Positions 1 to 48,053 of a stretch of 48,053 nucleotides of DNA are shown here, piece after piece. The position numbers and the translations under genes were made by a program. Position 1 is the first letter of the stretch. Each line of letters opens with the position of its first letter. This stretch comes from a virus, in the IMG/VR virus record IMGVR_UViG_3300011432_000022, positions 1 to 48,053 of that record; one strand, given 5' to 3'. The notes under the pieces are model-generated. The model ran no database searches. It was not told the origin of the DNA and saw nothing but the letters and a program-made list of their open reading frames with translations.

Positions 1-31
1 ATGTCTGGGCCTTGGGCGGTCCCAAAAATTT
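1..31. other. Left genome end, probable half of cos
   Basis: The first bases carry TGTCTGG (2-8), the reverse complement of CCAGACA at 48030-48036 on the right end. Joining the ends puts the two 7-bp arms 18 nt apart. A small stem TTGGG/CCCAA (12-16 and 21-25) follows, then an A/T tract. The HNH gene ends at 66 and the small terminase gene begins at 48007, so about 110 bp of non-coding DNA would join them in a circle. HNH-cos-terminase order is common in cos-type actinophages. Overhang length and polarity cannot be read from the sequence. Confidence 0.6.
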
Positions 32-65
32 GCCCCTCCCCCCCTTGTTTGTGCACGTCAGCCGC

Positions 66-410
66 CTAGCTTGCGGTACAGCCAGGGCCATCGGCGTACC
101 AGTCTCGTGATCGTGGCGACGCGATGACGATGAGGCGTGCGCCTTTGGCTTGGTTGCACAGTTTGCCGCAGGTGGGGCAGGGGTTGTTGATGGGGCCTTT
201 GGTGCCGTGTGCGGGTTGCAGGTTCGATTGGTCGTTGACCCCGTCGTAGGTTCCGTATCGTCGGAGCCATGCGTCGACGGGGATGATGTGGTCTGCGGTG
301 CGTGCGCCGTGGTGGCCGCACAGGCCGCACAGGTCTGAGTTGGCGATGCAGGTGGCGACGGCGACGCGGTAGCGGTGGCCGTTGCGCGGGTCGCCGGCTT
401 TCATGCTCAT
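66..410 (-). CDS. HNH endonuclease next to cos
   Basis: This 114-aa protein has the HNH pattern: a Cys pair at 28 and 31, Asp-His at 40-41, the motif NLQPAH followed by GTKG near 63-72, and a second Cys pair at 78 and 81. Small HNH proteins beside the terminase are needed for cos cleavage by the large terminase in several phages (HK97 gp74 family), and that role fits a gene next to the genome end. The ATG at 410 overlaps the stop of the upstream methyltransferase as ATGA, which supports the start and translational coupling. A homing role is the alternative. Confidence 0.82.
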   Translation of the reverse strand: MSMKAGDPRNGHRYRVAVATCIANSDLCGLCGHHGARTADHIIPVDAWLRRYGTYDGVNDQSNLQPAHGTKGPINNPCPTCGKLCNQAKGARLIVIASPRSRDWYADGPGCTAS

Positions 411-1081
411 CCGACGGTCCCGGTTGCGTTGAGGTCCTCGCCGATCTCGACCATCGCGCGGCGTGCCGGCGGAAATTGCCCATAGCCAGGCTCCCGGTAG
501 GCGGATGTGGCGGTCAGGGCAGGGAACTCATTGAGGTCGGCCCGGATGAAGAACGCGTTCACTCCGCTGTTGTCGCAGTGGACCAGGTGGTAGCCCTTGC
601 TGGCGGCCAGCCAGTACAGGGCGAGCAGGCTGGCGCCGAAGTAGGTCGTGCCGTCCCACACGAGGTCCGGATCGTAGTCGACGCTGCGTGCCTGGTTGGG
701 CGGCACGTTGGCGTTGTACTCGACCACCACGAGGCGCGGTGTGTAGGTGTCGTGGAGTGCTTTCCATACCCAGAAGTCGTTCCCGTCGATGTCGATGCAG
801 AGCAGGTCCAGGTCGTGGGGCACTTCGTACTTGGCGAGCAGCTGGTTGATGTTGTCGGCGGTGATGTGTTCGTGCTTGATCGGGGGCGGGTTGCCGTTAC
901 GGCTATCCATTCGCAGCACGTCCCAGCCGTCCTCGAGCAGGTAGCGCGTCAGGCATTGGGTGCCATCACCTACACCGAACTCGACCGCGAACCTGGGGCC
1001 GGTGCCGATGCGGTTGAAGATCTCTTCAATGATGCCGTCCTCGCCGTTCTGCGAGTAGACCCTGCGCTCGAACGGGAGCAT
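407..1081 (-). CDS. FkbM-family SAM-dependent methyltransferase
   Basis: This is a 224-aa class I methyltransferase. The SAM-binding motif VEFGVGDG lies at residues 33-40, an acidic motif DIDGND at 97-102, and an FkbM-like strand VVVEYNAN at about 118-125. FkbM proteins methylate hydroxyl groups, often on sugars. The ATG at 1081 (or the GTG at 1084) is preferred over longer upstream extensions because the tail protein gene ends at 1113 and the residues before it are low-complexity frame shadow. It lies directly downstream of the repeat-bearing tail protein and is coupled to the HNH gene, so the tail protein or a glycan on the virion is a plausible substrate. That substrate is inference. Confidence 0.75.
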   Translation of the reverse strand: MLPFERRVYSQNGEDGIIEEIFNRIGTGPRFAVEFGVGDGTQCLTRYLLEDGWDVLRMDSRNGNPPPIKHEHITADNINQLLAKYEVPHDLDLLCIDIDGNDFWVWKALHDTYTPRLVVVEYNANVPPNQARSVDYDPDLVWDGTTYFGASLLALYWLAASKGYHLVHCDNSGVNAFFIRADLNEFPALTATSAYREPGYGQFPPARRAMVEIGEDLNATGTVG

Positions 1082-1112
1082 CACCGCACTGCCCCAGGTC
1101 GTCGGGCGTTGC

Positions 1113-3215
1113 TCATCCGAACACTCCGCTCGTGGTGGTGCCGTCCATGCTGCTGCCGGCTGCGGCAGCACCGTCGAGGGTGGACGTGGTCGCGCCGCCG
1201 TCGAGCCCATACATGATCGGGTCGAATGGTGCGGGGATGAGCGGGGTGGGGACGGTGACCATGGCCGTGATGGTGGCCGGGACTGCCGCGATGGTGACGG
1301 CTGGGTTGGGTAGGGCCGCCAGTGTGGTGATGGTGGCCGGGAACGGCTGGCCGTGGACGGCGACGGTGGGGGCTGTGAGAGCGGCTGTGAGCGCCACCAG
1401 CACGGGGCGTGCTGCAACACCCACGGCGGGCTTGGGTAGGTCGGTGAGCGCGGCCACAGCGGCTGGGGCGGCACCTGCAGACAGGTTTGGTTTAGCCAGT
1501 GCGGCCGTGGTTGCGGTGGCTGCGGGGGTTGCGGTGGCCGACCCGGCGCCGGGAATGGTGGGGGTGGGCAGCCCGGCCAGTGCGGCGATGGCGGCGGGTG
1601 CGGCGCCGACGCCGACGGCCGGCTTCGGCAGGGCCACGGCGGAGGCGACAGGCGGGGGGGTGGCGGCCACCGCCACGGCGGGCTGTGCGAGCGCGGCCAG
1701 GGCCGCGGTGGTGGCTGGTGCAGCGGCCACGCCTACCGCTGGTCCTGGTATCGCGGCGGCGGCTGCGATGGTGGCCGGGGTTGCGGTTGCGGGTGTGCCT
1801 GCTTGCCCGGCGGTCGGGGTTGGCAGTGCCACAGCCGATGCGACCACGGCGGGGGCGGCGGCCACGGACACGGCCGGGGCGGGCAGCGCTACGGCGGCGG
1901 CGACAGTGACCGGGGTTGCCGCCACGGACACGGCCGGCTTGGGCAGTGAGGCAACCGCTGCGACCGCCGCGGTGAGGGTGGCGGCGACGGCGACGTCCGG
2001 TTTCGGTAGCGCAGCCACCGACGCCACGGCTGCCGGTGTGGCGGTGGCCCCGCCGGACGATTCTTTTACCGCCAACTCGGCGTAGATGCCGTGAATGCCG
2101 ATGTCTGGGGTGGCGTCGCCGGCGAACCCGACCCGGAACACGAGCGCATCCAACTCGGACTGGGTGTCGAAGTCGGCGAGGGTGCACATTTTGCACACCC
2201 ACGTGGTGGTGGTGGCGGTGTTGTCGAAGCCGGGATCGGCTGCCGCCAACAGGGTTGTTTCGGTTGTGCCGTTCCACGACCGGAACCCGATGGTGGCGGC
2301 GGTGGTCGATGTGGCCCACCCGGGGGCGACCATCCGCAGCCCTGCGATCGTTTCACCGCCGGCGAGGGTGTAGCTGGTCATCGGGATCTGCACGTAGTCG
2401 GTTGTCTGCAGGGTGATCTGGCAGAACCCGTCAGCTGATGCGCCGAACACGGGTGGCAGCTCGTCAATATTGTTGCGTGCGGTGGTGGCATTCCACGCGG
2501 CCAAGGTGCCGTTGGCGGTGAAGGTGTTGAAGTTGCCTGTGGTGCCGGACAGGGTGACAGTGCCGGCCGGGTCGACTTTCAGGACGACAACCTTGTGTTT
2601 GTTGTACTGGGTTGGGATCGCCGCAGCGGCGGTGTCGATGAGCAGGTCGTCGTAGCGTGCGGTCAGGGTTTGGGATGCGCTCGAGCCGAGATTGAATTGG
2701 CTGACCGCACCAGCCGTGCCACCGGCCCGGGACACCTGCGTCTGGGCGGTGCCGTCAACCCACCAGTCCATGGCGGTTGTGGTGATTGACGAGTCGTAGT
2801 ACAGCTCGATGTGATACCAGGTGTCCGGGGATATGGTCGGCCCGTCGGTACTGGCCCCGCCTTCCATCCCGGCCGCGATTTTGCCGGTGGCCTGGTTGAA
2901 CCGCAGCTCCCCGTTCCAGCCGGTGGAATGCCATTCGGCCAACACGACGTTGGCGGCGGGCAGCGAGGACGGGAAGTAGACCGCGAACACGCACCGGCCA
3001 CGGTTTTGGCCCGTAGTCAGGGTGTCGGTGGTCCAGGCGACGTTTTCGACCGCCGCAGCGGCGGTGATCTCCAGGCAGTATGTGCCGTTGCGTGGACTGG
3101 TGGTGACGATGGCGGGTGCGCCGGTGGCGGCGTCGACGACACGGCTACCGGCGATGCCGTTGGCCCAACACGTCGTGGTGCCGAACTCGAAGCCGGTGAC
3201 CGCCCGCACCGCCAC
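1113..3215 (-). CDS. Large minor tail protein with C-terminal repeat array
   Basis: This 700-aa protein starts at GTG 3215. Residues 1-200 resemble a LamG/concanavalin-like sandwich, with aromatic and Asp-rich strands such as DTWYHIELYYDSS and a MDWWVDG segment. A second beta-rich domain covers about 210-385. Residues about 390-663 are roughly 13 imperfect copies of a 20-residue unit rich in Ala, Pro and Val. The C-terminus has three LDG/MDG-type triads. The fold type and length suggest a tail fibre or other host-contact protein. It is separated from the other tail genes by the linear ends but joins them after circularisation. No enzymatic motif was seen. Confidence 0.65.
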   Translation of the reverse strand: MAVRAVTGFEFGTTTCWANGIAGSRVVDAATGAPAIVTTSPRNGTYCLEITAAAAVENVAWTTDTLTTGQNRGRCVFAVYFPSSLPAANVVLAEWHSTGWNGELRFNQATGKIAAGMEGGASTDGPTISPDTWYHIELYYDSSITTTAMDWWVDGTAQTQVSRAGGTAGAVSQFNLGSSASQTLTARYDDLLIDTAAAAIPTQYNKHKVVVLKVDPAGTVTLSGTTGNFNTFTANGTLAAWNATTARNNIDELPPVFGASADGFCQITLQTTDYVQIPMTSYTLAGGETIAGLRMVAPGWATSTTAATIGFRSWNGTTETTLLAAADPGFDNTATTTTWVCKMCTLADFDTQSELDALVFRVGFAGDATPDIGIHGIYAELAVKESSGGATATPAAVASVAALPKPDVAVAATLTAAVAAVASLPKPAVSVAATPVTVAAAVALPAPAVSVAAAPAVVASAVALPTPTAGQAGTPATATPATIAAAAAIPGPAVGVAAAPATTAALAALAQPAVAVAATPPPVASAVALPKPAVGVGAAPAAIAALAGLPTPTIPGAGSATATPAATATTAALAKPNLSAGAAPAAVAALTDLPKPAVGVAARPVLVALTAALTAPTVAVHGQPFPATITTLAALPNPAVTIAAVPATITAMVTVPTPLIPAPFDPIMYGLDGGATTSTLDGAAAAGSSMDGTTTSGVFG
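1225..2047 (-). repeat. About 13 tandem ~20-aa coding repeats in the tail protein
   Basis: The consensus unit is roughly AAPAxVAAxxALPxPAVxVA, repeated about 13 times with length variation of 19-26 residues. Two longer units carry Gly/Thr-rich insertions (GQAGTPATA and GAGSATA). Divergence between copies is substantial, so this is an old protein-level repeat and not a recent slippage product. The regular base composition also opens long meaningless frames on both strands. Confidence 0.85.
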
Positions 3216-3255
3216 GAACGATCACCGCCTCGCCGATGCGTGTACCCGGGTCTTG

Positions 3256-3558
3256 TTAGACGGCGGGCTCGTACTCCACGGTCATGGTCAGGGTGAATCC
3301 CTGGTTGCCGGGGTCCTGCGTGTAGTGCACAAGATAGCCAGGATCGCCGTACGGGGTTTCTGCCGTGTACAGCCCCGAATCGGAGTGGATGTGCACGCCT
3401 TGCGTGTCGCCGGAGAGGCTGAAGAACCCTGACAGGGGAACGTTGGCGACGTTGTCGCCGCCGTCGCCGTAGCGGGCCTCCACCCCATCCCAGGTTTCGA
3501 CCGGCTCACCGGATGTGTTGTGCGGTCTGACCGTGGTCACGGTATGGGTCTTCGACAT
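3256..3558 (-). CDS. Hypothetical 100-aa protein in the tail block
   Basis: No family is recognised. The protein is beta-rich and acidic, ending in TLTMTVEYEPAV, and looks like a small structural or fibre-associated domain. The ATG at 3558 has a good ribosome site (GAGGAAG) about 11 nt upstream. It lies between a 152-aa probable structural protein and the large tail protein on the same strand, so a minor tail role is possible. Confidence 0.6.
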   Translation of the reverse strand: MSKTHTVTTVRPHNTSGEPVETWDGVEARYGDGGDNVANVPLSGFFSLSGDTQGVHIHSDSGLYTAETPYGDPGYLVHYTQDPGNQGFTLTMTVEYEPAV

Positions 3559-3625
3559 TTAAGTTTTCCGCTTCCTCTACATGCCCCGCCTCTACATTGG
3601 ACAGGACACCGTCTGTGTGTGGGCC

Positions 3626-4084
3626 TTACGGCGTGAAATCGATTGTCAAGATGCCGGCAGCGGCCCACTGGATTGTGAACGTGCCCCCCGACGACGATGC
3701 GGCGGTGACAAAGTCGGACAGCCAAACCAGCTCGTCGGCCGTGTCCGCGCCGCCACGGGCGAAGTAGCCCACACCGGCCATCGCGTTGGCGATCGTGGAA
3801 GACGCCCAGGAAGCATCCGCCGAATCGTAGGTAAGCACACCGCCGGAGACGGTCACCTCCGTGGCTGTGATCACAACCCCGCCGGCCGAGTAGCCCGTTC
3901 CGCTGACCTCGTTGGCGGTGACGTCGTCGCGGAAGTTGTCCGCGTTGAAGTCGGGTGTTTCGGAGTCGGTGCACATCAACACCTTCACCGCAGTCTCAGA
4001 CTCGAGGCCGCTTGCAGGAAGGCTCGTCACGTTCAGGAATTTCTCCAGGGTGAGCCCGTACAGGCCCGCGGCGGTGATCGCCAT
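3626..4084 (-). CDS. Probable small virion-associated protein
   Basis: This 152-aa protein has a mixed N-terminal part (TDSETPDFNADNFRDDV) and a Thr/Ser/Gly-rich beta-type C-terminal half with motifs such as SGGVLTYDSADASW. That composition resembles small actinophage tail or head-decoration proteins, but no named family is certain. Its ATG shares one base with the upstream stop (TAATG), so the two genes are coupled. Confidence 0.6.
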   Translation of the reverse strand: MAITAAGLYGLTLEKFLNVTSLPASGLESETAVKVLMCTDSETPDFNADNFRDDVTANEVSGTGYSAGGVVITATEVTVSGGVLTYDSADASWASSTIANAMAGVGYFARGGADTADELVWLSDFVTAASSSGGTFTIQWAAAGILTIDFTP

Positions 4085-4335
4085 TACTGGTCACCTGCAC
4101 CGGTGCCTAGTGTGCGTGCCGACGTGTTGACCGTGTCGGGATGGGCCACGGCGGCGTCCGGGTCAACATCTTCGACGGTACGCAGCTCCCGGTAATGCTG
4201 GCGGGCCTGCCGCAGGTTGGCCTTCACCTCGGCCAGGTCTTCACCGCCGGCCTTGGCCGCCACGAGCTGGTCCTCCAGCTCGACCACAGCCAGCTCGGCG
4301 GCGTGCAACGCTTTGAGTTCATCTGCTCGGGACAA
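4084..4335 (-). CDS. Small coiled-coil protein
   Basis: The 83-aa product is almost wholly helical and charged for its first 55 residues, with a heptad-like pattern from ADELKALHAAELAVVELEDQ onward. It then becomes a disordered tail rich in Thr, Asp and Gly. It starts at TTG 4335 with a strong GGGAGG site 7 nt upstream, which decides the start. No function is recognised. The place between tail-associated genes suggests an assembly or linker role. Confidence 0.65.
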   Translation of the reverse strand: MSRADELKALHAAELAVVELEDQLVAAKAGGEDLAEVKANLRQARQHYRELRTVEDVDPDAAVAHPDTVNTSARTLGTGAGDQ

Positions 4336-4339
4336 CGTG

Positions 4340-4597
4340 TCAACCTCCCTGTCGGGGCAGAACCTTGATTGTGACAGTCTTCGGTCTCACAACCGCGTCT
4401 AGCCGGTTGCTCACCCCAGTGCCGGGCAGGCTCGACTCGACGTGTTTGACGGTGCCGGAGTCGTCCACTGTGATCAGGGCACGTCGACCGTCCCGCAGGG
4501 TGACGGTGCGGGATCGTGCCCGGTGGGTGAGTAGCGCCGGGCTGCCCGGCAGCCACAGCCCCGACGGTGTCTGCCGGCCGTATTGATCGCTACCCAC
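4340..4597 (-). CDS. Hypothetical 85-aa protein
   Basis: It starts at GTG 4597. The N-terminus is Gly/Tyr-rich (MGSDQYGRQTPSGLW), followed by a short beta-strand segment (TVTLRDGRRALITVDDSGTVKHVE) that could form a small barrel. No family is recognised. It lies in the same leftward unit, 4 bp before the coiled-coil gene. Confidence 0.6.
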   Translation of the reverse strand: MGSDQYGRQTPSGLWLPGSPALLTHRARSRTVTLRDGRRALITVDDSGTVKHVESSLPGTGVSNRLDAVVRPKTVTIKVLPRQGG

Positions 4598-4650
4598 GAC
4601 GCGCCCTCCTGTCGTCCTTGGTGCGGGTTGGGTTCATCATGGCACCCTGG

Positions 4651-5106
4651 TCATGGTGTGAACTCCTGACAGGTGATGCCGCGCCGCGCCGCGAGGCGGA
4701 CGCAATGCTCGGGGTGTTTGTCGTCGGCGATGAACGCCAACACCAGGTCGGCGCCCGGGGCCAGCATGTCGTCGGTGCGTAGGAACGCAGCCGACGGGCA
4801 GGTGGTGTGCCCTTCAGTGTTGGGGCGGCGGTGCCCCGGTTTGCATGCACGCCTGCACGGCCCGGTCCAGCGGACGGGCCACCGTTCGGGCGGATCGACG
4901 GTGAGCCACTTCGACACGGAGGCAAGGTTGGTCCAGTCGTCGGCGGCCGCCTCAGCGCCGTGTTTGTTGGCGCCGTGTGCGACGGACAGCTGTACGCCGC
5001 GTTCCTTGGCTGTGTCGGCGCACATGCGCAGCGCCCGGTGGACGACGAGCGGATAGGGCCAGTCAACCGAACCGGCGACGACGACTCTCAAAACCTTGCC
5101 CTCCAT
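4651..5106 (-). CDS. SLOG/DUF2493-like nucleotide-sensor protein
   Basis: This 151-aa protein follows the YspA/DprA-like SLOG pattern: an early strand plus GSVDWPYP (about residues 12-19), then LSVAHGANKHGAEAAADDW, then ADLVLAFIADDKHPEHC near the end. SLOG domains bind nucleotide-derived ligands. Most of this subfamily lacks a proven reaction. Between the two halves it carries a Cys/His-rich insertion (CRRACKPGH, then a later HTTCP) that may bind zinc. ATG 5106 overlaps the upstream stop as TGATG; GTG 5109 is one codon earlier. A role in sensing host nucleotide signals is inference. Confidence 0.65.
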   Translation of the reverse strand: MEGKVLRVVVAGSVDWPYPLVVHRALRMCADTAKERGVQLSVAHGANKHGAEAAADDWTNLASVSKWLTVDPPERWPVRWTGPCRRACKPGHRRPNTEGHTTCPSAAFLRTDDMLAPGADLVLAFIADDKHPEHCVRLAARRGITCQEFTP

Positions 5107-5258
5107 CACTGTGGCAGATCAGACGCTGCGCACTCGTTGCAGACCAATCCCCATCGGCCCATCGCCCTGCCGCAGAGCGCGCAGTGCCGGTAAATCCGCC
5201 AGACGGCGTACCAGACCAGGAACGCGAACATGGCGCCAGCGAACACCACTCGGGCCAT
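5106..5258 (-). CDS. 50-aa membrane microprotein with zinc-knuckle-like tail
   Basis: The gene encodes 50 residues. One hydrophobic segment (about 4-23, VVFAGAMFAFLVWYAVWRIY) is followed by a Cys cluster, CALCGRAM then LVCNECAA, giving a CxxC...CxxC pattern at residues 26, 29, 40 and 43. The ATG at 5258 directly follows the TGA of the upstream gene, and its own TGA overlaps the ATG of the SLOG gene. Coupling on both sides supports a real gene. Function is unknown; a membrane-anchored zinc ribbon is the visible architecture. Confidence 0.6.
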   Translation of the reverse strand: MARVVFAGAMFAFLVWYAVWRIYRHCALCGRAMGRWGLVCNECAASDLPQ

Positions 5259-5585
5259 TCAGAAAACCGGCCGTCCCTGCGCAAACCCGGGCCTGGTCGG
5301 GTCGTACGGTTGGGCGCCGGTGGTGACAGGCACGGACGCGTCGACCAACGGTCGGGCTGGTTGGTCCAGCTGCGGGCCGCGTTTGACCACCAGCTGATCG
5401 GCGGGGACCAGGACCACCTTCACGCCGGGCAGGTCGCGGCTGACCTGGTTGCGGAGCCGGTCCCGTTCGGACAGGTTCATGGTCGGGTTGACCCGGACAA
5501 GGAGCGTGTCGCCATGTCTGATGACGATGCCCTCGTGGACGTCGACGCGGACGCTCATCATCTCCTCCTCTTCTGCGGTTGCCAT
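5259..5585 (-). CDS. Hypothetical 108-aa protein
   Basis: The protein has an acidic N-terminus and a core of alternating strands and a helix (IVIRHGDTLLVRVNPTMN, then ERDRLRNQVSRDL, then VKVVLVPADQLVV), followed by a Pro-rich tail. Similar compact proteins occur in actinophages, but no function is known to me. The first Met (5585) or an internal MMSVRVDVHEG start could be used. It is coupled to the following microprotein. Confidence 0.6.
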   Translation of the reverse strand: MATAEEEEMMSVRVDVHEGIVIRHGDTLLVRVNPTMNLSERDRLRNQVSRDLPGVKVVLVPADQLVVKRGPQLDQPARPLVDASVPVTTGAQPYDPTRPGFAQGRPVF

Positions 5586-5618
5586 CCCTGTGTCTCCTAT
5601 GTGGTGGGTGTGTGGGCG

Positions 5619-5655
5619 CCCGGCCCGGCAGGTCCCTTCGTGGGGGCGGGCCGGG
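5619..5655 (-). terminator. Hairpin after the beta-helix gene
   Basis: A perfect 9-bp stem (CCCGGCCCG at 5619-5627, CGGGCCGGG at 5647-5655) encloses 19 nt that can pair further through CCC/GGG. It lies just downstream of the beta-helix stop at 5673. No T-tract follows, as is frequent in actinobacteria, so termination is likely but not certain. Confidence 0.5.
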
Positions 5656-5672
5656 CCCCCGCAGCTCTCGGG

Positions 5673-6827
5673 TTAGACGGTGATCGGCTGCCCGTCGGTG
5701 TACCGGTTGCCGGTCCAGGTGCTGCCGGTGTTGGGTTCCCACCCGGTGACAGGCCCGTATTCGCCGCACACAGGCGTGTATTTGCGGGACCACAGGTTGT
5801 CCACGATGGTGAGCCGCGTTGCGTGCGGGAACGGTTTGGCGCCGCTCGAGTCGGACCCGGCGTAGACGCAGTAGGAGCCGGGCGACGCGAACCAGTTGTT
5901 TTGGATCAGCCAGTTATCAATGGGTGCGAAGTCGCCGTACATGACGAACGCGCCGCTGCAGGCGCCTTGGCCGGTGACCGAGACGCAGTCCAGCGTGTTG
6001 TGGACGATCACATTGTTGGCGCCGCCGTTGGATCCGGCGGCGGACATGTGCGCCCTGGGGACGCCGGCGAAGTCGTGGAAATAGCTGTCGCGAATGGTGA
6101 CGTTGCTGCCGACCGCCGCGCCGCGGCCGGTGTTGTGGACGTTGCACCGGATGCACGTGTAGTTGTTGTCGCCGATGCCGGACTGGCCGTTCGGGTCACT
6201 GTTCTGCCCGTCGATTTCTACGTCGGTGAGCACGAGCCCGGACTGGCTGCCGTAGCCGGCGTTGACCCGGCCACCGCGGATAACCGTGTTCCGAATGGTC
6301 ACATTGTTGGCCTGAATCGTCAGGCCGCCCTGGATGATGCACCCGTCGATGACCTGGCCGTGGGTGACCACGGTGCCGAACGGTATCGAGCACGCCCGCA
6401 GCGATACACCTTGTGGCACTCCGGTACAGGATGCGTCGGGCATGGCGGGGAAGTCGGGACACACACGCGGCCCCGGCGGCGGCGGGGGTGTGGTCACCGT
6501 CGGGCTTGGACTCGGTGTCGGTGATGGTGTCGGTGTCGGGCTGGCTGTCACGGTTGGGCTGACCGTCGGTGTGGCCGACGGCTGCGGTGTCAACGCGTTG
6601 ATGATGACGGTCTGGTCGGCGATGCAGTTGTTCGCCCGATTGCGTTGGGCACTCGAGCTGGCCTTTGCCAGCAAAACCTGACAGTTGGCGCGTGTGGTTT
6701 GGGCGAGCTCCAACCCGGACAGGACCGGATCGGCCTGTGAAGGTGCGGCGATCACGGTGACCGCGGCGATGGTGGTGACGACGGCCGCTACTAGGTAGAT
6801 GCTGGCTGCGTTTATGCGTCTGTTCAT
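5673..6827 (-). CDS. Secreted right-handed beta-helix protein
   Basis: The 384-aa product begins with a classical Sec signal: basic MNRR, a hydrophobic stretch at about 8-28, and a likely cut after AAPSQA near residue 32. A Pro/Thr/Ser linker spans about 81-120. The C-terminal 260 residues show beta-helix rungs (LTIQANNVTIRNTVIRGG, NVTIRDSYFHDF, NVIVHNTLDCVSV, WLIQNNWF) and several Cys. Proteins of this fold are often polysaccharide lyases or binders. Catalytic residues are not clear. A signal peptide on a phage protein suggests export from the infected or lysogenic cell, for example for surface modification or exclusion. A tail-spike origin is the alternative. Confidence 0.75.
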   Translation of the reverse strand: MNRRINAASIYLVAAVVTTIAAVTVIAAPSQADPVLSGLELAQTTRANCQVLLAKASSSAQRNRANNCIADQTVIINALTPQPSATPTVSPTVTASPTPTPSPTPSPSPTVTTPPPPPGPRVCPDFPAMPDASCTGVPQGVSLRACSIPFGTVVTHGQVIDGCIIQGGLTIQANNVTIRNTVIRGGRVNAGYGSQSGLVLTDVEIDGQNSDPNGQSGIGDNNYTCIRCNVHNTGRGAAVGSNVTIRDSYFHDFAGVPRAHMSAAGSNGGANNVIVHNTLDCVSVTGQGACSGAFVMYGDFAPIDNWLIQNNWFASPGSYCVYAGSDSSGAKPFPHATRLTIVDNLWSRKYTPVCGEYGPVTGWEPNTGSTWTGNRYTDGQPITV

Positions 6828-6862
6828 CGGGTTTCGTTCGCTCCCTCGGTGGTTGTGGACCG

Positions 6863-7282
6863 TTACGCGGCTTGACGCGCACGCTCTCTATCGGCATTGC
6901 ACCTGCGGCAGGTCCGGCGGCCATGGTGGATGCCGGTGTTCTCGGGTGTGAACTCGTGACCACGCTTGCAATGAGTCCAACGGCCCTTTGCTCGGAAGGG
7001 GCCAGTCTGACTACGACGTGAGTTCTCGGCCCCTGTCACGACCTCCAGGTGGCCCGGGTTGACACACAGCTTGTTGAGGCACCGGTGGTCGATTGTCAAC
7101 TCTTCCGGGATGGGGCCGATGAGAAGCTCATACGCGACTCGGTGAGCTCGGCGGGCTCGATTCTGCGCGTCGACCCATACCGCCCCGTAGCCCTTGATGG
7201 TGGCTCCGGTCCACACCCAGCAATCTCCGGCGTCAACCTTTGGCCAGAACCGATCCCAGAGAGGAAGCGCCGGCACGCTCAT
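6863..7282 (-). CDS. HNH endonuclease, HNH_3 type with zinc-ribbon tail
   Basis: The 139-aa protein has the phage HNH_3 layout: an N-terminal WDRFWPKVDAGDCWVWTG, then RRAHRVAYELLIGPIPE, the nuclease signature TIDHRCLNKLCVNPGHLE, then a C-terminal CKRGHEFTPEN and RRTCRRCNADRERARQ zinc-ribbon-like part. Such free-standing genes are usually homing-type nickases or nucleases. The ATG at 7282 overlaps the upstream stop as ATGA and agrees with the family N-terminus. Confidence 0.85.
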   Translation of the reverse strand: MSVPALPLWDRFWPKVDAGDCWVWTGATIKGYGAVWVDAQNRARRAHRVAYELLIGPIPEELTIDHRCLNKLCVNPGHLEVVTGAENSRRSQTGPFRAKGRWTHCKRGHEFTPENTGIHHGRRTCRRCNADRERARQAA

Positions 7283-7557
7283 GATGGCAACCCCCTTCTG
7301 CGCTTGCGCCACTGGTTGGCTTGGGCACATTTGACAAAATGGGACAGGTGCAGGTCGGTGTGGCCGAACGCCAACTTGGCCGGCACGGCGTGGGAGCGGA
7401 CCACCTTGCCTTCCACAGATAGGCGAAGGTTGCCGTTCGGAGCAGGGTCCACCTCGACCAGCTGCCGGGCGCCCCGGTCGGTTTTGGTCCACACCACGGG
7501 TTGCCGGCATGTGCCGCACGGCTTGATGCACTCGGCGGGAATCTCGGCCCGGTTCAT
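7279..7557 (-). CDS. Zinc-ribbon-like hypothetical protein
   Basis: This 92-aa protein has an N-terminal CIKPCGTCRQP Cys cluster, an extended middle, and HTDLHLSHFVKCAQANQWR, which supplies several His and one more Cys. A small zinc-binding fold is likely. ATGA overlaps at both ends place it firmly in the operon. No specific role is known. Confidence 0.65.
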   Translation of the reverse strand: MNRAEIPAECIKPCGTCRQPVVWTKTDRGARQLVEVDPAPNGNLRLSVEGKVVRSHAVPAKLAFGHTDLHLSHFVKCAQANQWRKRRRGLPS

Positions 7558-8177
7558 CGCCGGCTCCCGTTCAGCAGCAGATCGCGTGCGGCGGTGAGCC
7601 TGGCCATGGTGTCGCCGTCGTCGCGGGTCACATCCGGGTGCGCGCGTTTGGCCGCCATCCGATATGCGGACTGCACGTTATCCAGGCTCGTCAGCAGCAC
7701 GGCGCCGTTTTGCTCACCCAGCTCCGCCCAGTGGGCGATAAACTCGGCCGCCTGCTCGCGGGTCATCTCCGCCGGCCGGTTGGAGATCGCAGTCCAGCCG
7801 CGGTACTGCTCGCCGGCGCCTGCTACTCCGTACCGGTCAACTTTGCGCAACGCCTCGAGCGACAGGGCGATGGCGCGGACGTTGTCCTGCCACATGGTGT
7901 ACCGGTCGCAGGCGTAAATCAGCGGTCCGTGGGTGGAGTCGAACGCGACCCGCACCGCCGGAATAATGGGCGTTGCCCGGGCGTAGATGCCGCCGTCGTT
8001 GCGGATCTGGCTTTCGCTGACGTCGAGTTGCAGCACCCACCGGTTGGCGCCGATCAGCCGCAGTTCCCGGTCGAGCAGCTGGAGCGTGGCTGTCCACGAC
8101 GCGGTGAATGGCGACGCCCGCCGGCGGTAGTTTTTCGCGGTCCACGGGTCGAGGGGTCGCACGGTGCAGGGCATCAT
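7554..8177 (-). CDS. J-domain (DnaJ-like) protein
   Basis: The 207-aa protein ends in a J-domain-like segment with the diagnostic HPD tripeptide (YRMAAKRAHPDVTRDDGDT, about residues 170-190). The first 150 residues are of unknown fold and include a region with conserved aromatics (DRYTMWQDNVRAIALSLEAL). J-domains stimulate Hsp70 (DnaK) ATPase, so the phage may direct host chaperone to a replication or assembly complex. ATG 8177 or 8174 overlaps the upstream TGA. Confidence 0.7.
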   Translation of the reverse strand: MMPCTVRPLDPWTAKNYRRRASPFTASWTATLQLLDRELRLIGANRWVLQLDVSESQIRNDGGIYARATPIIPAVRVAFDSTHGPLIYACDRYTMWQDNVRAIALSLEALRKVDRYGVAGAGEQYRGWTAISNRPAEMTREQAAEFIAHWAELGEQNGAVLLTSLDNVQSAYRMAAKRAHPDVTRDDGDTMARLTAARDLLLNGSRR

Positions 8178-9019
8178 CGCGGGCCGTCGCCGTCGGGTGT
8201 GGCCGGCGTGGCGCGCTGCCGGCATGCAACCTCACGGACCCGTTCGTGGTCGTCGGGCAGCCCAGACGTGGCGCAACACCCCGGCGGGCACGTACACGGC
8301 TCCGCCGGCGCCAACCCGGTGTCCGTCACATCGCCGTGGTGCACTGTGCCCCGCGGCGGCGACACCGGCCGCGGATCATCAGCCTCAGCCTCGTTTGTAG
8401 ACCCATCCGAAACATATGTTTCGCCGGCCTGCTGCTGAAGCTCGGCGATGATACGGGCCAGTTGCACACGCAGGAACGACTGCGACGGCACCGCCCGACG
8501 TACCGCATCCGCCAGGCTCGCGGCTATCCGAACCGCAGCAGTCACCCGATCGTCACGTCGTGTCGCGGCCGGCCCTGCCGGGACCAGCTCGTTGAGCGTG
8601 TCCCGGAAGACGGCCATCACCGCCAGGGCCTCGTCCCGCTGCCCGATGAGCCGCTCAACGTCGGTGATCGGACTGCCCGCGTACTGTTCGGCACCCTTGC
8701 TCTCGGCAAGTGCTTCCGCGACCCGGTAGCTGACGGAGTTCAACATCACGGAGTGGCCGTACCACTCCACAGCCCGATCGTTGACTTTCCCTCGTTGAGC
8801 CAGCTCGCTGCGAAGCTTTTCGACCTCGGCCGACAGGGTCTCGGCGTCCTTCAACGCGGCTGACAGGATCAGGTCGGTGTCACTAGCCTCGTCCGCGGGG
8901 ATGCGCATTGTCCACCTGCGACGGCCCTGGCAGATGTCGCCGATTTCCTGATGCGCCCTTTCGACACGTGCCCGGACCTCGGCCAGGTCGGCGTAGACGG
9001 CGGTGGCGGTGGCGTTCAC
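8174..9019 (-). CDS. Coiled-coil protein, Ead/Ea22-like
   Basis: The 281-aa protein is mainly helical. It contains the segment TMRIPADEASDTDLILSAAL, which recurs in small early phage proteins, then a heptad region (DAETLSAEVEKLRSELAQRG). A Pro-rich tail has a Cys cluster (CTCPPGCC near residue 240). No biochemical role is established for this group. It is coupled by ATGA to the methyltransferase upstream and the J-domain gene downstream. Confidence 0.6.
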   Translation of the reverse strand: MNATATAVYADLAEVRARVERAHQEIGDICQGRRRWTMRIPADEASDTDLILSAALKDAETLSAEVEKLRSELAQRGKVNDRAVEWYGHSVMLNSVSYRVAEALAESKGAEQYAGSPITDVERLIGQRDEALAVMAVFRDTLNELVPAGPAATRRDDRVTAAVRIAASLADAVRRAVPSQSFLRVQLARIIAELQQQAGETYVSDGSTNEAEADDPRPVSPPRGTVHHGDVTDTGLAPAEPCTCPPGCCATSGLPDDHERVREVACRQRATPATPDGDGPR

Positions 9020-9792
9020 GGTGCTTCCTCTCGTGCGGTATCGATGGGGAGAATGTCTTGAGACATACGACGGGCGATGACCTCGGCATACCGTTCGTCG
9101 GTTTCGATCAGCACGGCGCGGCGTCCGGACAGCCGCGCCGCTTCACCGGTGCTGCCGCTGCCGGCCATCGGATCTAAGACGACGCCGCCGGGGGGGCAGG
9201 CGTACCGGATCAGCGGGTCCAGGACCCGAACCGGTTTCTCGGTAGGATGCCGCGGGTTCCGGCCGTGCATGTTCGGACTGTCGATAATTGATGTTGCTAG
9301 CCGCGACCCGTTGTCGACCCACTGCCGGGAACCTCGGTCGCCGTGCCAGCCGTTCTCGCGTGGCGCTTCACGGGTCACGCCACGGCTCAGGACCTCACCC
9401 GACAGGACTACCGGCTCGTGGTACACCGACGCCCACCTGCCCTGATACCAATGCAGTGCCAGCTCGTGTGCACGGCGGAACCGGTCCGTCTGTAGTGGAC
9501 TGGCGCCGCTGGAATTACTTTTACGCCACACGATTTCCTGGGACAGCTTCCACTTCGCGAAGTCGGGGTGGTGGTCCAGGAACATCCGCACTGTGCCAAA
9601 CACCCACATCGACCGGGCCGCAGACGCCAGCGCGGACGGCCACCCGGCCGGCCACCGATCCCACGGCAAGTCGGTCACGCCATAGGGCGGGTCGCACAGA
9701 AGGAGATCAGCGGTGAGCCCCAGGGCCGGCACCAGCTCGAGACTGTTTCCATGGTGGACAGTCACCCACTCGTCGGCGTAGTAGGGCGTCAT
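9016..9792 (-). CDS. DNA N6-adenine or N4-cytosine methyltransferase
   Basis: The 258-aa enzyme has DPPY at residues 34-37 (catalytic motif IV) before the SAM motif, here DPMAGSGSTG in the C-terminal fifth. This order corresponds to class beta amino-methyltransferases. The conserved HPTEKP block precedes the SAM motif. All motifs are intact. It probably modifies phage DNA against host restriction. The start at ATG 9792 is set by the ATGA overlap with the frameshifted gene upstream. No matching restriction gene is present. Confidence 0.88.
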   Translation of the reverse strand: MTPYYADEWVTVHHGNSLELVPALGLTADLLLCDPPYGVTDLPWDRWPAGWPSALASAARSMWVFGTVRMFLDHHPDFAKWKLSQEIVWRKSNSSGASPLQTDRFRRAHELALHWYQGRWASVYHEPVVLSGEVLSRGVTREAPRENGWHGDRGSRQWVDNGSRLATSIIDSPNMHGRNPRHPTEKPVRVLDPLIRYACPPGGVVLDPMAGSGSTGEAARLSGRRAVLIETDERYAEVIARRMSQDILPIDTAREEAP

Positions 9793-10026
9793 CGTCGCCG
9801 CCTGCGGTCTCGCGGCGCATGCTCGGCCCACAGCTCCTGCGCCTCGTGCCGATCGACCGCGAGCCGGTAGTAGCAGGCCTAGCTGCCAGGCGTACCAGCC
9901 GGTGTAGCAGAACCCGTCTCTGCCCAACTCGTCACCGGCGGCCGGGGCGAGGTCGAGCACCTCGTGACCCAGCTGGTGCCGGCCTTCCACCGTCCAGTCC
10001 GCATCGGTACGCACCGGCGCCGTCAC
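9789..10026 (-). pseudogene. 78-residue gene interrupted by a +1 frameshift
   Basis: A GTG at 10026 overlaps the previous stop (GTGA) and opens a credible frame through GRDGFCYTGWYAWQLG. The matching C-terminal half, CYYRLAVDRHEAQELWAEHAP, lies one base over and ends in a TGA that overlaps the methyltransferase ATG (ATGA). The crossing point is at about 9877-9881, where the second frame has a TAG. The span is 238 nt, or 79 codons plus one base. Uncorrected, the first frame runs on into the methyltransferase as a fusion. Function is unknown. Confidence 0.65.
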
Positions 10027-10286
10027 CGCAGCCACCGGTCCAGCTCGCGGCACAGGCGTGCGGTCGCAGGATCCGGGCGGCCGCAGTCCGGGCATATCAC
10101 GTCACGCGACCCGTCCGGACGGACCGGGCCGAACTTCCAACCGGCGGCCCTGGCCCGCGCCTCAACCAGGTCACGGCCGGCGGTGAACGGCTTGCCGCAC
10201 ACTTCGCCCACCGCACGCGGGAGTCGACCGGCGACGGCGCGGCCGTTGCACTGCACGGTCACCAGGTCTGCACGTCGGTAGCTCAT
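10023..10286 (-). CDS. Zinc-finger-like small protein
   Basis: The 87-aa protein has VQCNGRAV and EVCGKPFTAGRDL in the first half and a CPDCGRPD ribbon in the second, then a short basic helix. This suggests a small zinc-binding, perhaps nucleic-acid-binding, fold. ATGA and GTGA overlaps join it to both neighbours. No family name can be given. Confidence 0.6.
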   Translation of the reverse strand: MSYRRADLVTVQCNGRAVAGRLPRAVGEVCGKPFTAGRDLVEARARAAGWKFGPVRPDGSRDVICPDCGRPDPATARLCRELDRWLR

Positions 10287-10450
10287 GCGTGCCTCGGATC
10301 GTCATACCAGCCGAAGCACCAACGGCACACACTCTGGATCGTCATGTCCGGGAACGGCCGGAAGCGGTGCAGCCACCGACTCGGGCCGTAGGTTGGCACA
10401 CCGGCCGGCGGACGCAGACGTGCCCTCGCCCGCACCGTCATCGTGTTCAT
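10283..10450 (-). CDS. Small basic 55-aa protein
   Basis: It starts at ATG 10450, which overlaps the upstream stop. The N-terminal half is Arg/Pro-rich. The C-terminal part (MTIQSVCRWCFGWYDDPRHA) carries a CxxC pair with aromatic residues. Function is unknown. Two-sided ATGA coupling supports expression. Confidence 0.5.
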   Translation of the reverse strand: MNTMTVRARARLRPPAGVPTYGPSRWLHRFRPFPDMTIQSVCRWCFGWYDDPRHA

Positions 10451-10647
10451 GCCGCGGCCGGTTCCGGCGGCGCCCACATGCCGATGCGGCGGGCCTCGGC
10501 CCGCTTGAGACAGACCGACGGGTACACACACCGCCACGTCGGCATCCCAGCCGCCGTGTACGGCTCCAACGGTTCCGGTGGCAGTTCGCCACACGCCGCA
10601 CACTGCGGGGCGGGTGCGGCCGGCTCAACCGGGGCAGGGCGTCTCAC
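10447..10647 (-). CDS. Cys-rich 66-aa protein
   Basis: The GTG start at 10647 has an AAAGG site 9 nt upstream. The protein contains CAACGELP and, later, a CVYPSVC motif, so a single zinc site is possible. Ends are Ala/Pro-rich and probably disordered. It is the first clear gene left of the non-coding 10.65-10.77 kb stretch. Confidence 0.5.
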   Translation of the reverse strand: MRRPAPVEPAAPAPQCAACGELPPEPLEPYTAAGMPTWRCVYPSVCLKRAEARRIGMWAPPEPAAA

Positions 10648-10727
10648 GGCAACGGCCTTTCATCGACGAGCATGAGTTGTCCACAGGGGGTGGATTCACG
10701 ACGCGGCTTCAAACCTTCAACTTCCAT
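10644..10727 (-). CDS. Possible 27-aa micro-ORF over the candidate origin
   Basis: An ATG at 10727 follows a GAGGG site by 9 nt. The 27-codon frame ends in a TGA that overlaps the next GTG start as GTGA, the pattern seen at most junctions in this operon. It may instead be the shifted remnant of the C-terminus of the DnaD-like gene. The same DNA carries a DnaA-box-like site, so coding is uncertain. Confidence 0.3.
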   Translation of the reverse strand: MEVEGLKPRRESTPCGQLMLVDERPLP

Positions 10728-10797
10728 CTGTCAAACCCTCAAATTCCAGCACCTGGGGACTCAATGGGGATTCAATGGGGATTCAATGGGGATTCAG
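10677..10797. other. Candidate replication origin with iterons
   Basis: Three elements sit within 120 bp. The first is TTGTCCACA (10677-10685), identical to the Streptomyces-type DnaA box. The second is a pair of 17-bp direct repeats (10709-10725 and 10731-10747, 15 of 17 identical) spaced by 22 bp. The third is three perfect 11-bp tandem copies of TCAATGGGGAT (10761-10793) with partial copies on both sides. The 11- and 22-bp periods match one and two helical turns. The tract is less GC-rich than its surroundings and abuts the DnaD-like initiator gene. Origin function is inference. Confidence 0.5.
10761..10793. repeat. 11-bp tandem repeat, three perfect copies
   Basis: The unit TCAATGGGGAT occurs three times without mismatch. 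A partial copy lies on each side. The array overlaps the 3-prime end of the initiator gene and creates its stop. Because 11 is not a multiple of three, a change in copy number would move the stop codon. Confidence 0.9.
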
Positions 10798-11203
10798 TGA
10801 ACTGTTGCGTGAATGCGTCACGCTCTGACTCAGTGAGTAGTTCATGAGTGGGGCATGGAGGATGCATTGAGGGACTCGGGCGGTTGGGTCGCTGATGCTC
10901 GGACCAATACACGGAGTGGATGTATCGGCGGCCGGCGACCTCGTAGCGGCACAGCGGCGGGTCGCGGACCAGGTCGACCTTGGTTGATGCCATGATGTCG
11001 AGCCACTTGTTGACCGTCGCCGCGGTCACGTTGTCGTCGAGCGGGTAGCAGTCACCGGCGATCGCCTTGGGTATGTCCAGCCCACGGCCCAAGTCGTCGA
11101 GGTAGCCCCAGAGCAGCACCCAAAAGTAGCGGACCTCAAACTTCCACCGCGCGACCGTGCGCGACGTTCGCAGGCTCGGCTTCACCGATCGGATACGGGC
11201 CAC
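10772..11203 (-). CDS. DnaD-like replication initiator, short form
   Basis: The 143-aa protein begins MARIRSVKPS, the usual start of actinophage DnaD-like winged-helix proteins. It continues with FWVLLWGYLDDLGRGLDIPK, YPLDDNVTAATVNKWL and a VYWSEHQRPNRPS motif. Family members usually have a longer C-terminal region; here it stops inside the 11-bp repeats after ESPLNPH. GTG 11203 is chosen over ATG 11242 because of the GGAGG site 9 nt upstream and the family N-terminus. It probably marks the origin and recruits host helicase loader or helicase. Confidence 0.7.
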   Translation of the reverse strand: MARIRSVKPSLRTSRTVARWKFEVRYFWVLLWGYLDDLGRGLDIPKAIAGDCYPLDDNVTAATVNKWLDIMASTKVDLVRDPPLCRYEVAGRRYIHSVYWSEHQRPNRPSPSMHPPCPTHELLTESERDAFTQQFTESPLNPH

Positions 11204-11260
11204 TGCACCACCCCTCCAGAATTCGTCGATAGAGAAGGCCACGACGGGACTCCCCCTTTT

Positions 11261-12416
11261 TTACGTCCGCCAGGGCGGGAGAGCACGGGTACGACGTTTG
11301 GCGTTGTAGGTCTCCACGGCGATTTCAGCGACGCATGCCACGACAGTCCGCCGGATCAGATCGCCTAACGCGTGTGCCTTGCCGAGAAGTTGTGCCGGGG
11401 TGCCGAACTTGGACAGCTTGTCCACGAACTCCCCGTCATCGACGGCGGAGCCATACCGGGCGTACACCAGACCAATTCCTTCGAAGACGCGGCCGTCGAC
11501 ACCATCGCGGTCGTGTCCCCACGCCCGGGTGACGGTCGACTTTCCAGCCGTGTTTGTTGAGGATGTCGTTGATTGCTACGGCGTTGGGTTCGCCTTCCAC
11601 GACGCGTACCCGGAAGCGGTCCACCGCCATCAGCCGGGTTGTGTTGTTGAGTAGCCGGAACAGTCGGGCCTCTTCCTCGAGGGTCAGCCCTACGAAGATG
11701 CGGCACTGAACCGTTTCGTTGTCGCCGCCGGCCAGCCGGATGGCCTCGACGCGGTGTTGTCCGTCGATGACGTGGTAGCTGCCGTTGGCTCGCCGCGAGA
11801 CAGTGATGACGCCGATGGCGTTGAGGTCTAGGTCCTCGGCGATCCTCGCGGCTCGGGCACGGTCGAGGGTGCGTTGCACATTTGGATCAACCACGAGTTC
11901 GTTAACGGCCATGTCGACAACCGTCTTAGCCCGCTCGTACGTGGTGGCCGAAATGCCCAACGCGGAGGCGACGACCTTACGGGTCGGAGCTGCCGACCCG
12001 TCTCCTATGTCCAGCTGAACAGAGGAGAGCTTCTCGCCCCGCGGTCGCCCGGGGGCCTGCGCTGCCCTAGCTGCTGCCCGTGGCCGTTCCAACTCCTCAA
12101 GAGCCTTGCCTAGACGAACCAACTCCTCCGGCGTCATCGCTTTGCGTTCGGTGTTTTCGTCGCGCTCAATCCGCAGCGTGGCTGCAGCGTCGTCGAGCGT
12201 GTCCACAATTCGCGCCTGGATAACCTCCAATCCCAGTTGGCGCGCCGCCGCCAGCCGTCGCTCGCCGGCCAACAGTCGCATGGACGGTGTGACGGTGATG
12301 GCGTTGATTAGCCCCTCGCGCTTGATGGAGGCAGCCAGACCTTCAATGTCGCCAAGGTCACGGCGGTGCCGGCCAACCACCTGGACAGATTCGATCCGGA
12401 CCTCAACCTCGGCCAT
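11261..12416 (-). pseudogene. Fused and frameshifted ParB-like gene
   Basis: Residues 1-170 are a ParB-type partition/nuclease domain (IKREGLINAITVTP, LLAGERRLAAARQLG, then a KorB-like helix region). At about residue 171 it passes straight into a second ParB-type (DUF6551-like) domain (VDPNVQRTLDRARAARIAED, YHVIDGQHRVEAIRLAG). After NKHGWKV the frame is lost. The expected ending, TRAWGHDRDGVDGRVFEGIG then ARYGSAVDD and ALPPWRT, lies in another frame, down to 11261. The homologous region between them appears to be missing about 35 residues. This looks like deletion plus frameshift. An ATG at 12416 starts the gene. Confidence 0.6.
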
Positions 12417-12709
12417 CACTCGCCCTCCCCCATTCGCCGCGCCTCGTGCAATCGCTCGTCCTCACGCCGCGTCGGGAGGGTGTGTGCCTCGTTTTCGGCC
12501 GGTAGTCCGCACATGCACCACTGCTGCCGGCTGTGTGGATCCCGCGCCTCGGGGTCGTCGACGAACATGTGCGTCTTGCGTCGGGTCTTCCTCACGGGGC
12601 TGAACCTTTCGCGTCTCACTTCCTCGGCCGCGTCAGGACCGAACCGTTCGGTGAGCAGCTCGGCCACGGACGGCCCACCGTCGTACCGGTCGGGGCCGTC
12701 CGTAGCCAC
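12416..12709 (-). CDS. Hypothetical 97-aa protein with Cys pair
   Basis: Translation from GTG 12709 gives an acidic helical N-terminus (GGPSVAELLTERFGPDAAEEV), a basic segment (SPVRKTRRKTHMFVDDP) and WCMCGLPAENEAHTLP with a CxC pair and His. A small metal site is possible. The start is near the upstream TAG at 12712. Function is unknown. Confidence 0.5.
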   Translation of the reverse strand: MATDGPDRYDGGPSVAELLTERFGPDAAEEVRRERFSPVRKTRRKTHMFVDDPEARDPHSRQQWCMCGLPAENEAHTLPTRREDERLHEARRMGEGE

Positions 12710-12711
12710 CG

Positions 12712-13188
12712 CTACCGCCTGCCGCGCTTTGTGGTGCCGGTTGCAGGGGCGGCCGTGTCGTCGTCGACGTGGTCGGCGTCGCCGGGCCACGTGCCGCTCT
12801 CACCGTCCGGATCCGGATCGCGGGCCGCCTGGTCCGCCTCGGCCTGGGCGTCGCGGTGGTCTGCGTCGTCGTCGCTGGGCGTGCCGTCGTCGAAGAGGGT
12901 CGGCGGCGGCGCGGTCTGACCGGTCCGCGTGTGGTACTCCTCGTCCAGGAGTTTCTTCGCGGCGTCCTTGTGGTCCCCGGTCATCACCTCGATACCCTGA
13001 AACTTGAACTTGTCGATGCGGCTTCCGCCGTCTTCGTAGTCGACCTCCGTCGACCGTGGCATCACGATGGCGACGACAATGATGGGTGTGAGCGGGTCAG
13101 CGGCGACGATGGCCCGGACCTCATCACTGTCGAGGCCGTTACGCTCCTTCTCGGCTTTCTTGAATGTGCCTTGAATCTTGACCGCCAT
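12712..13188 (-). CDS. Acidic-tailed hypothetical protein
   Basis: The 158-aa protein has an ordered first 95 residues (basic MAVKIQGTFKKAEKERNGL, then a hydrophobic strand LTPIIVVAIVMPRSTEVDYED). After that comes a long Asp-rich disordered tail ending in TTKRGRR. An acidic tail recalls single-strand-binding or DNA-mimic proteins, but no motif proves it. A GGAG site precedes ATG 13188. The first 50 nt overlap the end of the upstream gene. Confidence 0.55.
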   Translation of the reverse strand: MAVKIQGTFKKAEKERNGLDSDEVRAIVAADPLTPIIVVAIVMPRSTEVDYEDGGSRIDKFKFQGIEVMTGDHKDAAKKLLDEEYHTRTGQTAPPPTLFDDGTPSDDDADHRDAQAEADQAARDPDPDGESGTWPGDADHVDDDTAAPATGTTKRGRR

Positions 13189-13792
13189 CGGTTGCTCCTT
13201 CCGTGCTGTCGGACACCGCGGTGGGCGTCACGTTGGACCAGGCGGGCGCATGCCCGGTGGTGTCGATGTGGTTGCGCATCCAGGTGGCGCGTTCGGCCGC
13301 CGTTGCGAACGCGATGGGCGACCGGCAGCGCTCGGGCTCGGGGGGCATCCCGACGTACTCCACGGCCGTGCACTCCGCCCAGTAGACGGTGGGCGCCACG
13401 TCAACGTGGCCGTTGCCTGGCCCGTGCGGCCCGCCCAACCGAGCGCCGTGGTCGAGGTAGTGCCGGCGCAGCAACGCATCCCCCACCAGCGCCATACCGG
13501 TCTGCTGGTCCTGTATTTGGCTGAACATGTAGAACCGGGCCGCGTACGGGACGGGTGGTATCGGGGGCGGGGCGTGTGGGATGCCGATCGCAACCTGTGC
13601 CAGCACGTACTGTTCGCCGGTGCCGAGGTCGACATGCACCGGGTCGGGTCCGGCCGTCCGTTCGGGCTGCGGTCCGTCCACAATGAGCGCCGGCGGCAGC
13701 GGGGGCGGCTGGTACACGTCGCCGTGTTTGGTGCCGCCCACAAACAGGATCTGTGGCACGCGGCCGGTTTCGGGATGGGGTATCGGTCCCAT
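13139..13792 (-). CDS. Hypothetical 217-aa protein
   Basis: No family is recognised. The N-terminal part is Pro-rich with beta character (QILFVGGTKHGDVYQPPPLPP) and the middle has AARFYMFSQIQDQQTGMALVG. The C-terminal segment is helical (AERATWMRNHIDTTGHAP). It overlaps the next gene by 50 nt in another frame, which is unusual for this operon, where overlaps are mostly 4 nt. Confidence 0.55.
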   Translation of the reverse strand: MGPIPHPETGRVPQILFVGGTKHGDVYQPPPLPPALIVDGPQPERTAGPDPVHVDLGTGEQYVLAQVAIGIPHAPPPIPPVPYAARFYMFSQIQDQQTGMALVGDALLRRHYLDHGARLGGPHGPGNGHVDVAPTVYWAECTAVEYVGMPPEPERCRSPIAFATAAERATWMRNHIDTTGHAPAWSNVTPTAVSDSTEGATDGGQDSRHIQESREGA

Positions 13793-13813
13793 GTGGATGG
13801 TCTGGCCTTTCCT

Positions 13814-14053
13814 CTAGAGGATCATTCGCGACGGCCAGTGGTCAGCCTCGGGCGACGGCGGGGCGTGCTCCTGCAGGTCGCGTTCGAACTCGGTCAGGTC
13901 CTGCGTGCGTTCGGCTGCGACGCGGGTGATGAACGCGAACACGGGCACACCGGCGGCTGTGACGCCTTCCCAGACGCGTGCCGGCACAGTCGGCCCTTCG
14001 ATGCCGATTTGGAGCTCCACGATTTTCGTGGTGCTGGTCAGCTCAACCTTCAT
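13814..14053 (-). CDS. Hypothetical 79-aa protein
   Basis: The start ATG 14053 overlaps the upstream TGA. The N-terminal half is made of beta strands (KVELTSTTKIVELQIG, VPARVWEGVTAAGVPVFAFITRV) and the C-terminal half is an acidic helix. No known motif is visible. Confidence 0.6.
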   Translation of the reverse strand: MKVELTSTTKIVELQIGIEGPTVPARVWEGVTAAGVPVFAFITRVAAERTQDLTEFERDLQEHAPPSPEADHWPSRMIL

Positions 14054-14292
14054 GCGGTCAGTTCCTCCAATGTGGTCGGTGGCGGCGGCAACGCAGCCAG
14101 CTCGTACAAGGCCAGGGCGGCGACCAGTTCCAGCTTCGGCCGGTCCGCCACCTCGAGCGCGGCGAACAGGTCCTCGCCGACGCAGCTCGGAACGTCGCAG
14201 TGCGCCCGGTGCCGACGCACATGGTCGACGAGTTGACGTAGCGTCGCCTGGTTTTGGTCGATCCTCGCCAGGGTGCCCGGGTTGAGGGTCAT
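14050..14292 (-). CDS. Hypothetical 80-aa helical protein
   Basis: The ATG at 14292 is coupled to the methyltransferase stop. It encodes a helical protein with RHRAHCDVPSCVGEDLFAAL, which holds one Cys pair and His residues, followed by a hydrophobic helix. Function is unknown. Confidence 0.55.
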   Translation of the reverse strand: MTLNPGTLARIDQNQATLRQLVDHVRRHRAHCDVPSCVGEDLFAALEVADRPKLELVAALALYELAALPPPPTTLEELTA

Positions 14293-15026
14293 GACGCACC
14301 TGCTCGGGTGGCGTCGCCAGCGTTGATTAACCGTCCTATGTGTTCGGCGACCTGGGGGACTACGGCGTTGCCGAGGGCCTTGACTCGGTCCATCCGGCCG
14401 GGAACCCCATAAGCCACTCGACCCACTCCGGGTTCGTGGGCCCACCAACCGCGTCCGTAAGATCCCGGCCGGACCGACCGCGCTCCATCAGGGCGACCAT
14501 CTTGTCCAGCGACAGTCCGCCCCGGGTGGCATCGCGCGCCTTCGGCGTGGGCCAGGATGAACAACCGGCGGCGTGGGTGTGGGGCGCCCAGCGCGCAAGC
14601 CGCGATCTCTCCGGCGCGGGCTCGGTAGCCAAGCCGACGGAGGTCGCGGAGAACATCGGCGAGTCCTCGGGTGCGCAGACCGGGCACGTTCTCTGCGATG
14701 ACCCAGGACGGCCGGACGGCATCGATGACGTTGGCCATTTCGGGCCAGAGCCAGCGCTCGTCGGCCTGCGCCAGGCGGCGGCCCGCATCGCTGACCGGCT
14801 GGCACGGGAAGCCACCGGCGACCACTTGAACGGCAGGGCGGGGCTCTGCCAGCCACCATTCGACTGCGGTGCGGATGTCGTCATGGCGTGGCACCTCCGG
14901 CCAGTGTTTCGCGAGCACAGCTCGGCAGAACGGGTCAATTTCGACCTGGCCGACGCAGGTCCACCCTGCACGGTCCAGGCCAAGGTCCATGCCGCCGATG
15001 CCGCTGAACAGAGACAGGTAGTTCAC
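14289..15026 (-). CDS. DNA cytosine-C5 methyltransferase with shifted target domain
   Basis: The 245-aa frame starts at GTG 15026, coupled to the resolvase stop. It has motif I (FSGIGGMDLGLDRAGW), the catalytic PCQ at 74-76, ENV at 112-114, motif VIII RRRLF near 152-156, and motif X ALGNAVVPQ near 217-225. Residues about 158-213 look out of frame. The +1 frame over the same DNA reads WPTPKARDATRGG and later NPEWVEWLMGFPAGW, typical of the target-recognition end of phage Dcm proteins. Two compensating shifts keep the whole reading open. Activity or specificity is therefore doubtful. Confidence 0.75.
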   Translation of the reverse strand: MNYLSLFSGIGGMDLGLDRAGWTCVGQVEIDPFCRAVLAKHWPEVPRHDDIRTAVEWWLAEPRPAVQVVAGGFPCQPVSDAGRRLAQADERWLWPEMANVIDAVRPSWVIAENVPGLRTRGLADVLRDLRRLGYRARAGEIAACALGAPHPRRRLFILAHAEGARCHPGRTVAGQDGRPDGARSVRPGSYGRGWWAHEPGVGRVAYGVPGRMDRVKALGNAVVPQVAEHIGRLINAGDATRAGAS

Positions 15027-15580
15027 AGCGCACCAGCCATGGCGGGGAGGGTGAACGGCGGCCACTTCGGTTTGGCCACGGCGGTCCGGTTCTTGCGCGG
15101 CAGCGAGCACAGCGGCTGGCCGTAGTGCTCCATCGCAATGGCCAACAGCCAAGCCGCGTCCGCCTCGTCGTCAGTGGCGGCGTGCAGATGGTTGCCGAGC
15201 CGGCCACGGGCTGCGACCAGCATGTCCTGTTTCGACGCCCGCCCCCGGCCGGTGGCGTACACCTTGAGTGTCCCGGGATGGACGTCGACGCGGGGGATGC
15301 CGGTGCTGTGTAGGCCGTGGTTGATGACGCCGCGCAGCTCGGCCAAATCCATGGCTGTCTCCACCGCCTCGGGGGGCGGGGTGATGCGGGCCTCCATCAC
15401 GGCCAGGGTCGGCCCGGCCGGGTCGCGCATGGTGAGGATGCGCATGGCGATGGTGTGGTGCCGGTGTTCGCGCGGGTCACCGGGTTTGGTGGTGATGGTG
15501 GTGACGTGGAACCGGCCGTCCCGCCACGCCACCAGGCCGGTCGAGGCCAACGACGGGTCGATCGCGAGGATGGTGGTCAT
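15023..15580 (-). CDS. RuvC-like Holliday junction resolvase
   Basis: The 185-aa protein has the RNase H-fold acidic set: Asp8 in ILAIDPSLASTG, Glu63 in VMEA, and the late DDEADAAWLLA cluster around 137-141. GRGRASKQDMLVAARGRLG before the last cluster is typical of RuvC. It would resolve branched DNA made by the RecE/RecT pathway and clear junctions before packaging. ATG 15580 overlaps the previous stop. Confidence 0.85.
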   Translation of the reverse strand: MTTILAIDPSLASTGLVAWRDGRFHVTTITTKPGDPREHRHHTIAMRILTMRDPAGPTLAVMEARITPPPEAVETAMDLAELRGVINHGLHSTGIPRVDVHPGTLKVYATGRGRASKQDMLVAARGRLGNHLHAATDDEADAAWLLAIAMEHYGQPLCSLPRKNRTAVAKPKWPPFTLPAMAGAL

Positions 15581-15801
15581 CAGAACGGCACCGCCACTTC
15601 GGCCACGTCTGGGCGGTGCACAAGTTGGAGCGGGCCGAACAGGCTTCGGATCTCGTCCGGGGTGTCGTCGGCCTTACGGGCCTCGGCGGTGAGGAACCGG
15701 GCGAAGTCCCGGGCCGTTTCCTCGTCGTCGGTTGGCCCGTAGACGCGGACACCGTGGCTGCTGTCGAGCACCACCACCCACTGTGGAATTTGGCTGTTCA
15801 T
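15580..15801 (-). CDS. Hypothetical 73-aa protein
   Basis: Its start ATG 15801 is set by the ATGA overlap. It begins with two strands (WVVVLDSSHGVRVYGP), then a helix (DEETARDFARFLTAEARKA) and a short acidic tail. It looks like a compact alpha/beta accessory protein with no known function. Confidence 0.6.
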   Translation of the reverse strand: MNSQIPQWVVVLDSSHGVRVYGPTDDEETARDFARFLTAEARKADDTPDEIRSLFGPLQLVHRPDVAEVAVPF

Positions 15802-16043
15802 CGCGCACCCCACTTCGATGCGTCGGCGGCGACCGGCGCGATCGGCAGCTCCGCCAAAATGTCCCGCGCTTCACGCAGGTCGGTGAGCGCGGTCGCCGCG
15901 ATTTTGATGCGGCTGGCCCGGATTTCGGCGGTGACCTCGCGCAGGGTGCGGGCCGCCCGCAGCAGGTCGAACGCGGCGGCCCGATACCTATCGGCAACGT
16001 ACTTCCGGTTGTCTGCGTTGGCTGGATCCTGCCGCTTGGTCAT
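15798..16043 (-). CDS. Small helical protein
   Basis: The 81-aa protein is predicted helical throughout (ADRYRAAAFDLLRAARTLRE, SRIKIAATALTDLREARDIL) and charged. It could be a helical bundle or coiled-coil partner. It has ATGA/TGATG coupling to its neighbours. No family is recognised. Confidence 0.6.
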   Translation of the reverse strand: MTKRQDPANADNRKYVADRYRAAAFDLLRAARTLREVTAEIRASRIKIAATALTDLREARDILAELPIAPVAADASKWGAR

Positions 16044-16414
16044 GTCAGGTTGCCTTCGTCGCGTAGTTTCGCGAGACGGGCCATGACGTCGTTGATGAAC
16101 GGCTCAGGGCTACCGAGGAACCGGCCGTACAGTCCGATCAGTTCGGTGACGATCGATGCCGCACCGTCGGTGCCGAAAAGGAACAGCACACTGGCGCGTT
16201 CCTTGGTCTGGTTGATCCGGCCGCCGAGCACCATGGCGACGGCGTGTTGGCCGCGTGCCCCACGGTCGGGGTCGATGGTGGACACGTCGACGGTTTCGAG
16301 GATGACGGCGTTGCGTGCGTCGAGAACGACGCCGCCGATGTCGTGCGGGCCGCCCGGGCCGGCCATTGCCCCGGGGATTCGCCGCGGATCGTGCGGGTCG
16401 GTTGTGAGGCTCAT
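16040..16414 (-). CDS. Hypothetical 124-aa protein
   Basis: The protein has an N-terminal Pro/Gly-rich stretch, a central strand region (VVLDARNAVILETVDVSTID) and a C-terminal SVLFLFGTDGAASIVTELIG plus helix. No function can be named. The ATG at 16414 lies 5 bp after the exonuclease stop. Confidence 0.6.
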   Translation of the reverse strand: MSLTTDPHDPRRIPGAMAGPGGPHDIGGVVLDARNAVILETVDVSTIDPDRGARGQHAVAMVLGGRINQTKERASVLFLFGTDGAASIVTELIGLYGRFLGSPEPFINDVMARLAKLRDEGNLT

Positions 16415-16419
16415 GCGGC

Positions 16420-16998
16420 TCAGTCCTTCCGGGTCCGGCCAAGAACGGCGTCGTACAGGTCCCGGACCATGCGGGCGTCACCGAGCGCGGTGTGCCGGTC
16501 GGCCTCGTCGTAGGCCAGACCCCACGCACCGAGAAGCTGATCGAAGTCCCACGGCGGAGCCTGATTGAGCGCGCCCGCGGCGAAGGTTTCGACGTCGACC
16601 AAGTGGTAGTGCCACGACGGGCAGATGCCGTGTTCGCGCATCCGGTTGGCGAGGACTTCGGTGTCGAAGTTCGGCACAGCACCGACGATGGTGGCGCCGC
16701 GTAGGAATGTGTGCTCGAGGTCACGCATCACCATCGACTCGGGGTACGGCTCCAAGTACTCGTCGTCGGTGTCCGGCGCCGGCTTCGGGCTGTCCGTCGC
16801 GTGCGGGTGCCGCTCGTGGAATCCGCTGATCTGTAGCGACTTCAGGTCGGCGTTGCCGAGGTCCAGATCGGCTGCGTCGATCAGCCACGAGTACTCATGA
16901 TCAAGGAATTCGTCGTTGCGGATGACCAGTCCGATTTCCCAGACGCGCCGGTCGTGGCGGAGCGAGGTGGTTTCGGTGTCGAGGAAGACGATTGTCAC
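16420..16998 (-). CDS. DnaQ-like 3-prime to 5-prime exonuclease
   Basis: The 192-aa protein carries DEDDh exonuclease motifs: LDTETTSL (Asp7, Glu9), a middle NFDTEV with Asp, and HTALGDA (His and Asp) near residue 175. It would trim single-stranded 3-prime DNA during replication or recombination. The GTG at 16998 overlaps the upstream TGA (GTGA), and the catalytic DTE follows directly, so a longer start is unlikely. Confidence 0.87.
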   Translation of the reverse strand: MTIVFLDTETTSLRHDRRVWEIGLVIRNDEFLDHEYSWLIDAADLDLGNADLKSLQISGFHERHPHATDSPKPAPDTDDEYLEPYPESMVMRDLEHTFLRGATIVGAVPNFDTEVLANRMREHGICPSWHYHLVDVETFAAGALNQAPPWDFDQLLGAWGLAYDEADRHTALGDARMVRDLYDAVLGRTRKD

Positions 16999-17396
16999 GG
17001 TCGGGTCCCCTGTCGGTGTTTGCGGGCGGTGTCGATGGCGAGGGACACCATCCGGTCGAATGTGTTGCGGATACGCTGCAGCTCCTGTGTGGTGCCGATG
17101 AACGTCCACCGCGGCAGCGGCTCACCCTGCGCGTCCCGCCCGGTGATGACGATCACCGGGCGGCGTACGCCGCCGACGTCGGCGGTGCCGCCGTTGACGA
17201 CGAACTGTCGCATGAGAACGTCACCCAGCCCGGGCGGGAGCTCCACCGGCTCGTTGAGCTCAACATCGGGCAGGGTGTAGGAGCCGGCCTTGGCTACGAT
17301 GGCGTCGAGGTAGGCCTTGACCGGGTCGCACAGATACCGGTTGCCGTGCTGGTCCTCGCACCACGGGCAGTTGACGGTCGGCTCGTACTCAGGCAC
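16995..17396 (-). CDS. Zinc-ribbon hypothetical protein
   Basis: The 133-aa protein begins with NCPWCEDQHGNRYLC, a CxxC...C zinc-ribbon-like motif, followed by a beta-rich core (RPVIVITGRDAQGEPLPRW). It ends in a basic helix (IRNTFDRMVSLAIDTARKHR). GTG 17396 overlaps the preceding gene by 8 nt. Function is unknown. Confidence 0.6.
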   Translation of the reverse strand: MPEYEPTVNCPWCEDQHGNRYLCDPVKAYLDAIVAKAGSYTLPDVELNEPVELPPGLGDVLMRQFVVNGGTADVGGVRRPVIVITGRDAQGEPLPRWTFIGTTQELQRIRNTFDRMVSLAIDTARKHRQGTRP

Positions 17397-17586
17397 CTGC
17401 AGCCCCCCGCGTCGGGCCGCGTCGGGCGGGCTTCGCGTCGCCGGCGGTCAGGTTGGCCCACACCAGCTGCAGCCAGTCCACAACCGACACCCACGCGGCC
17501 GCGGCACGCATCCGGGCGGGTGGCTGTTCGGCCCGCACCCACCGGGCCGGCCGGCGGTGCTGCGGCGTCGGACTGGACCAGTTCAC
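17389..17586 (-). CDS. Small 65-aa basic protein
   Basis: A GTG at 17586 overlaps the upstream TGA. The product is Arg/Ala-rich with one amphipathic to hydrophobic helix (AAAWVSVVDWLQLVWANL). It is a genuine operon member by coupling, but no function is visible and composition makes the call moderate. Confidence 0.45.
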   Translation of the reverse strand: MNWSSPTPQHRRPARWVRAEQPPARMRAAAAWVSVVDWLQLVWANLTAGDAKPARRGPTRGAAGA

Positions 17587-17771
17587 GCCGCACCACCTTC
17601 CGGGGGTATCGCACCGGCAGACAGCACGCACGGAACGAGCGCGTGCCTCGGGTGGAACGCTTCGGAGCAGAACTTTTTCATGGCCCGGCGCATCTGCCGC
17701 GCCGTCACCGTCAACCGGCCGTTCTGCCGGCGGTACCTAGCCATGCGTGCGTCGAAGTCCACAATGCTCAC
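17583..17771 (-). CDS. Small basic 62-aa protein
   Basis: GTG 17771 overlaps the RecT stop. The N-terminal 40 residues are basic (RMARYRRQNGRLTVTARQMR), which suggests nucleic-acid contact or a two-helix unit. A CSEAFHPRH segment follows. No family is recognised. Confidence 0.5.
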   Translation of the reverse strand: MSIVDFDARMARYRRQNGRLTVTARQMRRAMKKFCSEAFHPRHALVPCVLSAGAIPPEGGAA

Positions 17772-18820
17772 CCGTCCGCCTTGTTCTGCTCGACCTCGGC
17801 CCGCATGGCTGCGATGACGATCTCGGCCTCGTCCGTGGTGAGATCTGTAGGCGCGTCGACCGCGTGCCCGATCAAACCGGCGATGTATGCCACGGCCTTG
17901 GACCGGGCGGCCCGGCCGGTGGCCCGGAGCAACTCGGACAGCTCTACGCGTTGCGGCTCGGTGATAGCGGCCGGGGCGTCGCCAATGTCGATGACCGCCT
18001 GGCCGTCGGCGTCCACAGGCGACGGTTTGTCGTCGCGGAAGTCTGGCGCACCATGCGCAGAGCCGGCCGGGCCGGGCTTGGTCACCGGTCCCGGACCTTC
18101 CACAGGTTTGTCCACAGGTGCGGTCTCGCCTAGGACGTCGGCTGCGGTGACCCGTTGCACCGGCGTGCCCACGGTCGCCTCCACCTGCACCGTGTCGGGG
18201 ATGTCCTCCACCGTCGCGATACCCAGCAGGACCGCGGCGCCCATCCGGTCACACACCCGCCCAGCGGCGCGGGCGTAGAGCATATCCTTCGGCGTTTTGC
18301 GGTACGTATCGTTCTTCGTCCAATCAGCGCGTTTGGCGTCCTCCATGGTGATGGTGACGGTGTGGACCCGCTCATCACCGGGCCGCCGACCGGACACTGT
18401 GGCCTGCTCGTCGGTGAGGGTCTCGGTCCAGATGTCGTACCCGCGGGACTGCAACAGCGCAACCTTCGCCTTCGCGTACATGCCAGGCCGGCCGTTCACC
18501 AAATAGATCTGTTGCAGCGCGGTGAGCGGGTCGAAACCGAGCGACAACCCGAACAGCACCGCCGAGGTTGCGTTGGCGATCGCGACCTGAATCGCGTAGG
18601 CCCGATCGTCGTCGCTGGCGTTAGCACCGAGCTTCGGCTTGTACGCGTCGGGCACAAACGCTGAATGCACCAGCGGTGCCACGAGGGCGTGGGCCTGGCT
18701 GGCGGCGTTGACCCATTCATGCAGGCGGGCCATCGCGTCGGTCGGCACGCTGCCCGGACCGAGCTGCACCAGCGGGGATGGCTGTGCGTTGTCAGTGGGG
18801 GCGATGTCGGTCGTGGTCAT
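17768..18820 (-). CDS. recT: RecT-like single-strand annealing protein
   Basis: The 350-aa protein matches actinophage RecT proteins: an N-terminal helical region (DAMARLHEWVNAASQAHALV), then FGLSLGFDPLTALQQIYLVNGRPGMYAK (shown here in part), TITMEDAKRADW and TPKDMLYARAAGRVCDRM. It anneals complementary strands made by the adjacent exonuclease. A disordered Pro/Gly linker (about 235-265) leads to a C-terminal helical segment. ATG 18820 has a GAAAGGA site. The upstream HNH frame is open straight into it, so a fused product is possible. Confidence 0.88.
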   Translation of the reverse strand: MTTTDIAPTDNAQPSPLVQLGPGSVPTDAMARLHEWVNAASQAHALVAPLVHSAFVPDAYKPKLGANASDDDRAYAIQVAIANATSAVLFGLSLGFDPLTALQQIYLVNGRPGMYAKAKVALLQSRGYDIWTETLTDEQATVSGRRPGDERVHTVTITMEDAKRADWTKNDTYRKTPKDMLYARAAGRVCDRMGAAVLLGIATVEDIPDTVQVEATVGTPVQRVTAADVLGETAPVDKPVEGPGPVTKPGPAGSAHGAPDFRDDKPSPVDADGQAVIDIGDAPAAITEPQRVELSELLRATGRAARSKAVAYIAGLIGHAVDAPTDLTTDEAEIVIAAMRAEVEQNKADG

Positions 18821-19195
18821 GCTGCGGTCCTTTCTTGAGCTTCCTGTCTCGCTGGATTCGGGCGATCCACCGCTCACTCCCTTGTAGCCGGACCGATTGT
18901 CGCGGCGACGCTTCGCATTCGCCGCATTTTCCAGCGGCGTCGCGGGGCGCAGGTTTTCTCGCCGGTTGTCCAGACCGTTGCCGTTGATGTGATCGACGAA
19001 GGGCCAACCCGTCAGGAACGCGTGCAGGCCCTGCGTTGTCCGGCGGCCGTCGGGCTTGAGAACCCGGTGTTGTGCGTAGCGGCGGCCATCTGCAGTGGGT
19101 CGAAGGCACCAGCGCCCTACGCTTACGACCGCCTCAAAGTCGGCATCGTCGACCAGCGCGAAGGCTCCCCGGGTCAGTTTGACCTGTCGCGTCAC
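18821..19195 (-). pseudogene. Degenerate HNH/AP2 homing endonuclease joined to recT
   Basis: From GTG 19195 (GTGA overlap with the exonuclease) the frame reads FEAVVSVGRWCLRP, then FVDHINGNGLDNRRENLRPA (HNH nuclease), then NRSGYKGVS, the start of an AP2 DNA-binding domain. The AP2 domain then breaks: the expected RWIARIQRDRK continuation is in another frame and the rest is missing. No stop occurs before the RecT ATG, so the remnant could be translated as a 475-aa fusion. It is probably a decayed homing gene. Confidence 0.65.
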
Positions 19196-20055
19196 CAGTC
19201 CTCCTCGGATCGCATTGCCCAGCGAGGGAGGCCGATCGTGTGTACCTCGGCCGGGTGAGCGGGCCAAATCCCAGACTGGAGGCAATCTCTATATATTTCG
19301 ATGGCGCGAAGGTTGAGTGCGCGGCCGGTGTTGATTGCGTCCTGGTCGAGTTGGACGACGTTGACGGCGTGGGGCTGTTCCTTCTCGACGAACACGAGCA
19401 CGAATGCGACGCCGTCGGGTGCGAGTCCGCAGGCGGTGATTCCGTTTTCGTACATCGAGTGTTGTAGGTGATACCGATAGGACTCGACCACGCGGGGTAG
19501 GACGTCGGGGTGGACACTGCCGTGGCTTGTTTTCAGGTCGGGCACGATCAGCACCCGGCCAGGTTGGGTGTCGCGAAGCCAGTCCAGCCGTGACCGCAGC
19601 GGCACGCCGGTCTGCTCGTCGATCCAGAACAGGGACACCTCAGGCCGGCCGTTGCTGAATAGCCGACCGGCTAGCGGGTGCGCCCGCACAGCGTCGGCCA
19701 TGGCCTGCGCCGCGGCCCGTTCCCTTGGCAGCAGCGGTGTTTTGCCGGCGTCGTAGGCGGCGTCGCGGTCTTCCTGCGCGGCCTTGGTGCGGTAGCTGTC
19801 CGCGTCGATGTCGACCAGTTCGGCCCCGACGCCGAGCACGATGCGGTGTGCGGCGTGGCCGAGGTCGTAGGCCCTTTTCGGCGGCCGCGGGTTGTCGCGG
19901 TCGTACCGGTAGTGCGCCGGGGTCGACGGGGGCAGCAGAAGCTTGGCGCCCGAGTAGGACAGTGCCGGGTGTGCGTGGTACAGCCCGTCGGGCATGCCAT
20001 CGATTACGGCCGTGTCGCCGGGCTCCACGATCAGCCGGTCCACAGTGGTCGTCAT
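19192..20055 (-). CDS. RecE/PD-(D/E)XK exonuclease (DUF3799-like)
   Basis: The 287-aa protein has the RecE C-terminal pattern: LSYSGAKLLLPPSTPAHYRY, AYDLGHAAHRIVLG, then the nuclease core GVPLRSRLDWLRD followed by VLIVPDLKTSHG (Asp and Lys of the PD-DxK motif). After that comes SYRYHLQHSMYENGI. It should resect double-stranded ends to load the neighbouring RecT. ATG 20055 overlaps the upstream gene. All key residues are present. Confidence 0.87.
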   Translation of the reverse strand: MTTTVDRLIVEPGDTAVIDGMPDGLYHAHPALSYSGAKLLLPPSTPAHYRYDRDNPRPPKRAYDLGHAAHRIVLGVGAELVDIDADSYRTKAAQEDRDAAYDAGKTPLLPRERAAAQAMADAVRAHPLAGRLFSNGRPEVSLFWIDEQTGVPLRSRLDWLRDTQPGRVLIVPDLKTSHGSVHPDVLPRVVESYRYHLQHSMYENGITACGLAPDGVAFVLVFVEKEQPHAVNVVQLDQDAINTGRALNLRAIEIYRDCLQSGIWPAHPAEVHTIGLPRWAMRSEEDW

Positions 20056-20234
20056 GGCCGTCCCCGCATGGCCTGCCGCACCTGGGCGTCCGGGTCGCGG
20101 GGTGCGCACTCGGCCCACCAGCCGGCCAGCCGGGTGCGCAGGGACACCCGGGCTGGCCGGGGCTTCACGGGCACCCACCGGCGTATCAGGGCGGTGTCGA
20201 CGGGTTCCCAATGGTCCCAGTGCAGTGCGGTCAC
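20052..20234 (-). CDS. Small 60-aa protein before the exonuclease
   Basis: The start GTG 20234 is coupled to the upstream stop and the end overlaps the exonuclease ATG. It has a Trp/His-rich N-terminus (LHWDHWEPVDTALIRRW) and a basic helix (SLRTRLAGWWAECAP). Function is unknown. Confidence 0.55.
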   Translation of the reverse strand: MTALHWDHWEPVDTALIRRWVPVKPRPARVSLRTRLAGWWAECAPRDPDAQVRQAMRGRP

Positions 20235-20599
20235 CTCGACACCACCAGCGTCAGTAGCTCCACAGTCAGCGTCACCGCGAGCCGCGTCGCTAGCGCCGTA
20301 TGGAAGGTGCACGCAGCCGCCAGATCGATTAGGTCGTGGTCGTCGCGGCGTGCGATGCGCCGCTCGGCCCGGCCGGGGTTCGCGCGGTCCAGCCGGGCGC
20401 TCCACTCCTCGTACGCGGCCATGGCCTCGTCGGCTTTGGTGTTGGCGGCCTCGAGGCGGCGGCGCAGCAGCTGCACCCGCGTGCCTGCTGCGCGCTGTGA
20501 GGCTGGCGGCCGTGTCGGCTCTTCTCGGCCGTCGGTCGGCGTGTAACCGTGCCGGGCATCGTCGGCCAGCCGGCCATAGTGCTCGCTCGCTGCGGTCAT
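20231..20599 (-). CDS. Helical protein sharing an N-terminal tag with a ParB protein
   Basis: The 122-aa protein has a coiled-coil middle (RVQLLRRRLEAANTKADEAM) and a C-terminal hydrophobic helix (TRLAVTLTVELLTLVV). Its first residues, MTAASEHYGRLADDARHGY, resemble MSAASKHHGRLATQARREV of the ParB-like protein at 21111-21920. This suggests a shared short interaction tag or a partial duplication. No other function is visible. Confidence 0.55.
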   Translation of the reverse strand: MTAASEHYGRLADDARHGYTPTDGREEPTRPPASQRAAGTRVQLLRRRLEAANTKADEAMAAYEEWSARLDRANPGRAERRIARRDDHDLIDLAAACTFHTALATRLAVTLTVELLTLVVSR

Positions 20600-21114
20600 G
20601 CCGCCAGGTCCTCATCAGACTCCGGCTCGGCCGGTTCCGTCGACCACAAGCCGGTTTCGCGAACGTAGTTGTCCCATGTGATGTGGGTTGCGCGACGGCG
20701 CTTCCGAAGTTGTTCCATCGCCCACATCGAGTAGCCGTCAGACTCGGCCCGCTTCTTTTTCGCCGCTGTAAGGTGTCGCTGCGCCGCAGCCTCGTGCCGT
20801 TGCGCCTCCGTCACCTTGTGCTCGGGCCGAGCACGTTTCTGCTCGATCACGCGACCCTCGTCGAGGGCGAGCAGACGATCCGGCTCGTAGCCGTACGGCG
20901 GGAATCCGGGCAGGGTCAACTGCCCGTCCGGAGGAGTCGTGCCCGGCCGCCCTAGCTTGTTGATGAGCTTCTCGGCTCTTTCGTGCCGCGCGGCGGCCTC
21001 GTCGAAATTGAGCTTGGCGGCAAGCTCATCTACGGCGTGCTTCCTGTCGAGGCTGCCGTCATCGTGACGCGGGGCCGCGTTTAGGACACTCCTGGCGATC
21101 TCTTCGTCTTTCAC
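20596..21114 (-). CDS. Hypothetical 172-aa early protein
   Basis: GTG 21114 overlaps the ParB stop. It is strongly helical and charged, with a Pro-rich bend (TTPPDGQLTLPGFPPYGYEP) and a basic segment (QRHEAAAQRHLTAAKKKRAE). The C-terminal TWDNYVRETGLWST looks conserved-type, but I cannot name the family. DNA binding is possible from charge only. Confidence 0.6.
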   Translation of the reverse strand: MKDEEIARSVLNAAPRHDDGSLDRKHAVDELAAKLNFDEAAARHERAEKLINKLGRPGTTPPDGQLTLPGFPPYGYEPDRLLALDEGRVIEQKRARPEHKVTEAQRHEAAAQRHLTAAKKKRAESDGYSMWAMEQLRKRRRATHITWDNYVRETGLWSTEPAEPESDEDLAA

Positions 21115-21920
21115 AGGATCTCCTCCAGCAGGTTGACTGCCTCTCGTAGGTGGGCAATTGCCTTCTCGTCGATCAGGTCTGGTTCGCCGAGTTGGGCGCC
21201 GAGGACGATGGACGCGACGCGGGCTTGGAACTCGCCGACGATCGACAGCGCAGCGCTTCTGGCGGCATCGATGTCCTGCCGTTCACGGGCTGCTCGCTCG
21301 CGGCGTTCGGCCCATGCGCCGGGCAGGCTCAGTTCGCCCTCGACGACCTTCGACGCCAGCTCGGGATCCTCGGCGCGCAGCCGGGCGAGTTGGTTCTCTA
21401 CCGAGTCGGCTGCGGTCTTACGTTCGCGGGCGATCCGGTACGCCTCGTCCAGCCCGGTCGCCCCGCCGATCACCGCATCCACCATGTCTGGCGCGAACTC
21501 AAGAACGACGTTCGCCTGCGTGATGCGCTGCGCACTGGTGCCGATGGTGGCCGCGACTTTGCGGGTCGACTGCAAAGATTCTTTGCACGCGCGTGCAGCA
21601 ACCATCGCGGCCTGACCCTTGGTCAGGTTGCGGCGCTGGAGGTTGACGGCCAGCGCGTACCCGTCCGGGTCGTCACCGTCATATGTCGTGAAGTCCGGCT
21701 CAACCCCCACCAGCTCACACGCCGCCAGCCGGTTCCGGCCGTCCAGCACCCGGCCGTCGCCGTCGAGCACGATCGGATGGAGCAGCCCGCGCTGCTTGAT
21801 GTCCTCGGCCAGCTCGGCCAGCTCGTCATCGGCGAGCATGGGGAACAGGTCGGCTACGGGGTGAACCTCTCGGCGGGCCTGAGTGGCTAGGCGACCGTGA
21901 TGCTTGCTCGCTGCGCTCAT
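21111..21920 (-). CDS. ParB-like nuclease-fold protein
   Basis: The 269-aa protein carries the ParB/Srx N-terminal domain: DDELAELAEDIKQRGLLHPI, VLDGRNRLAACELVGVEP and NLQRRNLTKGQAAMVAA. A helix-turn-helix-like region follows (KVAATIGTSAQRITQANVVLE), then a helical C-terminus. Such phage proteins may regulate transcription, mark DNA or act as nucleases; none is proven here. ATG 21920 has a strong GAGGAG site, and a large hairpin lies just upstream. No ParA partner is encoded. Confidence 0.8.
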   Translation of the reverse strand: MSAASKHHGRLATQARREVHPVADLFPMLADDELAELAEDIKQRGLLHPIVLDGDGRVLDGRNRLAACELVGVEPDFTTYDGDDPDGYALAVNLQRRNLTKGQAAMVAARACKESLQSTRKVAATIGTSAQRITQANVVLEFAPDMVDAVIGGATGLDEAYRIARERKTAADSVENQLARLRAEDPELASKVVEGELSLPGAWAERRERAARERQDIDAARSAALSIVGEFQARVASIVLGAQLGEPDLIDEKAIAHLREAVNLLEEIL

Positions 21921-21946
21921 CGTCTTCTCCTCACGTTTGTTGCCCG

Positions 21947-21982
21947 GCCGGCCCGGGGGACTCGTGGTCACCCCGGGCCGGC
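21947..21982 (-). terminator. Strong GC hairpin upstream of the ParB-like gene
   Basis: A perfect 12-bp inverted repeat (GCCGGCCCGGGG at 21947-21958, CCCCGGGCCGGC at 21971-21982) has a 12-nt loop. It sits between the micro-ORF stop and the ParB ribosome site, one of the few gaps in this operon. It may terminate or attenuate early transcription, or stabilise a processed end. Confidence 0.55.
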
Positions 21983-21988
21983 GGCCTC

Positions 21989-22063
21989 TCAGGCAGCCCG
22001 GTACCGGGCCGGTGAGCCAGGCTCGATCTGGATTTCGGGCACGACCACGCCCGCCCGGGTCAT
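21989..22063 (-). CDS. 24-aa micro-ORF
   Basis: ATG 22063 overlaps the upstream TGA (ATGA) and encodes MTRAGVVVPEIQIEPGSPA plus five residues. Coupling and a credible beta-type sequence support a tiny protein. An alternative is that one missing C near 22092 cut this piece off as the natural C-terminus of the 160-aa gene, because the frame is open back to LFDD. Homologues would decide. Confidence 0.4.
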   Translation of the reverse strand: MTRAGVVVPEIQIEPGSPARYRAA

Positions 22064-22542
22064 CCGCTGCAGGTTCGTGGCAACCGGTCATCGAAGAGGT
22101 GCAGACCGGCGCGGTCGACCTGATGGCACGCATGGGTGGCTGCGTCGGTCACCGCCGGCATGGCCCGCAGCTCCGCAGCCCGTGCCGTGTGCCCCGCCGC
22201 GTCCAGCCACAGCGGCAGTGCTACCCGGCTGGCCCAGTCGACCGCCATCAGCCGACGCGTCTCCTGGTGGCCGTCGCCGGCCGTGCCGAGCATTGCGGGC
22301 AGAAACGGTTTCAAATCCTGCCGCCGGTCGTCGGGTAGCCGGTCGTTGAGGCTACGTCCGTACGCGGCCAGCACAGGGCACACGCATTTAGGCCTGTCGG
22401 TCCACGGCTGGCCGGCCATGTACGCGGCGGCTTCGAGGAGGCACATTTCGCCGTCTCCACCATCGGAGGGGGGGCGGTGGCTTCCGCGTGCGAGGGTCAG
22501 GGTGTCGAGGTCCAACGGGCGGACGATGGTGGTTGTGGTCAT
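22060..22542 (-). CDS. Hypothetical 160-aa early protein
   Basis: Similar proteins are frequent in actinophage early regions: TLTLARGSHRPP, MCLLEAAAYMAG, a CVCPVLAAYGRSLNDRLPD Cys pair, and AGDGHQETRRLMAVDW. Function is unknown. The ATG at 22542 has an AGGAG site. The last ten residues may be altered if a frameshift separates the following micro-ORF. Confidence 0.65.
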   Translation of the reverse strand: MTTTTIVRPLDLDTLTLARGSHRPPSDGGDGEMCLLEAAAYMAGQPWTDRPKCVCPVLAAYGRSLNDRLPDDRRQDLKPFLPAMLGTAGDGHQETRRLMAVDWASRVALPLWLDAAGHTARAAELRAMPAVTDAATHACHQVDRAGLHLFDDRLPRTCSG

Positions 22543-22781
22543 GGTGTGCTCCTATGTGGAATGCGGATTTCGGGTGCACGGATCGTCTGGTGTTCTAGGT
22601 CGATGCGGTTTTCGTATTCCTCGCATCGGGTGGCGGAGCCGTCACAACCCACCTCGAGGCACCACGGGCAGGTAGGTGCCCGCGGAGCGCGCCCCAGCTC
22701 CGCGGGCTTCGTTGTCGACCGGCCGGCTTGCTGAAGGCCGTTCACAGCGCCGGTCGGGGGCGCTACGTCTTGGGTGCTCAC
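22539..22781 (-). CDS. 80-aa zinc-binding-type protein
   Basis: GTG 22781 is coupled on both sides. The middle has TCPWCLEVGCDG followed by a Cys in TRCEEYENRIDLEHQTIR, a plausible three- or four-ligand metal site. No family name can be given. Confidence 0.55.
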   Translation of the reverse strand: MSTQDVAPPTGAVNGLQQAGRSTTKPAELGRAPRAPTCPWCLEVGCDGSATRCEEYENRIDLEHQTIRAPEIRIPHRSTP

Positions 22782-23053
22782 CGAGCACCTCCAAACAGGA
22801 CAGACAGCCGCTCGCGGACGTCCGCCTGGTATTGCCGGATCGCGCCCGCCTCAGCCACTGACCGCGGACCGCGGACGACCATCGCGTCTAGCGCCGCCTG
22901 GTCCAGGTCGTCCGCGCGGGCGTACCCCACGGTCACGCCGGTGTCGTCGTTGCCGGTGACTACCACGTATTCGCGGGTGACCGCCTTCGGGCCGAGCACG
23001 GTGCCGACGTCGGTGTGGATGCCGTTGAGCCGGCCGGCGGGAACGTGACTCAT
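22778..23053 (-). CDS. Hypothetical 91-aa protein
   Basis: It has beta strands in the first half (TREYVVVTGNDDTGVTVGYA) and helices in the second (DQAALDAMVVRGPRSVAEAG, RQYQADVRERLSVLF). ATGA overlaps link it to the BldC-like regulator upstream. Function is unknown. Confidence 0.6.
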   Translation of the reverse strand: MSHVPAGRLNGIHTDVGTVLGPKAVTREYVVVTGNDDTGVTVGYARADDLDQAALDAMVVRGPRSVAEAGAIRQYQADVRERLSVLFGGAR

Positions 23054-23250
23054 CGCGCACCGCTATCGGGGGTGTCTCCGTTGGCCAGGGCTTCGATGGT
23101 GGAGCGGTCGAACCGGTGATGCCCGCCCGGGGTCACAAACGATTGGAGCTTCCCGGCCTGCTGCCAGCGGACGACGGTCTTCGTGTCGACCCGGAACAGG
23201 CGGGCGACTTCGGTCCGTGTCAACGGCCGCTGCCACGCGGGTAGCTTCAC
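23050..23250 (-). CDS. BldC/MerR-type small DNA-binding protein
   Basis: The 66-aa protein is a single winged-helix domain with the BldC/excisionase pattern: LTRTEVARLFRVDTKTVVRW (HTH), then QQAGKLQSFVTPGGHHRF (wing). It may act as a recombination directionality factor or as an early transcription regulator. Both roles are known for this fold in actinophages. GTG 23250 overlaps the upstream stop. Confidence 0.85.
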   Translation of the reverse strand: MKLPAWQRPLTRTEVARLFRVDTKTVVRWQQAGKLQSFVTPGGHHRFDRSTIEALANGDTPDSGAR

Positions 23251-23762
23251 CGGGCACCGCCGGGTTCCGTGCCGCCGGTCGAGCGGTAGTGCGCGATCGC
23301 CTCGGACAGTTCGTGCCAGGCCCGCTCCACGTCGCCACTGCCCACGGGGGCGTCGTAGTAGGCGAACGTGAGCCCGGCGAAGTGCTCCCACGTGCGGCGT
23401 TCCTCGTCGACGCGTTCGATCTCGGCCTGTGAAGAGTCCACCGCCGCTGGGGCGAGCCGGCCTGCATCACCCAACGCGATGAGGATCGCGGTGAACAGGT
23501 GCAGCCGGGTCATGTCCACCATCGAGTCGGTTAGCCGGACCTTGATGACCACGCCGCATTTGCAGGTCCACCGGATCTGCTCGTCGGGTGATGTGCGCGG
23601 CTCTTGCGTTCCCCACGCGTGCGCCAAGAACGCGGCCGTGACGATGTCTAGGTTTTCAAGGCCCGGCACCGCTTCGGCCAAGGCCCCGGTCACACCCTCC
23701 TCGACCATGGTGTCCCGGTTGTATGCCTCTTCCGCGTAGTCGCGCTCGTCGTCGCCGTTCAT
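23247..23762 (-). CDS. Hypothetical 171-aa protein
   Basis: An acidic N-terminus (DDERDYAEEAYNRDTM) precedes a segment with WTCKCGVVIKVRL (CxC pair) and a helical C-terminus (AEIERVDEERRTWEHFAGLTF). ATG 23762 is coupled to the upstream stop. No known family is recognised. Confidence 0.6.
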   Translation of the reverse strand: MNGDDERDYAEEAYNRDTMVEEGVTGALAEAVPGLENLDIVTAAFLAHAWGTQEPRTSPDEQIRWTCKCGVVIKVRLTDSMVDMTRLHLFTAILIALGDAGRLAPAAVDSSQAEIERVDEERRTWEHFAGLTFAYYDAPVGSGDVERAWHELSEAIAHYRSTGGTEPGGAR

Positions 23763-24373
23763 GACGCGACCGCCGCAGACTCGGGGTCTGTCGCAAGTAG
23801 ACGGACACGGTCCACCGCAAACCATCGGGGGACACCGCCGTCGAGGTGGACCAGGTAGCCGGGCTGCCAGCCGTTGCCTGTGTTGCTGCGGCTGTGCCAG
23901 TTGACAACCTGCCCGCGGAGGGTGCCGCCGGATGCGAGGTCGATCCCGACCCGGTCACCGGGCCGGTACCGGTCGGCCGGGTCGTCGCCGGGGTCGGGGG
24001 TGCGGGCGGCCAGCTCGGCCTGTGCGGCGGCGAGCTGCTTGCGCAGGTCGGCCAGTTCGGCGGCCTTCGCGCGTTCGGCGGGCGGTGTCACCGCGGTGTA
24101 CACGGACACCTTCACGTCGCCGATTTGAGCTTTGGCGGTGTGGTGGAACGTGCCGCCGGACATGAGCGTGTTCTGCCCTGCGGTGCCGAACAGGCGGCCG
24201 GCAAGAGCGTCGACGGTGGCGATGCCGGTGTCGTCGTCGCTGGTGCGGGGTTGGATGTCGATGCTGACGTACAGGTCGGCGAGGTTGGGGTGTTCGGACA
24301 GGTCGGCGATCGCGGCGGCGATGGCGTGCAGGTCGGCGGCGATCGCGGCATACGGGCTGGTGGGTGTGGACAT
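23759..24373 (-). CDS. Hypothetical protein with SH3-like C-terminus
   Basis: The 204-aa protein has a helical start, a beta-rich middle (DLYVSIDIQPRTSDDDTGIA), a coiled-coil segment (ERAKAAELADLRKQLAAAQA), and a C-terminal small-barrel pattern (YRPGDRVGIDLASGGTLRGQ, then GYLVHLDGGVPRWF). ATG 24373 has a GTAGGAGA site. Role unknown; second gene of the leftward early operon. Confidence 0.6.
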   Translation of the reverse strand: MSTPTSPYAAIAADLHAIAAAIADLSEHPNLADLYVSIDIQPRTSDDDTGIATVDALAGRLFGTAGQNTLMSGGTFHHTAKAQIGDVKVSVYTAVTPPAERAKAAELADLRKQLAAAQAELAARTPDPGDDPADRYRPGDRVGIDLASGGTLRGQVVNWHSRSNTGNGWQPGYLVHLDGGVPRWFAVDRVRLLATDPESAAVAS

Positions 24374-24422
24374 GGCGAGGTCTCCTACTTCTGGGTGGTG
24401 CGGGTGGAGTGGTCGGCGGGCC

Positions 24423-24650
24423 TCACGCGGCACGCTCCGAGGCGGGAAGGAACGACGAGGCGGGTACGCCGCACAGGCGGGCCGCCTTCTCCAGTTCGAC
24501 GACGTCAAAAGCAAGAAGCCCGGCCAGGCGGCGGGACAGCTGCGACTGGAGCATCCCGAGCTCTTCGGCGACTTTCTGCTGAGTCAGCCCGGCCTCGGCC
24601 ATCGCGGCCCTGACCCGGGCGCCCACTGCTTTGCGGATGTCGTCGTCCAT
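24423..24650 (-). CDS. XRE-family HTH regulator, Cro-like
   Basis: The 75-aa protein is one Cro/C1-type HTH domain: AGLTQQKVAEELGMLQSQLS, then a helix LAFDVVELEKAARLCGVP. It is the first gene of the early leftward operon and diverges from a second XRE gene. ATG 24650 lies only 8 nt from the -10 box of the predicted promoter, so the mRNA is probably leaderless. By position it may act as Cro. Confidence 0.85.
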   Translation of the reverse strand: MDDDIRKAVGARVRAAMAEAGLTQQKVAEELGMLQSQLSRRLAGLLAFDVVELEKAARLCGVPASSFLPASERAA

Positions 24651-24658
24651 GTGAGTAG

Positions 24659-24686
24659 ACCATACGGGTTTTCCGTATGCTGTCAA
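24659..24686 (-). promoter_or_regulatory. Leftward early promoter with embedded operator
   Basis: The minus strand has TTGACA (24686-24681), a 16-bp spacer and TATGGT (24664-24659). A perfect palindrome, CATACGG-N5-CCGTATG (24661-24679), fills the spacer and overlaps the -10 box, so a bound repressor would occlude RNA polymerase. Confidence 0.75.
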
Positions 24687-24689
24687 GGC

Positions 24690-24743
24690 ATGGCGCGTAG
24701 CATCCTGGCCGAACTTGACGCTATGGCGCCGCGCCATGATGAT
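24690..24743 (+). promoter_or_regulatory. Rightward regulator promoter with second operator
   Basis: TTGACG (24715-24720), a 17-bp spacer and GATGAT (24738-24743) precede ATG 24751 by 7 nt. The spacer holds a different palindrome, ATGGCGC-C-GCGCCAT (24723-24737). A half copy, ATGGCGC, occurs at 24690-24696. The -10 box is weak, so the call is moderate. Confidence 0.5.
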
Positions 24744-24750
24744 GGACGGC

Positions 24751-25134
24751 ATGACACTGCCAAACCTTGCGAAGACAGACACCCTCTCGGACCGCGTAGC
24801 CGCTCAAATACGCAGAGAGCTGGCCGGGCGGCGACAGAGCCAAGCAAGCCTTGCCAGGGCTATGGGCGTGGCTCAGATGTGGGTATCGGATCGACTGTCA
24901 GGTAAGACGCAGATCGACCTCAACGACCTTCACCGCATCGCCACGACGATGGGCCTAACGCCGGTCGACCTGTTCCCCAGGCAGGAACGGGAAGTTACGG
25001 TAACGCAGCGTCAATCGAGACAGGCCTATGTCGGTCATGGGTACAACGCCCGGCCGGATCGGGGTGGCCCGCCACCGGGGCCGAGGAGGACTGCGCTCAT
25101 ACCACACCAAACCCACCGTGTCACCAGCCCGTGA
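24751..25134 (+). CDS. XRE-family HTH regulator, probable lysogeny repressor
   Basis: The 127-aa protein has an HTH at about residues 25-60 (RQSQASLARAMGVAQMWVSD, then SGKTQIDLNDLHRIATTMGL) and a basic, Pro-rich tail. No LexA-type peptidase domain is visible, so RecA-driven self-cleavage is not expected. It faces the Cro-like gene across the switch and is followed by the integrase, as expected for a repressor. Earlier starts (ATG 24736, 24739, 24742) are possible; 24751 fits the predicted promoter. Confidence 0.75.
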   Translation: MTLPNLAKTDTLSDRVAAQIRRELAGRRQSQASLARAMGVAQMWVSDRLSGKTQIDLNDLHRIATTMGLTPVDLFPRQEREVTVTQRQSRQAYVGHGYNARPDRGGPPPGPRRTALIPHQTHRVTSP

Positions 25135-25174
25135 CGGACCGTGCGTCCGTCGTCACCTCAAGTTAACGGAGACC

Positions 25175-26035
25175 ATGTCGTTCATGTCTGATCTACTGCC
25201 CGACTACGAAAAGTGGCTACGCGCCGCCGGACGTGCCGACAAAACCATCACCGCCCGCCTCCGCCTACTCAACCACGCCGACCAGCACCTACCCTGGGGC
25301 CTCGACCAAGCCGACGAATCCGAAATCATCAACTACACAGCCGCCGCCGACTGGTCCCCGTGGACCCGCCACACCTACGACGGGCACCTACGCGGCTGCT
25401 ACCGGTGGGCGCTCGCCGCCGGCCGGATCACCCTCGACCCGATGCTGCACATCCCCAAACCACGCCAAGGCGACCGCACCCCCAACCCGTGCGGCGACGA
25501 CGAACTAGCCCTCGCCCTCACCGCCCCGCCGATGCCGTGGCGCCGCGCACTGCTCCTGGCCATGTACGCCGGCCTGCGCTGCTGCGAAATCGTCACCGTC
25601 CGCCGGCAGGACATTGTGGACGGACGCATGCGGGTCCACGGCAAAGGCGGCAAAGTCCGTATCGTCCCTGTCGGACCCCAACTGTGGGCAGAGATCGAAC
25701 ACGCCCCGCCAGGTCTGCTGTGCATCGGCGCCCGCGGCCGGCCCCTCACCGCCCAAATGCTCACCCAGATGCAACGCCCGGTGTGGCGCCGCCTCGGCCT
25801 ACCCGACGAGTTCCGCATGCACCGCGGCCGGCACTGGTTCGCCACCCGGCTCCTCGAGGCCGGCGTGGACATCCGGGTCGTGCAGGTGCTGCTAGGCCAC
25901 GCCAGCCTGCACAGCACGGAGGGCTACACGCAGGTGGTGGACCGGCGTAAGGCTGATGCTGTGACGAGGCTGCCTGACGTCCAGGCGCCCGGGCCGGTCT
26001 CTACCCGGCCCGGGCGCACCGCCGAAGCGGCATGA
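25175..26035 (+). CDS. int: Tyrosine-family integrase
   Basis: The 286-aa recombinase has all expected catalytic residues: Arg135 in YAGLRCCEI, Lys near 157-160 in HGKGGKVRI, His216 and Arg219 in HRGRHWFAT, His242 in LLGHAS, and Tyr251 in STEGYTQV. An N-terminal SAM-like core-binding domain covers about 1-95. ATG 25175 has a good GGAG site. It catalyses site-specific integration. The attP site was not recognised nearby. Confidence 0.92.
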   Translation: MSFMSDLLPDYEKWLRAAGRADKTITARLRLLNHADQHLPWGLDQADESEIINYTAAADWSPWTRHTYDGHLRGCYRWALAAGRITLDPMLHIPKPRQGDRTPNPCGDDELALALTAPPMPWRRALLLAMYAGLRCCEIVTVRRQDIVDGRMRVHGKGGKVRIVPVGPQLWAEIEHAPPGLLCIGARGRPLTAQMLTQMQRPVWRRLGLPDEFRMHRGRHWFATRLLEAGVDIRVVQVLLGHASLHSTEGYTQVVDRRKADAVTRLPDVQAPGPVSTRPGRTAEAA

Positions 26036-26040
26036 CGCAT

Positions 26041-26081
26041 CGTCTCACCTCGCGGTTCAATTCGCACCGCGAGGTGAGACG
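26041..26081. terminator. Bidirectional terminator between convergent genes
   Basis: A perfect 16-bp stem (CGTCTCACCTCGCGGT at 26041-26056 and its complement at 26066-26081) has a 9-nt loop. It lies between the integrase stop (26035) and the end of the opposite gene (26088). No T-tract is present. An integration-site role is an alternative because it adjoins int. Confidence 0.75.
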
Positions 26082-26087
26082 GCAGTC

Positions 26088-26627
26088 TCAGCTTCCCAGC
26101 GTCAGCGTGATCTCGTCTGCCAGGTCGGCCTCTGCGAACAGGACGATGCCGCGGTGGCTGACCTCCACACCGTATGGCCCTCGACCCCCGGGAATGTCGA
26201 CCACCGAGAACGGGAAGGCGCACAGCCGGAACGGGTCGCCAAGACCCGGGTCGACCATGAAGACTCCCCGTCCGAGACTTCCCACGCCGACCACAGCCCC
26301 CGCGGCGTCGGTGACCTTCACCTGCGCGCCGTACCGGATGTCGGAGTATCCGGCCTTCGTGGCCGAGCATGGGGCGCCCACGATCCGTGTGCCTGGCGGG
26401 TTGTCGGCTGGGACGCCGTCAAGCTGCAGTTCGCCGTGTGCAGTCAACAGCGCGGCGGTCGGGGTTGATGCCTGCGGGTCCTGCGAGGTTGGCCGTAGCA
26501 GGACGAAGCCGAGCGCGGCCGCGAGCGCTGTCACCAGGGCAGCCAGCAAGACGATCAGCCACGTCCGGTGTTTGGGTGTGGCCGATGGGGCGGCGGTGGG
26601 CGGGGGCTGTGGTGGCATGTCGGTCAC
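26088..26627 (-). CDS. Membrane-anchored protein of the lysogeny region
   Basis: The 179-aa protein has a Pro-rich cytoplasmic start, one transmembrane helix (about 23-44, LIVLLAALVTALAAALGFVLL) and a beta-rich outer domain of about 130 residues with two Cys. Type and place, next to int and the regulators, suggest expression in the lysogen and a role such as superinfection exclusion; this is inference. GTG 26627 or ATG 26618 may start it. Confidence 0.65.
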   Translation of the reverse strand: MTDMPPQPPPTAAPSATPKHRTWLIVLLAALVTALAAALGFVLLRPTSQDPQASTPTAALLTAHGELQLDGVPADNPPGTRIVGAPCSATKAGYSDIRYGAQVKVTDAAGAVVGVGSLGRGVFMVDPGLGDPFRLCAFPFSVVDIPGGRGPYGVEVSHRGIVLFAEADLADEITLTLGS

Positions 26628-26872
26628 GGCATCGATAGTGCAGGGGTCGGCGCTTGATCGGAGTCCTCCAAACGGGCGAGACGGTTATACACCGTCTTCA
26701 CGGTCACGCCGGACGCCTTGGCGATGTGCTCGATCGGCACACCCCCGTCCCGGGCGGTCCGCATCATCCGCGAGAACTCGATGTCCTCGCGGGCGAGCCG
26801 CTCCGCGCGGCGGGTGAGCGCGCGCATCAGAAAGCCTTGGTCGGGGTCTGGGCTGAACGGCGGTCTGGCCAT
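26624..26872 (-). CDS. Small HTH regulator
   Basis: The 82-aa protein carries a homeodomain-like HTH near its end (VPIEHIAKASGVTVKTVYNR) after a basic helical part (MRALTRRAERLAREDIEF). ATG 26872 is chosen because the alternative ATG 26884 falls inside the predicted -10 box; the mRNA would then be leaderless. It may control the divergent DUF2637 promoter and its own. Confidence 0.7.
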   Translation of the reverse strand: MARPPFSPDPDQGFLMRALTRRAERLAREDIEFSRMMRTARDGGVPIEHIAKASGVTVKTVYNRLARLEDSDQAPTPALSMP

Positions 26873-26880
26873 GCCCCGGG

Positions 26881-26925
26881 ACATTACCCTGTAGTGTTGA
26901 CAGGGTCAACGGCGCCGGTTACCAT
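26881..26925. promoter_or_regulatory. Divergent promoter pair sharing a palindrome
   Basis: Rightward: TTGACA (26897-26902), 17 bp, TACCAT (26920-26925). Leftward: TTGACC (26909-26904), 17 bp, TAATGT (26886-26881). The palindrome GTTGAC-AGG-GTCAAC (26896-26910) contains both -35 boxes, an arrangement suited to joint control by one dimeric regulator. Confidence 0.65.
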
Positions 26926-27177
26926 GTAGCTAGTACCTGATAATTCCAGAGCACAGACCACTAGCCAGAAACCGGGACCCGCGAGGGCAGCAGGAGGGCT
27001 AACGGGAAAGCCAGGCACCGACCTGGACACGCACAACCCGCCGGCGAGGTGCCGGCACAGCCCGCGAGGCAGCCACAGGCGCCCGGGCAAAGCGAGCAGT
27101 GACATCTCCCCAGTCGCCTTCGTTGGCGCGCTCGCACTCCCGCCCTCACCCAGAGGGCCAGTCCGAGGGAGACGGAC
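26926..27177 (+). other. Long untranslated leader before the DUF2637 gene
   Basis: From the predicted start near 26932 to ATG 27178 there are about 245 nt. No credible gene was found. Short complementary segments (GGCACC and GGTGCC) occur around the middle, but I see no recognisable riboswitch. With 26885-26925 this is the longest gene-free stretch in the window. Confidence 0.5.
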
Positions 27178-27738
27178 ATGAGCAGCAAGCCTCGTACCAA
27201 CTGGACCTACGTCACGACCGTGGTCATCGTCTACGCGTTCATGCTCGGCGCCGCGGCGATCTCGTTCAGCCACATCGTCGACGTCAGCCACACCCTCGGC
27301 CTGAGCTGGGAGGCGTGGACGGTGCCGTTCTTCGTGGACGGCATCGCAGTCCTCGGCAAGATCGGCCGCAGCCACAAGTTCGCGGCCACCACCCAGCGCG
27401 CAGGTCTCGTCTTGATGACCGGCGCCGGGATGCTCTCCCTGGCGTGCAACGTCATGGCGGGCGACAACCTCGGCCAGCAGCTCTACGGGGTGTTGGTTGT
27501 GGCCGGATTCGTCACCACCGAGTGGTACGCGTCCAAGCTCCAGGCGGCACCCGCACCGGCCCCGGTGGTCGACGCGGAGTTGGCCGCGAAGCGCAGCGAG
27601 GCAGCCCGCAAGGCTGCGGCGACGCGCAGGGCCAACAAGGCGAAGGCGGGCCGGAAGCCGCGCGCGCCGAAGGCCGCCACGGTGGCCGAGCTCGAAGAGG
27701 CGTACAGCCTCCCCAGTGCCCCGGTCTCCGGAGCCTGA
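27178..27738 (+). CDS. DUF2637 membrane protein
   Basis: The 186-aa protein has about four hydrophobic segments (TTVVIVYAFMLGAAAISF, WTVPFFVDGIAVLGKI, GLVLMTGAGMLSLACNV, YGVLVVAGFVTTEW) and an Ala/Lys/Arg-rich cytoplasmic tail. This is the layout of actinobacterial DUF2637 proteins, related to SpdB plasmid-spread proteins. A role in lysogens or mobile-element maintenance is possible. A GAGGGAG site precedes the ATG, and a strong terminator follows. Confidence 0.85.
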   Translation: MSSKPRTNWTYVTTVVIVYAFMLGAAAISFSHIVDVSHTLGLSWEAWTVPFFVDGIAVLGKIGRSHKFAATTQRAGLVLMTGAGMLSLACNVMAGDNLGQQLYGVLVVAGFVTTEWYASKLQAAPAPAPVVDAELAAKRSEAARKAAATRRANKAKAGRKPRAPKAATVAELEEAYSLPSAPVSGA

Positions 27739-27779
27739 CCGACCGGACCTAGCGGTCCGGGAAGTCGCTAGGATCACGA

Positions 27780-27818
27780 AGCGCCCCACCCGTCTTCCCG
27801 GCGGGTGGGGCGCTTTTT
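27780..27818 (+). terminator. Intrinsic terminator after the DUF2637 gene
   Basis: A perfect stem of about 13 bp (AGCGCCCCACCCG at 27780-27792 and its complement at 27802-27814) is followed by five T. It ends the rightward unit. Its stem also lies just past the holin stop (27838) and may stop the late leftward transcript. Confidence 0.9.
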
Positions 27819-27837
27819 GCGTCTCAGGGTCTGGCGT

Positions 27838-28164
27838 TCATCCGCGCGGATGGTCCCGTGCCGCGTCGAGAATGTCCGACGTGGTCGCCTTAGTAACCGC
27901 CTCGCCGGCCACGACCGTCCTCGGTTCGGTGATCGGGTTGGGTGCCTCCACCACAACCCTCGCGTTGGCGGTCACCGCCGGCCGAGTGACGAGGGCCTGA
28001 ATGATGGCGCTCGCTGGCACCCACACGCCGAGGATCGTGTCCGGCAGGTCCGGCGAGAGCAGGATGCCCAACGCACCGGCAAGGCCTATCACGCCGGTGA
28101 TGGCGCCGCGCAGCACCGTCGGCTCGAGGTGCACCAGCCGCCACCAGAATGTGCCTCTGTCCAT
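27838..28164 (-). CDS. Probable holin
   Basis: The 108-aa protein begins MDRGTFWWRLVHLEPTVLRG, a typical actinophage holin start. Two hydrophobic segments follow (GAITGVIGLAGALGILLS, TILGVWVPASAIIQALVT) and then a polar tail. It is the last gene of the late unit, downstream of the lysin. Pore formation in the inner membrane would release the lysin. ATG 28164 has weak ribosome-site signals. Confidence 0.78.
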   Translation of the reverse strand: MDRGTFWWRLVHLEPTVLRGAITGVIGLAGALGILLSPDLPDTILGVWVPASAIIQALVTRPAVTANARVVVEAPNPITEPRTVVAGEAVTKATTSDILDAARDHPRG

Positions 28165-28198
28165 AGTGGTCCCTCCCCTTGCTAGTCCGGGGGTTGTG

Positions 28199-28621
28199 CT
28201 AGCGGGAGGCTGCGACGATGATCGCCACAGCCACGCCGATGATCGTCAGGATTAGTCCGCCGAGGCCAAGCATCATTGCCCACGACGCGGACACGCCGAC
28301 AGCCCTGCCGCCGCCGGTGGCGGTGGCCTGCTGTAGCGCGGTGATGTCCTCCGAGATGCGGTTCAACCTCTGCTCGGCTTCACTGCGTGGCATGAACGTG
28401 GCGGCCTGATCGGCGAGTTGGCCGCGGAATTCGTTCACAGCCTCAAACCGTTTCTCGGCCGCGATTTCTGCTTTGACCACAGCCTTCTCGCTGGCGATCA
28501 TCGCGATCTGGACGGCCTTGTCCTGGGCCGAAATGGCGGCGTCAAACCGGAGGTTCATTTCGGCGAGGAGTGCTGTGATGTGTTGCCGCAGCGAGACGGC
28601 CTCCGGGTCCTGCTCGGCCAT
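28199..28621 (-). CDS. Coiled-coil membrane protein of the lysis cassette
   Basis: The 140-aa protein has a long helical region (KAVQIAMIASEKAVVKAEIA, then EQRLNRISEDITALQQATA) and one C-terminal transmembrane helix (MMLGLGGLILTIIGVAVAIIV). It lies between lysin and holin, so it may be a second holin component or regulator. GGGGAGG precedes ATG 28621. Confidence 0.7.
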   Translation of the reverse strand: MAEQDPEAVSLRQHITALLAEMNLRFDAAISAQDKAVQIAMIASEKAVVKAEIAAEKRFEAVNEFRGQLADQAATFMPRSEAEQRLNRISEDITALQQATATGGGRAVGVSASWAMMLGLGGLILTIIGVAVAIIVAASR

Positions 28622-28649
28622 CGGCCTCCCCTTCGCCCTGGTTGGTTTG

Positions 28650-29567
28650 TCAGGTGTCGCGGCCGTCTTGCTCAGGATCGGCGCGGATCTCCGACGCGGC
28701 CGCCTTACCCGACGCGGCGGCAATCTCGGCCACCGACGCTGCCGCTACTGTGACTGCCCCCGTCGGGCCGCCGCCGCCTTCGATGGCGTCGACTTTCGCC
28801 TCCAGTGCGGCGATTTTCGCAGCCAACCGTTGCTCCACCGACGCCAGGTTCTGTGTCCCGACGTGCGCGGCCATGTTCCGCAGGTGCGGATCGGTCTGCG
28901 TCGCCGGATTCCAGTAACCGGCCCCTGTCGCGCCCATCAGGATCGTGGTGACCAAGTCCGCGAACTGTTTGCTGTCCATGTCGTCGTCTCCTACCGGGGG
29001 TTGTGGTGCTGGTTGGGTTCCGTTCTTGCGGGCTGCCCACGCGTCCCAGGTCTCTCCACTCAGGACGCTGAGCACACCTTCCAGTCCGTACACGCCGGGC
29101 GCGGCTGGCCAGTCGTCGCAGTACAGGGTGAACAACGAGATGTGAATGTGCCACAGGTGCGACGCGTCGGATGTGACCGACCGCCACACCTGCCCGGGCC
29201 CGCCGTGGCTCAGCCCGTACACGTTGCGGCCGTCGAGGGTGCCGTAGAACTCGCGCACGCAGCCGAGCCGGTCATCGTCGGGGTGCAGCGCGGCGGCCTT
29301 CAGATGGCCGGTCCGTTTGGTCATCTCCACTGTGGACATGGTGAGGTCAATCGCCCGTGCCTTGCCGAAGTCGCCGGTCAGGTCGGAGGGCAGCAGGATC
29401 GAGTAGTTACCGGGCCAGTTGGCCTTGTTGTCGTTAACGCTTGAGTGGTACCCGGGTTTAAACGCGTAGATGCCACCCAGCCGCACACCGGGGATGACTG
29501 CGAGGCATGCCTCCCACAGGCGCCACAGTGCGTCGGTGATTCTGGCCGGGTTCGGGTTCGCTGCCAT
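28650..29567 (-). CDS. Endolysin, M15-like peptidase
   Basis: The 305-aa protein has the catalytic layout of M15 D-Ala-type peptidases: His41 in YHSSVNDN, Asp74 in KARAIDLTM, and the HLWHIHIS motif at 137-144. REFYGTLDGRNVYG and the SVLSGE block are familiar from actinophage lysins. The C-terminal 90 residues form a helical, partly coiled-coil tail (SVEQRLAAKIAALEAKVDAI). It cleaves peptidoglycan peptides during lysis. ATG 29567 overlaps the upstream TGA; GTG 29570 is possible. Confidence 0.8.
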   Translation of the reverse strand: MAANPNPARITDALWRLWEACLAVIPGVRLGGIYAFKPGYHSSVNDNKANWPGNYSILLPSDLTGDFGKARAIDLTMSTVEMTKRTGHLKAAALHPDDDRLGCVREFYGTLDGRNVYGLSHGGPGQVWRSVTSDASHLWHIHISLFTLYCDDWPAAPGVYGLEGVLSVLSGETWDAWAARKNGTQPAPQPPVGDDDMDSKQFADLVTTILMGATGAGYWNPATQTDPHLRNMAAHVGTQNLASVEQRLAAKIAALEAKVDAIEGGGGPTGAVTVAAASVAEIAAASGKAAASEIRADPEQDGRDT

Positions 29568-29737
29568 CACAGCCCCTTCGGCTTGTCGCCGGCGGCCCGC
29601 AGCTGCTCAAACTCGTCGACGGTCAGCGACGTGACCGCGTCGGGTGTGTCTACCTGGCGCACCTCATACCGCTCGCCGATGCGGCGCACCTCGTAGCCGC
29701 GCTCCACATCGAACAGGTGCCAGTCGTGATCGGTCAC
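29567..29737 (-). CDS. Small acidic 56-aa protein
   Basis: GTG 29737 has a GGGGGA site 8 nt upstream. The frame reads MTDHDWHLFDVERGYEVRRI, then VDTPDAVTSLTVDEFEQLRA, and ends in a TGA that overlaps the lysin start. It is compact, with beta strands and then a helix. Place between tail-tip and lysin suggests a small tail or lysis accessory; no family is known. Confidence 0.65.
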   Translation of the reverse strand: MTDHDWHLFDVERGYEVRRIGERYEVRQVDTPDAVTSLTVDEFEQLRAAGDKPKGL

Positions 29738-29747
29738 GTCGGTCCCC

Positions 29748-31382
29748 CTAGCGGCGGCGTGTGATTTGGTTGCGCGCCAGGTCGGCGAGCATGTGTGCGG
29801 TGCTCAGACGCGAAGAGTCAAGCTCGAGCGTGGCCGCAGCCCCGGCGGCCGAGTACTCCTTGGCCCAGATCCGGAAGATGGTCACCCCGTCGCGGGCGGT
29901 CGGGTTGAGCGCGTCCACCCGGGGCAGGACACCCCGCACCCGGATCAGCTCACCGGCTTTGATCTCCCACGGCATCACCATCCGGCCGTAGGCGAGGTCA
30001 CGGATCGGGCGGGCGATGGTGAGCCGACCAGCGTTTGGCGGATACGCATGCTGGGCCAGGAACTGGTCACCGACCCGGTCGGCATGCCCGGACCCGGCCA
30101 CGTCATCACCCAGATCCACAAAGGCTTCACGGGTCAGACCAGCCGCGGTCAAGGCAGCAACAGTGGACGTCCTCCGGTTGTTCCGGATCCCGCCCTTACT
30201 GTCGACCCAGCGCACCCGCACCGCGTTGTAGAGTCCGTCGCCCGAGCCGGGCGAGTCGAACCCGTCGGCGACATCAGCCTCGTAGCGGACCGTTGACGGC
30301 CACGCAGCCCACTCAAACCGGTGCTTGCCGGCAGCGTTGGACTCGTACGCGCCCCACCGGAAGTCTGGTTCGAGCAGCATCAGATCGTTGAGCACTCTGG
30401 CCGCCGTGGCCCCGTCCGGGTAGGCCAGTTGGGAGATCGCAAACGTGGTGGTGGCGATGCTTACGGTGGTGCTGTCATAGGAGCTGAGTAGCCGGCCGAT
30501 CAGATCGGTGACGACCTCGCTGGCCAGCACAGTGCTGGTGGTGTAGCCGGTGGTTTTCTCGGTGCCGTCGGCGTTGTACCGCATCGCCACAATGACCGGA
30601 TCGATGGCCACACACCACGCGTCGTCTAGCGGCGTTATGGTACCGCCGGTGCGGATGCCCCGGACGTCCAACGTGTTGCGGCCGTTCGGGAAGTCGGTTA
30701 CAACCACCTTCGCGGCCGAGCCACCACCAGCCACGTTCCACGCATCAGCGCGTGAGTTCTCGCCGGTGCTGCCGTCGGTGCGGGTGACGCCCTGGATTTC
30801 GAAGTCGCCCGACGTGAGGCCGGCGTCCCAGGTGTAGTCGTAACGTGCGAGCTTCTGCCCGGCCCGCTGGATCGGCCAGTACCGCAACACAGCCCGCGAG
30901 TTCGTCACCAACGGCACGCCGCTCGGGAACTGGAAAAACAGCACATTCTCGTCGGCACTGCCCGACCCGCCGGGGTTGGCCGCGACCTGCGCTGTCGCGT
31001 CAGGTGAGAACTTGTCGGCGTTCTCCCACCGCTGCAACGACCGGTCCACATAGATCAGTGGCACGGTCCGGTCCTGCGCGTGCGCCGATGGACCCATGGC
31101 GGTCAGTTCCCATATCTGCCCGTCGCGGCGGTTGCCCCGCCCCGGATCCTCCAGCCGGCCCTCCCACACCACCTGGCCGTTGCGGGTGTCGTAGACGTAG
31201 CAACGGCTGTAGTAGTCCAGCTCGACCGGGTCAAGGGTGAGCGGACGGTCCAGCGCCATTCTGGCCGACGCCCAGCCGCCGATCGCGGTCTCCCGGAAAT
31301 GCAGGTCGTGCAATTCGCGGGTGACGCGCCGGTCGGCGCGGGAGGTGACCAGCCGCACCGCCAGGGGGACGGGAATGCTCAT
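29748..31382 (-). CDS. Minor tail protein (tail-tip hub type)
   Basis: This 544-aa protein follows the probable distal tail protein in the order expected for a tail hub or baseplate protein. It begins with a beta domain (YVYDTRNGQVVWEGRLEDPG), has a central beta-rich region, and ends with TIARPIRDLAYGRMVMPWEI, then RVDALNPTARDGVTIFRIWA, resembling phage late-control/tail-hub ends. No lysozyme or peptidase motif was found. ATGA coupling to the upstream gene. Confidence 0.72.
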   Translation of the reverse strand: MSIPVPLAVRLVTSRADRRVTRELHDLHFRETAIGGWASARMALDRPLTLDPVELDYYSRCYVYDTRNGQVVWEGRLEDPGRGNRRDGQIWELTAMGPSAHAQDRTVPLIYVDRSLQRWENADKFSPDATAQVAANPGGSGSADENVLFFQFPSGVPLVTNSRAVLRYWPIQRAGQKLARYDYTWDAGLTSGDFEIQGVTRTDGSTGENSRADAWNVAGGGSAAKVVVTDFPNGRNTLDVRGIRTGGTITPLDDAWCVAIDPVIVAMRYNADGTEKTTGYTTSTVLASEVVTDLIGRLLSSYDSTTVSIATTTFAISQLAYPDGATAARVLNDLMLLEPDFRWGAYESNAAGKHRFEWAAWPSTVRYEADVADGFDSPGSGDGLYNAVRVRWVDSKGGIRNNRRTSTVAALTAAGLTREAFVDLGDDVAGSGHADRVGDQFLAQHAYPPNAGRLTIARPIRDLAYGRMVMPWEIKAGELIRVRGVLPRVDALNPTARDGVTIFRIWAKEYSAAGAAATLELDSSRLSTAHMLADLARNQITRRR

Positions 31383-32818
31383 GTCGTCGCCGGCCTGATG
31401 AACAGGTAGCGCGGGTAGTAGTGGGCGGTGATCGTGTACGTGTCGGCCTTCGCCGTAGTCACACCGGGGGTTGTGGGGCTCGTCGAGGTGAGCATGAAGA
31501 TCCGGTTTGTCGCTCCCGGCTTGAGCATCGGGAACCCGCCTGCGAACTGCACCGACTTGGTCGGGTAGATGATGTCAGCAGCGCCAGCGAACGGGTCGGC
31601 ACCGTTCTCATACAAGTAGGCGAACTCAATCTCCCCGTCGATCAGGGCGTCATAGCCGGCATCCTCGGAGGCGCCCGTGAACCACGACAGCCACGACTCG
31701 TCGGCCGGGACCAGCAGGATCAGGTCCCAGTCGAGTGTGTCCGCCCCGCCGGACCGGGCCGCGTGGATTTCGAGGGGCTGGGGCTGTAGCGGGGCCTCGA
31801 AACCGAACCGTCCCGGCTGCCACGGGTCAGCCGGGCCGACGCTGAACAGCCCCAGGTCGACCAGTTGCCGTTCAGCCGTCGCGGGTATCGTGACCGTTGC
31901 ACCGGTCGTCATAACCGGGCCCGCGGCATAGCTGATGCGGGCGGTAATGGTTGAGGCGGCGCCGCTGCGACGCACCACGACGAACACGCGGTAGGTGCCG
32001 CGTATGGCTCGCTTCCGGCCGTCGTTTCCGAGGACCGACAGATTCAGGGACCATGTGACCCGCGCAGCCATCGCCGCGAAACCGCCGAACGTGGTCCTGA
32101 CGAAGTTGTTCGTACCTGTGCCGCTCATGGCTGCATCCGGGCCGCCGCCCGGGTTTGACGTGTCCGTGCCGGTGGTGACGACCGCGGCGTCCTCGGCCTG
32201 GGCGAACCACACCAGATCCGACGGGACTCCACGACTGCGTGTGGCGAGGATGCCGAACGGGTGCAGCCCCGAGGAGGTGTCCTTGATGATGAGCGGGGCG
32301 GGCACGTCACCCTTCACGTCGGCCACGTCGAAAAAGTTGCCGCGGGTCGCGGCCGCCGGGTCGTTGGTGACCGTGCCGACCGCCACATCCTCACGCGGCC
32401 CGTAGGCGAACGGCTCGGCCGGGATCTCCAACGTGGCCCGCCCATCTTGGACCAACGTCTTCAGCATGCTGAATGTGTAGTCAGGGGCGGCGAAGGTCCG
32501 GAAGAAGTAGGGCACCGAGCCGAACTGAACCCGCAGGAAATTGGTATCCCGGGCCAACTCCCGCCCGAGCAGCTGCAGCGCGGTGGCCGCGGCGTCCACA
32601 CTGCCCATCACGAGTTGTACCGGGATCTTCAGCGTGCGGTTCCGGTACGCCCACCCGGTCTGAAAGTCTCCGTCAGTCAACATCAACGACGCGAACGCAC
32701 GCCGCAGCGGCGGCGGGGAGAGATCGAAGCCGTCACCCACCCACAGACCGCCCGCATTAAGGTCCAGCCGAACGGTCGGACTGGTCGAGACCGAGTCAAC
32801 AAACTGCCATGTAGCCAC
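31379..32818 (-). CDS. Minor tail protein (distal tail/Dit-like)
   Basis: The 479-aa protein starts at GTG 32818 right after the tape measure stop. The N-terminal 130 residues (GLWVGDGFDLSPPPLRRAF, WAYRNRTLKIPVQLVMGS, FLRVQFGSVPYFFRTF) match distal tail proteins that cap the tail tube. A later galectin- or sandwich-like domain (about 230-370) may bind carbohydrate. Gene order supports the call. Confidence 0.75.
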   Translation of the reverse strand: MATWQFVDSVSTSPTVRLDLNAGGLWVGDGFDLSPPPLRRAFASLMLTDGDFQTGWAYRNRTLKIPVQLVMGSVDAAATALQLLGRELARDTNFLRVQFGSVPYFFRTFAAPDYTFSMLKTLVQDGRATLEIPAEPFAYGPREDVAVGTVTNDPAAATRGNFFDVADVKGDVPAPLIIKDTSSGLHPFGILATRSRGVPSDLVWFAQAEDAAVVTTGTDTSNPGGGPDAAMSGTGTNNFVRTTFGGFAAMAARVTWSLNLSVLGNDGRKRAIRGTYRVFVVVRRSGAASTITARISYAAGPVMTTGATVTIPATAERQLVDLGLFSVGPADPWQPGRFGFEAPLQPQPLEIHAARSGGADTLDWDLILLVPADESWLSWFTGASEDAGYDALIDGEIEFAYLYENGADPFAGAADIIYPTKSVQFAGGFPMLKPGATNRIFMLTSTSPTTPGVTTAKADTYTITAHYYPRYLFIRPATT

Positions 32819-35068
32819 CTAGCCTGCCCTTCTGTACTGATCCGCCTGCCTACCGGCCTGGTCACCCACCCACACCTCGACCGGACGGGACTCGATGATC
32901 CGCGCCAGCCGGTTCAGGTCGTCGGGATGCATCCGCACAATCCCGCCACCATCCATGGAACCCACCGAACCCATCGAACCCGCGGAGCCACCCGAACCGG
33001 CGCCGGCCGGGATTAGCCCCAGGCCGAACTGGCGGGCCACCTCGCCGAGGATGTCCTCCGACCGGGCCCGTTTGGACAGTGCGAGCGGGATGTACGCTTC
33101 GCCGCCGGTTTCGTCCTCGCCCCAGATCCGCCACGTGCCCGGCTTGACGATCTGAGCCACATGGTTTTCCCGGCCGCCGTCGGCGAAGAACTTGACAATC
33201 CCGCCGTCGGCCGCCTGGAAGCCCCGACCGGTGCGGGCACTCCGCAAAATCTCCTCGGTGATGATTTGGATCCGGACTTTGGTGTCGACCTCCGGCGGGA
33301 TGCGGAACAGTTGATCGGCAAGGTTGCGGATCGCGTCCGCCTCCGCCCCGACCGCGCCGCTCTGCGCGATCGTCGCCTCTTTGAAATCGTCGAGGATCTT
33401 CGTCACTTCCGCGTGGCTGGCGCCGTTCTTCAACTGATCCCTCGCCGCCTCCTGCGCGGCAAGCCCGGACCGCTCCAACGCGACCCGGTTCTCCGTCGCC
33501 TCACGGGTGTTGCCCTCAATCGACTTCGAACCCTCCTCAAACGCCTCTTTGACGCCGTCCAGGCTCAAGTGCGCGGCGAGCAGCGAATCATCAGCCGCCA
33601 GCATTGTGTTGTTCAAAGTCCGCCACGTGTCGATCAGCCGGTCGCCGTCGGTGGCGGCCCGGTCCGTCGCGGTCGCGAGTTTGGTTGTCGACCGCGCCGC
33701 CACCTCGGCCGCGGCCGCATACTCCGGCAGCTTCTTCTTGGCCTCCTCCACAGAAATGCCGGCCGCCGCCGCGGCCTGCTCCAGGCGTTTCATGGCGACG
33801 TCGCCCCGACCCTCGCGGGCCAACTGCGCCAGCGATGCGTCAAAAGCCGTCACAGCCTCGGATGCGCCTTCGAGAGCGACCGTCGCAACGTCCACACCCG
33901 GAATGTTGTCGATGAACTTTTCGAATCCGTTTAGTTCATCGATGTGCTTCAGACCCGAGGCGAGGATCTCCATGTCGCGGCCGAGCACCCGCGCCGATTC
34001 GCCGGCCAATTCAGCTTCCGCACCGGCATCCCCAAGACCGCTCACCACCGCCTCGAGCTGCGGGTTGACGTCCCTTGCCAACACCTGGCTGATCGCCTCG
34101 GAGGCGATGAGCAAACCGACGATGCCGACCCCGTACCGCTTCGCCTTCGCAGCCCCAGAGTCAAGCTGGAACCCCATCACCGACTGGACAGCCGCCCACG
34201 CCCTCGTCGCGGCGATCACCGAACCGATCACGACAGCCAGGCCCGCGACCGACCCGACCAACGGCAACAGCCAATCCTTGTTGCTGTTAGCGAAATTGAG
34301 CACCGCGTTGAGGGTGGGCAGCAGCTTTTCGCCTACCTGCTCCTGAAATTCGCCCCACGCCACCCGGGCCTTGTCCGCCGGCGACGCAGCCGCCGCAGCG
34401 GCCCCGCCGAACTGTGTCGTCAACTCAGCCAGAATGATTTTCTGCGCCGACATGACATCGCCGGCCTCAACAAAGCCGCGGATCTGTTCCTTCTGCTGCT
34501 CGGTGAACTGGATTCCGGCCTTGCTCAACGCGGTGAGTCCTGCGATCGGATCGTTGAGGGCTTTCCCGACCATCGTGATCGAGCCTTGCAGGTCCTTGCC
34601 CAGTGCGGCCGACAGGTTCAAAGCGGCCTCGGTGCCCTGGTCGAAAATGTCGTTCCCTTTACCGGCCTCATTGCGCACGCGGGTGAAGGAAAGCAGAACC
34701 TGGGCGCTGGACTGGATGACGTCATCGTCCACACCGGACAGATCAGCCAACCGGTCCGCCAAAGCACCGACCTGGCCCGCCGTCACGTTGGCCGCGCCAC
34801 CCGTCGACTTGATTGCCGCAGCCGTCAAACGTTGAACCTTCGCAGCCTCCTGCGCCTCCCGGATCGCACCCTTGAAGAAGTCGATAACCACACCGGCAGT
34901 CAGCACCGCACCCATGCCGGCCAGCAGGCTGGTACCGAACGTGTTGCCGACGTCCTTGCCGGCCGCCCCGGTCTTGGACTGGATCTGTGTCTTGAGCTCG
35001 CTGGGGAAGCGACTGCCATCCGGCTTGATATCGACAAATGCGGTGGCCAAACTTTTTCCGCGAGCCAT
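32819..35068 (-). CDS. Tape measure protein
   Basis: The 749-aa protein starts MARGKSLATAFVDIKPDGS, the usual tape measure start. It has hydrophobic segments (about 48-62 and 270-295), long helices (EAAKVQRLTAAAIKSTGGAA, LADRLADLSGVDDDVIQSSA) and a Gly/Ser-rich end. It sets tail length and helps DNA ejection. At about 0.15 nm per residue the tail would be near 110 nm. It is the largest gene in the window. No peptidoglycan hydrolase motif was seen. Confidence 0.92.
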   Translation of the reverse strand: MARGKSLATAFVDIKPDGSRFPSELKTQIQSKTGAAGKDVGNTFGTSLLAGMGAVLTAGVVIDFFKGAIREAQEAAKVQRLTAAAIKSTGGAANVTAGQVGALADRLADLSGVDDDVIQSSAQVLLSFTRVRNEAGKGNDIFDQGTEAALNLSAALGKDLQGSITMVGKALNDPIAGLTALSKAGIQFTEQQKEQIRGFVEAGDVMSAQKIILAELTTQFGGAAAAAASPADKARVAWGEFQEQVGEKLLPTLNAVLNFANSNKDWLLPLVGSVAGLAVVIGSVIAATRAWAAVQSVMGFQLDSGAAKAKRYGVGIVGLLIASEAISQVLARDVNPQLEAVVSGLGDAGAEAELAGESARVLGRDMEILASGLKHIDELNGFEKFIDNIPGVDVATVALEGASEAVTAFDASLAQLAREGRGDVAMKRLEQAAAAAGISVEEAKKKLPEYAAAAEVAARSTTKLATATDRAATDGDRLIDTWRTLNNTMLAADDSLLAAHLSLDGVKEAFEEGSKSIEGNTREATENRVALERSGLAAQEAARDQLKNGASHAEVTKILDDFKEATIAQSGAVGAEADAIRNLADQLFRIPPEVDTKVRIQIITEEILRSARTGRGFQAADGGIVKFFADGGRENHVAQIVKPGTWRIWGEDETGGEAYIPLALSKRARSEDILGEVARQFGLGLIPAGAGSGGSAGSMGSVGSMDGGGIVRMHPDDLNRLARIIESRPVEVWVGDQAGRQADQYRRAG

Positions 35069-35084
35069 GTCGTCACCTCCCCTC

Positions 35085-35363
35085 TCAGCCGCTCAAACCC
35101 AACGCCTGCAACATGACCTGTTGCTTGGTGTCGACCCGCTGCGGCGGCCGGGCCAACGCCGTGTCCAGGTTGGTGCGGATCTCGAACCAGTCCGGCACCG
35201 GCACACCCCGACCCAACGCCCGCCCGAGCATGGCCGCCTGCACCGCAGCCAAATAGAACCGCTCCAACTGCTCCACCATCAGCACATAGGACACTGCGCA
35301 CAGCTCCGGTACGGTCAGCCGGCCTCGGCCTCCTGCGCCGCCTTGGCTTGCTGCGCCTGCCAA
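35085..35363 (-). CDS. Second tail assembly chaperone, made by -1 frameshift
   Basis: The frame overlaps the end of the first chaperone in the -1 phase and has only a TTG (35363) as a possible start. It reads LTVPELCAVSYVLMVEQLER, WFEIRTNLDTALARPP and a helical end. This arrangement upstream of a tape measure gene is the conserved lambda G/GT pattern, so the product is most likely a C-terminal extension of the first chaperone. Confidence 0.8.
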   Translation of the reverse strand: MAGAASQGGAGGRGRLTVPELCAVSYVLMVEQLERFYLAAVQAAMLGRALGRGVPVPDWFEIRTNLDTALARPPQRVDTKQQVMLQALGLSG

Positions 35364-35812
35364 ATGAACATTTTTAAGTCCGGGCGGCCCTTCAAGTCGG
35401 CCATGGCCTGTACCGCCACCTGCGAGGATGAGCCGACCTTCGATGTCGTGCTGGTGTGCGGCCGCCCATCGGACGAGTCGGACGGCCGCGTCATAGGGAA
35501 ACGCGCCACCGCCGCGGTGATGTCTTTGGCCACCTGCAGCAGGTCCTTAAACTGCTGCCGCTGCTGCCGTGCGATCGTGAAGAACTGTGTCCAGTCCCGC
35601 TCGTCGACCTGCGCCCGCAGAAACTCCTTCGTCGCGAGCATGATGCCCACCTCGTCACCGACGTCGATCGTTTCGGCCTGCTCAAGGAACGCGATCAGCG
35701 ACAAGTCGCCCGCGTCCGGGGCCACGCGGATCGTGACCCCGAACCATCGGAACGTCATGTCGACCGGCTCCCGCTGGCCGCGGGACAGGTCGCCCAGGTC
35801 ACGCGTGCTCAT
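35315..35812 (-). CDS. Tail assembly chaperone
   Basis: The 165-aa protein lies between the tail tube and the tape measure genes. It has a beta N-terminus (FRWFGVTIRVAPDAGDLSLI), then a helical region (RDWTQFFTIARQQRQQFKDL) and an Ala/Glu-rich end. It should bind the tape measure protein during tail assembly. ATG 35812 overlaps the tail tube stop. A run of five A near its end allows the shift into the next frame. Confidence 0.83.
   Translation of the reverse strand: MSTRDLGDLSRGQREPVDMTFRWFGVTIRVAPDAGDLSLIAFLEQAETIDVGDEVGIMLATKEFLRAQVDERDWTQFFTIARQQRQQFKDLLQVAKDITAAVARFPMTRPSDSSDGRPHTSTTSKVGSSSQVAVQAMADLKGRPDLKMFIWQAQQAKAAQEAEAG
35370..35379 (-). promoter_or_regulatory. Probable -1 ribosomal frameshift site
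   Basis: The minus strand reads GACTTAAAAATGTTC, with TTA AAA ATG in phase. AAA can re-pair one base back, and the -1 phase stays open through to 35085, while the +1 phase meets TAA at once. A five-A run is unusual in this GC-rich gene. Confidence 0.6.
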
Positions 35813-36408
35813 CAGACACCAAGCCGTGCCGTGCCGGCGGCGTACACCTTGAAGGGCTGGTTCGGCGCCCCGGTCGGGACCTCCATGTTGAACATGAACG
35901 GGATCAGCGCCTTGTCCGGTGCCCGTTTGAACGACGACTCGATAGAGCCCATGTTCAATGCCTGGTAGATGACGACCCGCATCGTGTGGTCCAGCGACTC
36001 CCAGCCGATCATTGACCGGACCTCGGACCCCGGCGCCGGCGGCAGCAGCGAAGACGACAGCGTCACACCGGATCCGGACACTGTGGCCAGGGTGCCGCCG
36101 TTGTATGCCCTCTTCAGGTTGGTCAGCGTGTAGTTGAGCACGGAGAACACAATCGACCCGGAGCGTTCGGTAGTGCGCCACGCGACAGGGTCGAACAGTT
36201 CGGCGGCCTTGATGGGTTCGGCTTTGATCTCGTAGGCCAGTTTCGACCCGTCCTCGGTCACGCCGGCGGCAACCCACGCACCCGGCCACGGGTCGGCGTC
36301 GTAGGTAGACGCTAACGCGGCGTGTGTCGGCTCCGTGGAGCCCAGAATCGCGGTGAACACGAACCCAGGATCGGTGAGGATAAGGGGTGTTGCGTATGTC
36401 AGCGGCAT
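35812..36408 (-). CDS. Major tail (tube) protein
   Basis: The 198-aa protein has the size and place of a siphovirus tube subunit, before the chaperones. It is beta-rich (PGFVFTAILGSTEPTHAAL, SGSIVFSVLNYTLTNLKRAY) and ends with a strand PFKVYAAGTARLGV. ATG 36408 follows the upstream gene stop by a few bases. It would polymerise around the tape measure protein. Confidence 0.8.
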   Translation of the reverse strand: MPLTYATPLILTDPGFVFTAILGSTEPTHAALASTYDADPWPGAWVAAGVTEDGSKLAYEIKAEPIKAAELFDPVAWRTTERSGSIVFSVLNYTLTNLKRAYNGGTLATVSGSGVTLSSSLLPPAPGSEVRSMIGWESLDHTMRVVIYQALNMGSIESSFKRAPDKALIPFMFNMEVPTGAPNQPFKVYAAGTARLGV

Positions 36409-36411
36409 CGG

Positions 36412-36801
36412 TCAGTTCCTCTCTTCCTCGCCGATAGGCGGCGCCCCGCCGGGTTCGGCCCGGTCGACCGTCAAAACCGGCGCCGGCTCAGAGACGACGT
36501 CGGCGTGGTCGGCGACCGGGCCGCCAGACCCTGCCTCGCCGGCCAACCCCGCATCAGCCAACTGCGCGGCGACCTCCGGCGGGTGTTCGGCACCCTCCAC
36601 CAAAGCCACCTGGCCGTTGAGGAAGTAGCCGTGTGCGACCACATTGGACACCGGAATCGAATGCCCCACGTCGGCGGCCAACGCGTTGCCGACATAGATT
36701 TTCCGTGTCGCCACATACGTTCCGTGCTCTTTGCGCTGCGCTTCGATCTGTGCGGACAGCTCACCCGTCGGGTCCAGCTCATCCGGGTCAGGCATGGTCA
36801 T
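36412..36801 (-). CDS. Hypothetical 129-aa head-tail region protein
   Basis: A GAGGAA site precedes ATG 36801. The first 70 residues contain KEHGTYVATRKIYVGNALAA and SIPVSNVVAHGYFLNGQVAL, suggesting a small beta-barrel. The rest is acidic and Pro/Ala-rich, probably disordered. It lies between the connector and tube genes. Confidence 0.6.
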   Translation of the reverse strand: MTMPDPDELDPTGELSAQIEAQRKEHGTYVATRKIYVGNALAADVGHSIPVSNVVAHGYFLNGQVALVEGAEHPPEVAAQLADAGLAGEAGSGGPVADHADVVSEPAPVLTVDRAEPGGAPPIGEEERN

Positions 36802-36817
36802 GCTGTTGCTTCCTCTC

Positions 36818-37126
36818 TTATTCGGTGAGGGCGGGGACAAGGAACGGCCGGGCCGGCCTGTGACGGGTACCGATTTCGCCGAAGACCATGTAGAAGTAGA
36901 CCCGCTCCCAGCCGATGCGGGCCTGCCACTCACGCGCACGCCGGTCCAAATACGGCTCCGAATGGATCGACTGCCCACCCGCCCCGGTGGCCTTCGGCGC
37001 CGCCGCCTGCGCCCGGCGGGTCGGATCCACCGCCGCGTCCATGACGGTTGCTTTGATGGCCTCCGACTGAAAAAACTCTTCGACCGCCTCAAAGTCGATG
37101 ACCACATCCACATCAGGTGAGGTCAT
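36818..37126 (-). CDS. Head-tail connector, HK97 gp10-like
   Basis: The 102-aa protein has a helix (VDVVIDFEAVEEFFQSEAIK), a PTRRAQAAAPKATG segment and a strand ending with FGEIGTRHRPARPFLVPAL. The closing GTRHRPARPFL pattern is typical of HK97 gp10 tail-completion proteins. ATG 37126 overlaps the upstream TGA. Confidence 0.75.
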   Translation of the reverse strand: MTSPDVDVVIDFEAVEEFFQSEAIKATVMDAAVDPTRRAQAAAPKATGAGGQSIHSEPYLDRRAREWQARIGWERVYFYMVFGEIGTRHRPARPFLVPALTE

Positions 37127-37614
37127 GGCGCCGCCCACCCGAACAGACCACCGATCCGCACCGTATGCGTATGAGTGGCGATTGTTTCGTCGTCGGTCGG
37201 TTCGTAGTCGCCGAACCCGCCGGAGTTGCCCAACGCGGACAGGTTGCCGCCCAGTTTCGGATTAGCCTGCAGCACACCGCCGATCGCGTTGCCGACAGCC
37301 TGCGCCCACTCGTCAACCACCTCAAAATCCCGCTCGATGCGCGACCCGACCCGGACGTACAAGGTTTGGTCCACAACCTCCCGGACCAGGATGCCGGGAC
37401 CCTCCTCGGCGGCTTCGTCCTGCACGTACTTCCACCCGCCGCCGTAGATGCACACCCCGCCCATCTCGCCGACCCCCAAATATTTGACCGTCACCTGCGG
37501 CCACCCGTTCGCGATCGCGAGCAGGTCGAACGCACCGCCGCCGCCAGGGGTTGCCTGCGCCCGCAGCAGCGTGATGAGGGCTTTCTTGGACGGCTGACCG
37601 ATGGTGAACGGCAT
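37123..37614 (-). CDS. Tail terminator or connector protein
   Basis: The 163-aa protein sits between the adaptor and the gp10-like gene, where siphoviruses place stopper and terminator proteins. It has an N-terminal helix (PSKKALITLLRAQATP), a beta core (PQVTVKYLGVGEMGGVCIYG, RVGSRIERDFEVVDEW) and a C-terminal strand. Assignment rests on order and size. Confidence 0.65.
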   Translation of the reverse strand: MPFTIGQPSKKALITLLRAQATPGGGGAFDLLAIANGWPQVTVKYLGVGEMGGVCIYGGGWKYVQDEAAEEGPGILVREVVDQTLYVRVGSRIERDFEVVDEWAQAVGNAIGGVLQANPKLGGNLSALGNSGGFGDYEPTDDETIATHTHTVRIGGLFGWAAP

Positions 37615-38453
37615 CAGAAACTCGCCTTCACCATCGGCACCGTGTACCGCTCGTAGGCCGCGTCCACGTCGGGCATGCCGGTTCTTGTCTTGCCCGGCGT
37701 CGACAGCCGGTACGTGCCGCCCTCACCGGACTGCCAGCTGATCGCCCGGTAGGGCACCGACGTTGTGTTCTGCTGCATCCGTGAACGCAGCCGCAGCACG
37801 GAGGCTTCACGGATTCCCAATGGGGGCATGTCCAGTCCGTGCTCATATTCGACGATGACGTTGCCCCGTCCTCGAGGCCACACCTCGTCGCGGTACAGCA
37901 CCCCCTCCGGCGACGGGACCGCGGCGGCAGGGTCGGCGGCCGTCCCGCCGATGGTGAGCGCCCGCACCGCCCTCAGGTTGATGTCGGGCATCACCAGTTC
38001 GTCGGTACCTGAGCCGTGCAACCGGATCCGCATGAACCGGGGCACAAACGCCTGGCCGCAGATGTCTTCGCATTCCTGCTCGGTGCCGATCCGGGCGGCC
38101 ACGATATCGGCGTCCGGGTAGGTCACCGGAGACAGGCCGGTGTCTTCACGGGCCTGAGTCAGGCCGAACAGGAATCCGCCCACCACCTCGACCACGTCCC
38201 GGACGGTGACGGTGGCCCCGCCGAAGCTGCCCGTCCAGTCCATCGTCATAGTGTCCACAGTGGCCTGCGCCGGCGGGGCGAACGTGTACTTGCCGACACC
38301 TGGATGACCGGCTGTGCCGGTGACTACCTCAGTGCCGTCAAGGCGCCGCACGGTCACGGTTACGTTGCCGGCCGCGTCGGTGAGGACCCCGTCCGGCCGG
38401 AACTCGTGCGTCACCGTCTGCAGCGTGGTGACGAGAACACGGATCAGGTCCAT
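37614..38453 (-). CDS. Head-tail adaptor with N-terminal beta domain
   Basis: The 279-aa protein has an N-terminal immunoglobulin-like domain (about 1-90; DAAGNVTVTVRRLDGTEVV, KYTFAPPAQATVDTMTMDW) and a C-terminal adaptor-type part (YPDADIVAARIGTEQECEDI, NLRAVRALTIGG, YEHGLDMPPLGIREA). It is likely the ring that joins portal and tail connectors. Confidence 0.7.
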   Translation of the reverse strand: MDLIRVLVTTLQTVTHEFRPDGVLTDAAGNVTVTVRRLDGTEVVTGTAGHPGVGKYTFAPPAQATVDTMTMDWTGSFGGATVTVRDVVEVVGGFLFGLTQAREDTGLSPVTYPDADIVAARIGTEQECEDICGQAFVPRFMRIRLHGSGTDELVMPDINLRAVRALTIGGTAADPAAAVPSPEGVLYRDEVWPRGRGNVIVEYEHGLDMPPLGIREASVLRLRSRMQQNTTSVPYRAISWQSGEGGTYRLSTPGKTRTGMPDVDAAYERYTVPMVKASF

Positions 38454-39031
38454 GGCTGTGCCCCCACGTGCACCACACCCCAGCCGTACGAGATCCCCGA
38501 CGGCGACCGGATTTCGCTGGTATTCCTGCCCCCGGCCAGTTCGGGCCAGTACGCCGACACCTGGGCGCGCGGCTCGTCCACGTTGATGTCGTGCAGCAGC
38601 ATCAGCCCACCGGCGCGCACCAACGGCCCGAAGGCGGCCACGTCAGCGCGTACACCGTCGTAGCTGTGATCCCCGTCGATGACCAGCACGTCGACCGGCT
38701 GGCCGTCCAGCTTGCCGACCAGCCACTCCAGGCTTGCCGGGTCGTGCGAGTCGCCGATGTGCACATCGGCGCCCCAGGTGTTCAGCGGCTGCCCCGACCC
38801 GCCGGCCGCATATGAGTTGTCAGCCAGGGTGATGCCGTACACGCGGGGGCACACCTGGCTCCATGCGTACAGGGTGCCGCCCGCGTCGCATCCAATCTCG
38901 ACGATTACATGCGGAGCGAGTGCGGCCACCAACGTGAGCGCCTGCGCCAGCTCGTCGGCCCGCTGCGACGCCCGGTGCACGTCGCACGCAGTGCGCGCCA
39001 CCTCCTGCAGGTCGGCTGGCATCGTGCACAT
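38444..39031 (-). CDS. SAM-dependent methyltransferase (CmcI/methyltransf_24-like)
   Basis: The 195-aa protein has motif I IVEIGCDAGGTLYAW near 45-60, an acidic strand VDVLVIDGDHSYDGVRAD and LVRAGGLMLLHDI. These match cephalosporin-hydroxylase-like/sugar O-methyltransferases. ATG 39031 is preferred because GGTGAG lies 9 nt upstream. It is next to the glycosyltransferase-FkbM gene and probably acts on the same glycan. The substrate is unknown. Confidence 0.75.
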   Translation of the reverse strand: MCTMPADLQEVARTACDVHRASQRADELAQALTLVAALAPHVIVEIGCDAGGTLYAWSQVCPRVYGITLADNSYAAGGSGQPLNTWGADVHIGDSHDPASLEWLVGKLDGQPVDVLVIDGDHSYDGVRADVAAFGPLVRAGGLMLLHDINVDEPRAQVSAYWPELAGGRNTSEIRSPSGISYGWGVVHVGAQPWT

Positions 39032-39042
39032 GTGCAGCTCAC

Positions 39043-40983
39043 CTAACCGGTCGGTGTGCAGATCAGGTAGTCGGCTGGGACCGCCTGCTCCGCCACGCCG
39101 TGGGGTGTCCACTGTGTCTGGTAGGTGTACGCCACCGTCCACGTGTAGCCGAGGTCGCGCAGCGTCTGCTCGAGCTCGTCGCGGCGGTAGTAGCCGCAGT
39201 AGTCGTGACATTCGATGAACAGCGTTGGGTGGTGCTTGGCCAGTAGTCCGGACATGCCGCGCAGTGCGTGCAGGTCGGCGCCCTCCACGTCCAGCTTCAC
39301 CAGGTCGATGCGTTCGGCTTCCATGAGGACCGGTGTCGCGTCGAGCCGCTTGGCTGGCACGTCGCCGTGCTCAGGCCCGACGGTCGGATGGCCTTCCGGA
39401 TTGATGGGCAGCGTGCGGGTCGAACCGCCGGCCAACTGGCGGCCCGGGTCGTCTAAACGCAGCCACGTGTGCTCGTCCCATGCGGCTAACTCGAGGACGG
39501 TCACGTTGCCGATGTCGTTGAGCGCCAGGTTGCGCCGTAACGTCTTGGCTGTGTCCGGGTTGGCCTCCACGGCGTACACATGCTCGGCCTTGCCGGCCAG
39601 GCGAAGCGACCAGTGCCCGACGTGGGCGCCCACATCCAGCAGCACCCCACCGTCGGGCATGAGGGAGTCGACGATGGGTTTCAGCTCGGCCTCGTGGTTG
39701 GTGAAACCGAGCGCATCCCCGGTGCCCGTGCCGCGGTCAAGCCACAGCAGCCCGTCGGCCTCCCGGATACGCGGCGGTGCCGGGGCGGCTGGCCGGGCAG
39801 CGTCGTCGCGGCGCCGGTTCACCGCATCCTCGAGCTGCTTGAGTGCCGGCGCCCAGTACTCGGTCAGCACCCGGTCGGCTTGGTAGTCCTGCGCGAACGC
39901 CCACGCCGCTGCCCGCATCTGTTCGTCACGGGCGTGGTCGTACGCCTCAGCGTAGGCGTCCACAATGGCCCCGATGAGGGGCCGGCGGGCCCATGCCCGC
40001 TGGGAGTCGTGCCACAGCGGCTCGCCGGGAACTTTCCACCCGGCGCCGACCAGCTCTGGCATGGCGGTGGTGTCGGTGACCACCACCGGTGTGCCGCACG
40101 CCTGCGCCTCCACGATCGGGACGCCGAACCCTTCGCCCCACGACGTGTTGGTGAGCACGTCGGCCGCCCGGTACAGGTCGGCCACCGCCGACGCGGGCAT
40201 GCCGACCTTGTAGGCGTACTGGTCGGTCACCATGTAGCTGTCCTCGGGGAAGTCGGCCAGCAAGGCCCGCACGTCCACCCCGAGGGGTGTGGTCACATCC
40301 GTGTGCAGCACCAGCACCGCATCCGTGTGCCGGCGGCGCAGCTCCCCGAACGCCAGAATCTGCTCATAGAAGGCTTTTCGGGAGCCGTCCTTGCCGACGT
40401 TGGCCGCCACCATCGCGACCACGAACGCATCCGCCGGCAAACCGACCCGCTCCCTAGCCTCGGCCTTGTCACCGGGGAAGAACACCGACGGGTCGTAGCC
40501 GTGAGGCACGTACAGCGGCGAAAGGCCCAGCTCGGCCAGCTTGGCCTCACCGAACCGGGACATCGCGATCGGGATGGATCCGGTCTGCTCAAACCAGTCC
40601 GCCACGTTCGGCGGCACCGTCTCGTGATCGATGGGCACCCACGCGGCCGTGTTCATGTCCGCCAGCAACGGAACCTGGAAGGTCCACACATCCCCGAGCG
40701 TGATGATCAGCCCGCGGTTGGCCACCTCCTGCAGGGAGTGCCCCGGCCCACCTCCGCCGAAGTGATCGACCGCGTGTGGAATGAGCATGTCCCGGCCGTA
40801 CGATTCGGCATAGGACGGATACACGGGCAGACCGTGCCAACTCGTTTTCGCGCCCATCCAGCCGTAGTAAGCGCTGATCGCCACGTCGTGCCCCGCGGCG
40901 GCGATGCGTGGGGTGAACAGGCCGGTCTGCGTGCCGTAGCCGGTACCGACCCACGGGGCCACACTGTGCCAGAGGATCTTCAC
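39043..40983 (-). CDS. Glycosyltransferase-FkbM methyltransferase fusion
   Basis: Residues 1-390 form a GT-B fold GT4-type glycosyltransferase, with the EX7E motif in EGFGVPIVE (284-292) and ACGTPVVVTDTTAMPELVG after it. A Pro/Ala linker (about 395-410) leads to an FkbM methyltransferase (about 430-640) with motif I LDVGAHVGHWS (449-459) and LVKLDVEGAD near 560. The 646-aa enzyme could add and then O-methylate a sugar. It is inside the head operon, coupled by ATGA, so virion proteins are likely acceptors. Confidence 0.85.
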   Translation of the reverse strand: MKILWHSVAPWVGTGYGTQTGLFTPRIAAAGHDVAISAYYGWMGAKTSWHGLPVYPSYAESYGRDMLIPHAVDHFGGGGPGHSLQEVANRGLIITLGDVWTFQVPLLADMNTAAWVPIDHETVPPNVADWFEQTGSIPIAMSRFGEAKLAELGLSPLYVPHGYDPSVFFPGDKAEARERVGLPADAFVVAMVAANVGKDGSRKAFYEQILAFGELRRRHTDAVLVLHTDVTTPLGVDVRALLADFPEDSYMVTDQYAYKVGMPASAVADLYRAADVLTNTSWGEGFGVPIVEAQACGTPVVVTDTTAMPELVGAGWKVPGEPLWHDSQRAWARRPLIGAIVDAYAEAYDHARDEQMRAAAWAFAQDYQADRVLTEYWAPALKQLEDAVNRRRDDAARPAAPAPPRIREADGLLWLDRGTGTGDALGFTNHEAELKPIVDSLMPDGGVLLDVGAHVGHWSLRLAGKAEHVYAVEANPDTAKTLRRNLALNDIGNVTVLELAAWDEHTWLRLDDPGRQLAGGSTRTLPINPEGHPTVGPEHGDVPAKRLDATPVLMEAERIDLVKLDVEGADLHALRGMSGLLAKHHPTLFIECHDYCGYYRRDELEQTLRDLGYTWTVAYTYQTQWTPHGVAEQAVPADYLICTPTG

Positions 40984-41291
40984 TCGGCCGCCCCGCTCGC
41001 TCGGGCCGGCTGCGCCTTAGCGGGGGCCGCCTTCTTGGCGGCCACGGCCTGCGCATGCCGTTCGTGTAGCTCGTCGCGGAGCTGCTCGTTGGTCGGCAGG
41101 CTCGGAGCCTGGTCAGCCTCGGTCGGTTCGTCGTCAAGGATTTCGATCAGGCCGACGGTGACTTGACTGCGGATGGCATCGCACATGTCAGCGTCGTCGT
41201 CGTCGATCAGGGACTCCCGATCGGCCATCGCAGAAAACACGCGGCCGTCGCGCGTGCGGACGTTGACGTGGTCGAGTGTCTTGATCCTCAT
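40980..41291 (-). CDS. Small head-region protein
   Basis: The 103-aa protein starts with two strands (MRIKTLDHVNVRTRDGRVF), has an acidic middle (DDDDADMCDAIRSQVTVGLI) and an Ala/Lys-rich end (AVAAKKAAPAKAQPARA). Such basic tails can contact packaged DNA. ATG 41291 has a GGGAGA site. Function is not established. Confidence 0.6.
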   Translation of the reverse strand: MRIKTLDHVNVRTRDGRVFSAMADRESLIDDDDADMCDAIRSQVTVGLIEILDDEPTEADQAPSLPTNEQLRDELHERHAQAVAAKKAAPAKAQPARASGAAE

Positions 41292-41581
41292 CGGAGTCTC
41301 CCGTCTTTCATGTCGGCCACATACCGGTCGCGTTCCGGGAACGAGCCGCGGCGCATGCCGGTGAGTAGGTCGTCGCGGACCTGGCCCACCTCGCGCGGCC
41401 AGTGCAGGATCTCGGCCGCGTTGACGGTGGCGCCGGATCGTTTGAGCCGGCGCACATATTCGCGGGTGATGCAGTCCGGGCAGCCGGGCCTCTCGCATCC
41501 GACGACGTGTTCACCGTCGCCGAACTGTCGCTGGCAGCCGTGCCCGCCGACCGCCTCGACGGTGACGCGGAACTCTCCCAC
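41288..41581 (-). CDS. Cys-rich 97-aa head-region protein
   Basis: GTG 41581 begins FRVTVEAVGGHGCQRQFGDG, then VVGCERPGCPDCITREYVRR, giving a zinc-ribbon-like set. The C-terminal half is helical and charged. It lies downstream of the capsid hairpin. No family is recognised, and a structural or assembly role is inferred from place only. Confidence 0.6.
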   Translation of the reverse strand: MGEFRVTVEAVGGHGCQRQFGDGEHVVGCERPGCPDCITREYVRRLKRSGATVNAAEILHWPREVGQVRDDLLTGMRRGSFPERDRYVADMKDGRLR

Positions 41582-41641
41582 GGGGGTTTTCCCTTTCTCT
41601 CGTTTCGTTTCGGCCTTTGCCTGGGCCGCGCAGGGTGGTGC

Positions 41642-41676
41642 CCGTGGCTGGCCGGAGCGATGTCGGCCAGCCACGG
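41642..41676 (-). terminator. Hairpin just after the major capsid gene
   Basis: A perfect 12-bp stem (CCGTGGCTGGCC at 41642-41653 and its complement at 41665-41676) with an 11-nt loop starts 10 bp past the capsid stop. Partial termination or RNA stabilisation here would give more capsid than connector protein. Confidence 0.7.
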
Positions 41677-41685
41677 AACAACTGG

Positions 41686-42975
41686 TTAGAGCAGGTACTT
41701 CGCGAACGCGGCCGGGCGCATCACGTCGCCGCCGACGCGAAGTTTGAAGATGAACGCCACCAACCCCAGCTCGGCGAACCGTTCGTCCAACCGCTGGACG
41801 CTGATCTTCTGGCGGTCGGCCAGCAGGTAACCGAGCTGCGGGTCTCCGAAGATGACTGACGCGTCCACCGCGGCAGCTGACGAGCCCATCGACGGCAGTC
41901 CTTCGAGGGTGAAGAAAGCCTTCCCGAACAGGGTGTCCGGCTCGCCCGCCCTAACCGAGGGCTGCCACAGGTAGTTGGATGTGGAGTCCTTCAGCAGGGC
42001 AATGGCCTCGGCCGCGTCGATCGACGCGTAGTAGGCGCCGTTGGGCCGGAACCTGGTCGGCACCCGATACTGCAGCGACTTCAGGTTGTCGCCCGTCGGT
42101 ACTGCGTTCGCGGCCGCGGTGACGGCCTGCGTGATCTGGTTGGCAGCCGACGTTGCCCGCGCGGCCAGACCCCACGGCTTCGAGACGCCGTTACCGGCGG
42201 CGAACGCGTCGTCTTCCTGCATGGCCATCTGCTGCCCGACGATGTCCTGAATCAGTGCAACCAGGTTCGCGTCGGTGTCGGCCAACTCGTCCACGCCGAT
42301 CTTCGACATGGCCAGCAGGTCGTGTACCTCGACCACGTCGACCGGTGTGGACGGCACGACGTTGGCGTCGGTGGGGGCCGCGCCCAGGACTTCGATCTTT
42401 CCCCAGCCGGCGGTGGCCTGGGTGAGGGAACGCAGGTCGACCTTGTTGGATGTGGTGGGCCGGATCGTCGGTCCCGAACCGCGGAACACACCCAGCCGGG
42501 GCAGGGTCTTGAAGATCGGGCCGGCGATGTCGTGCGGCACGATGACCTCACCGGTGGCATCCTCAACCAGGTTGGCCTTCTCCGCCGCATCAAGGCTGTC
42601 GATCCAGGTCTGGTTTTTCCAGCCGTGCCGGATGGCCTTGGCGAACAGTTCGACCTGCCGGCGCTTCATCACCTCTTCGTAGCCGGAGCCGACGGTTCCG
42701 TTCGTGCCGGCGGCGGCTGCCGCGGCGGCTGCCTCGGCGGACAGTGCGGAAGGGATCTGATCGGGTTCGCGGCCCCACGACTCCATGTCGTCCTGCTGCT
42801 TCTCCAGCGCCGCCAGATCCTGCAGCCGCTTGGCTTCCTTCAGCAGGGTCTGCATCTTGACCGCGTCCTCGCCCGGGATCTTCGTCGGGTCGGGGTGACG
42901 GTCGCGGATGGTACGGGCCAGACTGACGCATTGCAGCGCCTTGTCTACCAATGCTTTCTGGGTGACCTGCGACAT
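41686..42975 (-). CDS. HK97-type major capsid protein
   Basis: The 429-aa protein has an N-terminal helical delta-like domain (about 1-110; KMQTLLKEAKRLQDLAALEK) ahead of the HK97 fold. The fold shows EVIVPHDIAGPIFKTLPRLG, NKVDLRSLTQATAGWGKIEV, VVEVHDLLAMSKIGVDELAD, then RPNGAYYASIDAAEAIALLK, and a final GGDVMRPAAFAKYLL. GAGGTGGAG precedes ATG 42975. The N-terminal part is probably removed by the upstream protease. Confidence 0.9.
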   Translation of the reverse strand: MSQVTQKALVDKALQCVSLARTIRDRHPDPTKIPGEDAVKMQTLLKEAKRLQDLAALEKQQDDMESWGREPDQIPSALSAEAAAAAAAAGTNGTVGSGYEEVMKRRQVELFAKAIRHGWKNQTWIDSLDAAEKANLVEDATGEVIVPHDIAGPIFKTLPRLGVFRGSGPTIRPTTSNKVDLRSLTQATAGWGKIEVLGAAPTDANVVPSTPVDVVEVHDLLAMSKIGVDELADTDANLVALIQDIVGQQMAMQEDDAFAAGNGVSKPWGLAARATSAANQITQAVTAAANAVPTGDNLKSLQYRVPTRFRPNGAYYASIDAAEAIALLKDSTSNYLWQPSVRAGEPDTLFGKAFFTLEGLPSMGSSAAAVDASVIFGDPQLGYLLADRQKISVQRLDERFAELGLVAFIFKLRVGGDVMRPAAFAKYLL

Positions 42976-43151
42976 ACTCCACCTCACTTCGTCGCCTTGG
43001 ATGAAAAGGACGACGGGTGAGGCTCTGGCGCGTCGCCGGGTGGGGCTGCGGGTGCCCCGGCACGGACGACGGGTGAGACTCTGGCGCGTCGCCGGGTGGG
43101 CTAAGCCCCGGCCCGGAAAACAGTCACAGCGTAGCGCACCGGCCGGTCTAC
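42976..43151 (-). promoter_or_regulatory. Capsid leader region with direct repeat
   Basis: This 176-bp gap between protease and capsid genes contains two 37-bp direct repeats (43008-43044 and 43064-43100) with one mismatch, and a short GGGGC/GCCCC hairpin between them. No gene was found. It is the longest gap in the late unit and may hold a promoter, RNA-processing site or attenuator for capsid expression. Confidence 0.5.
43008..43100. repeat. 37-bp direct repeat, two copies
   Basis: The unit begins GGACGACGGGTGAG and ends GCGTCGCCGGGTGGG. Copies at 43008-43044 and 43064-43100 differ at one base, with a 56-bp period. Near identity in non-coding DNA suggests recent duplication or selection. 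Confidence 0.9.
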
Positions 43152-44303
43152 TCAGGACTGGCGAAGCTGCGCCTCCAACGCGTCCAGCTCGGCCGAGGTT
43201 TGGTCCTGGCCGCCGCTGTTGAGTAGGTCGTCGATCGGGTCGGTCGCGGCGTCGGGTGAACCGTCGACGAGGCTCAGCGCATAACGAGCCGGGTCGTCGC
43301 CGGTACCCTCGTCCCCGCCGCCCGTGTCGGGGTCGACCGATCCGTCGTCGGCGGCTGTTTCCGCCAACTGGTAGTGGGCGCCGACTAGCGAGTCCACGGC
43401 CGCCTTCCGCGCGGCCGGCACGCTGATCGACAGAGCTGAGCGCATGTCCGTCACCCACGTCTCGTCAAGCGCGTCGGTGCGGGCGTGGTCGTCCAGGTGG
43501 CCCTGCAGGTGCGCCCGGGCCACTGTTTTGGCCGCGTCGTCCAGCCCGGCCACTGTGGACAGCTTCGCCAATGCCGACCGGACCGCGGTCAGGTTGGCCG
43601 GTCCGGGCTGACCGTCGGCGCCGACCTCATGGTGCGGCAGTGCGTAGCTGGCCTTGCTCGCCAGATCCGTGTTCCCCGGGACGAGCACGGCAAACATCTT
43701 GACCAACGCGTCCGTGGTCGCCGCCACCCGCTCGACGTGGCCGTCGGCGTTCCACGCCCGGTCGATGACGGGGCTGCGATGCGCGCCGCCCTTCACCGCG
43801 GTTACGAGCGCGTCGGGGTTGGCCGGGTAGGCAGTCATCGAGACTTCCATTAGGCCCACCTCGTGGAGGATGCGGATCTCGCGGCCGTCGCGCATCTCGT
43901 ACGACTTGCGCATGATCGGCCCGAAAATCGAGAGCCCGTTGACGTGGCCCTCTTTGGCCAGCTGCCGTGTGTTCTGCGCCTTCGGGCTGTTGGAGTAGCC
44001 GGCCGCGAACTTCATACCGTAAGGGGTCTCACTGGCATTAGTCAGCGATCCAATCACATTGTCAGACGAATGATCGTGGTCCACTGCCAAAGGGATGACC
44101 CGCTTCGTAGACCGCCACAGCTGCAGCGTCTTCGCGAACGCCCCAGGCATGACAATATCGTCCTGTGCGTCGATAACGTTGTAGACCGCCGCCCAACCCT
44201 CGACAGTGCCCGGGCCGGCATCGGCCTTAGACGCCGTGTCAGTCAAATGCATCGGGACGACGCCGCCGTGTCCGATGCGCAGCCACTCAGCCTGGTCCGC
44301 CAC
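43152..44303 (-). CDS. Prohead protease with C-terminal extension
   Basis: The first 170 residues are an HK97 (S78) protease: GWAAVYNVIDAQDDIVMPGAF, the catalytic His in AVDHDHSSDNVIGS (76 or 78), and Ser125 in VNGLSIFG. The remaining 210 residues are mostly helical and end in an acidic, coiled-coil tail; this part may serve as the scaffold, since no separate scaffold gene exists. GTG 44303 lies just past the portal stop. Confidence 0.88.
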   Translation of the reverse strand: MADQAEWLRIGHGGVVPMHLTDTASKADAGPGTVEGWAAVYNVIDAQDDIVMPGAFAKTLQLWRSTKRVIPLAVDHDHSSDNVIGSLTNASETPYGMKFAAGYSNSPKAQNTRQLAKEGHVNGLSIFGPIMRKSYEMRDGREIRILHEVGLMEVSMTAYPANPDALVTAVKGGAHRSPVIDRAWNADGHVERVAATTDALVKMFAVLVPGNTDLASKASYALPHHEVGADGQPGPANLTAVRSALAKLSTVAGLDDAAKTVARAHLQGHLDDHARTDALDETWVTDMRSALSISVPAARKAAVDSLVGAHYQLAETAADDGSVDPDTGGGDEGTGDDPARYALSLVDGSPDAATDPIDDLLNSGGQDQTSAELDALEAQLRQS

Positions 44304-44306
44304 TGC

Positions 44307-45740
44307 TCACACCTCCATACCTGTTCGCGCACCCAACATTGACAGCTCGTCCGGACGTAACTCGATACCAAACTCGGCGGCGAGCAGCCCTACGCTCGCG
44401 GTCACCGACTCGCCTGCCGGGGCCAGGTCCTGCCCCACCCCCTGCTGGATCACCCCGGCCGGGATGAGGAACACGTCACCGCCAGGCACCGACGGCAGGC
44501 CGATGATGAGCCGGAAGTCGTTGCGGGTGATGCCGCCGCGGGTGAATGCCGCCGTCGCCCGTTCCCACAGGTTCTGTTGTGATTCCTTCAACGCCTGCAC
44601 TTCGGAGTTGTCCCACTTCACCGACACACGGCGCCGGCCGACTCCGTTGAACTGTGGCAGCATCCACGACCGGACCGGCTCGAGGAAGCGGCGCTGTTCG
44701 GAGAACATGGCCTCTTCCCAGAACGACAGCCGCGCCTCCCGGTAGTCCTTGTAGGCGTTGTGCTCCAAACCGACCTTGGCGCCGACGAGAATCGGTTCCA
44801 CCCCGAACACAGAGCAGATCCGCGTCTCGGACACGGAGCGCAGGTCGGGGAATTCCAGATCGGTCAGCTTCATCGTCAGTTCGTGCAGCTTCATGCCCTT
44901 TTGCAGGAACGCCGGCTCGCCGCGGCGGCTGCCGCCGAACGCCTCCCTCCACTTGGCCTTCAGCCGCTTGGAGATGGTTTCGGTGACCTCAGCCTCAGAC
45001 TCGATCACCACCGACGGCATGGCATGGTTGCGCAGCAACGTGTCCACAAAGTCGGTGGCCGCATTGTCCAATGTGGTTACCCGTGCTGCCGCGCGTAGCG
45101 GCGGCTGGCCGAAATACCGCCACGCCGGGGTGTTCGGATTCGGGTTCGGGTAGCGGATCCGGATCATGTACGTTTCCGCATCCCTGGCCCGGGCCGACCC
45201 GGCGTCGGGGATCGGCACCATGATCTCGGGCCGTTCCGGGTCGGGCCGGTAGATCCACACATAGTCGGCCGGGTTGCGCGGGTTGGGCAGCACCCCAACC
45301 AGGTCCGGGCGTAGCGGCCACAGCTCCGACGGCAGCCCGTCGCGGCCGTTGACGACCAGCCAGAAACAGGTACCCGCCAAATCCTTGTAGGTGACCGACA
45401 GCTCGAAGAACTCGAACTCGTTCGTGACCGGGTTCGGTTTCTCAAACACCTGCCGAAGCCGATGGTCGTCGATCGGCAGCCCGTTACCCGTCGGATAGAC
45501 CCGCAACACCGACTGCGGCAGCGACTCGGCCCGGTACCTGATGCACGCGTACACCAGCTCGTTGCGGCCATACCCGTTAGTGGCGTAGTTGGCGTACGAG
45601 CCGTCCTGTTCTACCATCGCGGCCAGGTTCGGCCCGCCGGCGGCGGTGCCAGAGGGCAGGGACATGAAACTCTGCCGGCCGTCGGCGATTGTGGCGATGT
45701 CCTTTGCGGTCGTCTCCCGCGGCCCGGTCAGCCAGCCCAC
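44307..45740 (-). CDS. HK97-family portal protein
   Basis: The 477-aa protein shows portal signatures: YGRNELVYACIRYRAESLPQ, VFEKPNPVTNEFEFFELSVT, GTCFWLVVNGRDGLPSELWP, FGVEPILVGAKVG, and RGGITRNDFRLIIGLPSVPG. It forms the dodecameric entry ring for DNA. GTG 45740 starts just after the membrane gene stop. Size is normal for the family. Confidence 0.93.
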   Translation of the reverse strand: MGWLTGPRETTAKDIATIADGRQSFMSLPSGTAAGGPNLAAMVEQDGSYANYATNGYGRNELVYACIRYRAESLPQSVLRVYPTGNGLPIDDHRLRQVFEKPNPVTNEFEFFELSVTYKDLAGTCFWLVVNGRDGLPSELWPLRPDLVGVLPNPRNPADYVWIYRPDPERPEIMVPIPDAGSARARDAETYMIRIRYPNPNPNTPAWRYFGQPPLRAAARVTTLDNAATDFVDTLLRNHAMPSVVIESEAEVTETISKRLKAKWREAFGGSRRGEPAFLQKGMKLHELTMKLTDLEFPDLRSVSETRICSVFGVEPILVGAKVGLEHNAYKDYREARLSFWEEAMFSEQRRFLEPVRSWMLPQFNGVGRRRVSVKWDNSEVQALKESQQNLWERATAAFTRGGITRNDFRLIIGLPSVPGGDVFLIPAGVIQQGVGQDLAPAGESVTASVGLLAAEFGIELRPDELSMLGARTGMEV

Positions 45741-45749
45741 GCCCGCGGC

Positions 45750-46109
45750 CTACCTGTTCCAACCGGACAGCAGGCTGAACCCGCCCAACCCCACACCCGC
45801 GGCGATGATGCCCTCGCCCGCACCGAATGTGACAGCGACACCGACGGCGACCAGCGCCAACGCCGGCAGCATGCTCACCCCCGCCGCCACACGGCGGCCA
45901 CGGCCCGGCCAGTCGAACCCGCGCAGCCGCGTACCGGCCCGCTTCGCGACCACCGCGACGGCTGCCAACCGACTCCGTAACGAGACGGTCGATGCAGCGG
46001 TAGGGGTCAGGTAGATGAGCAAGCCCGCGGCCAGCAACGCCCAGCCGAGCCCGGCGAGCACGAACACGCCAGCTACCACACAGACCACCGCAGCCCAGGC
46101 ACGTCCCAT
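45750..46109 (-). CDS. Small membrane protein between terminase and portal
   Basis: The 119-aa protein has hydrophobic segments near 3-22 (AVVCVVAGVFVLAGLGWALL), 24-40, and 80-112 (MLPALALVAVGVAVTFGAG), separated by a basic loop (KRAGTRLRGFDWPGRGRR). ATG 46109 is preferred to ATG 46124. Role unknown; location among packaging genes is unusual for a membrane protein but has been noted in actinophages. Confidence 0.7.
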   Translation of the reverse strand: MGRAWAAVVCVVAGVFVLAGLGWALLAAGLLIYLTPTAASTVSLRSRLAAVAVVAKRAGTRLRGFDWPGRGRRVAAGVSMLPALALVAVGVAVTFGAGEGIIAAGVGLGGFSLLSGWNR

Positions 46110-46185
46110 GCAGGCAAGATACACCCCGGACCGAGCATCCTAACCGAGTCGTGCGCCGAAACTCCTGCAACCCAAACGATTCTCT

Positions 46186-47808
46186 TTAAAAGATGTCCGG
46201 TTCCGGGACCACTGAGCCCTTCACCTCAACGCCGTGCATCGCCAACACCACCCCGTACAGGGGGCGCAACGCATCGACGGTGCCCTTTTTTACGAACGTG
46301 AACGCACCACCGCTGCCGTGGTCCAACTTCTTCGCCGACGCCAACGCCCGCTCCAGCTCAATCTGTCCAAGGTGGCGCACCCGAACCCCGTCATCACCCC
46401 TGGGCGTCTGATCGTCGTCGACCAGATACGGCACCTCACTCTCACGCTTTTCCCCAGTCGCGTCGTAGAACCGGCCACACGCACCGGCGATCTCCAACCC
46501 GTTCGGAGTCAACACGTCAACGCCCGCATTCTTCAACGGCACGATGAACGCCGCCGCCGGCGACCGGGGATCAATCACCCACGTATACGGCTTCCGCGCC
46601 TTGTCGAGCGCCAACGCACAGCGCAGCACCCAATCGATACCCACAACGTCTGCCGCCACCCCGTGGCCCGGCTCCACCACCTCAACATGCCAGTCCTCAT
46701 CAAGCCGCTTCCCCGCCGAACAGACAAAGGCACGCTGCCGGTCCTCCGTCATCTCGATCGACATGGCCGGCGTGCCCGCAATGAACGAAGCCGGGTCGCG
46801 CAGACCCTCCCATGTGTCGTACCGGATGACCGTCCACTTCGGAGATGCCACCGTCGGCTCCCATCCCAGATACTCCGCACAGAAGTCGACGAGATCAAAC
46901 TCGTCGAAGTCCTCCGCCACCGTCTTTTCCGTCACCGTCCGGCCCAGGCCTGGCATGCACGAATACCACGTCGCCGGGTCACCCGGGTCGGTCGTCTCCG
47001 CGTTCCCGGCAGCAGTGAAGTCAAACAGCGCCGACCCGCGCCGCACGCCAGCCTCAATACGGGCACGACCGATCTCACGCTTCCTCCGAAGGTAAGGCCA
47101 CGTCCCCGGCAACGCCCGCGACAAACCAGGAATCATCGACGCAATCAGCAGCTGCGACCACGGCCGGGTCATCTTCGCCGGCCGCATACCCAACTCTGTA
47201 CGAGAGTCCGGCCGCGACCACGCCTCATCGATCACACCCAGATCGAGCGAGTCACCCGTACCCGCCGTCTTCCCGGTAGTGCTACCCGGCGACCACGCCG
47301 ACCCGTTCTCCCACAAAATGGCTTCCATGTTGCGCTGCACACGAAAGTCGAACTGGCGGCGCGGCCGGTAGTAGCTCGAGGCTTTCAACCGCTCCAGATG
47401 CACCTTCCGCCACTTCTTACGCGCATCGTCGGCGGTTTGCGCCGTATACAGCACCTCCTGCGGACCAGGCGGCCGCAACACAATCCCAAGCTGATCCCGC
47501 ACCCAACCCGTCAACGCCTCATCGAACCCGACACAGCGGTGAGTCATCACCGGCAGGATCAACTCAGTCTTACCCGTCACCTGCCGAGGCCCGATCACGA
47601 CCACTTCCGAATAGGCCAGATACCCGGTCGCCGGATCAATCTCAAACGCCACATCCACGATATGCCGCTGATGCGGCATCAACGGCTTACCCAGCCGCCG
47701 CGCCACCTCCGCCACCTGCGACCCCAGCGTCGGCCGGCCCGGCGTCCTCGGCGTCCCATGAAGGGGCCGGGAGCTGCCCAGCCGAACCGCCGCCGCCGTC
47801 AGCGTCAC
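46186..47808 (-). CDS. terL: Terminase large subunit
   Basis: The 540-aa protein has PLMPHQRHIVDVAFEI, Walker A GPRQVTGKT (73-81), Walker B with the DE pair in LGVIDEAW (194-195), and C-terminal nuclease acidic residues near VVGIDWVLRCALALDK and YTWVIDPRSPAA. It drives DNA packaging and cuts the ends. GTG 47808 is chosen because GGGAGG lies 6 nt upstream; it overlaps the small subunit by about 120 nt, so a later start cannot be excluded. Confidence 0.93.
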   Translation of the reverse strand: MTLTAAAVRLGSSRPLHGTPRTPGRPTLGSQVAEVARRLGKPLMPHQRHIVDVAFEIDPATGYLAYSEVVVIGPRQVTGKTELILPVMTHRCVGFDEALTGWVRDQLGIVLRPPGPQEVLYTAQTADDARKKWRKVHLERLKASSYYRPRRQFDFRVQRNMEAILWENGSAWSPGSTTGKTAGTGDSLDLGVIDEAWSRPDSRTELGMRPAKMTRPWSQLLIASMIPGLSRALPGTWPYLRRKREIGRARIEAGVRRGSALFDFTAAGNAETTDPGDPATWYSCMPGLGRTVTEKTVAEDFDEFDLVDFCAEYLGWEPTVASPKWTVIRYDTWEGLRDPASFIAGTPAMSIEMTEDRQRAFVCSAGKRLDEDWHVEVVEPGHGVAADVVGIDWVLRCALALDKARKPYTWVIDPRSPAAAFIVPLKNAGVDVLTPNGLEIAGACGRFYDATGEKRESEVPYLVDDDQTPRGDDGVRVRHLGQIELERALASAKKLDHGSGGAFTFVKKGTVDALRPLYGVVLAMHGVEVKGSVVPEPDIF

Positions 47809-48007
47809 GAGCAACCTCCCTCAACTGCCCCAGCGTGACACGCAACTCAGAAGCCAACCGCACCGTCGTCGTCGGCGCCTGCCCATCCCGATCGTCAATC
47901 GTCCGCGCCAGAAACAACGCCAACTCCGCCAACGCACTACGATGCGCCGCCCGCGACTGCCCCAACAACCGCAACTCCCGCATCACCGCCCGCTCCATCG
48001 CCTTCAT
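47687..48007 (-). CDS. Probable terminase small subunit
   Basis: The 106-aa protein from ATG 48007 is helical (RELRLLGQSRAAHRSALAEL, LASELRVTLGQLREVARDA) and ends in a Gly/Ala-rich tail after LPAPSWDAEDAG. It is the first gene from the right end and precedes the large subunit, as expected for the cos-recognition subunit. The low-complexity tail lies inside the large-subunit frame, so the true end may differ in importance. Confidence 0.7.
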   Translation of the reverse strand: MKAMERAVMRELRLLGQSRAAHRSALAELALFLARTIDDRDGQAPTTTVRLASELRVTLGQLREVARDADGGGGSAGQLPAPSWDAEDAGPADAGVAGGGGGAAAG

Positions 48008-48019
48008 GGCCAACCCCAA

Positions 48020-48053
48020 AAAAAATCAGCCAGACAGACACTTTCGCGGAGGG
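48020..48053. other. Right genome end, probable half of cos
   Basis: CCAGACA (48030-48036) is the mirror of TGTCTGG at 2-8. The last bases TTTCGCGGAGGG and the first base lie at the centre of the joined palindrome, where the nicking sites would be expected. The terminal GC-rich bases could be the single-strand overhang; this is inference. Confidence 0.6.

What the first reader, a model, noticed from the sequence alone, without database searches (positions are those of the whole stretch)
24651..24751. Lysis-lysogeny switch with two different operators inside two facing promoters
Each of the two divergent XRE genes has a promoter whose spacer holds its own palindrome: CATACGG-N5-CCGTATG in the leftward one, ATGGCGC-C-GCGCCAT in the rightward one, with a spare half-site at 24690. 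Classical switches use one operator type read by two proteins. Here each regulator could own one operator, giving mutual repression with separate codes.
Basis: partly seen in the sequence, partly recalled or inferred. Interest (0 to 1): 0.72.

Follow-up and report, generated by a model that had tools for sequence, protein, structure and literature searches.

The report
Phage switch with two operator codes
In this actinobacterial phage the repressor that keeps it dormant and the one that launches lysis appear each to read its own DNA code in the other's promoter, and some 25 related switches show how such paired repressors and their sites change together.

Summary
Both palindromes are perfect and lie where stated; two such palindromes in 100 bp occur in 0.04% of shuffles. 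One detail is wrong: the promoters diverge, they do not face each other.

The rightward XRE gene stands directly before a tyrosine integrase and is the repressor (Rep). The leftward one, heading the early genes, is Cro. Both promoters look leaderless. In 55 relatives the operator is centred 19-21 nt before the start codon in both promoters.

The cro-promoter operator tracks the Rep recognition helix (partial r 0.58, p 0.0005), not Cro's (r -0.02). The rep-promoter operator tracks Cro's (r 0.46, p 0.0005), not Rep's. The window's ATGGCG-N3-CGCCAT recurs, 12/12 and 11/12, in two phages with a similar Cro helix. Other relatives have matching helices and matching operators: one code.

Best reading: mutual repression, Rep binding 24661-24679 and Cro binding 24723-24737. 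Different sites for repressor and Cro are known elsewhere (phiKO2, PY54), so this is a new variant of a known kind. No binding was measured.

The parts
24423..24650 (-). cro-like XRE gene (75 aa), heads the leftward early operon; recognition helix LQSQLSRRL
   Evidence: HTH_31/HTH_3, phrog_4583; Cro of Gordonia phage TillyBobJoe 46%
24659..24686 (-). P_cro: TTGACA-N16-TATGGT, leaderless start 24650
   Evidence: same layout in relatives
24661..24679 (.). O_cro: CATACGG-N5-CCGTATG (core TACG-N7-CGTA), predicted Rep operator
   Evidence: covaries with Rep helix
24690..24696 (+). spare half-site ATGGCGC directly upstream of the cro -35; possible weak second Cro site
   Evidence: TCAAGRCATGGCG at the same place in L195
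24715..24743 (+). P_rep: TTGACG-N17-GATGAT, leaderless start 24751
   Evidence: same layout in relatives
24723..24737 (.). O_rep: ATGGCGC-C-GCGCCAT (ATGGCG-N3-CGCCAT), predicted Cro operator
   Evidence: 12/12 in L195, 11/12 in L158, 8/12 in L209, whose Cro helices are QxQ-type
24751..25134 (+). rep XRE gene (127 aa), predicted immunity repressor; recognition helix AQMWVSDRL (helix 3 = residues 42-49), long C-terminal tail
   Evidence: AlphaFold2 model pLDDT 88.5
25175..26035 (+). tyrosine integrase, about 40 bp after rep, same strand (286 aa from ATG 25175)
   Evidence: PF00589; nearest are integrases next to immunity repressors
24990..25174 (+). stretch predicted to hold attP (3' part of rep and the rep-int gap); exact core not found
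   Evidence: inference from truncated rep and displaced int in integrated relatives

Best explanation
This is the lysis-lysogeny switch of a temperate actinobacterial phage, built from two related XRE repressors on divergent leaderless promoters. A Rep dimer binds CATACGG-N5-CCGTATG, which spans the spacer and -10 of P_cro, and shuts off cro and the early operon (lysogeny). A Cro dimer binds ATGGCGC-C-GCGCCAT in the spacer of P_rep and shuts off rep and int (lysis). The two proteins have diverged recognition helices and the two operators have diverged to match, so each reads only its own site: a toggle with two separate codes. The spare ATGGCGC half-site beside the cro -35 may be a weak second Cro site. 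Shown here: palindromes, promoter matches, conserved operator position, helix-operator covariation. Inferred: binding, dimerisation, repression, lack of cross-binding.
For: Perfect palindromes beyond chance. Operators centred 19-21 nt before both start codons in 55 switches (P_cro mean 5.87/9 pairs against shuffled 3.37, sd 0.15; P_rep 5.27 against 3.34, sd 0.15). Partial Mantel, window's Rep clade, operators >=6/9: P_cro operator with Rep helix r 0.58 p 0.0005, with Cro helix r -0.02 p 0.51; P_rep operator with Cro helix r 0.46 p 0.0005, with Rep helix r 0.09 p 0.17; holds without near-duplicates (0.47 and 0.29) and without the window (0.56 and 0.30). Rep residue M at the 434-Q29 position goes with A at the second base of the core (T-A) in 19 of 20 half-sites, against 1 of 28 otherwise. 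O_rep recurs in L195 (12/12) and L158 (11/12) with flanks at 10/22. Within a locus, Rep/Cro helix difference goes with operator difference (rho 0.74, n 18). Integrase directly behind rep. In BPs the repressor's operator is in the spacer of the cro-side promoter (PMC4557955).
Against: No binding or promoter data for any member of this clade. The P_cro core TACG occurs only in the window, so its link to Rep QMWVSD rests on the clade trend, not on a second phage with the same pair. Lambda-like cross-binding at lower affinity cannot be excluded. Partial Mantel tests can be too liberal on related sequences, although the two off-diagonal pairings act as internal controls. P_rep operators of several relatives are poor palindromes.
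Confidence: 0.8

Rival explanations
1. Autorepression: each protein binds the palindrome in its own promoter (Cro at 24661-24679, Rep at 24723-24737), and cross-repression uses other sites.
For: The palindromes lie in each gene's own promoter; autorepression is common among XRE regulators (general knowledge).
Against: Own-helix pairings vanish once the other protein is controlled for: P_cro with Cro helix r -0.02, P_rep with Rep helix r 0.09. BPs repressor acts at the cro-side promoter (PMC4557955).
Confidence: 0.07
2. Lambda-like single code: both proteins bind both palindromes with different affinities.
For: In 12 of 30 first-collected relatives the two promoters carry the same operator type.
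Against: In the window the operators share no half-site (distance 0.79 on the 0-1 scale, similarity p 0.86) and the helices differ at 5 of 8 positions.
Confidence: 0.08
3. As in TP901-1, repression of rep needs a Rep-Cro complex on a composite site rather than Cro alone.
For: TP901-1 CI and MOR act this way at divergent promoters (PMC7250872); the spare half-site at 24690 could be part of a composite site.
Against: P_rep operator sequence tracks the Cro helix alone; no Rep core lies beside O_rep.
Confidence: 0.05

Closest known systems
Mycobacteriophage BPs rep/int/cro switch (integration-dependent immunity; PMC4557955)
   Same: Divergent rep and cro, int directly behind rep, repressor operator in the spacer of the cro-side promoter; in the window's clade rep is short and int displaced in integrated prophages.
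   Different: BPs full operators are two 12-bp palindromic half-sites at variable spacing, and repressor sites also lie elsewhere in its genome; the window has single 15- and 19-bp dyads, found once each. The window Rep lacks the tRNA-derived stretch and the C-terminal AA tag of the Gordonia and mycobacterial Reps.
Telomere phages phiKO2 and PY54 CB/CI-Cro switch (PMC4997575, PMC4488713)
   Same: Lytic and prophage repressor differ in binding specificity; Cro has a single palindromic site upstream of the repressor gene; PY54 mRNAs are leaderless.
   Different: phiKO2 CB still binds the Cro site OR3, so the codes overlap; here the operators share no half-site and there is one site per promoter.
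TP901-1 CI/MOR switch (PMC7250872)
   Same: Two repressors on divergent promoters, with distinct OM and OR motifs.
   Different: Repression of cI needs a CI:MOR complex on a composite operator; no composite site is seen here.
P2 C/Cox switch (from general knowledge, not tested here)
   Same: Two regulators with different operators repress each other's promoter.
   Different: P2 promoters face each other and Cox is an excisionase-type protein, not an XRE relative of C.

Membership tests
BPs-type integration-dependent immunity | rep, int and cro arranged as divergent cassette with int directly behind rep | tested here: met
BPs-type integration-dependent immunity | attP inside rep, so that integration shortens Rep and moves int to the other prophage end | tested here: inconclusive
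   No attP core identified in the window. In relatives: genomes hold Rep of 83-109 aa without int behind it in all but L206 and L213, viral contigs mostly Rep of 119-170 aa with int behind it; rep and int 35-62 kb apart on the same contig and strand; 14-15 bp shared cores in the last codons of rep in three
BPs-type integration-dependent immunity | viral Rep ends in an ssrA-like degradation tag | tested here: not met
   Window Rep ends HRVTSP, while Gudmit, PhrostedPhlake, TillyBobJoe, Xeno Reps end in AA; whether the window Rep is degraded was not testable
BPs-type integration-dependent immunity | repressor operator in the spacer of the cro-side promoter | tested here: met
   by sequence only
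Lambda-type CI/Cro switch | one operator type read by both proteins | tested here: not met
   operators unlike each other and tracking different proteins; by sequence only
phrog_4583 XRE repressors | profile match of both proteins | tested here: met
   E 2.8e-13 and 3.9e-13

The most novel reading that the evidence does not exclude
Rep and Cro in these actinophages are related repressors that repeatedly pass between a one-code state (same helix, same operator in both promoters) and a two-code state (both diverged), with single residues of helix 3 setting single bases of the half-site; the window is a fully separated two-code case. This would be a natural series of repressor-operator pairs diverging after duplication.
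Probability: 0.5. Interest if true: 0.75.

Novelty: new variant of a known kind. Interest (0 to 1): 0.6.

Why it matters
How a duplicated repressor and its operator separate into two independent pairs has been studied by simulation (e.g. PMC1464816). This clade supplies about 25 compact natural switches of about 100 bp, some one-code and some two-code, with operators readable at a fixed position. That makes the route testable with short synthetic promoters. It also gives a first residue-to-base table for these Reps, from which immunity groups could be predicted, and orthogonal repressor-operator parts.

Tried and rejected
Close relatives of the window by DNA, by Cro, by Rep and by integrase in phages, viral and genome contigs: none. 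Exact palindromes searched in viral contigs: 50 and 79 stretches; no strong XRE gene near any beyond the window (one weak hit, L136), so the bare palindromes are not diagnostic. Further operator copies elsewhere in the window: none above chance. A tRNA-derived attP inside rep, as in Gordonia phages: no convincing T-arm. First read of L158's P_rep site as TGACGC-N4-GCGTCA: superseded by ATGGCG-N3-CGCTAT, which shares register with the window. First view that integration-dependent truncation was absent, based on the window Rep tail alone: revised after the prophage comparison. A tree of Rep and Cro is too poorly resolved to say which state, one-code or two-code, is ancestral.

Full report
What is there. 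The window is a 48,053-base virus record from IMG/VR, 67% G+C, without terminal repeats. Read on the minus strand it has portal, protease, capsid and tail genes, then the switch, then an early operon that includes a RecE-type exonuclease and a ParB-like protein. The two XRE genes at 24423-24650 (-) and 24751-25134 (+) both match phrog_4583, 'transcriptional repressor'. The rightward gene is followed after about 40 bp by a tyrosine integrase whose nearest phage relatives are the integrases next to immunity repressors of mycobacteriophages such as Xeno and Panchino. By position the rightward gene is Rep and the leftward one Cro; its relatives are annotated Cro in Gordonia phages.

The observation. 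Two exact inverted repeats with arms of 7 or more in this 100-bp stretch occur in 2 of 5000 dinucleotide shuffles. Both promoters are consensus matches found in a region where 0.2 are expected, and they point away from each other. Start codons 7-8 nt behind each -10 imply leaderless mRNAs. The palindromes alone are not diagnostic: exact copies elsewhere in viral contigs do not sit at strong XRE genes.

Relatives. No near relative was found by DNA or by whole-protein scans. Alignments of Cro and of Rep found the wider family: Gordonia and Mycobacterium phages, 36 viral loci by Cro, 12 by Rep, and Rep-like proteins in 32 of 301 genomes of the family of a Micromonosporaceae MAG. The host of the window is therefore probably a member of Micromonosporaceae (inference). 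In 55 switches the palindrome score peaks 19-21 nt before the start codon in both promoters. So both window palindromes stand at the standard operator position of this family.

One code or two. In 12 of the first 30 switches the two promoters hold the same operator type, commonly around CGCTNAGCG: the classical arrangement. The window does not (similarity p 0.86). Within loci, the more the Rep and Cro helices differ, the more the two operators differ (rho 0.74, p 0.0005, n 18).

Who owns which operator. In the window's Rep clade the P_cro half-site follows the Rep helix: EM(W/Y)VSR goes with TAAC (L153, L199, L208, L213, L214), EMWVSL with TATC (L195), (E/D)QW(L/I)SV with TCAC in most cases (L200-L207; mixed in L158 and L198), DQWLSM with TCAT (L209), (A/G)QW(L/V)SV with TCAG (L215, L218, L219), PSWVNY with TCGC (L212), and the window's QMWVSD with TACG. 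Several of these P_cro sites belong to phages whose Cro helix is quite different, which singles out Rep. In parallel, Cro helices of the form QxQ(L/I/V) go with ATGGCG-N3-CGCCAT in P_rep: window, L195 (12/12 half-site bases), L158 (11/12), L209 (8/12), while flanks agree at only 10 of 22 positions with the window, and QxQ sites against other loci average 4.2/12. Partial Mantel tests give the double dissociation quoted in the summary; it survives removing loci with both proteins over 65% identical, and removing the window. Operators were chosen by palindrome score and position only, without reference to the helices.

Structure. The Rep model (pLDDT 88.5) is a five-helix XRE fold with helix 3 at residues 42-49; a profile of the family matches 434 and P22 c2 repressors. 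Aligned without gaps to 434 repressor (my alignment), covarying residues fall on the positions of its base-contacting Q28, Q29 and Q33 (general knowledge). Acidic residues at the 28-equivalent favour C at the fourth base (27 of 30 half-sites against 10 of 18, p 0.011); this is weaker than the residue-29 link with the second base (19/20 against 1/28). Half-site counts within a locus and among relatives are not independent, so these p-values are guides only.

Spare half-site. ATGGCGC at 24690 lies three bases beyond the TCAA of the cro -35. L195 has ATGGCG at the same place (TCAAGACATGGCG). L158 and L209 lack it. I take it as a possible weak second Cro site, no more.

Integration. In viral contigs of the clade Rep is mostly 119-170 aa and int follows within 341 bp; in bacterial genomes Rep is 83-109 aa with no int behind it, except L206 (a 3.6-kb contig) and L213. 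There rep and int lie 35-62 kb apart on one contig and strand in nine prophages of eight genomes, and three genomes show 14-15 bp shared cores at the last codons of rep. This is the arrangement expected if attP lies in the 3' part of rep, as in BPs. For the window the core could not be found, and its Rep lacks the C-terminal tag of other members, so I do not file it as a proven case of integration-dependent immunity.

Known and new. That a prophage repressor and Cro may bind different sites is published for phiKO2 and PY54 (PMC4997575, PMC4488713), and TP901-1 uses distinct CI and MOR motifs (PMC7250872). In phiKO2 the repressor still binds the Cro site. I found no account of a family in which both one-code and two-code switches occur with matching helix changes; the literature held here is incomplete. 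I rate it a new variant of a known kind.

Limits. All is sequence inference. Related sequences share history; controls reduce but do not remove that. The window's own Rep-operator pair (QMWVSD with TACG) has no second example.

Noticed in passing
window 39043-40983 (-): 646-aa reading frame joining a glycosyltransferase and an FkbM methyltransferase domain in the structural gene block next to the capsid gene, an unusual place.
   Followed up: no
genome G306, contig C3, near L213: Two window-like integrases with identical scores, one right behind rep and one 35 kb away; suggests a tandem or partly duplicated prophage.
   Followed up: no
L222: Rep and Cro are nearest neighbours in the tree with near-identical helices: a recent duplication or gene conversion within one switch.
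   Followed up: partly
L199, about 584-720: rep appears interrupted by a stop or frame shift inside the HTH while both promoters and int are present.
   Followed up: no
IMGVR_UViG_3300012038_000048 (L008): 21-kb contig with a terminase 100% identical to the window's; it has no match to the window integrase and so does not help with the switch.
   Followed up: partly
window Cro and Int C-termini (24423 side; 26035): Cro ends SERAA and Int ends TAEAA, resembling degradation tags, while Rep does not.
   Followed up: no

What the first reader, a model, noticed from the sequence alone, without database searches (positions are those of the whole stretch)
38444..40983. Two-gene sugar-modifying unit within the head operon
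A glycosyltransferase fused to an FkbM methyltransferase and a CmcI-like methyltransferase lie between capsid and connector genes. A third methyltransferase (407-1081) follows the repeat tail protein. Together they could build a methylated glycan on virion proteins, which may shield against receptors, antibodies or proteases. Glycosylated virion proteins have been reported in mycobacteriophages that encode glycosyltransferases.
Basis: partly seen in the sequence, partly recalled or inferred. Interest (0 to 1): 0.7.

Follow-up and report, generated by a model that had tools for sequence, protein, structure and literature searches.

The report
Capsid-linked phage sugar-and-methyl cassette
This phage carries, directly behind its main shell gene, a sugar-attaching enzyme fused to and followed by methyl-adding enzymes, and relatives across many uncultured phages keep the sugar enzyme in that same place, which suggests that they coat their own shells with a methylated sugar.

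Summary
Window 39043-40983(-) encodes a GT4 glycosyltransferase fused to an FkbM methyltransferase. Window 38444-39031(-) encodes a CmcI-like O-methyltransferase. Both are translationally coupled between the major capsid protein (MCP) gene and the head-tail adaptor. The 'third methyltransferase' (407-1081) is a weak FkbM-like enzyme and is not part of the conserved unit.

New evidence shows this is no stray cargo. All 37 of 37 IMG/VR loci with a >50% related MCP and enough sequence downstream carry the GT4 behind the MCP. GT4 is the best-conserved gene compared and co-diverges with the MCP more than with its own fused FkbM domain. In several relatives GT4, FkbM and CmcI are one polypeptide. 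A wider GT4 family (at least 468 IMG/VR loci, only two isolates) sits 0.1-2 kb downstream of the MCP in 42 of 43 records with a recognisable MCP, across two MCP families.

Best reading: a soluble cassette that glycosylates a head protein, most likely the MCP, and O-methylates the glycan. This works like the proven mycobacteriophage (Che8) and chlorovirus (A064R) systems but uses an unrelated GT family. Acceptor, sugar and biological role are untested.

The parts
41686..42975 (-). Major capsid protein, HK97 type (start approximate); the likely acceptor
   Evidence: PF05065 E 2e-43, phrog_10; 47 IMG/VR relatives
41288..41581 (-). Small Cys-containing protein between MCP and GT; kept in some close relatives
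   Evidence: sequence; 61-74% identical in L097, L100, L102, L104, L105
40980..41291 (-). Small conserved protein directly before the GT; ATGA overlap with the gene before it and GTGA overlap with the GT start. Many relatives carry a SAP-like C-terminus
39829..40983 (-). GT4 glycosyltransferase domain (aa 1-385) of the fused gene; EX7E motif EGFGVPIVE; GTG start 40983
   Evidence: AlphaFold model, GT-B fold
39043..39771 (-). FkbM methyltransferase domain (about aa 405-646) of the fused gene; SAM motif DVGAHVGH and KLDVEG motif
   Evidence: PF05050 E 1e-17
38444..39031 (-). CmcI-like O-methyltransferase (195 aa); in L010, L011-L014 and L105 fused to the GT-FkbM protein
   Evidence: PF13578 E 2e-11, PF04989 E 2e-6
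37614..38453 (-). Head-tail adaptor; its ATG overlaps the end of the CmcI-like gene
   Evidence: phrog_442 E 3e-17
407..1081 (-). FkbM-like methyltransferase after the repeat protein; not part of the conserved cassette
   Evidence: PF05050 E 0.046; 6 of 11 aligned family members match PF05050; absent at this place in L101, L104, L113

Best explanation
A late-expressed capsid-glycosylation cassette. The soluble GT4 domain transfers a sugar from a host nucleotide-sugar onto a head protein, most likely the major capsid protein. The fused FkbM domain and the CmcI-like enzyme then O-methylate that sugar, giving a methylated glycan on the shell. SHOWN computationally: the domains with their motifs and folds; the coupled operon position behind the MCP; fixed linkage to the MCP in this capsid lineage even where the genes further downstream differ; the one-polypeptide fusions; strongest co-divergence with the MCP; MCP-adjacency across the wider GT4 family. 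INFERRED: catalytic activity, that the acceptor is the MCP (rather than the small neighbour or another head protein), the identity of the sugar, methylation of the glycan rather than of the protein, and the selective role (shell stabilisation, or surface masking against proteases, grazers or adsorption).
For: (1) GT4+FkbM and CmcI-like domains with intact motifs; AlphaFold pLDDT 86, GT-B fold like MshA and the chlorovirus GT 3oy2. (2) ATGA/GTGA overlaps and an overlapping ribosome site tie the genes to the MCP-adaptor operon. (3) 37/37 loci with >50% related MCP and >=1250 nt downstream have GT4 (31 clusters at 95% MCP identity), gap 0.3-2.3 kb. (4) GT4 stays with the MCP while downstream genes differ. 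(5) Median identity: GT4 63%, MCP 58%, portal 55%, TerL 45%, protease 39%. (6) Pairwise-distance correlation GT4-MCP 0.87, against GT4-portal 0.70, GT4-FkbM 0.69, GT4-protease 0.55; GT4-MCP was higher than GT4-FkbM and GT4-portal in all 300 site bootstraps. (7) Three-domain fusion GT4-FkbM-CmcI in L010, L011-L014, L105. (8) Wider family: 42/43 records with an MCP have it 82-2004 nt upstream on the same strand; about 5 expected from random placement (about 11 if same strand is granted); two MCP families. (9) GT2, epimerase or methyltransferase genes follow GT4 in family members. (10) No hydrophobic stretch of the kind a membrane helix needs. (11) Precedents: Che8 encodes a GT2-Methyltransf_24 fusion and its virion proteins are glycosylated (PMC12363180); PBCV-1 A064R is a GT-GT-MT protein that builds the methylated Vp54 glycan (PMC7019647).
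Against: No biochemical or mass-spectrometric data exist here for any member. Co-inheritance of neighbouring genes could by itself raise the GT-MCP correlation; within the near clade alone GT4-MCP (0.67) equals GT4-FkbM (0.68). The MCP C-terminus carries no extension like the glycan-bearing C-termini I recall for mycobacteriophages. The GT is not homologous to the proven virion GTs. No nucleotide-sugar pathway was recognised among the window proteins tested, so a host donor is assumed.
Confidence: 0.72

Rival explanations
1. The enzymes modify the host envelope (wall glycan, teichoic acid or capsule) to block superinfection or change receptors; the position in the late operon is incidental.
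For: Phage GTs often do this (O-antigen conversion, general knowledge); an integrase at 25028-26035 suggests a temperate phage; authors of freshwater actinophage isolates E7/F5 proposed this or DNA protection for their GTs (PMC10202952).
Against: Fixed MCP adjacency across two MCP families and 37/37 retention; co-divergence with the MCP; no membrane segments in these enzymes; a late-operon position is odd for a prophage-expressed conversion gene.
Confidence: 0.12
2. The cassette glycosylates and methylates a virion protein other than the MCP: the small protein before the GT, the adaptor or the tail tube, with the MCP link only reflecting operon order.
For: A short protein of the 40980-41291 type precedes the GT in many members; tail tube subunits are also glycosylated in mycobacteriophages (PMC12363180).
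Against: The small protein is poorly conserved (18-38% identity) while GT4 is not; genes downstream of the cassette differ between members while MCP and GT stay linked; the MCP is the best co-diverging partner of those tested.
Confidence: 0.1
3. The GT modifies phage DNA (a sugar on a modified base) for defence against restriction.
For: Phage GTs that modify DNA exist (T4 AGT/BGT, general knowledge); a DNA N6/N4 methylase is in the window at 9016-10095.
Against: No modified-base biosynthesis gene was seen among the window proteins scanned (not all were scanned); the partners are FkbM and CmcI-type O-methyltransferases; the MCP linkage is unexplained.
Confidence: 0.05

Closest known systems
Mycobacteriophage virion glycosylation (Che8 gp108-110, Corndog, Myrna; Freeman 2023, doi 10.1016/j.chom.2023.05.028, cited in PMC12363180)
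   Same: Phage-encoded GTs, one fused to a methyltransferase (Che8 gp108 = GT2 + Methyltransf_24); capsid and tail tube proteins are glycosylated (PMC12363180).
   Different: Che8 GTs are GT2/GT25 type, not homologous to the GT4 here, and lie at the right genome end far from the MCP. Here the GT4 is MCP-adjacent and universal in its capsid lineage.
Chlorovirus PBCV-1 A064R and Vp54 glycosylation (PMC7019647)
   Same: A multi-domain GT-plus-methyltransferase protein made by a virus to build a methylated glycan on its major capsid protein; chlorovirus GT 3oy2 is among the closest solved folds.
   Different: Eukaryotic algal virus, two GT domains and one methyltransferase, N-glycan; here one GT4 and two methyltransferases in a tailed phage. 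Functional analogy only.
Capsid-adjacent GTs of Microcystis phage Mae-JY09 and Pontimonas phage phiPsal1
   Same: Same GT4 family (42% and 34% identity), directly behind the MCP and before the neck or adaptor.
   Different: Partners differ: an NAD-dependent epimerase/dehydratase-type gene (Mae-JY09), a methyltransferase and a GT2 (phiPsal1); no FkbM fusion. The phiPsal1 host paper does not discuss the phage's GT.

Membership tests
GT4 retaining glycosyltransferases (GT-B fold) | Sequence match to GT group 1 models | tested here: met
   PF13692 48 bits (cut-off 27), PF00534 45 bits (cut-off 26.4), PHROG 2170
GT4 retaining glycosyltransferases (GT-B fold) | EX7E catalytic motif and GT-B fold | tested here: met
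   motif in 53 of 55 rows of the GT set; Foldseek top hit MshA, TMt 0.64
FkbM methyltransferases (PF05050) | Domain match above curated cut-off with SAM motif | tested here: met
   65 bits, cut-off 22.7; strict SAM motif I in 19 of 27 aligned sequences
CmcI / rhamnosyl O-methyltransferases (PF04989) | Domain match above curated cut-off | tested here: met
   window protein 28.4 bits, cut-off 23.2; relative L099 falls below cut-off
CmcI / rhamnosyl O-methyltransferases (PF04989) | Methylation of a sugar or small molecule | not testable with these tools
   needs an enzyme assay
Virion-glycosylation systems of phages (as in Che8) | Virion protein carries a glycan dependent on the phage GT | not testable with these tools
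   needs mass spectrometry of virions
Virion-glycosylation systems of phages (as in Che8) | Homology to the proven GTs (Che8 gp108-110) | tested here: not met
   no mycobacteriophage hit to the GT-FkbM protein at E 1e-5; hhalign with gp108 probability 0.1%; gp108-110 are GT2/GT25 type

The most novel reading that the evidence does not exclude
Glycosylation is an obligate step of head assembly or stability in this capsid lineage, carried by a dedicated MCP-co-evolving GT4 family that has become associated with at least two MCP families and is decorated by interchangeable modules (FkbM, CmcI, GT2, epimerase), like a serotype cassette.
Probability: 0.3. Interest if true: 0.82.

Novelty: new variant of a known kind. 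Interest (0 to 1): 0.64.

Why it matters
Glycosylated phage virions are documented for a few mycobacteriophages. This work points to a separate GT4 family, almost absent from phage isolates (2 close members among 50,697 records) but common in uncultured phages (at least 468 loci), that travels with the capsid gene. If it glycosylates capsids, surface glycans would be a widespread property of environmental phages, and phage GTs now read as DNA-protection or superinfection factors (for example PMC10202952) would deserve re-examination. The question becomes directly testable with an isolated phage (Mae-JY09).

Tried and rejected
Megablast of the region against phages: no match. The third methyltransferase as a cassette member: rejected, absent at that place in relatives. 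A C-terminal Ser/Thr tail on the MCP as acceptor: none, the MCP ends AFAKYLL. Invariant Ser/Thr sites in the MCP were listed but do not point to one acceptor. Host assignment: one Micromonosporaceae MAG contig (L097), but no other hit in a 300-genome sample of that family, so the host is unproven. Control with CmcI-like methyltransferase loci: only 2 of 50 records have a phrog_10 MCP at all, so it is a weak positional control; random placement was used instead. Corndog was not in the collection. The Freeman 2023 full text is not held.

Full report
Observation. The window is a 48,053-base IMG/VR virus record. The head operon runs on the minus strand: TerL 46186-47814, portal 44307-45740, protease 43152-44303, MCP from about 42975 to 41686, two small genes, GT-FkbM 39043-40983, CmcI-like 38444-39031, head-tail adaptor 37614-38453, neck 36818-37138, tape measure 32819-35068. 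The GT-FkbM gene matches GT group 1 models over aa 1-373 and FkbM over aa 450-613; the next gene matches Methyltransf_24 and RMNT_CmcI. Junctions are tight: ATGA at 41288-41291, GTGA at 40980-40983, a Shine-Dalgarno overlapping the GT-FkbM stop before ATG 39031, and the CmcI-like end overlapping the adaptor ATG. So the cassette is translationally coupled to the capsid operon (read from sequence).

The claimed third methyltransferase (407-1081) is FkbM-like only weakly. In relatives L101, L104 and L113 the repeat protein is followed directly by an HNH gene and then the terminase genes, so this gene is specific to the window phage or few others and is not part of the unit. The same comparison suggests that the window is a circularly permuted genome, because the window's repeat protein, methyltransferase and HNH gene at its low end would run into TerL at its high end; no terminal repeat was found.

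Conservation in the capsid lineage. A scan for the GT-FkbM protein found nine loci, always with the MCP upstream where the contig reached it and the CmcI-like gene downstream. A scan for the MCP found 47 loci. Of 45 with >50% MCP identity (the window lineage and the Micromonosporaceae contig L097 included), 37 have at least 1250 nt downstream and all 37 carry GT4, 0.3 to 2.3 kb behind the MCP; these make 31 clusters at 95% MCP identity. Among loci with enough sequence, only the three at 35% MCP identity lack it. GT4 is the most conserved gene compared (median identity to window 63%; MCP 58%, portal 55%, TerL 45%, protease 39%). In several divergent members the genes downstream were not recognisable as the window's tail genes, yet MCP and GT4-FkbM stay together. 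The CmcI-like gene is present in a subset only.

Fusions. In L010, L011-L014 and L105 the GT4, FkbM and CmcI-like domains are a single open frame of about 840-870 aa; L015 and L016 show FkbM and CmcI in one frame or adjacent at a contig edge. Window and L009 have two genes. This is classic fusion evidence that the three activities serve one product.

Co-divergence. Over 20 dereplicated loci, GT4 distances correlate with MCP distances at 0.87, more than with portal (0.70), with the fused FkbM domain (0.69) or with protease (0.55). GT4-MCP exceeded GT4-FkbM and GT4-portal in all 300 site bootstraps, and in nearly all subsamples of 12 taxa. Part of this comes from a two-clade structure: within the near clade GT4-MCP (0.67) equals GT4-FkbM (0.68). 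It is supportive, not proof.

Wider family. In 50 of these records, 43 have an MCP recognisable as phrog_10 (26) or phrog_267 (17). All 43 are on the GT strand, and in 42 the MCP ends 82-2004 nt upstream (median 491), against about 5 expected from random placement. They form 25 clusters at 60% GT identity. MCP type follows the GT tree with 4 changes (15 in shuffles), at least 2 forced by well-supported branches: the GT has become associated with different MCP types more than once, each time in the same position. The gene after GT4 is often another glycan gene: a GT2 as in phiPsal1 (19 of 79 loci), a Mae-JY09-type epimerase region (about 8), FkbM or CmcI. Among 50,697 phage records only Mae-JY09 and phiPsal1 carry close relatives, both with the GT directly behind the MCP.

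Structure. AlphaFold2 on 27 sequences gives pLDDT 86 (pTM 0.63) with two domains. Nearest solved structures are retaining GT-B enzymes (MshA; also chlorovirus 3oy2, TMt 0.70); viral models nearby include uncultured-phage RfaG-type GTs and FkbM methyltransferases. No hydrophobic stretch of membrane-helix strength was found in GT-FkbM or the CmcI-like protein, which argues for cytoplasmic action.

Mechanism and its limits. Most likely the GT4 places a sugar on a head protein, probably the MCP, and the two methyltransferases cap it with O-methyl groups. Shown: anatomy, linkage, fusion, co-divergence, family-wide position. Inferred: activity, acceptor, sugar, methyl positions, benefit. The MCP has no C-terminal extension, so if the MCP is the acceptor the site is elsewhere; invariant Ser/Thr positions were listed but no site is claimed.

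Comparison. Virion glycosylation by phage GTs is known from mycobacteriophages (Freeman 2023, via PMC12363180). Che8 gp108 proved to be a GT2 fused to a Methyltransf_24 domain, a striking parallel, but it is not homologous to this GT4 and its genes are far from the MCP. Chlorovirus A064R is a GT-GT-methyltransferase protein that builds the methylated glycan of the Vp54 capsid protein (PMC7019647). So the cassette works like these, but is not a member of the Che8 GT families. Authors of freshwater actinophage isolates with GTs suggested DNA protection or superinfection exclusion (PMC10202952); the present linkage argues that the capsid should be tested first. No paper describing this MCP-adjacent GT4 family was found in the held library, which is incomplete.

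Noticed in passing
L133:3520-4495, L127:9627-10099: Tandem paralogous small Gly/Pro/Asn-rich proteins (MADSVFGDLGG...) lie between MCP and GT4 in divergent members; function unknown.
   Followed up: no
L104:2314-4875: The TerL frame is 853 aa and appears interrupted right after the ATP-binding GPRQNTGK motif by an intein-like insertion; judged by eye from the first 200 residues only.
   Followed up: no
window 40980-41291 and homologs (alignment A6): Many homologs of the small protein before the GT end in a SAP-like motif (ELRDLARDRGLPVSGTKDELITRL).
   Followed up: no
window 66-410: HNH-type small protein (CGLCGH...HIIP) that would directly precede the terminase genes if the genome is circularly permuted.
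   Followed up: partly
L007:5752-6726: Sinorhizobium phage phi3LM21 carries an FkbM methyltransferase directly behind its tail fibre genes, like the window's 407-1081 gene behind the repeat protein.
   Followed up: no
window 25028-26035, 9016-10095: Tyrosine integrase (temperate lifestyle likely) and a DNA N6/N4 methylase.
   Followed up: no
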